Positions 1 to 41,652 of a stretch of 41,652 nt of DNA are shown one piece after another. Under the pieces are notes generated by a model. The model did no database searches. It was not told the origin of the DNA and saw nothing but the letters and a program-made list of their open reading frames with translations. The position numbers were made by a program, and so were the translations under genes. The stretch's first letter is position 1; each line of letters begins with the position of its first letter. Source of the stretch: Acidobacteriaceae bacterium. Lineage in GTDB: Bacteria; Acidobacteriota; Terriglobia; Terriglobales; Acidobacteriaceae. The stretch spans positions 1 to 41,652 of the forward strand of contig JANXUR010000096.1 in the NCBI GenBank assembly GCA_025356095.1. The letters are read 5' to 3'.

Positions 1-458
1 CTTACTGACTGCTCAGCACGCTCTTCCGCCTCTCTAAGCAACTTTGCATTGCGGTCATTCTCGGACGTCAACTTCTTGATATGCTCCGCGGCGTCAGCCT
101 TCACGCGCCGCTCGACCATATCTTTTTGCCTCGCTAGCTCGCGATCCGCCTTCGCTTGGGCTTCTTGGTTTCGCGTTTCTGCCTCCTTGAGTTTCTTCGC
201 TACGCCGTCGCGCTCCGCAGCCAATTTCCTCATATCTTCTGCCGCCTTCGCATTCGCGCGCGTCTCTGCGGCTGCCTTTACTTTTTGCATCTGCTGCTCA
301 AACTGCGCCTCCGAATTGGCACGAGAAGCTGCAACGGCGGTCGCTACCGCATCCGCATTGCTCCGCTTTTCTGACGCAAGCCTAGATTCGATCTCCCTAA
401 ACTTGGTCGTTGAAAGTTCACTTCCACACAACGGGCATTGGTCAATTCGGTTTTCCAT
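1..458 (-). CDS. Zinc-ribbon plus coiled-coil protein, N-terminal part (DUF2130-like), cut by window edge
   Basis: About 152 residues are visible with no stop before the window edge, so the gene is partial at its 3' end. The protein starts MENRIDQCPLCGSEL, a CxxC half zinc ribbon. A long Ala/Glu/Lys/Arg-rich coiled coil with continuous heptad-like composition follows, from about residue 22 to the edge. The start is supported by GGGAG six bases upstream of ATG. This N-terminal plan (short Cys-pair ribbon, then a long helical rod) resembles DUF2130 proteins, whose C-terminal domain would lie outside the window. That assignment is by memory of the family layout, so function is unknown. It lies downstream of the LigD-type gene on the same strand, with its own promoter-like sequence at 558-586. 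Confidence 0.6.
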   Translation of the reverse strand, partial: MENRIDQCPLCGSELSTTKFREIESRLASEKRSNADAVATAVAASRANSEAQFEQQMQKVKAAAETRANAKAAEDMRKLAAERDGVAKKLKEAETRNQEAQAKADRELARQKDMVERRVKADAAEHIKKLTSENDRNAKLLREAEERAEQSV

Positions 459-536
459 GCAAAACTCCCGGGAGCGCGGTCCACTCAAAAGCAACTTGCG
501 ACGGCAGGCCTCGCTCAGTCGACACAATCCCCACTT

Positions 537-586
537 AAAAGGAGTGTCCTATGTCCTTTTTACTCCTTTTATGTCCTTATTGTCAA
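537..586 (-). promoter_or_regulatory. Promoter-like region with inverted repeat
   Basis: On the minus strand TTGACA (586-581) overlaps the stop codon of the LigD-type gene. A 17-base spacer leads to GTAAAA (563-558), a weak -10. The region also carries the inverted repeat AAAAGGAGT (537-545) / ACTCCTTTT (562-570) and two copies of ATGTCCTT on the plus strand (551-558, 571-578). It could be an operator for the coiled-coil gene at 458, or a weak hairpin. Confidence 0.35.
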
Positions 587-1593
587 CCCCGCGCAAATTT
601 GCCCCGAAAATTTCGATTTTTTCCGCCCACCCCCAGTAGCCCCTGCTTCACGCTCAAAACTTCTCCAAACAAATCCCCATGCTTTTCTGTGCGCTTCGCT
701 ACCTCGCCTGCCTCGAACCGCAGCACGCTTGCGTCCTTCTTCTTTTTCGCCTTCTCCACCTCGGCCCACGTCACCGGAGCGGACACCGTCGGCGCTTCCC
801 GTGCCCGCAGCGAATACACGCTTACCGTCGTCTTATGCTCGTCGTTCTGGCTCCAATCCACCAGCACGCGGCCCTCGCGGATGGACTTCTTCATGTCGCT
901 CACCACCAACTCGGGAAACTCCTGTTCCAGCAGCCGCGCCAGCGCTTGCGCAAAAAGCTTGGTCTGGGAATAAGTCACCGCATCCTTCGCCGAATCGTTC
1001 GCCGAACCATTCAGCGGCACATACACCTGCATACCCTTCGACCCCGAGCTTTTGGCACAGCTCACCAGCCCATAGTGGTCGAATATCTTGCGCAGCTTCA
1101 GTGCTACTTCCGCACACTCCAAAATCCCCGCTGGCGGTCCGGGGTCCAGGTCAAACACCATTGCCGTCGGGCGCGAAATATCCTCTGCCCGCGCCAGTTG
1201 CGGATGCAGTTCCAGCGAGGCCAAGTTTGCCACCCAAACCAGCGTGGGCAAATCGTCAATCAGCAAAAATTGAATGTCACGCTGATTGTGGCGGCTGTAT
1301 ACCGGTGTGGTCTTCACCCACTCCGGGCGATGCGCCGGAGCATTCTTCTCGTAAAAATATTCCCCGCCCACGCCATCGGGATACCGCTTCATCGTCACCG
1401 GTCTGCCTTGCAGATGGGGCAGCAAAAACGGCGCAATCCGAATGTAGTAGTCAATCACCTGCCCCTTGGTGAAGCCCGAGGCGGGATACAGGACTTTATC
1501 CAGGTTGCTGAGCCGCAAGGGACGCCCTTGGATTTCAACCGTGGAGTGGGTGACACGAAAAGGATACGGTAGGCCGCCTAGGCGAGCGCTCAT
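583..1593 (-). CDS. ligD: LigD-type primase-polymerase (stand-alone PolDom)
   Basis: This 336-residue protein matches the archaeo-eukaryotic primase-like polymerase module of bacterial LigD, used in Ku-dependent non-homologous end joining to fill in ends. Visible motifs are the catalytic pair in VFDLDPG (D148, D150), the SGSKG loop (183-187) and the third acidic residue in VLVDWSQN (D246). The opening VEIQGRPLRLSNLDKVLYP is typical of the family. About 40 residues follow the core and there is no ligase or phosphoesterase domain, so this is the split, stand-alone form. In many family members the SGxKG loop continues with a His, whereas here the sequence is GMQVYVP, with Gln. Ku and an ATP-dependent ligase are not in the window. 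A GTG 13 codons downstream is an alternative start. Confidence 0.9.
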   Translation of the reverse strand: MSARLGGLPYPFRVTHSTVEIQGRPLRLSNLDKVLYPASGFTKGQVIDYYIRIAPFLLPHLQGRPVTMKRYPDGVGGEYFYEKNAPAHRPEWVKTTPVYSRHNQRDIQFLLIDDLPTLVWVANLASLELHPQLARAEDISRPTAMVFDLDPGPPAGILECAEVALKLRKIFDHYGLVSCAKSSGSKGMQVYVPLNGSANDSAKDAVTYSQTKLFAQALARLLEQEFPELVVSDMKKSIREGRVLVDWSQNDEHKTTVSVYSLRAREAPTVSAPVTWAEVEKAKKKKDASVLRFEAGEVAKRTEKHGDLFGEVLSVKQGLLGVGGKNRNFRGKFARG

Positions 1594-1677
1594 TTTTGCT
1601 CACGTCGAGACAACGCCGCGCAGTAGAATACCCTCATCGAGGAATATGTGCCCTCGCAAAACTGCACGGAGGTTGCA

Positions 1678-2796
1678 ATGCCATTGACTCGCGCTGCAAA
1701 AATGTCATTCGTCTTGTTCCTGCTCACACTAGCCTGCTCTACGGCGGCACTCGCGCAGCAATATCAGATCGTCCGCGCCGAATATGGTGCTGGCTCGCAA
1801 TGGGTGGATGTGACCCAGCAACTGCGGCAGGTCGCAGCCAACAACCAAACTTTCCGCATGGGCAACAGCACCTTCGGAGTTGATCCAGCACCGGGCGTCG
1901 TGAAAACCCTGCGCATTATCGCCCGTGGCAATAGCGGCGAACGCACCTTCGAGTACCGTGAGGGGAGTACGGTAGATGGGGCGCAGTTCACTGGCTGGAA
2001 CGGCGGCAACTGGGGCAATGGCGGCAACAACAACGGCAATTGGAACAACGGCAACAATGGCAACAACGGCAACAACGGCAACTGGAACGGCAACAACGGA
2101 AATGATCGAGGCCAGTACCAGATTCTGCAAGCTCGCTACGGCACCGAACGCAATAACGTTGACGTGACCCAGCGTCTGCGGGAACTGGCTCAGCGGGACG
2201 CCTCGTTTCGCATGGGTAACAGCACCTTTGGCGTGGATCCCGATCCGGGCCAAGTGAAGACTCTTCGCATTTATGCCAGCGCCGGCAACGGACAAAATCG
2301 CATGTTCGAGTTCCGCGAAGGCAGCACCGTGGACGGTGCGCAATTTTCCAGCTGGAATGGCGGTAACTGGGGCGACAATAGCCGGAACGGCGGATGGAAC
2401 GGCGGCCCGGGGTGGAACAATGGCGGCGACTGGAATAATGGCAACGGCAACGATTCCGGCAATCTTCAAATCGTACACGCCCGCTATGGCTCCGAGCGCC
2501 ACAATGTGGATGTAACCCGGCGTCTTCGCCAGATCGCGGCTAGGGACACCACCTTCCGCATGGGCAACAGCACCTTTGGCATTGACCCCGATGAAGGGGT
2601 GGTAAAGTTCCTGCGCATTTATGTGCGCGATAACTCCGGCCGCAATCGCATTCTGGAATACCGGGAAGGCTCAACCGTAGATGGAGCACGGTTCTCCGGC
2701 TGGAATAATGACAACTGGGGCCGCAACCGCTGGCGTGGGGACTGGAATAGCGACCGCCGCGGCGGCGACCGCTGGGACGTACAGCCCCAGCAGTGA
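1678..2796 (+). CDS. Secreted protein with three DUF3395-like repeats and Gly/Asn-rich linkers
   Basis: The 372-residue product begins with a signal peptide (MPLTRAAKMSFVLFLLTLACSTAALAQ region, cleavage near A-Q). The ATG at 1678 is chosen because GGAGG lies five bases upstream, rather than the in-frame ATG ten codons earlier. The mature part holds three copies of a module of about 75 residues. Each has YG near its start, then VDVT, RMGNSTFG(V/I)DP, a Lys-(T/F)LRI strand, and EGSTVDGA near its end. Copies are joined by linkers rich in NGN, NGG and GW. The order YG / DVT / FG-DP / G-K-LRI resembles DUF3395, the C-terminal domain of DnaJC11-type proteins; this is remembered similarity and was not searched. 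It lies 84 bases from the divergent LigD-type gene and is a paralogue of the next gene. Role unknown, possibly envelope or matrix. Confidence 0.85.
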   Translation: MPLTRAAKMSFVLFLLTLACSTAALAQQYQIVRAEYGAGSQWVDVTQQLRQVAANNQTFRMGNSTFGVDPAPGVVKTLRIIARGNSGERTFEYREGSTVDGAQFTGWNGGNWGNGGNNNGNWNNGNNGNNGNNGNWNGNNGNDRGQYQILQARYGTERNNVDVTQRLRELAQRDASFRMGNSTFGVDPDPGQVKTLRIYASAGNGQNRMFEFREGSTVDGAQFSSWNGGNWGDNSRNGGWNGGPGWNNGGDWNNGNGNDSGNLQIVHARYGSERHNVDVTRRLRQIAARDTTFRMGNSTFGIDPDEGVVKFLRIYVRDNSGRNRILEYREGSTVDGARFSGWNNDNWGRNRWRGDWNSDRRGGDRWDVQPQQ

Positions 2797-2805
2797 TTTC
2801 CCGTA

Positions 2806-2833
2806 TGCCCCCGGTGGAGTTCCGCCGGGGGCA
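2806..2833 (+). terminator. Strong hairpin after the three-repeat gene
   Basis: TGCCCCCGGTGGA pairs with TCCGCCGGGGGCA across a very short loop, with one G-T wobble. It begins nine bases after the stop codon. There is no T tract, so it may stabilise the transcript end or assist termination rather than act as a classical intrinsic terminator. Confidence 0.5.
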
Positions 2834-2953
2834 CCATAGGGAATACCCACATCTGCCGAAACTGGTAGCAGAGCTTCTCTCCCCATTTACAAGCATTTCG
2901 ACTTCGCGGGGTGCAGCGTTTGCCCCGCCTACATCCTCCTGGAGGTTTGCTCA

Positions 2954-3685
2954 ATGCGCTGCGTCCGACTCGTAAGGTTTTCCCTTGCCATTGTTCTGCT
3001 CGCGATCTGCTCCGCGATGGTCGCAACCGCTCAGCAATACAACATCACGCGCGCAGAATACGGCTATGGCCGCCAGCGGGTGGATGTCACCCAGCGCCTT
3101 CAGGATCTGGCCCGGCAAAACGCCCGCTTCCGCATGGGCAACAGCACCTTCGGCATTGACCCCTCACCCGGCAATGTGAAGACTCTGTGGATCTACTCCC
3201 GCAACAATCGGGGCAATCGCACCTTCACATACCGCGAAGGCAGTTGGGTAGATGGTTCGCAGTTTGCGGGCTGGGGCAGCGGCAACTGGGGTGGCGGCGG
3301 TTCTGGCCCCGGATACCCCGGTGGCGGCAATGGTGGCGGCAACAACGACGCCTGGCAGATTCAACATGCTCGCTACGGCAGCCCGCGCAATAATGTGGAC
3401 GTCACCCAGCGCCTACGCGAACTCGCCGCTCGCGATGCCCGCTTCCGCATGGGCAACAGCACCTTCGGCATTGACCCCGACAAAGGCGTCGTCAAATATC
3501 TGCGCATCTATGCTCGCGGCCGTAACGGCCGTAACCGCATTTTTGAGTACCGCGAAGGCAGTTGGGTGGATGGCAGCATCTTCTCGGCGTGGGGAGGCGG
3601 CGGCTGGGGCGGCGGCAACTGGAATGGTGGCTGGAATGGCAACGGCAACGGTCGCAGCGGAGCCTGGGAAGTGGAGCGGCGGTAA
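2954..3685 (+). CDS. Secreted protein with two DUF3395-like repeats and Gly-rich linkers
   Basis: The 243-residue product is a shorter paralogue of the preceding gene. It has a signal peptide (residues 1 to about 27, ending ATAQ), then two modules with the same landmarks: YG, VDVTQRL, RMGNSTFGIDP, and EGSWVDGS in place of EGSTVDGA. Glycine-rich segments follow each module, and the C-terminus is basic. GGAGG lies eight bases before the ATG. DNA encoding the RMGNSTFG motif is nearly identical across all five modules in both genes, so the repeats are either recently amplified or homogenised. No catalytic residues can be named. A perfect hairpin follows the gene. Function unknown; it is probably exported to the periplasm or outside. 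Confidence 0.85.
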   Translation: MRCVRLVRFSLAIVLLAICSAMVATAQQYNITRAEYGYGRQRVDVTQRLQDLARQNARFRMGNSTFGIDPSPGNVKTLWIYSRNNRGNRTFTYREGSWVDGSQFAGWGSGNWGGGGSGPGYPGGGNGGGNNDAWQIQHARYGSPRNNVDVTQRLRELAARDARFRMGNSTFGIDPDKGVVKYLRIYARGRNGRNRIFEYREGSWVDGSIFSAWGGGGWGGGNWNGGWNGNGNGRSGAWEVERR

Positions 3686-3718
3686 AAAAGAATCGTAGCA
3701 ATACGACGCGCTTGCCTT

Positions 3719-3756
3719 GGAAGCCAAGCCGCCCGCGCTCTGGCGGCTTGGCTTCC
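3719..3756 (+). terminator. Perfect 15-bp stem hairpin
   Basis: GGAAGCCAAGCCGCC (3719-3733) is exactly complementary to GGCGGCTTGGCTTCC (3742-3756), with an eight-base loop. It lies 33 bases after the repeat-protein stop and before the M16 protease operon. No T tract follows. Confidence 0.6.
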
Positions 3757-3872
3757 CGACAAATGCCTGAGGCTCACAATTCCCGGCTCAAAGCTCCGGC
3801 CGCTTCCTTCCATCCCCCTCCCGCGTCTAAACTGGAACAGTCGCACAGTTCTCTTCGACTTCTGGAGGCACC

Positions 3873-5429
3873 ATGTCTCATCTCCGCGCCGGGCTTCGGC
3901 TCCGCGCCATTCTCAGCTTCATTGCCGTATTCGCGGCGCTGGCATCCGCCCCACTCTCAGCACAAGATCTCGCCTCCCTGGAAACGCGCACCACAGTCAA
4001 AAAGCTCGACAACGGCCTCACCATCCTAATCAGCGAGCGCCATGAAGCGCCTGTGTTCTCCTTCTACACCCACGTGGACGCGGGCTCCGTGCAGGACCCC
4101 TTGGGCCAGACGGGCATGGCGCATATGTTTGAGCACATGGCGTTCAAGGGCACCGACAAGGTCGGCACCACCGACTATCCCGCCGAAAAGGCCGCGCTGG
4201 CCAAGGTAGAAGTTGCCTACGCTGCCCTGCAAGCCGAGCGCCGCAAGCGCGTAGGCCGCGAGGATGCGAAGGTTAAGTCACTGGAAAAGGATTGGAAGGA
4301 TGCCATTGCCGCCGCCGACAAGTTTGTGAAGCGCGGCGAGTTCGATGAAATCATCAACCGCAACGGCGGAACTGGCGTAAATGCCTCCACCAATCTCGAC
4401 GAAACCGTGTACTTCTATTCTCTCCCCTCCAACCGTTTCGAGTTGTGGGCGTATCTGGAATCCGAACGCTTTTTGCATCCGGTGCTGCGCGAATTCTACA
4501 AAGAGCGCGATGTGGTGCAGGAAGAGCGCCGTCTCCGCACGGACAGCAGCCCCATTGGCCGCATGATCGAGCAGATGCTGGAGGCCTCTTTCGTGGCCCA
4601 CGGCTACCATCGCCCCACCGTGGGCTGGGTGAGCGACTTGAAGTCCTTTTCTGCAACCGACGCGGAACAATTCTTCCAAACCTACTATGTGCCCTCGAAC
4701 ATGACCATCGCGCTGGTGGGCGACATTTATCCCGCCGAAGCCATGCCGATTCTGGAAAAATATTTCTCCCGCCTGCCTGCCCGGCCCAAGCCGCTCGACA
4801 TTACTACCGACGAGCCCAAGCAGATTACCGAACGCACCGTTGTGATGACCGACCGCTCCCAGCCCTTCTATGCCGAGGGCTACCACGTGCCCGACTTTCG
4901 CGACAAAGACGATGCAGTCTATGACGCCATCACCGACCTGCTGTCGAACGGCCGTACCTCTCGGTTGTATCGAACGCTGGTCCGCGACAAGCAGATTTCC
5001 GTCGGCACCGCAGGATTCTCCGGCTTTCCCGGCGACAAATACCCGCACCTCTTCTTGCTGTATGCCTTTACCGCGCCCGGCCACACGACTACAGAAGTCC
5101 GCGATGCCATTCGTGCAGAAATTGAGCGGCTTAAGACCACTGACATCACCGACGAAGAACTCGCCATGGTGAAGGTTCGCTCCAAAGCAGCGCTGGTGCG
5201 TAGCCTCGGCGACAATGAAGGTCTGGCCGGAGCACTGGCTAAATCGCAGGCTCGCTACGGCGACTGGCGCGAGTACTTCGCGCAGGTAGATCGCCTCGAT
5301 AAGGTGACCAAAGCCGATATTCGCCGCGTCGCCAATGCAACGTTCACTGCGGGCAACCGCACCGTGGGCATTATTGAAACGGCGAAACCCGCCGAAAAAG
5401 CCAAGGCCGCCAACGGAGGTGCACAGTGA
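3873..5429 (+). CDS. M16 family zinc metallopeptidase, catalytic subunit
   Basis: This 518-residue exported protein has a signal peptide (residues 1 to about 31, ending LSAQ) and the inverted zinc motif HMFEH (H84, E87, H88) of M16 (pitrilysin/processing-peptidase) enzymes. The downstream FYKERDVVQEERR segment should supply the third zinc ligand. The second half, with NGRTSRLYRTLV, is the M16 C-terminal domain fold. A Lys/Glu/Ala-rich helical stretch of about 50 residues (about 104-155) is inserted after the zinc motif. GGAGG lies four bases before ATG. The gene overlaps the next by four bases, and the pair matches bacterial M16 operons in which one subunit carries the metal site and the other helps bind substrate. 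Likely periplasmic; substrate unknown. Confidence 0.92.
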   Translation: MSHLRAGLRLRAILSFIAVFAALASAPLSAQDLASLETRTTVKKLDNGLTILISERHEAPVFSFYTHVDAGSVQDPLGQTGMAHMFEHMAFKGTDKVGTTDYPAEKAALAKVEVAYAALQAERRKRVGREDAKVKSLEKDWKDAIAAADKFVKRGEFDEIINRNGGTGVNASTNLDETVYFYSLPSNRFELWAYLESERFLHPVLREFYKERDVVQEERRLRTDSSPIGRMIEQMLEASFVAHGYHRPTVGWVSDLKSFSATDAEQFFQTYYVPSNMTIALVGDIYPAEAMPILEKYFSRLPARPKPLDITTDEPKQITERTVVMTDRSQPFYAEGYHVPDFRDKDDAVYDAITDLLSNGRTSRLYRTLVRDKQISVGTAGFSGFPGDKYPHLFLLYAFTAPGHTTTEVRDAIRAEIERLKTTDITDEELAMVKVRSKAALVRSLGDNEGLAGALAKSQARYGDWREYFAQVDRLDKVTKADIRRVANATFTAGNRTVGIIETAKPAEKAKAANGGAQ

Positions 5430-6886
5430 ACTTCTCACCCATCAATGCCATCTTGAAACTCTCCGTGCTCGCAACATCGCTCGCACTGGTCAGCTCGCCC
5501 GCGTTTCCCCAGGCTACAGACTGGAAGCAGATTCAGTTTCCTAAACTGCATGAGTTTAAGCCGCAACAGCCCAAGCGCATCGCCCTGCCCAACGGCATGG
5601 TGATCTTTTTGCAAGAAGATCACGAACTGCCACTGATTGAAGGCACGGCCCGCATTCGCGGCGGTTCGCGGGAGGAGCCTGCCGCCAAAACTGGTCTCGT
5701 GGATATTTTTGGTGAAGTCTGGCGCACTGGCGGGACAACGCAGAAATCCGGCGACGACCTCGATGACTACCTAGAAGCCCGCGCGGCCAACGTGGAAACC
5801 GGCGGCAGCATTGACTCCACCAGCATTTCGTTCTCCTGCCTCAAGGGCGATTTCAACGACGTGTTCAACGTTTTCGACCAGTTGCTGCGCTCGCCCGCTT
5901 TCCGCGACGACAAGGTAGACCTTGCCAAAAACCAGGCCATGGGCGGCATCGCGCGCCGTAATGACGACGCTGGCGGCATTACTCGCCGGGAATCCCGCAA
6001 GTTGCTCTACGGCGCGGCCAGCCCTTACGCTCGCGAGGCTGAATACGCCACCCTTGCGGCGGTCACGCAAGCTGACCTCATCGCCTGGCACAAGCAGTAT
6101 GTCCATCCCAACAACATCATTCTCGGCATTTCGGGCGACTTCGATGCCGCCAAGGTGGAAGCCCGCCTGCGTTCGGCTTATGAAGCTTGGGCCAAAGGCC
6201 CCGCAGCCAAGCCAGCTGAGGTCGCCATCAACCCGCCCGTCGCCGGTTACTATCTAATTACCAAGACCGACGTGAACCAGTCCAATATTCGGTTGGTGGA
6301 TCTCGGCATTCGCCGCGACAGCCCCGACTACTACGCTGCAACGGTATTTAATGAAGCTTTCGCAGGCGGCTTTTCCTCGCGCCTGTTCGCGCACATTCGG
6401 TCTGAAAAAGGCTTGGCCTACGGCGTCGGCGGAGGCATCAGCTCCAACTTCGACCACATCGGCAGCACTGGCCTCGGCATGGGCACCAAGAGCGAATCCA
6501 CGGTGCAGGCCATCAACGCGCTCTATGAAGAGATTGACTTGCTCGCCACAAATCCCCTGACCGAAGCCGAGTTGAATCTGGCCAAAGAATCCATTCTCAA
6601 TTCATTCATCTTCCAGTTCGATTCGCCCGACAAGGTGTTGCGCGAAAAGATGGCCTATGAGTTTTACGGCTATCCGCTGGATACGCTGGAACGCTACCGC
6701 GCCGGGGTCGAAGGCATCACCACCGCCGACCTCTCGCGCATCGCGGCCAAGTATCTCCACAAGGAACGCATGGCGGTTCTCGTCGTAGGCAACTCGGCTG
6801 AATTCGATAAGCCACTCACCACCCTCGGCCCAGTCAAGGAAATTGACATCACCATCCCGCCACCGCCAGGAGAAAAAGGCCAATAG
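5426..6886 (+). CDS. M16 family peptidase-like protein, non-catalytic partner subunit
   Basis: The 486-residue product starts at GTG in a GTGA overlap with the previous stop, with GGAGG upstream. A signal peptide ends near FPQ at residues 27-29. The position of the zinc motif reads LVDIFGEVWRTGGT, so HxxEH is absent. The C-terminal half keeps FSSRLFAHIRSEKGLAYGV, the Arg/Tyr signature that substrate-binding M16 subunits contribute. This is the complementary half of the gene upstream, and the two products probably form a periplasmic heterodimer. Codon use and composition match the partner. Assignment to the non-catalytic class rests on the missing zinc ligands, which I read directly. Confidence 0.9.
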   Translation: MNFSPINAILKLSVLATSLALVSSPAFPQATDWKQIQFPKLHEFKPQQPKRIALPNGMVIFLQEDHELPLIEGTARIRGGSREEPAAKTGLVDIFGEVWRTGGTTQKSGDDLDDYLEARAANVETGGSIDSTSISFSCLKGDFNDVFNVFDQLLRSPAFRDDKVDLAKNQAMGGIARRNDDAGGITRRESRKLLYGAASPYAREAEYATLAAVTQADLIAWHKQYVHPNNIILGISGDFDAAKVEARLRSAYEAWAKGPAAKPAEVAINPPVAGYYLITKTDVNQSNIRLVDLGIRRDSPDYYAATVFNEAFAGGFSSRLFAHIRSEKGLAYGVGGGISSNFDHIGSTGLGMGTKSESTVQAINALYEEIDLLATNPLTEAELNLAKESILNSFIFQFDSPDKVLREKMAYEFYGYPLDTLERYRAGVEGITTADLSRIAAKYLHKERMAVLVVGNSAEFDKPLTTLGPVKEIDITIPPPPGEKGQ

Positions 6887-6902
6887 CAGCCCCTGCTTGT
6901 GT

Positions 6903-6924
6903 GGGACAGGCGGCCGCCTGTCCC
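6903..6924. repeat. 22-bp perfect palindrome (REP-like)
   Basis: GGGACAGGCGG is followed directly by its reverse complement CCGCCTGTCCC, giving an uninterrupted 11-bp-arm palindrome 17 bases after the M16 operon. It could fold as a terminator stem or be one copy of a dispersed palindromic repeat. Only one copy is present in this window. Confidence 0.5.
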
Positions 6925-7044
6925 TGCGCCCTGTATTCCTACGGTAAACCCACCCGCCTTGCAGATTAAAGGTGGGAATGCAAGACCCTGGGGCGGCATT
7001 CGCCGCTCCTCGGGCATTCGAGACACGGCCTGCTACGCCCCTAG

Positions 7045-7329
7045 ACCTTCAACGCTGCCGCCCGGGTCGCCGCCTGTTGCGCCACTCCCCGGCAGACCAG
7101 ATTGCACAAATCAAACACCATCGGCATCGCTATCGCCATCGGTCTTTCCGTACGCTGCGAGAACTGCATTTACGCTCACGTCAAAGCCGCGCTGAAAGCC
7201 GGTGCCAGCGGCGAGCAAGTGCTGGAATCCGCCGGCGTCGCCGTCATGATGCAGGGTGGACCTTCCTACACCTATTTGCCGCGCGTGCTCGAGGCCCTAG
7301 CCGCACTCACGGAACCCGTACCTGCGTAG
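7045..7329 (+). pseudogene. AhpD/carboxymuconolactone decarboxylase-like remnant, N-terminus degraded
   Basis: The reading frame is open from 7045 after an in-frame TAG, but the first possible start is TTG at 7102. From there it encodes GIAIAIGLSVRCENCIYAHVK and a tail containing GGPSYTYLPRVLEAL. The CxxC-x3-H arrangement (C-E-N-C then H) is the redox/proton-relay motif of AhpD-like carboxymuconolactone decarboxylase domains. Those proteins normally have 30-50 residues of helix before this point, and none is seen in this frame. The other frames upstream do not give a convincing family N-terminus either, so the gene looks truncated or frameshifted. No ribosome-binding site precedes the TTG. 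It sits just upstream of another broken redox gene, the rhodanese. Confidence 0.55.
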
Positions 7330-7350
7330 CATAGAGGATACTCATTCCAC

Positions 7351-7930
7351 GTGACCTTCCCAACGACCGTCCCTACGACCGTCCCTACGATCTCCGTTGC
7401 CGCCCTCCGCGGCTTGCTGGCCAGCGACCAGCCGCCCACTTTGGTGGATGTCCGCAGTCGCATGGAATTTGCCACCCGGCACGTCCCGGCAGCCAAGTCT
7501 CTGCCACTTGACGAACTCACCCCTGCCAGCCTCCGCTCGGCTGGCTTCGCAGGCAATGGCCCCCTCTACGCGATCTGTCAGAGTGGCACGCGATCGGCGA
7601 AAGCCTGCGCCATCCTCGCGGCAGCGGGCATCATGGATGCCGTGTCAGTCGAGGGCGGCACATCGGCTTGGGTGCAAGCCGGTTTGCCAGTGTCCTCCAC
7701 CCCTCGACACTCCGCATCGTCGGGCTCGTCCATCTCCATCGAGCGTCAGGTCCGCATTGTCGCGGGGGGGGTTAGTGCTCTTTGGCTTGGCATTGGCTTG
7801 GGCTGTCCACCCTGCCTTTCTGGCGATATCGGCTTTCGTGGGGGTGGGTTTGGTGTTCGCGGGCGTCACCGACTTCTGCGGTATGGCACTTTTGCTTGCC
7901 AAATTGCCTTGGAATCATCGGACGACCTGA
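7351..7930 (+). pseudogene. Rhodanese-DUF2892 protein, frameshifted in a G8 run
   Basis: The first frame gives a complete rhodanese domain: LVDVRSRMEF near residue 31 and the active-site loop CQSGTRSA with the sulfur-accepting Cys76, ending with VEGGTSAW. The reading frame then enters eight consecutive G residues (7764-7771) and becomes meaningless, running to 7977. One base fewer in the G run restores the family's C-terminal membrane hairpin: GLVLFGLALAWAVHPAFLAI, then a second helix containing FAGVTDFCGMALLLAKLPWN, ending at 7930. Rhodanese fused to DUF2892 is a familiar sulfur-transfer membrane protein, so the intact product is easy to recognise. The start is GTG at 7351. The break may be a real mutation, slippage-based phase variation, or a sequencing error. 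Confidence 0.8.
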
Positions 7931-8080
7931 GGGTATCCCCACTAAAAATATTCGCTTTGGCTGCAAATTGTTCTTGACTCCTCCCCAGAACAGGCACATA
8001 ATCCGCGTTGCTAGTCGTTGTTGAACGTTGCTAGACCCGGTTCCCCTGTTGGTTCCCAAATCAACTTTGAGGTGATTCCT

Positions 8081-9517
8081 ATGGGTTCGACGCAGTGGTT
8101 TTCCCGCCGTGACTTTCTGAAGACCGCCGGTGCCTTCAGCATTGCCAGTTATGCCATGTGGATGGGTGGCTGCGAATCTTGCCAAAAGCAGATCGCCGCC
8201 CGGCCCACCCGTCGCAATGTAGCCAATCTCGCTTCCAACGACCCCATCATTCAGGCCTATCAGGCGGCCATCTCTGCCATGAAGGCTTTGCCCGCCAGCA
8301 ATCCCCTCAGTTGGCAATATCAGGCCACCATCCACAACAACCACTGCCCGCATGGCAACTGGTGGTTCCTGCCTTGGCATCGCGTATATCTGCTTTATTT
8401 TGAGCGGATTATCCGCAAAATGTCAGGCAACAACGACTTCGCTCTGCCCTACTGGAACTGGACGACCAGTCCTTCTATTCCGCCGATCTTCTGGGGCAAT
8501 GGAAATCCTATGTTCGACTCCAACCGCACCAAGGGTCCGAGCGACATGGTGCCTTCCAGCGCGGTTGGCTCCAGCGTCATCACCGGCATCCTCGGTCAAC
8601 CTGACTTCCAGTTGTTCGGCAGTGCCTCGCAGGTGGCCTCCAACTTCCGGGCCTCCTCTATGTTCGGCGAACTTGAGGGTACGCCTCACAATACAGTCCA
8701 CGGCTGGATTGGCGGCGATATGGGCACCTACATGTCCCCGCTTGACCCGGTCTTCTGGTGCCACCACAACGTGCTGGATTGCCTCTGGTACAAGTGGAAT
8801 GAGATGGGCAACGGCAATACCAGCGACCCGAATTGGGGGAACTATCACTTCACCGAGTTTTTCGACGAAAACGGCAATGCGGTGGATGTGGCCTGCGCCC
8901 TCACTCCCCTGTATCCCCTATTCACCTATCAGTTTGAGCCCTGCGACCAGGGTGGCGGGGCTTCGGGGATGGCCAAGGCGCTGAACAAAGACCAACTTGA
9001 AGCGTTGCTCAAGAATGGCTCCCCGGCCAAGCTGGAGGTGACCCAGCAGGTTCCCTTGCAGCGCGAGTTGAACTTGGCTATCGGCAAACCGGCCCGCTCC
9101 ACAGCCAAGATTAGCGCGCAAGCGCTGCGCGATGCTATCGAGCCGCACAGCAACCGGGTCGCTGTGCTCAACGTCAATGAAATCGTCGCCCCTGAGACAA
9201 ACGACTACTTCGTCCGCGTCTTCGCCGGCAAGCCCGATGCGACGCCTGACACTCCAATCACCGACCCCCACTATGCCGGGGGTTTCGCCTTCTTTCAAGA
9301 TGCCAAAGCGATGGCGGGCATGCCGAATATGAGCGGTCACAAGTTCGGTCAGGTGGTGGATTTGACATCAACCCTGCGCCGCCTCAACCAGAATGGCGGA
9401 TTGCCAACTGACTCTCTCGACATCACGCTGGTACCGGTGGCGTATGAGGGTAGAAACGCGGAAAACCAGCGGCTCAGCATCGGCTCGTTGGAACTGACGA
9501 TCGCGCAGGTCAAGTAG
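8081..9517 (+). CDS. Tat-exported tyrosinase / polyphenol oxidase (type-3 copper)
   Basis: The 478-residue enzyme would hydroxylate or oxidise phenols to quinones at a binuclear copper site. A twin-arginine signal (FSRRDFLKTAGAFS, residues 7-20) means folded export, as usual for copper oxidases. CuA is carried by HNNHCPHGNWWFLPWHR, with H91 and H100 and the first His at 85 or 88. The C-P-H spacing matches the Cys-His thioether of fungal and plant enzymes. CuB is TPHNTVHGWIGG (H203, H207) and DPVFWCHHNVLDCLW (H228/H229). The last 150 residues form a beta-sandwich tail with YFVRVFAG and LDITLVPV, as in plant polyphenol oxidases, where it can cover the active site. The ATG at 8081 is chosen for its AGGTG ribosome site and because the Tat motif follows directly. 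Confidence 0.93.
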   Translation: MGSTQWFSRRDFLKTAGAFSIASYAMWMGGCESCQKQIAARPTRRNVANLASNDPIIQAYQAAISAMKALPASNPLSWQYQATIHNNHCPHGNWWFLPWHRVYLLYFERIIRKMSGNNDFALPYWNWTTSPSIPPIFWGNGNPMFDSNRTKGPSDMVPSSAVGSSVITGILGQPDFQLFGSASQVASNFRASSMFGELEGTPHNTVHGWIGGDMGTYMSPLDPVFWCHHNVLDCLWYKWNEMGNGNTSDPNWGNYHFTEFFDENGNAVDVACALTPLYPLFTYQFEPCDQGGGASGMAKALNKDQLEALLKNGSPAKLEVTQQVPLQRELNLAIGKPARSTAKISAQALRDAIEPHSNRVAVLNVNEIVAPETNDYFVRVFAGKPDATPDTPITDPHYAGGFAFFQDAKAMAGMPNMSGHKFGQVVDLTSTLRRLNQNGGLPTDSLDITLVPVAYEGRNAENQRLSIGSLELTIAQVK

Positions 9518-9524
9518 GGTTTTT

Positions 9525-9545
9525 GCTTGGTGCTTGGTGCTTGGT
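9525..9545. repeat. Three tandem GCTTGGT units
   Basis: Seven-base unit GCTTGGT repeated three times, eight bases after the tyrosinase stop codon. Confidence 0.7.
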
Positions 9546-9720
9546 GCCGTATTGGTACGACCTTCGCGGCCCGCCGACTTCCGTTCGCCCCGGCTCTTCC
9601 TCAGCCAGAGCTGGCGAACGGACGGCGGGCTTTCCTGCGTTTCACTGGCGCGGCCTCGCCACCACTGCACCTCCATTTGACCGCCACTGCACCTCCGCCA
9701 CCCCACAAGCTCGCGACCGC

Positions 9721-9759
9721 CTGATCGCCCAATCGTCTGATCGCCCAATCGTCCAATCG
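9721..9759. repeat. 16-bp tandem repeat, 2.4 copies
   Basis: CTGATCGCCCAATCGT occurs twice back to back (9721-9736, 9737-9752), followed by CCAATCG. It lies in the 284-base gap between the tyrosinase and its small companion gene. Nothing else is clear in that gap, apart from Pro/Ala-coding shadow frames. Confidence 0.7.
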
Positions 9760-9801
9760 CAAAGCAGCATCCAATAGGAAAGTGCAGAAGGAGCAAACGT
9801 C

Positions 9802-10266
9802 ATGGCCAAAGTTCTTATCTTGTCGTTGCTGCTGGCGACGGCAGTCTTCGCCCCCGCCCAACACGCCTCCAAAATTGTTCTGCTTAGCGCCACCGCGCCG
9901 GACTCCGCCCTTCCGCTGCCAGACTCGCCGGATCCTGCAATGAGTACACCCGCATTCGTCAAGGTGGTGAAGGTGGTTAACCCGAAACTGGTCGCGCTCT
10001 CGCTTGACTTCGCTCTTTCTGCCCAGCCAGTCGGCATGGGCCCCTCCTACCCCCCGACCCCGGTCTCCACTGTCGGCTTTTATCCGGCCGACCGGGCAGG
10101 AAGCTACTCCGTAAGCCTGGCCGCAGCGCTTCGCACCATCCGCCAGCGACAGCCGCAAGCCACGCGTTTTCTGCTACATGCGAGCCTTCGGCCCACCACC
10201 CAGACGGATGACATTGCTGATGTACATGTAACGCTCGCTCCGCCGGTGTGGTCGAAAGAGAAGTAG
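9802..10266 (+). CDS. Small secreted protein, tyrosinase companion with C-terminal-domain-like fold
   Basis: The 154-residue product has a signal peptide (residues 1 to about 19, ending APAQ) and starts eight bases after AAGGAG. I do not recognise a named family. Its second half contains VGFYPADRAGSYSVSLAAALR and DIADVHVTLAPP. In order and spacing this mirrors GGFAFFQD, VVDLTSTLRRL and DSLDITLVPV in the C-terminal domain of the tyrosinase just upstream. That suggests a free-standing copy of the same beta-sandwich, perhaps a cap or copper-delivery partner comparable in role to streptomycete tyrosinase caddies. The similarity is my reading by eye; function is inferred from position only. Confidence 0.65.
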   Translation: MAKVLILSLLLATAVFAPAQHASKIVLLSATAPDSALPLPDSPDPAMSTPAFVKVVKVVNPKLVALSLDFALSAQPVGMGPSYPPTPVSTVGFYPADRAGSYSVSLAAALRTIRQRQPQATRFLLHASLRPTTQTDDIADVHVTLAPPVWSKEK

Positions 10267-10319
10267 ACACGTCACCAACACTGCGCCATTTTTTTCGCTT
10301 TAACTTCGCTATTTTGTGC

Positions 10320-10348
10320 TTGACTTAAGAATCTCTCAGGCGCATGAT
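10320..10348 (+). promoter_or_regulatory. Sigma-70-type promoter for the radical SAM gene
   Basis: TTGACT (10320-10325), a 17-base spacer, then CATGAT (10343-10348). The -35 matches the consensus at five of six positions and the -10 at four of six. The start codon lies 28 bases downstream. Confidence 0.5.
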
Positions 10349-10375
10349 AATAAGCGAACATAAGGCGAATCTACT

Positions 10376-11452
10376 ATGGCGCATGCGACTCAGCTCCCCA
10401 TCCACCAATCCGCCCAACCTGCTGCATCTAATGGACTTGTAGGAATTGCCCGGCTTGCATCTGAAGCTGATCCGCTCCGCCAAGGTCATCACGTCGAATA
10501 CTTCTCCCTTACTGCACGCACTTTGCTGAGTCGCGTAGCACCTTCGGCGAGGGTTCCCTTCCAGTGGGCGATCAATCCATATCGCGGCTGCGAGTTTGGC
10601 TGCAAATATTGCTATGCGCGTTACACCCACGCATTCATGGAGTTACGCGAGCCACACGACTTTGAGCAGCAGATCTTTGTGAAGGAGTTGCCCGCCAGCC
10701 TGAGCGCCGAATTGCGGCGGGTGAAGCATGGCGAGGCCATTGCCATCGGCACCGCAACCGACCCCTACCAGCCCGCCGAGCGGCGATACGAGGTGACGCG
10801 CAAAATATTGGAAACATTGAGCTTGCACGAAGGACTCGATCTGGGAATCATCACCAAATCCACGCTCGTAACTCGTGATATTGATCTGCTGAGCCAGATC
10901 AGCCAGCGCAACCGCCTGCATGTGAGCCTAACGATCACCACGCTCGATGCCGATCTGGCACGTAAGCTGGAGCCGCGAGCACCGCGTCCGGATCTGCGTT
11001 TGCAAGCGCTGCGGCAGTTGCGCGACGCTGGGATTACCGCTGGGGTGTCTTGTGCTCCGATTCTGCCCGGCATCAACGACGACCCGCGCGACCTCGACCG
11101 ACTGGTGGAGGCCGCGGCCGCCGCGAAGGCGCAGTACGTATGGTCGAATGTGCTTTTTATGAAGGATTCCGCCGCTGCGGTGCTGATGCCCTGGATTGCC
11201 GAGCACTATCCGCACCTAGTGGAAGGCTACAAGCGGCGCTTTGACGGCAGAGCGTTTCTGCCGCGTGCGATTGCCGAACGCACGCAGTTTTTGGTGCGGC
11301 GACTGGAGACAAAACACGGGATTCGCCGTCCAACAGGACATGGCAACTCCCAAAGCGATCCTTCAGTCCGGCGCGGGGTACAGGGAGTGCAGCGCGAGGA
11401 GTGGCCCGCCCCGCTCACCGCCCCGCAACTCGAACTGTTTGCCGCCGGTTGA
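10376..11452 (+). CDS. Radical SAM protein (SplB-like / PA0069-type)
   Basis: The 358-residue protein carries the iron-sulfur motif C-x3-C-x2-C in RGCEFGCKYCYARYTHAFMEL (C72, C76, C79). The surrounding NPYRGCEFGCKYCYAR sequence is characteristic of radical SAM proteins related to spore photoproduct lyase. Further family landmarks are IGTATDPYQPAE, the glycine-rich SAM contact, and ITKSTLVTRDIDLL. A C-terminal extension rich in Arg, Pro and Gln follows residue 300. The reaction is unknown for this subgroup; a DNA repair role has been suggested for relatives but is not shown here. It appears monocistronic with its own promoter. The next gene begins about 100 bases downstream. Confidence 0.88.
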   Translation: MAHATQLPIHQSAQPAASNGLVGIARLASEADPLRQGHHVEYFSLTARTLLSRVAPSARVPFQWAINPYRGCEFGCKYCYARYTHAFMELREPHDFEQQIFVKELPASLSAELRRVKHGEAIAIGTATDPYQPAERRYEVTRKILETLSLHEGLDLGIITKSTLVTRDIDLLSQISQRNRLHVSLTITTLDADLARKLEPRAPRPDLRLQALRQLRDAGITAGVSCAPILPGINDDPRDLDRLVEAAAAAKAQYVWSNVLFMKDSAAAVLMPWIAEHYPHLVEGYKRRFDGRAFLPRAIAERTQFLVRRLETKHGIRRPTGHGNSQSDPSVRRGVQGVQREEWPAPLTAPQLELFAAG

Positions 11453-11549
11453 TGGGGCGGTTGAGGAACGCTGTGGAACTCAGTATGATTTGGGCGTGGA
11501 CTCCACATAACAAGTGGGGCCGGACGGCAGTACGCGCCGCCAAGGCGAA

Positions 11550-12152
11550 ATGAGACTCCTGATGCAAACTCGTATGACGCAGACTAATATGACGCAAAAT
11601 CGCATGACGCAAACTCGTATGATGCAAGGCATTCGAAAGCAACAACTTGGCTTCACCCTGATTGAACTGCTCATCGTGGTCGCGATGATTCTGATTCTGG
11701 CGACGCTGGCGATTCCTCAATTCACCCGCTACCGGATCAGCACCAACCAAACCTCAGCGGTGAATTCTTTGCGCAACATTCACCGCGAAATGATCTCGTA
11801 TTCCACCAACTATCCCACCGTGGGCTTTGCGCCCTCGCTCAAGGCGCTGGGCCCGCAGGCGCAGTCGGGTTGCACACAAGCCGACCAGAATGCTGCTTGC
11901 CTGTTGACCGACTGGGGATTGGTGAACGGCCTGAAGGACGGCTACAACATCTCCCTGACCAGCACCGGCGGTCCGCCGACCGATAGCTTTGTCGCGGTCG
12001 CGGTTCCGGCAACCTACGGCACCACGGGGCAACTGGTGTATTGCGTCACGGAAGATGGCAACATTCACAGCGACCCCAACCGCTCGAAGATTCAGGGGCC
12101 GAGTGGCACTTCGAGCATCACACGCGCGGCGTGCCTGGCGTTCACGCAATAG
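11550..12152 (+). CDS. Type IV prepilin (divergent copy, repeat-bearing leader)
   Basis: The mature pilin starts at F in QLG|FTLIELLIVVAMILILATL. It has the invariant Glu5 and the Gly before the cleavage point needed by prepilin peptidase. Aromatic F24 and Y27 follow in PQFTRY. The C-terminal half has four cysteines in the same arrangement as the two pilins downstream, so it is a distant paralogue. The leader is unusually long if translation begins at 11550: its DNA is a 15-bp tandem repeat giving seven in-frame ATG codons (11550, 11562, 11574, 11589, 11604, 11619, 11622). AAGG lies four bases before the first, so I place the start there, but any could be used. A 570-base repeat-rich gap separates it from the next pilin. 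Confidence 0.85.
   Translation: MRLLMQTRMTQTNMTQNRMTQTRMMQGIRKQQLGFTLIELLIVVAMILILATLAIPQFTRYRISTNQTSAVNSLRNIHREMISYSTNYPTVGFAPSLKALGPQAQSGCTQADQNAACLLTDWGLVNGLKDGYNISLTSTGGPPTDSFVAVAVPATYGTTGQLVYCVTEDGNIHSDPNRSKIQGPSGTSSITRAACLAFTQ
11562..11630. repeat. 15-bp tandem repeat inside the prepilin leader
   Basis: Units begin at each ATG: ATGACGCAGACTAAT, ATGACGCAAAATCGC, ATGACGCAAACTCGT, then a diverged ATGATGCAAGGC, preceded by a partial ATGCAAACTCGT. They are in frame and encode repeated Met-Thr-Gln-Thr/Asn-Arg/Asn. Confidence 0.85.
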
Positions 12153-12199
12153 CGCTGCGGATTGACACTCGACACGGTGCGCCAAGGTGCGTAAGGTGT

Positions 12200-12279
12200 C
12201 GGCACGCTGCGGCACGCTGCGGCACACTGCGGCACACTGCGGCAAGCTGCGGCAAGGTACGGTAAAGTTCGGTAAAGTT
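12200..12279. repeat. Eight tandem 10-bp units, helically phased
   Basis: Units are CGGCACGCTG (x2), CGGCACACTG (x2), CGGCAAGCTG, CGGCAAGGTA and CGGTAAAGTT (x2), each starting CGG exactly ten bases apart. The units drift stepwise along the array, which suggests local duplication. Ten bases is close to one helical turn, so each CGG would face the same side of the DNA. Confidence 0.85.
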
Positions 12280-12345
12280 CGGCGGAAGACACAAGGCGCG
12301 GGTCACTCGATTCGCGCCATAGTGCTTTGAGTTACACGAAGCTGT

Positions 12346-12396
12346 AGTTTAGACGACTCTACAAGTTAGACGTCTCTATAGGTTAGACGACCCTAG
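12346..12396. repeat. Three tandem 17-bp units
   Basis: AGTTTAGACGACTCTAC, AAGTTAGACGTCTCTAT and AGGTTAGACGACCCTAG lie back to back. All share the core GTTAGACG or TTTAGACG. Confidence 0.8.
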
Positions 12397-12620
12397 CCAC
12401 CTCCATTAGCTCATTCTTAGAAGTGCGGCTTCGCCCCGACCAGCAGGAATCCCGCGCACCTCCGACCAAAAGTAACTCCCTACCCTATCAACCAAAAAAT
12501 CAGCAGGCCGATGAGCACTATAGCCGCTAGAGCACCTTGGATTGCACCCTTTGTTGCCTCCCTATGCTCATTGGCGACGTAGTTGCACTGGAGTCACTAA
12601 GCCATCTGGCGATCCGGCTG

Positions 12621-12647
12621 GATAGACTCGATAGACTCGATAGACTC
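12621..12647. repeat. Three tandem GATAGACTC units
   Basis: A 9-bp unit occurs three times exactly, 75 bases before the second pilin gene. It may lie in the promoter or leader of that gene. Confidence 0.8.
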
Positions 12648-12722
12648 GGCGGACTGGGCAAGGCTCGGGCGCGAAAGTAAGTACAAAATACGCACGAAGT
12701 ATGCACGAAGACGAGAGAGCGA

Positions 12723-13241
12723 ATGAGAAATCAAAAGGGCTTTTCGCTGATTGAGTTGTTGATCGTAGTAGCCATCATCCTGATTATCGCGGCCATTGCT
12801 GTGCCGAACCTACTGCGCGCCCGGGTGGCGGCAAATGAGTCTTCTGCCGTAGCTTCAGTGCGGACGATCAACTCAGCCGAGGCGTCTTACCAAACGGCCA
12901 ACCCCACAGTGGGATATGCCCCCTTACTCTTCAATCTTGGTCCTCAAGCCTCCACTGGATGTACAGGCCCGACGACACAATCCGCGTGTCTGGTGGATTG
13001 GACACTCAGCACGGGCCTTAAGAGTGGCTATAACTTTTCCGCAGCCCACAATGACGCGACTCCGGCCACTGCCTATACCGTGGGTGCCGCACCCACGACT
13101 TACAACAACACGGGAGTGCGACTGTTCTGCTCAGTGGAGGATGCGGTCATTCATGCCGATACTAACTTTAGCAAGGCTGCGGGAGCAAGCGGCGCGTCCG
13201 GCATTACTGCGGCAAATTGCAATGGATATTCCACACTCTAG
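12723..13241 (+). CDS. Type IV prepilin (PilA-like), tandem copy 1
   Basis: The 172-residue prepilin has a short class IVa leader, MRNQKG|FSLIELLIVV, with Gly at -1 and Glu5. A long hydrophobic helix follows. Position 24 is Leu and 27 is Ala, unlike the aromatic residues of the first pilin. The globular domain has two Cys in STGCTGPTTQSACLVDW, one in LFCSVEDA and one near the end in AANCNGY, probably forming disulfides. The ribosome site is a weak GAGAG seven bases from ATG. It is nearly the same as the next gene over its whole length, so the two are a recent tandem duplication. It would be the main fibre subunit or its alternative. Confidence 0.92.
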   Translation: MRNQKGFSLIELLIVVAIILIIAAIAVPNLLRARVAANESSAVASVRTINSAEASYQTANPTVGYAPLLFNLGPQASTGCTGPTTQSACLVDWTLSTGLKSGYNFSAAHNDATPATAYTVGAAPTTYNNTGVRLFCSVEDAVIHADTNFSKAAGASGASGITAANCNGYSTL

Positions 13242-13284
13242 TAAAGGAATCTGCGTCCGCATACGGACCAGGAAGGTGAGCATC

Positions 13285-13806
13285 ATGCGCAAACAGAATG
13301 GCTTTTCACTGATTGAGTTGTTAATTGTGGTGGCGATTATCCTTATCATCGCCGCGATTGCCGTGCCCAACCTGCTGCGGGCTAAAGTGGCAGCGAACGA
13401 GAGTTCAGCCGTCGCATCGGTTCGCACCATCAACACGGCAGAGATCTCTTATCAGACGGCGAATCCCACGATTGGCTATGCGGCCCTGCTCATCAATCTG
13501 GGGCCACAAGCCTCCACCGGTTGCACGGGACCGACAACCACTGCCGCCTGCCTTGTGGATTGGACGCTGGCCAACGGGGGGAAGAGTGGTTATAACTTCT
13601 CCGCCGCCAACAACGGAGCGACTCCGGCCACAGCTTACACGGCTGGTGCGGCGCCAGCTACCTACAATTCAACTGGGGTACGCCTGTTCTGTTCCGTAGA
13701 AGATGGTGTGCTTCACGCCGACACCAATACCGCCAAAGCAGCTGGTGCCAGCGGAGCTTCGGGCATCACCGCCGCCAATTGCAACGGCTACACCGTGTTG
13801 CAGTAG
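13285..13806 (+). CDS. Type IV prepilin (PilA-like), tandem copy 2
   Basis: The 173-residue prepilin has leader MRKQNG|FSLIELLIVV with Gly at -1 and Glu5. It differs from copy 1 by scattered substitutions such as AEISYQTANPTIGYAALL in place of AEASYQTANPTVGYAPLL. All four Cys positions are kept. GGAAGG lies eight bases before ATG. The 43-base gap from copy 1 contains no terminator, so the two are probably cotranscribed. A hairpin after this gene at 13813-13840 could limit read-through into the ABC transporter genes and keep pilin mRNA in excess. Confidence 0.92.
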   Translation: MRKQNGFSLIELLIVVAIILIIAAIAVPNLLRAKVAANESSAVASVRTINTAEISYQTANPTIGYAALLINLGPQASTGCTGPTTTAACLVDWTLANGGKSGYNFSAANNGATPATAYTAGAAPATYNSTGVRLFCSVEDGVLHADTNTAKAAGASGASGITAANCNGYTVLQ

Positions 13807-13812
13807 TCCTGT

Positions 13813-13840
13813 GGGGAGGGCGCAAACCGGCGCTCTCCCC
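13813..13840 (+). terminator. Hairpin after the pilin pair
   Basis: GGGGAGGGCGC pairs with GCGCTCTCCCC around an AAACCG loop, with one G-T wobble. It lies six bases after the pilin stop. No T run follows, so termination may be partial. Confidence 0.6.
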
Positions 13841-13902
13841 ATCACCTTTCAGGATGGTTTCGCTCGTGAGCCTCAAGTGGTCACGATGGACGTTCCCGTC
13901 AC

Positions 13903-14931
13903 ATGACCGCACCCGCTTGCGCTATCTCGATCGAAGGGCTTGCGAAGGACTACGCCGTTGGCTTTCTGGGCCAGCGGCGGCGCGCTGCCTTGCGCCCGCT
14001 GCATCTGTCGGTGTGCCGTGGCGAAGTCTTTGGCTTTCTGGGACCGAATGGTGCAGGCAAAACCACGACACTGAAACTGCTGCTGGGGCTGGCGCAACCG
14101 ACCAAGGGCAGCGCCCGCATTCTAGGACTCGATTACCGCGACCCGCGCGTGAAACCTCGCATCGGTTTTCTGCCCGAACAGCCCTATTTCTATGATCATC
14201 TTTCCGCGCTGGAACTGCTGCTCTATTTGGGCGAGCTCTCGGGAATGCCCCGGCAAGTACGCCGGGAGCGTGCAGTGGCAATGCTGCGGCGAGTCGGCTT
14301 AGGCGATGTGGTCAACTTGGCGCTACGCAAATTTTCTAAAGGCATGTTGCAGCGGGTGGGGTTGGCACAAGCAATTCTGCACGACCCGGAAGTGGTGTTT
14401 CTGGATGAGCCCATGTCGGGGCTCGACCCGCTAGGACGGATGGAGGTACGCGACATCATCCGCCAACTGCGGGCGGAAGGACGCACGGTCTTCTTTTCAA
14501 CTCATATTTTGAGTGATGCCGAAGCTTTGTGTGACCGGGTAGCGATTCTGGCTCGTGGTGAATTGTGTGGGGTTTGCTCGCTGGAAGAACTCACCAAGGA
14601 ACTCGATGGCCGGGTGGAATTGGTGTGGCGAGCAGAGGGCCGCGCCGTGCAGGTGCCGCCAGTAGTCGCGGCCGTTGCGCGGGAAGCAAGCGTGACGGGG
14701 GAGTGCGGCCGCGCGGTGGTTGCAGAAGCAGAAAGTGCGGCTGTGCTAGAGGGTCTGCGCCTCGCGGGCATGAAGCTGGTGTCGCTGACCCCAGTACGAT
14801 TGTCCCTGGAAGAATATTTTATGGCGCGGCTGTTGGCGGCGCGGGCAGTCGAAGCTTCCGCCAGTATCGCGAGCGACACGCCAGAGGGTCGAACGCTACA
14901 AAGTGCAGCGGCAGCGGGGGCCACCCGATGA
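13903..14931 (+). CDS. ABC transporter ATP-binding protein (PilH-like)
   Basis: The 342-residue ATPase has Walker [10 protein letters not shown] (47-55), an FSKGMLQ signature (144-150, a variant of LSGGQ), Walker B VVFLDE (164-169) and a switch His in STHIL. A C-terminal domain of about 110 residues follows the ATPase core, as in exporters of the NodI/CcmA type. The gene overlaps the permease gene by four bases (ATGA). Its position between pilin genes and pilC/pilB matches the PilG-H-I ABC system of Myxococcus xanthus, which is needed for pilus assembly. Assignment to that role is inference from neighbourhood. Confidence 0.88.
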
Positions 14932-15731
14932 CCAGCCTTACCGCATCCGCGCACCGGATCGCAGCCATCGCGTGGCACAATTTTCGCGAAGCGGTGCGCG
15001 ACCGGGTCTTCTACAACCTGATTGCGTTTGTGGCACTGGTGGCGGGTGCGGCGCTGCTGGCGAGCCAGATCTCGATTGGAATCGAGCGGGAATTGGTGGT
15101 CAATTTGGGACTCGCCGCGATCTCGCTCACTACCGCAGTGCTTGGGGTGTTGCTGGGTGTCAGCCTAGTGTCGAAAGAGATGGGGCGGCGGACGCTCTAC
15201 GCGGTCCTGACCCGGCCGGTGCGGCGGTGGGAATTGCTAGGCGGAAACTTTTGTGGGCTAGCGGCGACGCTGGCCGCGAACACTGTCGTGATGGGCGTGG
15301 CGTTCGCGGTAGTGATGGCGGCGATGGCAGCGCGGACTCCCGAAGTCAGTTGGCCGGTGATGCCGGTGGCTTGTGCCATCTATTTTCTGCTGCTGCAAGC
15401 GCTGATTCTAGTGGCGCTGGCGCTTCTGTTTTCCTCTTTCTCGTCTCCCCTGCTGGCGGCGCTGTTCACCTTGGCTCTGTTTGTGATTGGTTCGTTTGCG
15501 GACGACCTTCGGAGCCTCGCCGCAATGGCTTCGGGTGGGGCGGGTTGGTTGCCCTCGGCGATAGCTTACGCGCTGCCAGACCTTTCGTCCCTCAACGTGA
15601 GTGCGTCGGTCGCACACGGCCAAGCCGTCTCGCTGCACCTGGTTGCACTCAATACGCTTTATGCCGCGCTATATTCGTCGGCTGCGCTGGGCGGTGCGGC
15701 GATGATCTTTGCCCGCCGGGAACTGCAATGA
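14928..15731 (+). CDS. ABC-2 type permease (PilI-like)
   Basis: The 267-residue protein has about six hydrophobic segments. The cytoplasmic start HNFREAVRDRVFYNLIAF and the loop SKEMGRRTLYAVLTRPVRR are typical of ABC-2 exporter permeases. The ATG at 14928 overlaps the ATPase stop, and the four-base ATGA coupling decides the start over longer in-frame versions. The ATPase upstream must be its partner. The gene ends in another ATGA overlap with a TPR protein. The substrate is unknown; the pilus context suggests an envelope or assembly role comparable to Myxococcus PilI. Confidence 0.85.
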   Translation: MTSLTASAHRIAAIAWHNFREAVRDRVFYNLIAFVALVAGAALLASQISIGIERELVVNLGLAAISLTTAVLGVLLGVSLVSKEMGRRTLYAVLTRPVRRWELLGGNFCGLAATLAANTVVMGVAFAVVMAAMAARTPEVSWPVMPVACAIYFLLLQALILVALALLFSSFSSPLLAALFTLALFVIGSFADDLRSLAAMASGGAGWLPSAIAYALPDLSSLNVSASVAHGQAVSLHLVALNTLYAALYSSAALGGAAMIFARRELQ

Positions 15732-16444
15732 CGGGCAGCCTCTACACTCGGCTGGCGGCGGGAGTCATTCTGGCGTGCTGCCTTCTGGCAGCAGCTCTGA
15801 TGCGTCCTTTCCTACAAGAAGCACTGCCAGTCCACGGCACCAACGAGGTCACCTTTCTGCCTTCACCCTACGAAGCCCGGCTCTTGAGTCTGGGCTATCC
15901 CGGACTCGCCGCCGACCTCTACTGGACGCGGGCGGTGCAGTACTTTGGCCGGCGAGTGAATGTGGCGGGAGCACGATTCGACTCGCTGCCGCCCCTGCTG
16001 GCAGCCACCACACAGCTCGATCCGCAACTGCTGCCCGCGTATGAACTTGGCTCGATTTTTCTGGCGCAGGATGCGCCGCGCGGCGCGGGGCGTCCTGATG
16101 AGGCGGTGGCGCTGCTCGAGAGAGGCATTCGGGAGAATCCGGGGGAGTGGCATTTGTACTACACGTTGGGGTTCGTGCATTACTTCAACCGCCGCGACTA
16201 CACCGCCGCCCAAAATGCTTTTGAGCAGGGATCGCGGCTGCCGGGGGCGCATCCCTGGCTGAAGCAGTTGGCTGCTCGCATGGCCGAAAAAGGGGGCAAC
16301 GTGGCGACTGCCCGCTTTTTGTGGGCCAAAGCCTACGAAGAAGCCCGCGATCCCTTGATTCGGGCGAATGCAATGGCTCATCTGCGCGAGCTGGAAGATG
16401 CCGCACTTTTGCCAGCAGGAAACAACGCACAAACGGTAAAGTAG
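15728..16444 (+). CDS. TPR-like membrane-anchored protein in pilus cluster
   Basis: The 238-residue protein begins with an N-terminal hydrophobic segment (about residues 8-26) that acts as signal or anchor. Helical repeats follow, with TPR-like features: LYYTLGFVHYFNRRDYTAAQNAF near 145-170 and LGYPGLAADLYWTRAVQYFG near 54-75. It overlaps the permease gene by four bases and is translated with it. It probably acts as a periplasmic scaffold in the pilus or transporter complex. I cannot assign it to PilG of Myxococcus from sequence alone. Confidence 0.75.
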   Translation: MTGSLYTRLAAGVILACCLLAAALMRPFLQEALPVHGTNEVTFLPSPYEARLLSLGYPGLAADLYWTRAVQYFGRRVNVAGARFDSLPPLLAATTQLDPQLLPAYELGSIFLAQDAPRGAGRPDEAVALLERGIRENPGEWHLYYTLGFVHYFNRRDYTAAQNAFEQGSRLPGAHPWLKQLAARMAEKGGNVATARFLWAKAYEEARDPLIRANAMAHLRELEDAALLPAGNNAQTVK

Positions 16445-16467
16445 AGTCAGAGCATCTAACTGATTCG

Positions 16468-17169
16468 GTGACCTACACGACATTCCAGAGCCGATTTCGA
16501 CTTCGCGCGGTAGTAACCATGACCCTGCTGGCAGCTTTTGGGTGCACGGCTACCTGTGCGCAGGATGCCGCCACGATTGCCCGCAGGGTGGATGCTCACT
16601 ACAACCAACTACGAACGCTCACGGCCGAGTTTTCTCAGCAATATCAAGGCGTGGGGTCGCAACGGAGTGAGAGCGGGACGCTGTGGCTTAAGCGCTCTGG
16701 AGTGGCTCATGCTGGCAAGATGCGCTGGGAGTACCGCCAGCCTCGCGAAAAGCTATTTGTAAGTGACGGCAGCGCGGTGTGGTTCTACGTGGCTGGCGAA
16801 AAGCAAGCCACGCGCGGCCAAATGAAGCAACTCGACGATCTGCGCTCACCGCTCGCTTATTTGCTGGGCAGAGCACATTTGGAAAAGCAGTTCACGGGAC
16901 TTTCCCTTGCTTCAGACGTCAAACCAGCCAGCGCAGGAGATGCGGTGTTGCGGGGCATTCCGCGCGGCATGGAAGACAGGGTGCGCGAGGTTTTATTGGA
17001 AGTGGATGCAGAAGGGCGGTTGGTGAGAATTGCAATCGCCGAGGCCGATGACAGTACCACGGAATACAGATTTACCGCGCAAAAGGAAAACCTGCCAATC
17101 CCAGACGCGCGCTTTGCGTTCGTGGCACCGCCGGGGGTGGCGGTAGTGGAAGGCGCTTTTGCACCGTGA
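16468..17169 (+). CDS. lolA: LolA-like outer-membrane lipoprotein carrier
   Basis: The 233-residue product has a signal peptide if started at GTG 16468 (Arg-rich beginning, hydrophobic stretch VVTMTLLAAFGC, ending CAQ). The body shows the LolA pattern: a helix with NQLRTLTAEFSQQY, then GTLWLKRSG, KMRWEYRQP and KLFVSDGSAVWFY strands. LolA moves lipoproteins from the inner membrane to the outer membrane through the periplasm. Placement in a pilus operon fits delivery of the lipoproteins that help build the secretin, though the gene may simply be cotranscribed. No good ribosome site is seen. An ATG at 16519 is an alternative start that would lose the basic region. Confidence 0.82.
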   Translation: MTYTTFQSRFRLRAVVTMTLLAAFGCTATCAQDAATIARRVDAHYNQLRTLTAEFSQQYQGVGSQRSESGTLWLKRSGVAHAGKMRWEYRQPREKLFVSDGSAVWFYVAGEKQATRGQMKQLDDLRSPLAYLLGRAHLEKQFTGLSLASDVKPASAGDAVLRGIPRGMEDRVREVLLEVDAEGRLVRIAIAEADDSTTEYRFTAQKENLPIPDARFAFVAPPGVAVVEGAFAP

Positions 17170-17306
17170 CCCCTCTGCAGAGGCACAAACGATTGGCTCG
17201 TAAACGAATGATGCACATATAGTTACTCCCGACTACGGTGAGGGTTCGATTCCGTCAGTTTTCCGGTAGACTGAGGGTTGTGGTTAGGGTTTTTCCGGCG
17301 CGGCTG

Positions 17307-17339
17307 GCGCGAACGTTGCGCGAACGTTGCGCGAACGAA
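17307..17339. repeat. 11-bp tandem repeat upstream of pilC
   Basis: GCGCGAACGTT occurs twice, followed by GCGCGAACGAA. Diverged copies continue (GCACGGACGTT, GCCCGAACGAT) to about 17372. The array lies 30-100 bases ahead of the pilC start, inside a longer open frame that lacks homology. Confidence 0.75.
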
Positions 17340-17402
17340 TTGCGGACCATGCACGGACGTTGCCCGAACGATACGCGGGCGAGAAACGAAGAGGAAGCAA
17401 GT

Positions 17403-18611
17403 TTGGCAGAATTTGTCATCAAGATGGCCGATGAGCGGGGCCGGGTGCTGGAGCAGACCGAGACCGGCGCCTCGGCAGCCGAAATCCGCGAGCATTATGC
17501 CGGACAGGGCTACCTCGTTTATTCGGTGAAGCCGCAGGGCATGATGGCCAACGGTATTCTGCCCTTTGGCCGCAAGAAAGTGAAGCTGGAAGAGTTCATC
17601 ATTTTCAACCAGCAGTTCATCACGCTCTTCAAGGCGGGCCTGCCGATTTTGACGGCGCTGGATTTACTCTCGCGCCGGCAAAAGAGCGAGTACTTCCGTG
17701 GTCTATTGGAGGATGTGCGTGACCGGGTGAAAGGCGGTTCGCTGCTCTCAGACGCATTCGCCGCACAGAATGCCTTCCCCAAGCTCTACACCACCACGAT
17801 TCTGGCGGGCGAAAAGTCGGGCAATCTGGAAGAAGTGTTGGGCCGCTTCATCAGTTATCAACGGCTAGTGATGACCTTTCGCAAAAAGCTGATGGTGTCG
17901 CTGACGTACCCGGCACTGCTGACGGCCATGGTCATCCTGATGGTGACGTTTCTGATCACGTATGTGGTACCGCAATTCGCCAAGCTGTTTGAAGATATGC
18001 ATGCCAAGTTGCCCGCGATCACGCAGTTCATGCTGATTATCGGGGTCAACGCGCAGAAATATGCCATTTTTGTTTTCATCGGCATTGCGGCGCTCGTCTT
18101 TTTATTTGAGCGTTGGCGGCGGTCCGATGCGGGCAGCGAGCAGATGGATTACATCATCATGCGGTTCCCGGTGATTGGCCCGATCTGGCTGAAGTATCAG
18201 GTGGCAACGTTTTCGCGAATGATGTCTACGCTGTTGCAAGGCGGGTTGCCACTGGTTTCGGGCATGGAGACGGCGGCGCAATCCATGGGCAGCAAATTGA
18301 TGCAAAGGTCGGTGAGCGCGGCAGGACGAGAAGTGAGGCAAGGCCAGCCCCTTTCTGAGAGCATTGAACGGCAAAAGCTCTTTCCAGATCTAGCCGTTGA
18401 AATGATGGAAGTCGGGGAATCCACCGGCGCGTTGCCGGCCATGTTGAACTCGGTGGCTGAGTTTTTTGAAGAAGACGTGCAAACTGCCTTGGGGGCAGCG
18501 ATGGCGTTAATTGAGCCATTGCTGCTGATCATTATGGCGGTGGTCGTCGGTACCGTATTGATTTCGCTGTATATGCCGATTTTCACCTTGGGAGCGGGGG
18601 GCCAGCAGTAG
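17403..18611 (+). CDS. pilC: Type IV pilus inner-membrane platform protein PilC
   Basis: The 402-residue protein belongs to the PilC/GspF family, which forms the inner-membrane platform under the pilus and couples to the PilB motor. Two GspF domains are visible. The first starts at FNQQFITLFKAGLPILTALDLL and the second around FSRMMSTLLQGGLPLVSGMETA. The conserved GEKSGNLEEVL and GESTGALPAML motifs and three hydrophobic segments (near 170-195, 220-245 and 375-400) are present. I choose TTG at 17403 because GAGG precedes it and the product then has normal family length; the longer in-frame reading adds an Arg-rich, repeat-derived extension. Confidence 0.92.
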   Translation: MAEFVIKMADERGRVLEQTETGASAAEIREHYAGQGYLVYSVKPQGMMANGILPFGRKKVKLEEFIIFNQQFITLFKAGLPILTALDLLSRRQKSEYFRGLLEDVRDRVKGGSLLSDAFAAQNAFPKLYTTTILAGEKSGNLEEVLGRFISYQRLVMTFRKKLMVSLTYPALLTAMVILMVTFLITYVVPQFAKLFEDMHAKLPAITQFMLIIGVNAQKYAIFVFIGIAALVFLFERWRRSDAGSEQMDYIIMRFPVIGPIWLKYQVATFSRMMSTLLQGGLPLVSGMETAAQSMGSKLMQRSVSAAGREVRQGQPLSESIERQKLFPDLAVEMMEVGESTGALPAMLNSVAEFFEEDVQTALGAAMALIEPLLLIIMAVVVGTVLISLYMPIFTLGAGGQQ

Positions 18612-18681
18612 GGGCCATCCGCTTCAGTTCGCTGCGCAGGTCACGGCGTAGCACCACACGAAAACGGTACACTGGAACTAC

Positions 18682-20316
18682 ATGGCAGAAAAAGTAGCAC
18701 TCTTTACCGCTGGAGAAGCCGCCCCGGACGACGTCACGCGGGCTCAGGAAGTCGCGCGCCGGTACCGCCGCGAGTTCGTGGATCTCCGCAACTTCCAACT
18801 CCACCACGACCTTTTCAAAAAGGTGCCGGTGGATTTGATGTTCCGTTACAATTTTGTGCCGCTGGAAGAGACTAGCGATGGCCGGTTGGCGATTGCCATT
18901 GCCGACCCCAGCCAGTTGATGATGATTGACGAAATCAGTCTGCTGCTGGGTCAGCAGGTGATGACGAAGGTCGCCACTCTGGCGCAAATCACTGACATCC
19001 TGAAGAAGACCGAGCAGTCGCAGCGGGTGCTGGAAGAAGCCAGCAGCGGCTTTACGCTCGACGTGCTACGCGAGACCGAAGATGGCGAGGAAACCATCTC
19101 CATCGAACGGCTGACGCAGCAAGGCGAAAGCCCGATCATCCGGCTGGTGGATACCACCATCTTCACCGCGCTGCAGCGCCGCGCCAGTGACATCCACATT
19201 GAGACGGGCGACGAGTCGGTAGTCATCAAATACCGCATTGACGGGGTGCTGCAGGCGGCGATGGCTCCCATCTCCAAAGAGCATCACCAGACCATCATTT
19301 CGCGCATCAAGGTGATGAGCGAGTTAGATATTGCGGAACGACGCGTGCCGCAAGATGGCCGCTTCCGGGTGCGCTTCAACGGACGCGCCATTGACTTCCG
19401 CGTTTCCATCATGCCTTCGATCCACGGCGAAGACGCTGTGCTTCGCGTACTCGATAAAGAGTCCATGAGCGAGAAGTTTCGCACCCTTACGCTGGACGTG
19501 GTGGGCTTTGCGGAAGATGATTTGCGGCGCTTCCGGCGCTATATTCAAGAGCCTTACGGCATGGTGCTGGTCACCGGGCCGACCGGTTCGGGCAAAACGA
19601 CCACACTCTACGCGGCGATCAATGAGATTAAGAGTGAAGAAGACAAGATCATCACCATTGAAGATCCCGTTGAGTATCAGTTGCGCGGCATCACACAGAT
19701 TCCGGTGAACGAAAAAAAGGGTCTGACGTTTGCCCGCGGACTGCGCTCGATTTTGCGGCACGATCCGGACAAGATCATGGTCGGCGAAATTCGCGATCAA
19801 GAGACGGCGCAGATTGCCATCAACTCGGCGCTCACCGGGCACTTGGTGTTCACCACCGTCCACGCGAACAATGTAGTGGACGTGCTGGGCCGCTTTCTGA
19901 ACATGGGTGTGGAACCCTACAACTTTGTTTCCGCTTTGAACTGCATTCTGGCCCAGCGACTGGTGCGGTTAATCTGCGAAAGCTGCAAACATCCGGTGAA
20001 GTATGACGACGAAACCCTACTCGCCAGTGGCTTGAAGCTGGCGGAGTGGGGCGACGTCACTTTTTACGAAGGGGATGGCTGCATGGAGTGTTCCGGCACG
20101 GGCTATCATGGCCGGACTGCCATCCACGAATTGCTGGAACTGAGCGATCCAATTCGCGAGATGATTCTTGCCCGCAAGCCGTCGTCTGAAATTCGTAAAC
20201 TGGCCCGCGAAGAGGGTATGCGCTTCTTGCGCGGGTCGGCACTAGACAAGGTACGAGCTGGCATTTCGACGCTCAAAGAAATCAACAAGGTTACGTTTAT
20301 CGAATCCACCCGGTAG
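18682..20316 (+). CDS. pilB: Type IV pilus extension ATPase PilB
   Basis: The 544-residue protein has the N-terminal domain followed by the GspE/PilB motor. Walker A is GPTGSGKTTT (about 298-307), the Asp box contains IITIEDPVEYQL, Walker B is DKIMVGEIRD, and the His box is LVFTTVHAN. A tetracysteine zinc site (CESC and CMEC) separates PilB-type extension motors from the retraction ATPase PilT. It powers pilus polymerisation with PilC. The gene starts 70 bases after pilC, with only a weak ribosome site. PilT, PilQ and PilD are not in this window. Confidence 0.94.
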   Translation: MAEKVALFTAGEAAPDDVTRAQEVARRYRREFVDLRNFQLHHDLFKKVPVDLMFRYNFVPLEETSDGRLAIAIADPSQLMMIDEISLLLGQQVMTKVATLAQITDILKKTEQSQRVLEEASSGFTLDVLRETEDGEETISIERLTQQGESPIIRLVDTTIFTALQRRASDIHIETGDESVVIKYRIDGVLQAAMAPISKEHHQTIISRIKVMSELDIAERRVPQDGRFRVRFNGRAIDFRVSIMPSIHGEDAVLRVLDKESMSEKFRTLTLDVVGFAEDDLRRFRRYIQEPYGMVLVTGPTGSGKTTTLYAAINEIKSEEDKIITIEDPVEYQLRGITQIPVNEKKGLTFARGLRSILRHDPDKIMVGEIRDQETAQIAINSALTGHLVFTTVHANNVVDVLGRFLNMGVEPYNFVSALNCILAQRLVRLICESCKHPVKYDDETLLASGLKLAEWGDVTFYEGDGCMECSGTGYHGRTAIHELLELSDPIREMILARKPSSEIRKLAREEGMRFLRGSALDKVRAGISTLKEINKVTFIESTR

Positions 20317-20488
20317 GCTGCAAGCAGCAGGGGCACCAAAGGGCGTCACTGTCGTAAACCGCGCAGCACCACGGTAGATGCCCGCTTCCGGGGTGCCATA
20401 AGTGCTATTGCGGAAGCTGGCGATTCAGGATTTCATCCTAAGTAGCAGTATTTTGTTCGAGTAACGGACGTAGGTTTCTACGGAGTCT

Positions 20489-21400
20489 ATGAGCAAAGTC
20501 AGTCCCATTCAGCGTCCTTATCTCGCTTGCGAAATTGCCACCGACGGCGTGGTGGCGGCGCGTGCCGCGGAGGGCGACCGCACCTTTGAGATGCTGGTAG
20601 GCCGCGAACTGGGCGAGGGAGTGGTGGCTCCGGATTTGACCGAGCACAATGTGTTGCAACCGGAAGTGCTGGCGCGCACCATTGGCGAGGTTTTGAATGG
20701 CGCGGGCGGCAAGGGCAAAGACGTGATCGCCGTGCTGCCCGATGCAGCATGTCGCGTAGTTCTGCTGGACTTCGACCAACTGCCGCCGAAACCGGACGAA
20801 GCAGATGGGGTGGTGCGCTTCCGGCTGAAAAAGTCGCTGCCCTTTGACGTGGAGCGGGCGCGAGTCTCTTATCAGGTGCTGCCGTCCGATGACGGTGTAC
20901 GCGTAGTCGCCGCAGTTGGTTTGGCTACCGTGCTGGATGAATACGAGCAAGCGTTTCGCGATGCTGGCTATGCGCCGGGAGTGGTGATGCCCTCCATGCT
21001 CGCCATGTTGAGCGCGGTGGAAGCCGCACAGCCGACGCTTATCGTAAAGGTAGATGCCCACACCACCAGTGTGGCGATCTTGCAGCATGACAAGCTGATG
21101 CTCTTCCGCACCGTTGAGAACAACAAAGGCAAGCCGCTGGATGGAGAAGCGTTAGCCGATGAAGTGTACCCCTCGGTGGTATTTTTCCAAGATACCTACC
21201 ACACCAACATCGAGCGGATTTATGTTTCTGGACTGGCGAATGCCAGTGAAGCCATTACGGCGTTAACCTCGCAGACCGGGATTGAAGCACGGGACTTGGT
21301 GGATGAAAAACGGCTCAATGCCATGGGTGCAGCGGCCAGTTCGGTGGCCAAGTCTCAACGCTGGCGGTTGGCGGGCGTGATGGGAGCTCTAGGATCATGA
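20489..21400 (+). CDS. pilM: Pilus assembly protein PilM-like (actin-like)
   Basis: The 303-residue cytoplasmic protein shows the PilM/actin-like pattern: YLACEIATDGVVAARA at the start, KDVIAVLPDAACRVVLLDFDQLP, RFRLKKSLPFDVERARVSY, and a C-terminal NAMGAAASS. PilM binds the N-terminal tail of PilN (the conserved INLASQPY follows in the next gene) and connects the cytoplasmic motor to the alignment complex. It overlaps the next gene by four bases (ATGA). The 172 bases upstream contain no clear promoter or terminator. The protein is shorter than the usual 350 residues but keeps the ATP-binding core. Confidence 0.85.
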   Translation: MSKVSPIQRPYLACEIATDGVVAARAAEGDRTFEMLVGRELGEGVVAPDLTEHNVLQPEVLARTIGEVLNGAGGKGKDVIAVLPDAACRVVLLDFDQLPPKPDEADGVVRFRLKKSLPFDVERARVSYQVLPSDDGVRVVAAVGLATVLDEYEQAFRDAGYAPGVVMPSMLAMLSAVEAAQPTLIVKVDAHTTSVAILQHDKLMLFRTVENNKGKPLDGEALADEVYPSVVFFQDTYHTNIERIYVSGLANASEAITALTSQTGIEARDLVDEKRLNAMGAAASSVAKSQRWRLAGVMGALGS

Positions 21401-22014
21401 ACACGCCGATGCGACTCAACATCAATCTGGCAAGCCAGCCCTACGAAGACGCCCAAGTATTTTGGCGCAAGTGGGGACTGGGACTGGCGGTTGCGGGCGG
21501 GATCACGCTGGCGGTGTTCGGACTGGCACTGCATGGAGCTTTGCAGGCTGCCAGCGCGCGCCAGCAGAAGAATATTTATCAAGGGGAGATTGCGCGCGAA
21601 GAAGAGGAGCGCAGCCAAGCTGAGGCGTATCTGGCGCGCGCAGAAAATCGAGATGTGCGTGACCGCGCCGCCTACATCAACGACTTAGTCCAACGGAAGT
21701 CGCTCTCGTGGACGCAGGTGCTTACTGACCTGGAAAAGATTATGCCGCCGCAGATTCATGTGGTTTCAATTCAGCCGGATACCCGCGCTAAGACCACTGG
21801 CCCGGCTGGTGCGGTGACGATCCACGTCAAGGTGGCGGGGCAGTCCCGCGACCGCGCTCTGGAGCTAGTGCGGCGCATGGAGCAGTCGCAGCACTTTCAC
21901 GACACGCTGGTTTCCAGTGAGCAGGCACAAGAGAATCCCAACAATCCCGACGACCGGCTGGAGTTTGAAATCAGCGCTCTGTACGTTCCTCCTTCCGCGC
22001 AGGAGGGCCGCTAA
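21397..22014 (+). CDS. pilN: Pilus assembly protein PilN
   Basis: The 205-residue protein has the PilM-binding tail INLASQPYEDAQ at residues 8-19, one transmembrane segment (about 29-52), a coiled coil from about 60 to 90, and a periplasmic ferredoxin-like domain. It overlaps pilM by four bases and pilO by one base (TAATG), so the three are translationally coupled. PilN and PilO pair in the periplasm to form the inner-membrane alignment complex with PilP. Confidence 0.9.
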   Translation: MNTPMRLNINLASQPYEDAQVFWRKWGLGLAVAGGITLAVFGLALHGALQAASARQQKNIYQGEIAREEEERSQAEAYLARAENRDVRDRAAYINDLVQRKSLSWTQVLTDLEKIMPPQIHVVSIQPDTRAKTTGPAGAVTIHVKVAGQSRDRALELVRRMEQSQHFHDTLVSSEQAQENPNNPDDRLEFEISALYVPPSAQEGR

Positions 22015-22556
22015 TGGCTGACCTGCGGGTTACGCGCAAAAAACTGCGGCGCGTATTTATTGTGCTGGCGGTGGTGGATGTATTGCTGATGGGGTTGTGG
22101 TTTTCGCCCTGGGGCCACGTCAGCGCCAATAAGCAAGTAGAGATTCAACAATTGGGCGAGCAAGCCAAGCTGAAGATGCAGCAGATGGGCCCGTACCAAG
22201 GCATGGATCAGAAGGTGACCGAAGCACGCAAGCAGCTTACCTCCTTCTACGCGGACCGTCTACCGGGAGAGCAGTCAGCGATTCTGGAGCAGTTGGGCAA
22301 GATCGCGACCGACCATCAGGTAAAGCTGAGTCAGGCCAAGTATGACGAGAAGTCTGACGAGCAAACCGCGGGCTTGCAGCCAGTGGAAATTGAAGCCAGC
22401 CTCGATGGCAACTATCTTGGCGTGGCGAAGTTTATTAATGCGGTGGAACGCAGCAAGATGTTTTTTCTGGTCAACAGCGTGAACCTTGGCGAATCGCAAG
22501 GCGGCATGATCAAGTTGCGGGTGAAGCTGGAAACCTTTCGGCGAGTCGGTTCCTAA
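22014..22556 (+). CDS. pilO: Pilus assembly protein PilO-like
   Basis: The 180-residue protein has a short basic cytoplasmic tail, one transmembrane segment near residues 14-32, a helical rod (about 40-75), and a C-terminal beta/alpha domain ending in KLRVKLETFRR. The position after pilN, the coupling and the domain plan identify PilO despite low sequence conservation in this family. It partners PilN. Confidence 0.8.
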   Translation: MADLRVTRKKLRRVFIVLAVVDVLLMGLWFSPWGHVSANKQVEIQQLGEQAKLKMQQMGPYQGMDQKVTEARKQLTSFYADRLPGEQSAILEQLGKIATDHQVKLSQAKYDEKSDEQTAGLQPVEIEASLDGNYLGVAKFINAVERSKMFFLVNSVNLGESQGGMIKLRVKLETFRRVGS

Positions 22557-22574
22557 GGCTGGGATAGCGATTTT

Positions 22575-23237
22575 ATGAAGCTGGGTGCGGAAAACAAGAA
22601 GCAGATCATGATTCTGGCAGGCATAGGCGTAGTCGCGCTCATTCTGCTGGCCCGCACATTTTTTAGCGGAGATGATTCCGGACCGGCTCCGGCCGCCACC
22701 AACAGTCCGGCGGCGGTGCTGAACGGAGCGGCTGCCACCGCCAACGCTGCGGGCGGAGCGACTTCTTCCACTGGAAAGCCATCTGCACCGGTCCTAGGCA
22801 AAAATGGCAAGCGGCCCAAGCCGATTCCCAATGCGCTGGACCCGCGTTTGCATCTTGACCAACTGCAAGGCACCGAAGGCCTAAGCTACGAAGGCAGTGG
22901 GCGCAACATTTTTGTAGCGAGCGCGGAGATTCCAGCCGTGGTGAAGACGCCTCGCTTGACCCCAAAGCAAACCAAAGAACAAGACTACGCCCGGCTGCAT
23001 CCGCCACCACCGCCGATTCCGCAGCCGCCGCCGATTAACTTGAAGTTTTATGGCTTTGCCAGCAAAAATGGCGAGTCCAAGAAGATTTTTCTCTCGCAGG
23101 GCGAAGACATCTTTGTGGCCAGTGAGGGCGACGTCATCAGCCGGCGCTATCGCATTGTGAAGATCAACCCGACTTCGGTGGACATTGAAGACACGGTGAG
23201 CCACCACACGCAAAGCATTCCGCTGACGCTCGGATAG
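22575..23237 (+). CDS. PilP/GspC-like periplasmic protein with Pro-rich linker
   Basis: The 220-residue protein has an N-terminal transmembrane segment (residues 10-28) and an Ala/Gly/Ser-rich linker. A polyproline stretch (HPPPPPIPQPPP, about 142-153) follows, then a beta-rich domain with LKFYGFASKNGESKKIFLSQ and GDVISRRYRIVKI. PilP in proteobacteria is a lipoprotein that bridges the PilN/O complex to the PilQ secretin. Here the protein has a membrane anchor and no lipobox, so it matches GspC in topology and the HR-like C-terminal domain. The role is inferred from gene order. Confidence 0.72.
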   Translation: MKLGAENKKQIMILAGIGVVALILLARTFFSGDDSGPAPAATNSPAAVLNGAAATANAAGGATSSTGKPSAPVLGKNGKRPKPIPNALDPRLHLDQLQGTEGLSYEGSGRNIFVASAEIPAVVKTPRLTPKQTKEQDYARLHPPPPPIPQPPPINLKFYGFASKNGESKKIFLSQGEDIFVASEGDVISRRYRIVKINPTSVDIEDTVSHHTQSIPLTLG

Positions 23238-23308
23238 AAGATAAGCCGATTGCTGCTTCTGACCAGCAATTGCACGACGCGAACCGTCCCATTAGCATCT
23301 CAAATAGT

Positions 23309-24418
23309 ATGGATACTTCTCTACTCCGCCGCCTGCACCGCGCAAACCGAGCGAGCCGCGCCGTTTGTGCAGGTGTCCGGCATCAGCACGGCTACATTCT
23401 GCTAGCGCTGATGCTGGTGGTGACCGCACTGGCCATCGCGGCGCTGGCGGTGTATCCCGATGTGGTGAAGCAGGTAAAGCGGGATCAGGAAGAGGAGTTG
23501 ATTCATCGCGGTGTGCAGTATTCGCGCGCCGTGCGCAAGTATTACAAGAAGTTCAATCGCTACCCCAACAGCGTGGAAGACCTGCTGAACACTAACAACC
23601 TGCGGTTTTTGCGGCAGAAGTATAAGGACCCCATTACTGGCAAGGAGTTCAAGCTGCTGCATCAGCAGGACGTGCAACTGTCGTTTGGGCAGGCAGGAGG
23701 AGCACTCGGAGCTGTGGGCACGGCTTTGCCGCCAAACGGCCGAGTGAACGGCGGAACCGGCTTTGGATCAAGTTCTGGATCGGGTTTTGGATCGAGCTTT
23801 GGACAAGGCGGCGGGCAAGGGTTTGGCGGCAATCCGCCACAACCACAACCCCCACCAGACGCAAACGATGGCCAGGGGCAGCCAGCCTCCGGTGCAGGCG
23901 GTAGCGACGCCAATGGCGGTGGAGCAACCGATGGTGGCGGCACGAGTCAGGGCCTCGGCGGCAACCAGCAAGCTGGCGGAACCGGCCAGAACGGCAACAA
24001 GGGCGGCGACGGCCAAGGTAGCGACTCCGGCGGATCGTCGTCGAGTTCTTCAGGGTCATCAGGGTCATCGGGCTCATCGGGTTCGTCAGGCTCGGGTAGT
24101 TCGTCCGGCTTTGGCAGTTCAGGGTTTGGCGGCGGGCCCGTGGTTGGCGTAGTAAGCCTGAGCAAGGCCGTGACGATTCGCGAGTTCAACAAGAAGAACC
24201 ACTACAACGAGTGGCAGTTTATCTACGATCCCAGCCGCGATCGCGGCGGTCTGCTGAATGCTCCCGTAGTGGGTGGGCAGCCAGGCGGAGCCATTGGCGC
24301 TGGAGGCGGCCAAGGTAGTACACCGGGTGGACTGCCCGGCGCACCCGGCCAGCCGGGTTCTGGACAACAGCAGGTACCTCCCAATCCCGAGCCGCCGCCG
24401 GAACGGCTGAATAACTAG
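23309..24418 (+). CDS. Pseudopilin-like protein with long Gly/Ser-rich region
   Basis: Translated from ATG 23309 the protein has 369 residues; TTG at 23270 is possible and neither has a clear ribosome site. After a basic leader comes HQHG|YILLALMLVVTALAI, a prepilin-like cleavage site with Gly at -1 but Ala rather than Glu at position 5. A GspG-like helix follows, and KFNRYPNSVEDLL with KYKDPITGKEF is typical of type II pseudopilins. About 150 residues of low-complexity Gly/Ser/Asn/Gln come next (near 125-275), then a short folded part (IREFNKKNHYNEWQFIYDPS), then a Gly/Pro-rich tail. It is probably a minor pilin or pseudopilin of this machine. Loss of Glu5 is normal only for tip subunits such as GspK. 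Confidence 0.75.
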   Translation: MDTSLLRRLHRANRASRAVCAGVRHQHGYILLALMLVVTALAIAALAVYPDVVKQVKRDQEEELIHRGVQYSRAVRKYYKKFNRYPNSVEDLLNTNNLRFLRQKYKDPITGKEFKLLHQQDVQLSFGQAGGALGAVGTALPPNGRVNGGTGFGSSSGSGFGSSFGQGGGQGFGGNPPQPQPPPDANDGQGQPASGAGGSDANGGGATDGGGTSQGLGGNQQAGGTGQNGNKGGDGQGSDSGGSSSSSSGSSGSSGSSGSSGSGSSSGFGSSGFGGGPVVGVVSLSKAVTIREFNKKNHYNEWQFIYDPSRDRGGLLNAPVVGGQPGGAIGAGGGQGSTPGGLPGAPGQPGSGQQQVPPNPEPPPERLNN

Positions 24419-24434
24419 GGCTGAAGTAGTGGGC

Positions 24435-26765
24435 CTAGTAAGCTGTACATGAAAATACTAGGATGTCCATGCTGGCGGTCATACCACTAAATGTGGCCGT
24501 TGTCGTCGAGGTTGCAGTCTGGTGCTGATTCGCTCCAGACAGGTCATTTATCGAACACGCCCATCCATTTGCGGCCGTCGCGCTGCCGCCCATGGTAACA
24601 ATTACGGTACATGTCCCGGCCGTGCCCGATTTATAGCTTCCGGCGGTTGCGCCGCCAACCAGAGTTGATACAGAGCAACCGGTAGCAGTGAACGTCGTGC
24701 CGTTGACCTGGACGAATGGCGTCGTGATCTTCGTAGTGAAGGTCGGGCTTGCAGTCGGGGCTTTGCCGTTAAAGGTATTCCAGTCTGCTAATGTCAGGCA
24801 ACCAGCTGCCGACGCGCCTGCGGTTTGGCACGTCAGGGTCAAGTCGGCCGCCAGACTGCCGCCCCCGGTAAGCGGGCTAGTCGTGTTGATGTTACGCGAG
24901 CTCTGGACCACGTTCGTGCCCAATATTCCGGAATCCACCAGAAAACCATTCATGTCGAACTGTGACAAATTGCCGTTCATGAGCGTTCCGCTCGAGCCTT
25001 GAACCTTGTACGGCCCAGCATTGTTTGGATTCATCATTAGGTAGTGCAGGCTTGAGTCGCCCCACAGCGTGTCAATGCTGGTCGCTGCGGGTGGCGCGGC
25101 GGACTCTTGGAAGGGATGCGCCGCCTCGCTGAAGGTAAGCGCGACACTTGGCGTGCCGGTCATGTTGGGAGACGGGATGCTGACAACACCAGTCGTGCCG
25201 TCTCGATTGCCCCACCATCCGAAGTTCCCCGTGATGCCGGTACCGCCCCCAGCGCTCGTGGGGAACAAGGTTGTAAGTGTACTAAAGCCCGATGGTGCCG
25301 TCGAAATCCATGAGTTGTCATGGACAATGATCTGCATATCGCTGTGCGTATGGGTGTTGTCCATCATCGTCAACTGAAGGCCCGACAGAAAGTTGCCGGA
25401 GCCAATGTTGCCACTGATGACGCCGTTTGACATATCGGTAAAACCGTTGCCGTTCGCGGTTGAGCCGTTATTGATCTGGACGATGTACCCTGTGCTATTA
25501 GTACTCACATTCACATTGCAGACGTTATCCCTCACCACGAACTGGCTGTTGAAGGTGGGAATAGTGCTAGACCCGAGCGAGCCGAATACCGAAATGCATC
25601 CCGTGCCAGGCGGGCCGCTAGCCGGGATCGGCCATACCTGATTGTAGATGTGGTTGCCCTGAACCACAACGTCGGTGCAGGTTACGGCAATACTCTCCTT
25701 TGGCGTATTAATCAGGTAGTTGTCCGCTATGGTGCAGTGCGCCGACCCGTCGGTCTGGATGCCTTGATTGCATCCGATCGTGCTGCCCCCCGTGCTTTGG
25801 CAAACCGCACTCGCGCCAGTGCCGGTAGCGCTGCTGCCGACGTAGTTATCCTTGATCACAATATACTGCGACGGCGTCGCGGAGTTGGTCGGAGGAATGG
25901 TGTGTATCCCAAAGCCAGAGCCCATGTTGGTAGGGCCTGGGTAATATGCGACTGAAATCGCTGTATCCAAAACAACATTATTGAGCGCTTTAAAGTTCGT
26001 GACATTAACAGCTTCAATTCCCGAGTTCCATGTCCGGGCCACATAACTGTTCTTAACTGTGCAGTCAATGCAAACTGCGCCGCCAGCGCCAACTGTGATT
26101 CCGTTGCCAGCAGAGTCAGTGACATCCACAGCATCGAGTACCAAGGTAGTTGTAGCACCGTTCGTCCGGAAGGCACCAACGCCATTTAGCGGTGCTCCCG
26201 TGGAAGCAGCCAGATTTCCTTTAATCCTAAATCCAGTAAATAGGCACGCCTTTGTGCAGTGTGAGTCGAACAACACGGCTGGGTTTAAGGTCGAAGTTGC
26301 AGAGAGACTAAGGCCTGAAAAATCAAAAACGGTTGCTGACGTCGAACTGGTAGGGCCTGCGCGCCCGCCGCCGCCCACTCCGATGATCGAAAAATTTGTC
26401 ACGTTCGCGATGGCCAGCGGGACAGTCGTGGATGTGGCTACGTTTGCAAACGAAATTGTGTAGTTTCCTAGAAGAAGGGTGACATTGCTCGCACCTAAAA
26501 CGAATGTCGTTCCATTTGCAGGTTGGGAAAAACTCCCAAACGCTGACATATCCCTAGCATCAGCGATACCGCCGCCATTCGCACCCAAAAGATTTACGCA
26601 TGCAACGATACGGCTCATGATGTCATTTGCAGTGAACGTTGCGGTAGACTGGCTATTGACAGTGCTGCAATTCAACGTGCGTTGCGACGACTGCGAGAAT
26701 GTCAGTGGCGAGGTGGCCAACAACAGAAGGAACGTGAACGCGCATTTCCAAGGTCTGCTAAGCAT
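24435..26765 (-). CDS. Secreted beta-helix protein with phage-tail-like C-terminal module
   Basis: The 776-residue protein starts at ATG 26765 (GGAGG eight bases upstream) with a signal peptide ending TFSQ. Residues from about 90 to 470 are parallel beta-helix in character: short Val/Ile/Asn-rich turns such as IKDNYVGSS, IADNYLINTPKES and VVQGNHIYNQ, as in pectate-lyase-like surface proteins. The C-terminal third contains SPLTGGGSLAADLTLTC, LTLADWNTFNGKAPTASPTF and a Cys-containing last domain, a pattern known from phage tail fibres and related secreted adhesins. No catalytic residues can be named. The gene is convergent with the pilus operon, 16 bases from its last gene. Role: adhesion or polysaccharide binding, by inference. 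Confidence 0.82.
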   Translation of the reverse strand: MLSRPWKCAFTFLLLLATSPLTFSQSSQRTLNCSTVNSQSTATFTANDIMSRIVACVNLLGANGGGIADARDMSAFGSFSQPANGTTFVLGASNVTLLLGNYTISFANVATSTTVPLAIANVTNFSIIGVGGGGRAGPTSSTSATVFDFSGLSLSATSTLNPAVLFDSHCTKACLFTGFRIKGNLAASTGAPLNGVGAFRTNGATTTLVLDAVDVTDSAGNGITVGAGGAVCIDCTVKNSYVARTWNSGIEAVNVTNFKALNNVVLDTAISVAYYPGPTNMGSGFGIHTIPPTNSATPSQYIVIKDNYVGSSATGTGASAVCQSTGGSTIGCNQGIQTDGSAHCTIADNYLINTPKESIAVTCTDVVVQGNHIYNQVWPIPASGPPGTGCISVFGSLGSSTIPTFNSQFVVRDNVCNVNVSTNSTGYIVQINNGSTANGNGFTDMSNGVISGNIGSGNFLSGLQLTMMDNTHTHSDMQIIVHDNSWISTAPSGFSTLTTLFPTSAGGGTGITGNFGWWGNRDGTTGVVSIPSPNMTGTPSVALTFSEAAHPFQESAAPPAATSIDTLWGDSSLHYLMMNPNNAGPYKVQGSSGTLMNGNLSQFDMNGFLVDSGILGTNVVQSSRNINTTSPLTGGGSLAADLTLTCQTAGASAAGCLTLADWNTFNGKAPTASPTFTTKITTPFVQVNGTTFTATGCSVSTLVGGATAGSYKSGTAGTCTVIVTMGGSATAANGWACSINDLSGANQHQTATSTTTATFSGMTASMDILVFSCTAY

Positions 26766-26787
26766 GAATCTAACCTCCACGGGTGAA

Positions 26788-26816
26788 ATTAGACTCAGAA
26801 GTACGTATACAGTCAA
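26788..26816 (-). promoter_or_regulatory. Sigma-70-type promoter of the beta-helix gene
   Basis: On the minus strand TTGACT (26816-26811), exactly 17 bases, then TCTAAT (26793-26788), each five of six to consensus. Transcription would start near 26781, leaving a short leader that carries the GGAGG site. Confidence 0.65.
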
Positions 26817-26945
26817 GAGAGAATTTCTCAGATAGCACAAATGGGCCATATCAAGGCCAGAATGGGCTTGCCACAAAGTGCAAACCCGCGCATACTCAGG
26901 TGGTGTAGTGTGGGTGGTTTGTTTCGCTTCTGAAGGAGAAGCTTT

Positions 26946-28097
26946 ATGAAATTGCTGAGATTTTTGGCATGTGTCACGCTGTCGCTGGTGTCGGCCCAGA
27001 TGTATGCTGCGACCACCACGCTTATTCATTCCTTCCTGCAGTCCGAAGGCATGTCGCCAGCAGGTCCCCCAATTCTTTCGGAGGGAAATTTCTACGGTAC
27101 TACTGGTGCTGGGGTGAGTGGCTTCGGGAATATATATCGGCTCTACCCAAAGAAGGATGGTTCTTATGCGTTTGTCAACTTGCATGAGTTCAATGGTGTC
27201 GATGGTTCTGCACCAACCGGTCTGATTGCGACAGATGCTAACGGTAATTTGTTTGGAACCTGCCAGTCGGGCGGTGCGGTTGGTGCTGGTACTGCTTGGG
27301 AACTCGTTCGGCCGGCAAGTCTCGCCGACAATTGGACGTTCATAAAGTTGTTAGATTTTGGCCAAGGGGCGGGCGGCCCGCCAAGATCCGGCGTTGTGTT
27401 TTGGGGCGGATCTATTTACGGGGTCACTGATTCCAGTATATTCACCCTCAACCCGGATTCAAACGGGAATTACAAGTCAGCCGTGGTCGCCTGCTGCTTT
27501 GCTGGCGCACAGCAACCTGTACCCACGTTCGATACAAAAGGCAATTTGTACGCAATCATCATGGACGGGGCGCTGAGCATCTTTCGCTATTCGCCCAATG
27601 GGGATGGAACGTGGACGGGCGCCCTGATCGCTCCGATTGCGTCGCTGTCAGGTGGGCCGGAGGCCGAAGTTGGCGGCGTGCTTATGGACTCGACGGGGGC
27701 CTTTTACGGTAACAGCTCGGCTGGGGGCGTACATGGTGGCGGTACTATTTACAAGGTCTCGCAGGATTCTAGCGGGAACTGGAACACAAAGGTACTGAAG
27801 TCTTTTAACCCTAACACCGAGGGATTCCAGCCTGCGTTTTCGCTGCTACAGGTTAAAAAGAAGTATTATGGAATACTACTTTCAAATAACGGCGAGGCAT
27901 TTCAGGCTTATCCGTCCGCGACCAGCAAGCAGTGGGCGGTTAACGATGAGTTGGACACGCAAAACACCGCTCTTGGCAGCTATTACCAAGGTTTAACAAG
28001 CGACCCGACGGGAAACCTCTACGGAGCTTCCGAAAGAGGCGGTGATATGACTCAGTGTGTCGCCGGTTGCGGCGCCGTATGGAAGATTGTGCCGTAG
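26946..28097 (+). CDS. Secreted GloVer-repeat (Gloeo/Verruco repeat) protein
   Basis: The 383-residue protein has a signal peptide (residues 1-21, ending MYA) and repeats of the GloVer type. Landmarks are GNFYGTTGAGVSGFGNIYRL, GNLFGTCQSGGAVGAGTAWEL, GAFYGNSSAGGVHGGGTIYKV and GNLYGASERGGDMTQCVAGC, each with a following hydrophobic strand. These blocks form a beta-propeller-like secreted protein common in Acidobacteria, Verrucomicrobia and Gloeobacter, with no known function. AAGGAG lies seven bases before ATG. It is divergent from the beta-helix gene and is followed by a strong terminator. Confidence 0.88.
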   Translation: MKLLRFLACVTLSLVSAQMYAATTTLIHSFLQSEGMSPAGPPILSEGNFYGTTGAGVSGFGNIYRLYPKKDGSYAFVNLHEFNGVDGSAPTGLIATDANGNLFGTCQSGGAVGAGTAWELVRPASLADNWTFIKLLDFGQGAGGPPRSGVVFWGGSIYGVTDSSIFTLNPDSNGNYKSAVVACCFAGAQQPVPTFDTKGNLYAIIMDGALSIFRYSPNGDGTWTGALIAPIASLSGGPEAEVGGVLMDSTGAFYGNSSAGGVHGGGTIYKVSQDSSGNWNTKVLKSFNPNTEGFQPAFSLLQVKKKYYGILLSNNGEAFQAYPSATSKQWAVNDELDTQNTALGSYYQGLTSDPTGNLYGASERGGDMTQCVAGCGAVWKIVP

Positions 28098-28131
28098 CAA
28101 ACATGAAAGCCGACTTCATTGCAGGATGCTG

Positions 28132-28160
28132 AAAAGCCCCATCGCAAGATGGGGCTTTTT
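28132..28160 (+). terminator. Bidirectional intrinsic terminator
   Basis: AAAAGCCCCATC, loop GCAA, GATGGGGCTTTTT: a perfect 12-bp stem followed by T residues on the plus strand, with matching T residues on the minus strand. It serves the GloVer gene and the convergent iron-sulfur carrier gene. Confidence 0.92.
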
Positions 28161-28195
28161 CGTGCAACAAAACTGTGAGCCGAACGCTGCGCCGC

Positions 28196-28591
28196 TTATA
28201 CGCTAAACGACGAGCCGCAGCCGCAGGTGCTCTTGACGTTGGGGTTATCGAACTTGAAGCCTGCGCCTTCCAGCGTCTCCAAATAGTCCACGTTGCAGCC
28301 GTTCAGGTACATCACCGAAGTGGCATCCACGAAAACCTTGAGACCGTCGAAGGTGAAGGTTTTATCCATCATGCCGGGGGCAATTTCAAACTGCATGGAG
28401 TAGGAGAAACCGGAGCAGCCTCCGCCGACGACGCCGACGCGCAAACCAGCTGGCACCGGGGTCTGCTGCGCCATGATCTCCTTGACCTTGGCGATTGCAT
28501 TCTCGGAAAAGTTAACCGGAAGGGCTTTCACTTCAGGAAGGGCTTTCACTTCAGGAACGGCAGTCACTTCGGGTGCGGTTGTGGTGGCCAT
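28196..28591 (-). CDS. A-type iron-sulfur cluster carrier (IscA/ErpA/HesB family)
   Basis: The 131-residue protein has the three conserved cysteines of the family: C59 in GGGCSGFSY and C123/C125 in STCGCGSSFSV. It would bind an Fe-S cluster or iron and pass it to apo-proteins. An unusual N-terminal extension of about 25 residues carries the repeat PEVKALPEVKALP; the family domain begins at about residue 26. AAGGAG lies seven bases before ATG. The heavy use of Fe-S and heme proteins nearby (radical SAM protein, multiheme cytochromes) fits, but no direct operon link exists. Whether it is the ErpA, IscA or SufA type cannot be told by eye. Confidence 0.9.
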   Translation of the reverse strand: MATTTAPEVTAVPEVKALPEVKALPVNFSENAIAKVKEIMAQQTPVPAGLRVGVVGGGCSGFSYSMQFEIAPGMMDKTFTFDGLKVFVDATSVMYLNGCNVDYLETLEGAGFKFDNPNVKSTCGCGSSFSV

Positions 28592-28898
28592 GGGCAGTCT
28601 CCTTAAAACCTAACCTGAGTATAACAAAAATCGGAATTTGCGGCAGCGAAAACGCCTTGGTAGTCGCTTTCCTTTTGATCTGCACGTTGGATGCAGATGG
28701 CCGTGCCGGAGTTTCATGAAGCAGGGTCACGTGACCGGGAGCACAGCCAGCGAACGGCCAAGAGCCTATTTTCACCTTCCAGAGCCTCTTCTCACCTTAA
28801 TGAAGCTAAATATGAAGCTTAATGTGGCTCGCACGTGGCGGCACTAACGAACCTAAAGAGGGACGAAAGATGTTAACTCTCCGCAACTTAGGCTTGGT
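28592..28898. other. Gene-poor stretch before the small membrane-protein gene
   Basis: No supported gene is present. The notable element is a pair of 18-bp imperfect direct repeats, AGAGCCTATTTTCACCTT and AGAGCCTCTTCTCACCTT (28761-28778, 28781-28798), spaced 20 bases start to start. They may hold the promoter region of the iron-sulfur carrier or of the small gene to the right. Confidence 0.5.
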
Positions 28899-29118
28899 AT
28901 GGAGTTCGGTAACAGCGCGCTGGTAGTGCTGCTGATCTACCGCAGCATCATCACGCTGCATGAAGACGACCAAATTTTTCTGGGCGAAGGTGAGTCGCAG
29001 ATTGCAGGGGGAGCAGACTGCGCTGGTGGCTCGCATCCGCTGCCTTACGCCGTGGATCACGGGTCTGGCCGCAGTTTCGGGTGCGCTGATGGTGATTATC
29101 AGCGCCGTGTTCCTTTAG
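28899..29118 (+). pseudogene. Small two-helix membrane protein, frameshifted
   Basis: The first frame gives MEFGNSALVVLLIYRSIITL followed by HEDDQIFLGEGESQ. Immediately after, moving one base forward gives LQGEQTALVARIRCLTPWITG and a second hydrophobic segment, LAAVSGALMVIISAVFL, then TAG. The two halves join into a 72-residue protein with a membrane segment at each end and a charged linker. The natural reading is that one base was gained near 29002-29005, where CAGATTG would need to be CAGTTG. The start has only a weak AGG site. I do not know the family's function. This may be a real break or a sequence error. Confidence 0.55.
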
Positions 29119-29186
29119 CACGGTTTGGTGACGCCGCCGCAATAGCAGCGCAGGATTGTGCTGCAAGTTGCCTCCGGCGCAGTGGG

Positions 29187-29213
29187 TACGGCCTGCCATC
29201 GTGGCAGGCCGTA
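29187..29213 (+). terminator. Perfect 12-bp stem hairpin between convergent genes
   Basis: TACGGCCTGCCA, loop TCG, TGGCAGGCCGTA. It lies between the small membrane gene and the end of the chemotaxis receptor gene, and could serve both. Confidence 0.65.
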
Positions 29214-29280
29214 TCTGTTGGGTGTGGTACGGGATGGCGGATCTGATAGCGTCCAGCTCCCGGCATTTTGTGACCGGTGC

Positions 29281-31005
29281 CTAGCGCCCCGCGGCTGCGG
29301 ATTTGGCTTGTGGCTTCGCCGTGCCCACCGTCTTCTTGTTTTTGGGTGCAGGCTGGCCCACTGAGGACGACCCTTGCAACTGGAAGCGGCCGACCAGGCT
29401 GCGCAAGTCGAAGGCCAGACCGGAGACTTCCTGACACGCCTCGGCTGACTGCTGCGCCCCGGATGCCGACTCCTTCACCAGATTGGCAATCCGATCCACG
29501 CTCTGGTTCACCTCTTCGGTGGCCGAAGACTGCTGCGTGGCTGCCGTGGCGATCTGGTTAATCATGTCACCCACCTGCTCGGCCATGCGAATGATCTCTT
29601 GCAGAGCATCGCCAGCTTGGCTGGTGGCGTGCACGCCTTCTTCCACCTGACGGGTGCCGGTTTCCATGGCACTCACGGCGGTGCGCGTTTCTGACTGGAT
29701 GCTCTTGATCATCTCGCCGATTTCTTTGGTAGCTTCGGTGGTGCGCTCGGCGAGCTTACGGACTTCGTCAGCCACAACCGCGAAGCCGCGCCCCTGTTCG
29801 CCAGCGCGTGCAGCTTCAATCGCTGCATTCAAGGCCAGCAGGTTGGTTTGTTCAGCGATGTCGTTGATGACGCCGACGATCTGACCAATCTCTTCAGAAC
29901 GTTTGCCCAGTTCTTGCACGCGGTTCGCTGTAGTGCCAACGGAATCGGCAATGAGTTGCATTTTGCCGAGAGTATCTTCTACCACCTTGCCGCCGTGCTT
30001 GGCCTTTTCAGCGGCCTGATGTGCCGCCTGCGCCGCCCGGGAAGAGTGTTCAGAAACCTGCATCACGGTGGATGACATCTGCTGCATCGCCACAGCTACC
30101 TGCGCCGCTTGATGCTTCTGGTGCTCGGCGCCTTCGGCTTGCTGGTTGGCAGTCGCCGACAACTCCTCACTGGCCGATGCCATGCGCTCGGAGCACTCTG
30201 CGATGGACTGCACTACGCCATGCACGTTGTCCATGGCCCTGTTGAGCGATCGCGCCATCGCACCCATGTCATCTTTGGTGGTAATGTCGAGACGCTGCGA
30301 TAGGTCGCCGCCTTCCATCGCCGCGATGGACCGCATAATCGCACCGACCGGCTTGCGGACAGAGCGGGATAAAAAGACGCCTAGACCCACGATTAACCCC
30401 GCCACCAGAATGCTGAGAATGATAAGTTCCGCTTGCCGATTGCGCACAATGGAGTGGGCTTCCTTTTCGACGCCTTCTTCGGAATGTGTGGTGGCGTCCA
30501 GAAGGTGATCCACCTGCGCGGAGTGTTCTGTAAATTCGGGGACAAGTTTATTCTGCCAAACCGCTTCCGCTTCTGCCGCCTTACCGGCCTTTACCAGCGG
30601 GATCAGTTCGCTATCCACGGTCTGAAAATATTCGGTACCGGCCTTGTGAGAGTTCTCAATGTACTGATGGATATCCCCATCCGTGAGCGGCATCCATTTG
30701 TTGTAGGCGTCGTCGAGGTCCTTGTGGAATCCGGCAATCTTCTTGAGCTCTGCGTCGAAGCGCGCAGGATCTTTTTCGTAGCGTAGCTGATTCACCACGC
30801 CATGCGCTTCGCCAATGTAGCCCGGCGGCGGGGCGTAGTCCACGGCCACTCCCTTGGCGTTGTCAATCATGGTGTAGAGCGCACCGCCTACCTTGATCTT
30901 GTTGATGGTTACGACGGCAAAGATGCCGTAGCCGATGAACGCGATAGAGAGCATTGCTACCAGTTTGGGCAGCAGCGAATTGCTGGTTTCTTTCTGCGTG
31001 GACAC
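29281..31005 (-). CDS. Methyl-accepting chemotaxis protein
   Basis: The receptor has 574 residues if started at GTG 31005, which has GAGGG seven bases upstream; ATG 31047 would add 14 residues. It has an N-terminal membrane segment (about 15-36), a periplasmic four-helix-type sensing domain of about 140 residues, and a second membrane segment (about 192-212). A HAMP domain ([14 protein letters not shown] to SLNRAMDNV) follows, then a long signalling coil whose tip is [41 protein letters not shown], given here only as a landmark for the CheA/CheW contact. The C-terminal tail is Lys/Ala-rich. No heme or PAS motif is visible. It directly follows the electron-transfer operon on the same strand, so it may serve energy taxis. 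Confidence 0.94.
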
Positions 31006-31133
31006 TGTTTCACCCTCACTCTTCACGGGCAGTTCGTAATGTTGCATCTATCGGCGAGGCAAAGCGGGACTTGAGTTAGCCGCAAACACGCACCGGACGC
31101 GGTAACAACTGAGGTGGTGCGGTGACGCATTCC

Positions 31134-33092
31134 CTACTTCCGAATCACGCTGGGTGTGCCCACTCGTCTGACCGAGCCGTCGGGACTGTGTTCGACCTGA
31201 TGGCAGGTGAGCGAGCAGGTGTTGCGGCTGCGATTGTAAGAAATGGGTGCACCACTTACCGGTGCAACTACTTTCAGGTCGAAACTCACCAAACGCTCAC
31301 CGGTACTATTAGCCGCAGAGATCTGCGTGCCATGCGCGGTGTGGCAAGTGGAACAACTGAAGCCCGCGTTCAAATGCGAGGAGTGACCTTTAAAGCTGCT
31401 ATCTTGCAAGATGGTCGTGAGATTGTGGCATTTCCCACACAGGGCATACGGCCCCTGACTGCTGGTATCAGGGCTGGGGTACAGGTTAGAAATCAAATTG
31501 CCGGGCAGCACAGCCTTGCTGAACTCATAGCGGCGCTCCAGAATATGTGACCACTTGGAACCGTGCGGGCCATTCGGGCCAGAGCCGCCAAATTCGCGAT
31601 TGTCGTCGCTGTTGTGGCAATCGGAACAATAAATTCGCTGACCCATCTCGCGCCCAAGGGTACTTCCGTCGAGATTCAGCATATTCTGCCGCAGGCTGGG
31701 CTGAGGCAGCGAACTGGTACGGTTTTGGGCTACCGGATGGCTGGAGCGCGATAGATTGCCAAATTGAGGAATCAGGTTGAGTGGATCCCCATCTAAACTG
31801 GAACGCAGCGGAGCATATCCAAACTTGGCGCTGACGTCCTTACCTCGGCTGGCGCCGTGGCACCGGAAGCAGACCTCATACTCGGCGAGCGCAGTCTTTA
31901 CAGCGGCTACGGAGTTGGTGGCACTCACGCCAACCGCGCCCACTTGCGACGCCCGTACCTGCGGTGCCGCCGTGTAACTGGTGGTGGCTTGCACGGAGTG
32001 CGGGTTGTGACAATCAATGCAGCCAGTCAACGTGGGGTTGTTGGGCATGATGACACGACCACTCCGGGCTGCCTGCGATGGGCTTATGATAGGCGGTGTT
32101 TGGGCCTGATTGGTGCCGGAAGCAAGCGGGTGGCCAATCTTCGCGTATTCGGCAGCCACATTCCACCGGGCTGATTTCGCTGTGGGGGTAGGTGCCACGC
32201 GAGGCGGTATGACTGTGCCTCCACGCGCCGCAGGAGTGATGACGTTCACCGGACTGGTGCCGGAATGGCAGTTGAGGCAGACCTGATCACCTGCTCCGCG
32301 CAACAACCAGTCGGGGCCAGCAGCGTTGTGGTCGGCATGGCAGTTGAGGCATGCATTAAGGGCGAGAGTCCCATAAGGAAGATTCTGCACTGCGGTGGTG
32401 GAAGTCGCGTGAATGCTCTGGGCCCATCCTGCCAACCCACTCGGCGCACCATTCAGCACACGGTTGGGGTCATGGCACGCCAAACACAATGCCCCGCTCG
32501 AGCTGTCTTTCACCAGAAAATTGCGGGCAACGGTATCTTTTGACTCTACGTGCGGGTTGTGACAAGTGGTGCACTCAAGGTTGCCGCGAACCAGCTTGAC
32601 GTTGGCTGCGTCGGCTGTGGTTCCGCTGGAATAAAGGCTAGCTACCAAGTCCGGTGCGTCGTTCAGGGGCAACACCAGACTGACTGGGTGCGACGGTTGC
32701 AAGTTGGCAATGGTGTCTTGCGCCGTGAGCTTGCCCGTCGCAATCTGTCCGTAAACCACGGTGGTGCCGGCGGCTATCGTGCCATCGTGGCAGCTAAGGC
32801 ATAGATTGGTCTGGGTCTGAGGCGGCACCGTAGAGTTCCCTTTTTCCGCGTAGGTGGAACTAGAGTACGGGGTATAGCTCTGTACTGTAAGCTTCTGATT
32901 CCACAAGTCATTATCCAGCCCCGAGTGCGGGGCGTGGCAATACTGGCACGATCCCGGAGCGGTGCCTTTTACCGGCGAGGAACTGCCCGGGCCTAAAGCA
33001 TGTTGCCCAATCACGTCCGTGGAAATTTGCGCAGCGGCTGGGCCTGCGCTGAAGCAAACTGCTAGGCACCCAAGTAACACCTGTAGCTTCAT
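31134..33092 (-). CDS. Secreted multiheme c-type cytochrome, 11 CXXCH plus one CX3CH site
   Basis: The 652-residue protein has a signal peptide (residues 1-22, ending AAAQ). Eleven CXXCH sites are read directly (CQYCH, CLSCH, CTTCH, CLACH, CLNCH twice, CIDCH, CFRCH, CSDCH, CGKCH, CSTCH), plus CSLTCH near the C-terminus. Several sites are followed by a second His (CHAPH, CHNPH, CHTAH), so doubled-CXXCH style bis-His hemes are expected. The N-terminus STDVIGQH then CQYCHAPHSG matches that of the small tetraheme protein in this operon. It overlaps the NHL gene stop by three bases, so the two are coupled. Likely the outer-face or periplasmic electron carrier of the beta-barrel conduit. Confidence 0.93.
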   Translation of the reverse strand: MKLQVLLGCLAVCFSAGPAAAQISTDVIGQHALGPGSSSPVKGTAPGSCQYCHAPHSGLDNDLWNQKLTVQSYTPYSSSTYAEKGNSTVPPQTQTNLCLSCHDGTIAAGTTVVYGQIATGKLTAQDTIANLQPSHPVSLVLPLNDAPDLVASLYSSGTTADAANVKLVRGNLECTTCHNPHVESKDTVARNFLVKDSSSGALCLACHDPNRVLNGAPSGLAGWAQSIHATSTTAVQNLPYGTLALNACLNCHADHNAAGPDWLLRGAGDQVCLNCHSGTSPVNVITPAARGGTVIPPRVAPTPTAKSARWNVAAEYAKIGHPLASGTNQAQTPPIISPSQAARSGRVIMPNNPTLTGCIDCHNPHSVQATTSYTAAPQVRASQVGAVGVSATNSVAAVKTALAEYEVCFRCHGASRGKDVSAKFGYAPLRSSLDGDPLNLIPQFGNLSRSSHPVAQNRTSSLPQPSLRQNMLNLDGSTLGREMGQRIYCSDCHNSDDNREFGGSGPNGPHGSKWSHILERRYEFSKAVLPGNLISNLYPSPDTSSQGPYALCGKCHNLTTILQDSSFKGHSSHLNAGFSCSTCHTAHGTQISAANSTGERLVSFDLKVVAPVSGAPISYNRSRNTCSLTCHQVEHSPDGSVRRVGTPSVIRK

Positions 33093-34213
33093 GGTGTGCC
33101 CCCAACTAGATGACCCGGCCGCGCGAAATATTGAAACACCTGCACCCGGCGGTTTTGTGAATCGGCAACGAAAATACGGTCGTTGCGGTCAATATACACG
33201 CCAGCCGGAAGCTCGAACTGACCCGCCGCGCTGCCTCTTCCTCCAAAGTGATACAAGAGTTGACCTTGGGGATTGAATACCTGCACCACACCCCAAAGGC
33301 CATCCACCACATAGAGGTCCCCTTCCGAATCCACGGCAACCCCTTTGGGGCGGAACATCGCACCATTGCCATCGCCCAAGCGGCCAATGGCGTACTTGAA
33401 GCTGCCATCTCGGCCGAGGACTTGCACCCGGAAGTTCATGGCATCCACCACGACGAGGTTTTCGCCGTTGAGCCGCAATTCGGTGGGATAGTTGAACTCG
33501 CCTTGGCCGGAACCGCGCTTGCCGAAAGTTTGCAGCACATCTCCGTTCATATCGAGCAGATAGATTTTGTGGCGCAGAGTATCGGTGACGTAAATGCGCT
33601 GGGCCGTAGAATCCACCGCGATCCCCGTGGGGCGCTTAAAGCGGCCTTCTCCACCGATGCTGCCGATCACGCGGGCAAATTTGCCTTCGGCGTTGTAAAC
33701 AAAGATCTTCCCCGTCTCCGAGTCTGTAAGGTAGATGTTGTCGTCGGCGTCCACCGCGACACACTGCGGAGCGATCATTGCATCCTTATCCTTCGTGGAA
33801 CGGCTTAAGAACTTATACTTTTCCCCAACGAAGTCAAAGATGTGGGCACCACCAGCGCCGGGATCTGCGACAATGATGCGACCGCGCGAATCAGTTGCCA
33901 CACTGTAAGGCCGACTCAGCGAATGGAACGTTGGTTCGCCAGCCACCACATCGAGCACACGCGTCCAAAAGCCACGCTTCAGCTTTACTTCCCGTTCGGT
34001 GGTGAAGCTACGCTCGTACACCAGCTTGCGACCACCCAACAACATCACTTCCGGCACCACAGCCTCGACCGTCTTGGACTTGGAGGGGGCCTTGGCAAAA
34101 GTCGGGGAGGGACAGGCGCAGAGAAGCCCGACGCAAGCCAGTATCCTCCACCAGCCTGCCCGGTACCCTAATGCCTGTTGCCCGCTCGCTCGGCCTAGAA
34201 ACAATTGAACCAT
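33089..34213 (-). CDS. NHL-repeat beta-propeller protein, exported (cytochrome-operon copy 2)
   Basis: The 374-residue protein has an N-terminal signal segment (hydrophobic stretch near residues 23-37). About six NHL blades follow, each with a hydrophobic V-D-(S/D/A)-x-G/D turn: ATDSRGRIIVADPGAG, AVDADDNIYLTDSETG, AVDSTAQRIYVTDTLRH, RLNGENLVVVDAMNF, AVDSEGDLYVVDGLWG and YIDRNDRIFVADSQNRRV. Such propellers are often found next to multiheme cytochromes, where they may hold complexes together. It overlaps the beta-barrel gene end by 19 bases and is coupled to the cytochrome that follows. No clear ribosome site precedes the ATG. Confidence 0.9.
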   Translation of the reverse strand: MVQLFLGRASGQQALGYRAGWWRILACVGLLCACPSPTFAKAPSKSKTVEAVVPEVMLLGGRKLVYERSFTTEREVKLKRGFWTRVLDVVAGEPTFHSLSRPYSVATDSRGRIIVADPGAGGAHIFDFVGEKYKFLSRSTKDKDAMIAPQCVAVDADDNIYLTDSETGKIFVYNAEGKFARVIGSIGGEGRFKRPTGIAVDSTAQRIYVTDTLRHKIYLLDMNGDVLQTFGKRGSGQGEFNYPTELRLNGENLVVVDAMNFRVQVLGRDGSFKYAIGRLGDGNGAMFRPKGVAVDSEGDLYVVDGLWGVVQVFNPQGQLLYHFGGRGSAAGQFELPAGVYIDRNDRIFVADSQNRRVQVFQYFARPGHLVGGTP

Positions 34214-36066
34214 CGGTAGATACTAATACTAAATGTCGAATTTGTGGTGGGTGCAATGCTGCTCGCACTAAACCCCTGCACCAGCCGGCTATAGCCGCCG
34301 CTGATGCCTAACTTACGGACCTGATACCGCACCTGCACCAGTTCTTCCTCTAGTTTATTCGAAGAGAACACCAGATGGGTGGTAGTGCTGGAGTCAGCCT
34401 TCAGGTAGGTAGTAGAGAATGTCAACCCTCGCCGCAACGCGCCCGAGAGTGTGGTGGAATACGAAGTGCCTCCGTAGGCAATCAGCAACTCGGGCGGAAT
34501 CACCGGGGGAAGCGGAGTGTTGCCTGCCGCCAAACCATCGCCACTGGACTTCGCATAGTTGCTTTGCAATGAAAATCCGCGGTAGCCCACGCCCATCGAG
34601 TAACTCTGGCTAGCATAGCCGGTATGAGGTTGATTGGTGATGCCGCTGTGGCCGAAGCTGGCTCCGCCGCTCCAGATAAAGCGCCCGAAGCGACGGCCCA
34701 CGTTCCCGGTGAAGTTATAACTGGAACTGGTGTAGGTGATGAGCAGAGTCTGCACACTTTGCGAGTACCCGCCTGCAACCGACCAGGTCCAATTGCCAAT
34801 CTGTCGTGCGTAGTTTCCGTTCACGTTTAAACCCACTACATTCTCACCCGCATAGCTGAGGCGGGTGTCGGTTACAAAGACATTGCTGTTGAAGAAACCT
34901 CCGCCCAGGGGCCGCGTGTACTGCCCCCCGCCACCAAAAGAATTCGACGCATAATCCGAGCCCCGATAGATTTGCTGGCGGTGCAGCACCTGCCCGGTTA
35001 CCGTCCAATTTCGAGGAAAAGCGTAGGTGGTGGTGCCGTTCAAATCCCACGCCCGCGACGACTGCGAGCTCACCACTACAGGCGCAATCACACCCACCAT
35101 CTGACCGGGCCCACCCACTTGGGTTGCTCCGCTCGCGGAGGCGACAGCGCCGGGTACACTCGCCTGATAAAGCTGACCGTTCAAGTTGTCATTAAAACTT
35201 GTATTGATAGAAACATTCCAGTTCTGCTTGGGATAAAACCCTACCGTCGAACTCACTGTGTCTATCGTTCCGTTGAAAGAGTACCCCAAATAGCTACTAT
35301 TAAGGTCGTTGCGCGAGTAAGTGGCTGCAACGCTGCCCTTGAGGGGCAGTAAATGAGACGCTGAAGCGTAGAAATTCTTATCATGCGCGGTTGATGTAGA
35401 ACTTTGTTGCCCGCTGAACAACTGCGGAACCTTTGAAGCATTCGAAAGGAAGCCCGCGCCCGCGTTCAAGTTGAATCCGCTTACACGATACTGCGAGTTC
35501 AGGTAAAAATTATTATAGGCAGAGTTGCCGTTCTGCTGGCTACCAAACAGCGAATAATCAGAAGAACCTTTGGTGTAACCCACAGTTACGCTAGGCACAC
35601 CTCGCAAGACTTCGCTCCATGCCACGCTGAACGCCTGACCGGTGCCGTGGGTGATATAGTCAGGCAATCCTGGCAGATGGTAGTTGCCCGTGCTGTTGAT
35701 CGTCTTGGTATAGGAGACATAACCCGGAAATGGACTGCCCGAAAAGATGCTCGCGCCTGCATCTACGCCGGAGGCATCCGTTATGGATTGGCTATCTGAG
35801 TTCGACCTCGACTGGTTGACGTAGGGATTGATGTGGAACGAGAGGAAATTCGGGTTGTAAAAGCTACCGGTGATTGCGCCGGTCCCGCCATACGATAATC
35901 CATGGCTTGATTGCACCGCGTCACCGTACGCCCCAGAATATCCGCCAGAGATGGTGCCGCTCGCAGCCACATCAAGGCCGGGCAGTACCTGAATCTGGGC
36001 AGTTGCGGCGCTGCACAGCATCGCTACGCTCACCACCAGACTACGAATTACGCGTAACTTTGCCAC
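34195..36066 (-). CDS. Outer-membrane beta-barrel protein, probable porin of an electron conduit
   Basis: The protein has 623 residues from GTG 36066, which has GAGGGG seven bases upstream; TTG 36081 is the longer option. A signal peptide ends ATAQ. The body is almost entirely alternating short strands rich in Ser, Tyr, Gly, Asn and aromatic residues (for example TWSVAGGYSQSVQTL, YSMGVGYRGFSLQSNYAKS), with the final residue Phe in IYRWFNCF, as for BAM substrates. Length and operon (multiheme cytochromes and NHL proteins on both sides) suggest the porin part of a porin-cytochrome complex comparable to MtrB/PioB or the Geobacter conduits. I cannot show direct homology. Twenty bases separate it from the PPIase gene. 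Confidence 0.82.
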   Translation of the reverse strand: MAKLRVIRSLVVSVAMLCSAATAQIQVLPGLDVAASGTISGGYSGAYGDAVQSSHGLSYGGTGAITGSFYNPNFLSFHINPYVNQSRSNSDSQSITDASGVDAGASIFSGSPFPGYVSYTKTINSTGNYHLPGLPDYITHGTGQAFSVAWSEVLRGVPSVTVGYTKGSSDYSLFGSQQNGNSAYNNFYLNSQYRVSGFNLNAGAGFLSNASKVPQLFSGQQSSTSTAHDKNFYASASHLLPLKGSVAATYSRNDLNSSYLGYSFNGTIDTVSSTVGFYPKQNWNVSINTSFNDNLNGQLYQASVPGAVASASGATQVGGPGQMVGVIAPVVVSSQSSRAWDLNGTTTYAFPRNWTVTGQVLHRQQIYRGSDYASNSFGGGGQYTRPLGGGFFNSNVFVTDTRLSYAGENVVGLNVNGNYARQIGNWTWSVAGGYSQSVQTLLITYTSSSYNFTGNVGRRFGRFIWSGGASFGHSGITNQPHTGYASQSYSMGVGYRGFSLQSNYAKSSGDGLAAGNTPLPPVIPPELLIAYGGTSYSTTLSGALRRGLTFSTTYLKADSSTTTHLVFSSNKLEEELVQVRYQVRKLGISGGYSRLVQGFSASSIAPTTNSTFSISIYRWFNCF

Positions 36067-36083
36067 GACGACGCCCCTCAAGA

Positions 36084-37106
36084 CTACAGCACTTCAATCT
36101 TCGCGGTTTGGCGCAACTTCTTATCGAGTGCGGCGCGAATTTGGTTGGTCTTTGCCAGTTCGACTTCTTTCTTGATCTCCGCCTGCACCGCACGGAATGG
36201 CCGCTTGGCCGCCGGGACATGCTTATCCAAACGAACAATCGTGAAGATCTGCTCTACCTGCACGATGTCGGTTACCTGTCCAGGTTGCATCTTCAGTAGC
36301 TTCTCCACGAGATTGGGGGCTAACTGCGCCCGGTCTGTGAGCGGATGCGACCCCATCATCACCCGGTAGTCATCTTCGGATACCTTCTCCGCGAGTAGCC
36401 CAAACTCTTCCGCAGTCTTGGCCGCCCTGGCCTTTGGCAACGCAGTCTCGGCGCGCTTGCGAGCTTCCGCTAACTGGGCTGGAGTTGCCTTCGGCGGCGG
36501 CAGAAATGAGATTGTCTGCAACGAGAAGGACTCAGGATACTGATACTTATTCGCGTTCTTGCTATAGAAGCTTTTGAGTTCCACAGGAGTAGCGACGGAT
36601 TTATGATTCACTTCGACCTCCAAGTATCGGTCAATCAGGATCGAGCGGCGTATCTTTTGCCACAACTTAGCCTCGGAACCTTGGAACTCAACTTGCAGCG
36701 CAGACCTGTAAACTGCTGGACTCGCAAACTGTTTCTTGAAGTCGGCTTCCGCGCGTTGTAACAACGCGGATGGCACTACAATATTGCGGCGTAGAGCCTC
36801 TTGATAAACCAACTCCTCAAAGACGATCATCTGCATCGCGCCCTTGCGGATGCCGGGCTCCATTTGCGCAGGAATATCGCCGTTGTGCTGCCGCGCATAG
36901 GGGAAGATGGTGTACTCTTCCCGGGCCAAATCTAAATCGGTCAGTACCGCTCCATTTACCCGCGCCACTGGGCGGCCAACGGGCCGAGCGGTCACAGAAA
37001 CCGGCTGGGGGGTGGCGTGCGTCGTGCCATGCGACGGAGCAAGTTGCGTCGCGGCCGGCATAAGCATGCCGAGAACCGCAAGTCCGAGCATCATTGGGTT
37101 TTTCAT
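36084..37106 (-). CDS. SurA-like parvulin peptidyl-prolyl isomerase, exported
   Basis: The 340-residue protein has a signal sequence (start at ATG 37106, with AAGGA eight bases before it). An N-terminal SurA-like helical part follows, containing RVNGAVLTDLDLAREE and KGAMQMIVFEELVYQEALRR. The later half holds a parvulin domain: SFSLQTISFLPPPK, a helix LAEARKRAETALPKARAAKTAEEFGLLAEKVSED, and GSHPLTDRAQLAPNLVEKLLKMQPGQVTDIV. These proteins help fold or deliver outer-membrane and secreted proteins. In Geobacter nanowire-type cytochrome clusters, PPIases are recurrent neighbours (from memory). It may serve the adjacent barrel or the cytochromes. Confidence 0.88.
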   Translation of the reverse strand: MKNPMMLGLAVLGMLMPAATQLAPSHGTTHATPQPVSVTARPVGRPVARVNGAVLTDLDLAREEYTIFPYARQHNGDIPAQMEPGIRKGAMQMIVFEELVYQEALRRNIVVPSALLQRAEADFKKQFASPAVYRSALQVEFQGSEAKLWQKIRRSILIDRYLEVEVNHKSVATPVELKSFYSKNANKYQYPESFSLQTISFLPPPKATPAQLAEARKRAETALPKARAAKTAEEFGLLAEKVSEDDYRVMMGSHPLTDRAQLAPNLVEKLLKMQPGQVTDIVQVEQIFTIVRLDKHVPAAKRPFRAVQAEIKKEVELAKTNQIRAALDKKLRQTAKIEVL

Positions 37107-37141
37107 AGTTGCATTCCTTACTGAGCTCTTTACTATAAATT

Positions 37142-37171
37142 CTGGGGAAGGAGGAACTTCTCCTCCCCCAG
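37142..37171 (-). terminator. Intercistronic hairpin downstream of the tetraheme gene
   Basis: CTGGGGAAGGAG pairs with CTCCTCCCCCAG across a six-base loop with one mismatch, in the 82-base gap between the tetraheme gene and the PPIase gene. It could end part of the transcripts or protect the 3' end, raising the mRNA level of the upstream genes relative to the downstream ones. No T tract is visible. Confidence 0.5.
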
Positions 37172-37188
37172 AGTAGTGAAGCAGCAGA

Positions 37189-38067
37189 CTAGAAGATGGT
37201 TCCAGCCGTGCTGCCGTTGTTTTCGTTGGCTTCGCCACCATGGCACTGCCGGCAGAACTGAGCCGTCTGGTTGCCACCGGGGTTCTGGTCGTTGATGTTG
37301 TAAGGAGCGCGAACAAAGAACGCGCTCAGGTAGGTGCCGCTGCCCAAGCCGGTAGTTACGCCGCCGTCATTTACGACGTTGACGATGTTCATGACATGCT
37401 GGTTGTGGCACGTAGTGCACAACACGGCAGGCTGGTTATTGATCGCGGCCGGAGCTACGAAGAAGCCATAGTTATTCACGAACTTCTGCATGTTCGGGCC
37501 ATAGATGATCTTGCCCGTCGCGGAGACCGTGCAGTCCCAGTTGTAGGGGCCGCCGCAGCCGATGATGGCGGCGGAGCCTACCGGGTGATCATTCAGGTAA
37601 TCGCCTTTGGCGGCGTTTCCGTCGTTGCCAAGCTCGGTAGGAATATTGTTCGAGGCATAAGTGCTAGGGACCGTCTCAAACACCGTGTTCTTCATCATGG
37701 CACCGACTGCATAGTTACCATCATGACAGCTAAGGCAAGCCGTGACGCCCAGAGCATCGGGGGCGGCGCGGACGCCAAGAGCGGGAAGCGTTTCAGAGAA
37801 AGACAGCCCGAAATCAAACTGTCCGGTCACGATGGTTTTGCCTACTAGAGGAGCAACATCTTGACCCCACAGGGCAACATCGCCACTGACTGTATCAGTG
37901 GACGCGATGCCATTGCCACGAGCGCCGCTATGCGGTGCATGGCAACCCGCGCAGCCGCGGCCATAGTTCAGGTGGGCACCTAGAACGTCCGTGGATACCG
38001 TACCAATCTGCGCCATCGCTAAACCTGTAAGGCCTAGTACCATGAGCACTAATGCTAGTTTTTTCAT
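37189..38067 (-). CDS. Small tetraheme c-type cytochrome, candidate filament subunit (OmcE-like)
   Basis: The 292-residue preprotein starts at ATG 38067 (AGGAGG nine bases upstream). Its signal peptide, MKKLALVLMVLGLTGLAMAQ, ends at residue 20. Four CXXCH sites occur: CAGCH (39-43), CLSCH (111-115), CTTCH (217-221) and CRQCH (272-276). Outside these the mature protein has exactly four His: H32, H46, H161 and H224. That allows all four hemes to be bis-His, as in cytochrome filaments. Two extra Cys (C171, C179) could form a disulfide. Large gaps rich in Asn, Gly, Ala and Thr lie between hemes. The Geobacter OmcE filament is a tetraheme protein of this class, but homology is not shown here. Neighbours are an NHL protein, a PPIase, a barrel and two larger cytochromes. 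Confidence 0.9.
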   Translation of the reverse strand: MKKLALVLMVLGLTGLAMAQIGTVSTDVLGAHLNYGRGCAGCHAPHSGARGNGIASTDTVSGDVALWGQDVAPLVGKTIVTGQFDFGLSFSETLPALGVRAAPDALGVTACLSCHDGNYAVGAMMKNTVFETVPSTYASNNIPTELGNDGNAAKGDYLNDHPVGSAAIIGCGGPYNWDCTVSATGKIIYGPNMQKFVNNYGFFVAPAAINNQPAVLCTTCHNQHVMNIVNVVNDGGVTTGLGSGTYLSAFFVRAPYNINDQNPGGNQTAQFCRQCHGGEANENNGSTAGTIF

Positions 38068-38207
38068 TGGGTAGAACCTCCTGATTTGTGTTGCAACACC
38101 ATACATCTACTGCTTTTGAAAGCTACTGCTTACTACTTATTGCCAGAGACCGGCGATGCCGGCATTGCCAAATACCCGCTTCGGCCCGAACTGGCAACCA
38201 AAAATCT

Positions 38208-39497
38208 TCATTGCTTCACCGCAGACTTTTGACGGGGGTGCTCTTCGAGTGCGGGCGTTCCGGTGGACGCCTGCGTCCGCGCAGCCTTGTCCTTACCACG
38301 CTGATCTTCTTTTTGCTTTTTTATATCCGCCGCTTCGGCATTGCTAACATAGCGGAACATCTGCACACGGCCGGGATATTGCTCGCTGGTGAACACGCGA
38401 TTTTGTTTGTCCACAAACACGCTGGCGAGCGCAAAGAACTGTCCCGGGCCATTGCCGTGACCTCCTAAAAACGCCAGTAACTCGCCATCTTTGTTGAATA
38501 CTTGCAGTAAGTCGAGCATGGCGTCGGCAACCCAGATGTTGCCATCGCCATCTATTGCAACGCCCTTGGGATGCGCGAAGCAGCCCGGCCCATCACAGTG
38601 GCGGCCAAACTGACTTACAAACTTTCCGTCTGCGTCGAATATTTCCACCCGGTAGTTCATGGTGTCAGTCACATATACGTAGCCATCCTTGTCCACTGCC
38701 ACGCTGGTGGGGCCAGAAAAATCGCCGGGGGTAGTTAGTTCGTGTTTCTTGCCCGTGGTGCCTATCGCGCGAACTAGCTTCAGGCTGTCGGCGTCGTACA
38801 CCAAAACCTGATCAAGTTGAGTATCGGTCACGTAGAGCAGTCGGTTTTCGCGGTCAATCGCTAGCCCGTTCGGATCTATCATGCCTTCGCTGATTTGATC
38901 TACTACCTCGTGTTTGGCGTTGTAGACCAGAACGTGATGCAGCTTGCCGTCCGAAATAAAGACGCGGTCGTCATCATCCACTGCAACGCCATTCACCAGC
39001 TTGAAGGGGGCAGGCGCGCCATTGTGGATCATGTCTGCTTCATGGTTCTCGGTGTTGAACATAAATACAGCACCCACTCGCTGATCGGCGACGTATAACG
39101 TTCCTTTGGAATCTACCGCCATGCCCACGGGACCTAGCAGTTGAAACGGCATGAGCCGTTGCTTGGATTTGGGGTCATCTTCGGGCCTGACTCCGGCAAG
39201 CCGATCCATCCACTTCTGTTTACCTTTGGGCGCAGGCGCGCAGGAGTCAAACTTCTGGCCTGCAAAGTAAGTCACATACTTGATTCGAGCTACGTTCGGC
39301 GGTGCGGGCCACACTAATGTGGCGGGGTCAATCACGATCTTCTTCGGTCCAGATTGGGGTGCAGCGGGCGCAGCAGCCTTCTTCTTGTCTTTGCTGCCGG
39401 CATAGCTCACCACAGGGGCCAGGACGACTGCGCTCAGCAACCCGCACACCATCAGCCACTTGATACTTCGGATTCCGTTGTTGGTAACTGATGCCAT
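38208..39497 (-). CDS. NHL-repeat beta-propeller protein, exported (cytochrome-operon copy 1)
   Basis: The 429-residue protein has a signal peptide (hydrophobic segment about 12-30, ending SYA). An Ala/Lys/Pro-rich linker (about 33-52) leads to roughly six NHL blades: AVDSKGTLYVADQRVG, AVDDDDRVFISDGKLHH, AIDRENRLLYVTDTQLDQ, AVDKDGYVYVTDTMNYR, AIDGDGNIWVADAMLD and FVDKQNRVFTSEQYPGRV. The C-terminal 45 residues are charged and Lys/Gln-rich. AGGAG lies seven bases before ATG. It lies between the 16-heme and tetraheme genes; a role as scaffold for cytochrome assembly or docking is inferred. The gap to the tetraheme gene (140 bases) holds a short GCCGGC-containing inverted repeat and nothing else clear. 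Confidence 0.9.
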   Translation of the reverse strand: MASVTNNGIRSIKWLMVCGLLSAVVLAPVVSYAGSKDKKKAAAPAAPQSGPKKIVIDPATLVWPAPPNVARIKYVTYFAGQKFDSCAPAPKGKQKWMDRLAGVRPEDDPKSKQRLMPFQLLGPVGMAVDSKGTLYVADQRVGAVFMFNTENHEADMIHNGAPAPFKLVNGVAVDDDDRVFISDGKLHHVLVYNAKHEVVDQISEGMIDPNGLAIDRENRLLYVTDTQLDQVLVYDADSLKLVRAIGTTGKKHELTTPGDFSGPTSVAVDKDGYVYVTDTMNYRVEIFDADGKFVSQFGRHCDGPGCFAHPKGVAIDGDGNIWVADAMLDLLQVFNKDGELLAFLGGHGNGPGQFFALASVFVDKQNRVFTSEQYPGRVQMFRYVSNAEAADIKKQKEDQRGKDKAARTQASTGTPALEEHPRQKSAVKQ

Positions 39498-39507
39498 TGT
39501 TAGTCTC

Positions 39508-41031
39508 CTACTTCGTTTTGGTAAGTGCTAATCGGTTCTTATGGCAGTTATCGCAGAAGGCCATGTTGTTGGCCTGGTCTTTCAGCAATAGGTCCTGCTC
39601 CGCAGATGCGTGCGGCTGATGGCAACTGAGGCAGCTCAATGGTGTTTTGACTACACTGGCGTTAGTGGCATCTAAAATGTCTTGCACTGGATGTGCGGAA
39701 GTAGGATGGCCAACGCCATACCGCAACGGCAGCAACACCACGCGATTTTTCTTGTAATAGTCTTCGGGTAATTTGACTTTGCCCCCAAAGATGGTGACTG
39801 CGTGGGCGGCTTCCAGTTTCTGCGGTCTGGCGTCCGGACCGTGGCATTCTAGGCACAAGTCGTTGCCCTTTGCCCGAAGCAACTTGGGCCGATCGCCGCC
39901 ATGCGCTTCGTGGCAGATGGAGCATGCCTGGCCAAACGCTGGCTGGTGCAGATGCGCCTTGTTACCCTGCTTGGCCTGATCGCTATGGCAATCGAGGCAG
40001 ATTTTTACCGGCGTACTTTTGGGCAGGCCGGGCGTCTTGCTGGCATGTGGATTGTGGCAATCGGTGCAGTCGCCAGCGGCTCCGGGGTGCGGCACCTTTG
40101 CCGTTTCAATCTGCTTCACCTTCTCGTCGTGGCAGGTGACGCACAGCGTCTTGGCCTCGGGCTGCGTCAGCACCACCTTGCCATCTTTGGCGGCGGCGTG
40201 GCAGGTATCACAGCTCTTATCCGCAAACGGAGCGTGCAAGACCGCCTGCATCAACTTCGGCGTATCCGACTGATGGGGATTGTGGCAGGTAACGCAGTTG
40301 GCGGTGGCAAAGGGCTGGCCTTGGTGCGCCTTCTGAAGATTGGCATCCTTGGCATCGTGACAATCGAGACAGAGCGCCGGGGTCGCCTTGGTCAGGTGAT
40401 AGTCAAACTCTTGCTTGCCAGGTTCGCCCACTTTGTGAGTGGTATGGCAGGTATCGCAGCCCGCATCTAGCGCGGCATGGCGGCTGCCTTTTGCCGGAAT
40501 GTTCTGGCCATTGGTATGGCAGTTCAGGCAAAGATTCTCTTTGCTCTCACCAGCAGTCGGCTTACGCAGCAGGTTCTTGTTGTCTGCGGTGTGCGCACTG
40601 TGGCAAACCAGGCAGTTGCGCTGCGCGGGTGCGTGTACCAACCCTTTTTGGCTCGCATCCTTCTTATCGGAGTGGCAGGTGCCGCAGAGCGCCGCCGGAG
40701 TGGCAGTAATCAGCTTGATCCGGGTGACGTCTTTGTTGTTTCGAATCTCATGGCAACTGTTGCAACCTAGCGCAATGGCCGAGTGGACGAAGTTTCCTTT
40801 GGAATGGTCTTCGTGGCACTCGAGGCATTTTGCGGTAGGAGTATTCGCATCCAGCTGCGTGGGATGGGTGGCAGCCAGCGCGACTTTCGAGCCGCACAAC
40901 AAAATCAAAGAGAGCACTAGAGCGGAAAAGCAGGAGTCGAACCGAAGAACTGGCGCGGCGAAAGGAGTCCCCTTTGGTGCCTGATGCGCCCTCTTCGCTC
41001 GGCAAACCGTTCGTGACTCTCTGTTTTTCAT
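39508..41031 (-). CDS. 16-heme periplasmic c-type cytochrome (doubled CXXCH type)
   Basis: The 507-residue protein has sixteen CXXCH sites by direct count, beginning CLECHEDH and ending CDNCH. Spacing is regular at about 25-35 residues, and second His residues follow many sites (CHSAH, CHTTH, CHNPH, CHEAH, CHQPH). This is the doubled-CXXCH/NrfB-DmsE-like rod plan, suited to carry electrons along the periplasm to the outer membrane. A signal peptide with a long basic front (about residues 1-32) and hydrophobic core ends near VALA. It is probably the first gene of the operon, and a CRP-like palindrome lies 60-75 bases upstream. No strong ribosome site is seen, so the start could be later. Confidence 0.92.
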   Translation of the reverse strand: MKNRESRTVCRAKRAHQAPKGTPFAAPVLRFDSCFSALVLSLILLCGSKVALAATHPTQLDANTPTAKCLECHEDHSKGNFVHSAIALGCNSCHEIRNNKDVTRIKLITATPAALCGTCHSDKKDASQKGLVHAPAQRNCLVCHSAHTADNKNLLRKPTAGESKENLCLNCHTNGQNIPAKGSRHAALDAGCDTCHTTHKVGEPGKQEFDYHLTKATPALCLDCHDAKDANLQKAHQGQPFATANCVTCHNPHQSDTPKLMQAVLHAPFADKSCDTCHAAAKDGKVVLTQPEAKTLCVTCHDEKVKQIETAKVPHPGAAGDCTDCHNPHASKTPGLPKSTPVKICLDCHSDQAKQGNKAHLHQPAFGQACSICHEAHGGDRPKLLRAKGNDLCLECHGPDARPQKLEAAHAVTIFGGKVKLPEDYYKKNRVVLLPLRYGVGHPTSAHPVQDILDATNASVVKTPLSCLSCHQPHASAEQDLLLKDQANNMAFCDNCHKNRLALTKTK

Positions 41032-41090
41032 TACGGGACTATTGGAATATGGTTGAGCCCGTAAGACTTATGATGCGAGTCACTTCAAAA

Positions 41091-41106
41091 TGTGACTATT
41101 GTCACT
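41091..41106. promoter_or_regulatory. CRP-type palindrome upstream of the cytochrome operon
   Basis: TGTGA, six bases (CTATTG), TCACT matches the CRP/FNR-superfamily operator TGTGA-N6-TCACA at nine of ten positions, with A residues before it. A further GTCACTTCA (41080-41088) just to the right in transcription order gives three GTGAC/GTCAC half-sites. The site is about 60 bases upstream of the 16-heme start and at the 3' end of the 36-codon gene. Confidence 0.55.
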
Positions 41107-41217
41107 TCATGAGGTGTTGTTCTTAACAAGGTTCGTAAGCCAATGCTCCGCCTGAGGTGCGAATTTCTCCGCACCTTCAACAATTGCTTTACCTACTACT
41201 TCTTCAGGACTTGGCAT
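41107..41217 (-). CDS. Small protein of unknown function, 36 residues (third of overlapping trio)
   Basis: The frame starts MPSPEEVVGKAIVEGAEKF and ends LVKNNTS. It begins inside the end of the 49-residue gene (14-base overlap), with GAGG nine bases before ATG. Composition is helical and acidic-then-neutral with no membrane segment. I recognise no family. The tight overlaps with the other two small frames support translation, but so short a gene remains uncertain. Confidence 0.5.
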   Translation of the reverse strand: MPSPEEVVGKAIVEGAEKFAPQAEHWLTNLVKNNTS

Positions 41218-41353
41218 TTTTCTTAGCCTCAGCTTCGGCGGCGGCGGCGGTGGCTTTTTCCCAACGAGCTTTCATTTCAGGAGGAAAGTAATCAGGATTT
41301 GCTAAAATATGCCAAATATCTATCTCTTTCTCTTGTGTCTTTTGTTGTGTCAT
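41204..41353 (-). CDS. Small hydrophilic protein, 49 residues (second of overlapping trio)
   Basis: The frame starts MTQQKTQEKEIDIWHILANP, then PDYFPPEMKARWEKA and an Ala/Glu/Lys-rich tail. AGGAG lies five bases before ATG, a strong ribosome site, and the gene overlaps the upstream 87-residue gene by four bases (ATGA). DYFPPEMKARWE is compact and may fold as a helix pair. No family is recognised. Composition is richer in A and T than the rest of the window. Confidence 0.6.
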   Translation of the reverse strand: MTQQKTQEKEIDIWHILANPDYFPPEMKARWEKATAAAAEAEAKKNAKS

Positions 41354-41613
41354 TTTTGCTCCTTGAACATTTGTAAGGTGTCTGGATCTGGTAGGTGGAG
41401 TTGGCGAAGGGTGATGACTTTTACTTTTCTGTTAAGGCGTATAGATGTTAAAAAATCAACGTGCCTCCCCATAAAAGTTTTATACTTAGTCTGAAATTGT
41501 TGTTCTTCAGTAGTTAAAGGGCCTTGTTTACCTGCTAACGCCGCACCCTGCGCTTTAAGACTCTCCCATTCTTCAAATATCTTTTTCTCTGCTTTTGATA
41601 AAGGCGTCTTCAA
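41350..41613 (-). CDS. Small protein, 87 residues, Lys/Gln-rich (first of overlapping trio)
   Basis: The frame starts at TTG 41613, just after an in-frame TGA and with no ribosome site, so the true start is uncertain. The product begins MKTPLSKAEKKIFEEWESL and ends QMFKEQK. It has a coiled-coil-like helical N-terminal half and a basic RLNRKVKVITLRQL strand region. A TATAGT box lies just before the start (41623-41618), so the transcript may be leaderless. Function is unknown, and it could be the end of a longer gene broken or displaced at the window edge. Confidence 0.5.
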   Translation of the reverse strand: MKTPLSKAEKKIFEEWESLKAQGAALAGKQGPLTTEEQQFQTKYKTFMGRHVDFLTSIRLNRKVKVITLRQLHLPDPDTLQMFKEQK

Positions 41614-41652
41614 ATTACTATAATGTCACGCAAAGCGGGGTGTTGCTGCCCA

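Follow-up and report, generated by a model that had tools for sequence, protein, structure and literature searches.

A divergent OmcE-type tetraheme cytochrome encoded with an Mtr-type conduit in Acidobacteriaceae: a candidate nanowire subunit

The window analysed here, i.e. the whole stretch of 41,652 nucleotides of contig JANXUR010000096.1 from an Acidobacteriaceae bacterium, carries on its minus strand, at positions 37189..38067, a gene for a tetraheme c-type cytochrome of 292 aa (hereafter TET) with an OmcE-type four-heme module, which profile comparisons assign to the OmcE-type tetraheme superfamily. Judged from sequence and by analogy with known cytochrome wires, TET is probably the unit that repeats along an extracellular filament of OmcE type, representing a divergent lineage and wired to an Mtr-type conduit; this reading is preferred here with modest confidence.

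The open reading frame of TET begins with an ATG at 38067 and ends with a stop codon at 37191-37189; the first-pass annotation of this DNA named no strand. An AGGAGG ribosome site, pointed out already in that annotation, is present and ends 9 nt before the ATG. The N-terminus, MKKLALVLMVLGLTGLAMA-Q, resembles a signal peptide with the putative cleavage ...AMA/Q placed by eye, those of the relatives being, also by eye, alike. The translation bears out the four CXXCH motifs described previously, at positions 39, 111, 217 and 272 (precursor numbering here and below), and a total of eight histidines, just four of which—H32, H46, H161 and H224—are found outside the motifs. The AlphaFold2 model of TET obtained with 40 sequences was unusable (pLDDT 44.4, pTM 0.30) and, as expected for such a model, Foldseek gave no matches with it at E<=0.001; because of the low pLDDT, no conclusion is drawn from this null result. 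By contrast, the OmcE from a Desulfuromonas has been modelled with pLDDT >90 (PMC12133095).

With regard to the relationship to proteins of known structure, the single TET sequence used in phmmer against the PDB retrieved one irrelevant match only (E 0.54), a family profile being needed. The profile, compared with 177,635 distinct PDB sequences, yielded exactly one match at E<=10, namely 9YUQ (whole-sequence 7.4e-6), the best single stretch of that match being weak (i-E 0.012). The entry, named 'Putative multiheme cytochrome c' and consisting of 16 chains—the entry name was not found in the literature searched—has the same eight-His layout as TET, although it is shorter (218 aa vs 292 aa), and matches OmcE (7TFS) at 7e-33. 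In hhalign, TET was aligned with the OmcE-like proteins at 99.84% and 3e-29 over 215 columns, whereas the six controls, four-heme windows taken from the operon's two further cytochromes, reached 1-67% and 7e-6 or worse over no more than 79 columns; the similarity therefore far exceeds the sharing of CXXCH motifs. The OmcE-like profile compared with the same control windows resulted in middling values (43-94%, best 1.7e-8), which are far from 3e-29 though not negligible. The similarity to OmcE, which the first-pass annotation had left aside, has thus proved to be real. TET and the OmcE from Geobacter sulfurreducens (7TFS) have in common the order H - CxxCHxPH - CxSCHDG - NDHP - CxxCHxxH - CxxCH, differing in length (292 and 232 aa, respectively, with the signal peptide) and in that TET is encoded together with an Mtr-type conduit.

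These comparisons make it extremely improbable that TET is a common periplasmic cytochrome with four hemes, akin to c3 or STC and unconnected with OmcE. Two Pfam models do recognise TET—Cytochrome_C7 with 28.6 bits (cut-off 24.8) and Cytochrom_c3_2 with 25.2 bits (cut-off 25)—but the best stretches of both cover just one or two of its heme sites, while the homology to the OmcE-like proteins extends over 215 columns and, at E<=10, the profile search that found 9YUQ brought up no chain of c3 or STC type. Nor did TET prove clearly homologous to a periplasmic cytochrome that does not polymerise, an outcome that had been named as counting against a filament.

The scan of the genome collection revealed 47 loci with TET relatives, 44 of them labelled as Acidobacteria; the remaining three (L045, L047 and L048) are partial or weak. 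The contig of L045, labelled Formivibrio, carries an acidobacterial-looking cluster with a 16-heme protein 61% identical; this is probably a case of mis-binning, and no further phylum was scored on its account. The closest relative in the named genome collection, sharing 85% identity, originates from an Acidobacteriaceae MAG (locus L002). The TET alignment consists of 40 rows, i.e. the window and 39 loci, the partial or weak L041-L048 being excluded. Among 396 sampled genomes of the phylum, a match to TET at E<=0.001 was present in 23, and the TET lineage itself was recognised at E <1e-60 in six, with three copies in G163 and two in G394; a seventh genome (G258) contains a fragment of the lineage at a contig end. 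As for the remaining sixteen, the matches are OmcE-like open reading frames in eleven and 11-heme proteins in three of them. Clear relatives of OmcE occur in other acidobacteria, e.g. at L078 (41% identity, 9e-44); these OmcE-like frames are mostly 207-347 residues long, with one of 555, and an NHL-like frame lies within a short flank in 10 of the 11 loci concerned, the exception being L075. Homologues of OmcE have been said to occur across bacteria and archaea (PMC12307469).

The histidines are exceptionally well preserved, those corresponding to H32, H43, H46, H115, H161, H221 and H224 being present in all 40 aligned sequences and H276 in 39, with the exception of L027, which has three CXXCH motifs. 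The eight-His layout H - CxxCHxPH - CxSCH - H-P - CxxCHxxH - CxxCH was found in all 93 modules compared, 45 of which come from the TET family, 33 from the N-termini of 11-heme cytochromes and 15 from OmcE-like proteins, with OmcE and 9YUQ among the latter; to enter this set, four CXXCH motifs were required and the four distal histidines were not, L027 was excluded, and one extra CXXCH was skipped in one L074 frame. The central argument of the first-pass annotation, i.e. that exactly one spare histidine is available per heme, turns out not to discriminate, since an identical layout is kept, in 29 of 29 cases, by the module that forms the N-terminus of the operon's own 11-heme cytochrome. The count of histidines alone was therefore rejected as evidence for a filament: one spare histidine per heme marks the module, not the filament. 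Little is common to OmcE and OmcS beyond CxxCH, the geometry of the distal histidines and the inter-subunit histidine (PMC9473688), and the known cytochrome wires are similar in the arrangement of their hemes without being homologous (reviewed in PMC12954529), so that the layout seen in TET is as expected for a wire subunit, without proving one.

The TET gene is the third of seven forming a cluster on the minus strand, running from 41031 to 31134 in the order 16-heme cytochrome, NHL protein, TET, PPIase, beta-barrel, NHL protein and 11-CXXCH cytochrome. All seven genes were recognised in 25 of the 47 loci, 23 of which have them in the order of the window on one strand, whereas in L008 and L034 the order is rearranged. 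TET is found without the cluster at L019, L035, L041 and L047, L048 is below the match threshold, and the other loci are partial. The first gene (39508..41031) encodes an MtrA/DmsE-type cytochrome of 507 aa, presumably periplasmic, that is matched by TIGR03508 at 4.7e-52 with 177 bits, i.e. below the cut-off of 192.2; its profile matches chain A of 6R2Q at 6e-27. The genes on the two sides of TET code for an NHL-repeat beta-propeller of 429 aa (NHL429; 38208..39497; PF01436 7.1e-24) and a PPIC/SurA-like peptidyl-prolyl isomerase of 340 aa (36084..37106; PF13145 3.3e-13, PF00639 9.9e-9), a second propeller of 374 aa (NHL374; 33089..34213; PF01436 8.9e-30) being located further downstream; the PPIase and NHL neighbours noticed in the first-pass annotation thus correspond to one Rotamase/SurA-like PPIase and two NHL proteins. 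At L014 (474-6144), the strand opposite to that of the cluster carries, upstream of it, genes for ResB, a cytochrome c assembly protein, a histidine kinase and a sigma-54 response regulator, which could possibly form a maturation and control unit.

The 628-aa product of the gene at 34195..36081 ends with a C-terminal Phe and has no sequence match in the PDB. Its AlphaFold2 model (pLDDT 72.8, pTM 0.51), containing 28 strands of at least 12 residues, found chain B of 6R2Q first both in Foldseek (1.1e-10, TM 0.50) and in VIA-align (Z 18.4, 454 residues aligned, 5.3 A), the runner-up in the latter being a TonB-type barrel with Z 16.7; according to the model, the protein is an outer-membrane beta-barrel of MtrB type at the level of fold only. 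The title of 6R2Q gives the Mtr complex, although the molecule name that the file attaches to chain A is odd; chains A and B are taken here to be MtrA and MtrB, respectively, so the likeness to the Mtr complex comprises the 16-heme protein by sequence and the barrel by fold. The MtrA-like protein of the window differs in having 16 CXXCH motifs, MtrA having 10, and the third cytochrome of the window differs in starting with an OmcE-like module.

That third cytochrome, encoded at 31134..33092 and recognised by sequence profile, is 652 aa long, presumably located outside, and has 11 CXXCH motifs and one CX4CH. Its residues 1 to about 211 form the OmcE-like four-heme module, followed by seven CXXCH and the CX4CH, and its profile has four PDB matches at E<=0.01, which include 7TFS (2.9e-24) and 9YUQ (9.9e-20) and no Mtr chain. 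Similarly built 11-heme proteins are present in other acidobacteria (L073, L077, L079 and L084). In hhalign, the N-terminal module is even slightly closer to TET than the OmcE-like proteins are (5.5e-31 vs 3e-29). As far as proteins still richer in motifs are concerned, the only other place in the window's own genome matched at E<=0.001 by the paired-CXXCH model (L057, contig 61) encodes a repetitive giant multiheme protein, with a frame of 23 CXXCH adjoining one of 5 CXXCH, and a frame with 42 CXXCH motifs was seen in another acidobacterium (L095, 14358-17453).

Two evolutionary trees were calculated, the first one with about every second TET and M652 row and the second one with about every third, the long-branched L067 row being omitted from the latter. 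In both of them, the members of the TET family cluster tightly (100/100) and are separated by a long branch (1.3 and 1.9), which is positioned outside the clade of OmcE and 9YUQ (96/94 in the first tree; a 97/96 split in the second). In the second tree, the TET branch groups together with the modules of the 11-heme protein of its own operon (97/96). Forcing all free-standing tetrahemes into one clade was, however, not rejected (p-AU 0.176), so that TET, a member of the superfamily, may or may not be an orthologue of OmcE.

The tree grouping, the hhalign values and the use of a homologous module at the N-terminus of the 652-aa cytochrome are all in favour of TET being a non-polymerising four-heme shuttle or docking partner, secreted or periplasmic, that would exchange electrons with that cytochrome. 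The preference for a filament is weakened by the module in the 11-heme protein, because the layout is evidently compatible with a non-polymerising use. Such a shuttle is nevertheless considered somewhat unlikely, owing to what occupies the slot of TET elsewhere in the phylum. At L097, belonging to another family, the order is NHL, tetraheme, PPIase, a 697-aa frame, NHL and 11-heme protein, and the tetraheme protein in the slot of TET matches OmcE at 4.6e-27 and is placed inside the OmcE clade (100/93). The 697-aa frame, for which no Pfam match was obtained, is assumed from its place to be the barrel, and L096 exhibits a similar gene order without a recognised PPIase. The OmcE homologue at L097 ties this operon position to OmcE-type proteins independently of the TET sequence. 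Moreover, the set of PPIase, propeller and channel resembles the companion cluster of OmcS (PMC13194489), which also argues against a mere shuttle. The proposal that TET is a nanowire candidate is accordingly strengthened, though not proven, by the homology to OmcE, the common layout, the slot at L097 and the helper genes, but it loses the His count, and in neither tree is TET placed inside the OmcE clade.

Directly 3' of TET there is a 13-pair RNA hairpin with a loop of 6 (37172-37141, minus strand), terminator-like or mRNA-stabilising, the 59 nt around it having -27.2 kcal/mol with z -3.9 and none of 200 shuffles as good. A stem of at least nine pairs follows TET in 32 of 39 loci; after six other genes of the cluster the counts are 2/35, 12/40, 3/36, 2/28, 0/29 and 2/27—the 12/40 being found after NHL429, the gene before TET, and the 0/29 after NHL374—and in controls inside genes they are 0 to 3. 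The 90 nt 3' of TET, compared with shuffles, have a median z of -2.2, with 21 of the 39 loci below -2. Among L002-L040, the hairpin has a strikingly similar sequence in many relatives, of the GGGGAGAG...CTCTCCCC type, with a U-run in some of them. Since most hairpins are without a clear U-run, which was seen in 9 of 32, termination is not certain; the hairpin may terminate or attenuate transcription or else stabilise the mRNA.

On its upstream side, TET is preceded by a gap of 140 nt (38068..38207, minus strand) containing the AGGAGG, and in the relatives no other gap of the cluster is as long as the one before TET (median 376 nt, n=32), the medians at the other junctions ranging from -19 to 100. 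No sigma-70 promoter consensus was found in 36900-38300. The long gap and the hairpin would fit a separate, possibly stronger, expression of TET, although an own cistron with a hairpin would suit an abundant soluble shuttle equally well. Codon usage, evaluated as CAI against the frames of ribosomal operons, gave no support to high expression: TET of the window has 0.605 (cluster range 0.556-0.63), in five of the six genomes (those of the window, G073, G202, G257 and G394) its value falls inside the span of the neighbouring genes, and only one copy from G163 (0.763) is above all the cluster genes. The gap and the hairpin are therefore left as the sole support for that idea; of what the first-pass annotation had deduced from the hairpin, its reality is confirmed, together with its conservation, whereas the unusually high expression finds no sign in codon usage.

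The same features are relevant to whether TET might belong, in a single fixed copy, to the outer-membrane conduit complex itself, e.g. as a spacer separating the 652-aa cytochrome from the one in the barrel. Its steady presence in the operon with the MtrA-like, MtrB-like and 11-heme genes would suit such a role, which is, however, clearly improbable: TET is set apart by the long upstream gap and the downstream hairpin and, unlike a fixed stoichiometric part, it has moved or multiplied (L008, L034, G163 and G394).

If TET does form a filament, as preferred here, electrons would leave the periplasm via the 16-heme cytochrome of MtrA type, enclosed by the MtrB-like barrel, and the 652-aa outer cytochrome would take them from the conduit and hand them on to a chain of tetraheme subunits. 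All four hemes of each subunit would be bis-His, with one distal histidine, most likely H46 (in CAGCH-AP-H46), entering the neighbouring subunit by analogy with OmcE and OmcS. The inter-subunit histidine of OmcS is presumably that in the first CxxCHxxH, to which H46 would correspond. The PPIase might aid folding and the NHL propellers might take part in assembly or determine shape, roles that have been suggested for OscH and OscD; the export and polymerisation of TET, its inter-subunit ligand, the direction of electron flow and the helper roles are all inferred here. Pilin- or pseudopilin-like frames, together with PilC/GspF-, PilB/GspE-, PilM-, PilN-, PilO- and PilP-like genes, were recognised by eye at 11514-24418, some 7 kb away from the cytochrome genes; it has been suggested that pilin-type systems export the Geobacter wires.

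A further, tentative and rather unlikely, extension is that the wire starts from the 652-aa cytochrome, whose OmcE-like module at the N-terminus would be the first subunit, onto which TET would stack via the same His-to-heme contact; the operon would then encode a complete conduit-plus-wire machine leading from the periplasm to the filament. If true, the anchoring of a cytochrome nanowire to an outer-membrane conduit, and the electrical joint between the two, would be explained.

The PPIase and the beta-propeller beside the cytochrome gene, as an osc-like cluster would have them, are present in the window; in G. sulfurreducens, following Shen et al. 2025, OscH is reportedly a PPIase, OscD is propeller-like and OscE-G are channel-like. 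With regard to the function of the osc cluster, the wire gene of OmcS is accompanied there by factors for folding (OscH), secretion (OscE-G) and morphology (OscD) (PMC13194489), such a companion cluster being described also in PMC12977616. The likeness is that of a cytochrome wire gene lying beside such factors, the helper genes being likened by description; the wire is, however, the hexaheme OmcS there and a tetraheme candidate here. The OmcS operon also contains the relatives OmcT and GSU2501 (PMC12977616), which the multiple TET copies of G163 and G394 parallel. The physiological role of the OmcE and OmcS filaments themselves is disputed (PMC13194489).

In the available parts of the literature on OmcE-like or wire-type cytochromes in Acidobacteria, no description of the TET operon was found. 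A likely porin-cytochrome complex in this phylum was first claimed for Holophaga (PMC7399161), and the existence of OmcE relatives in Acidobacteria may already be known to specialists; what look new are the operon as a whole, the equivalence of its tetraheme slot with that of L097 and the presence of a wire-type module in the outer cytochrome. In a 2013 study of a peat-soil metagenome, OmcE, OmcS and OmcZ were sought by annotation and TBLASTX and none was found (PMC3669403), perhaps because the TET lineage is so divergent. The secretion, anchoring and electron feeding of cytochrome wires have been called speculative or unresolved (PMC12307469). Since a wire-type tetraheme, an Mtr-type conduit and a cytochrome with a wire module are brought together in one conserved operon, the connection between wire and conduit becomes directly testable, and the finding points to wire-type electron transfer in peat and soil Acidobacteriaceae.
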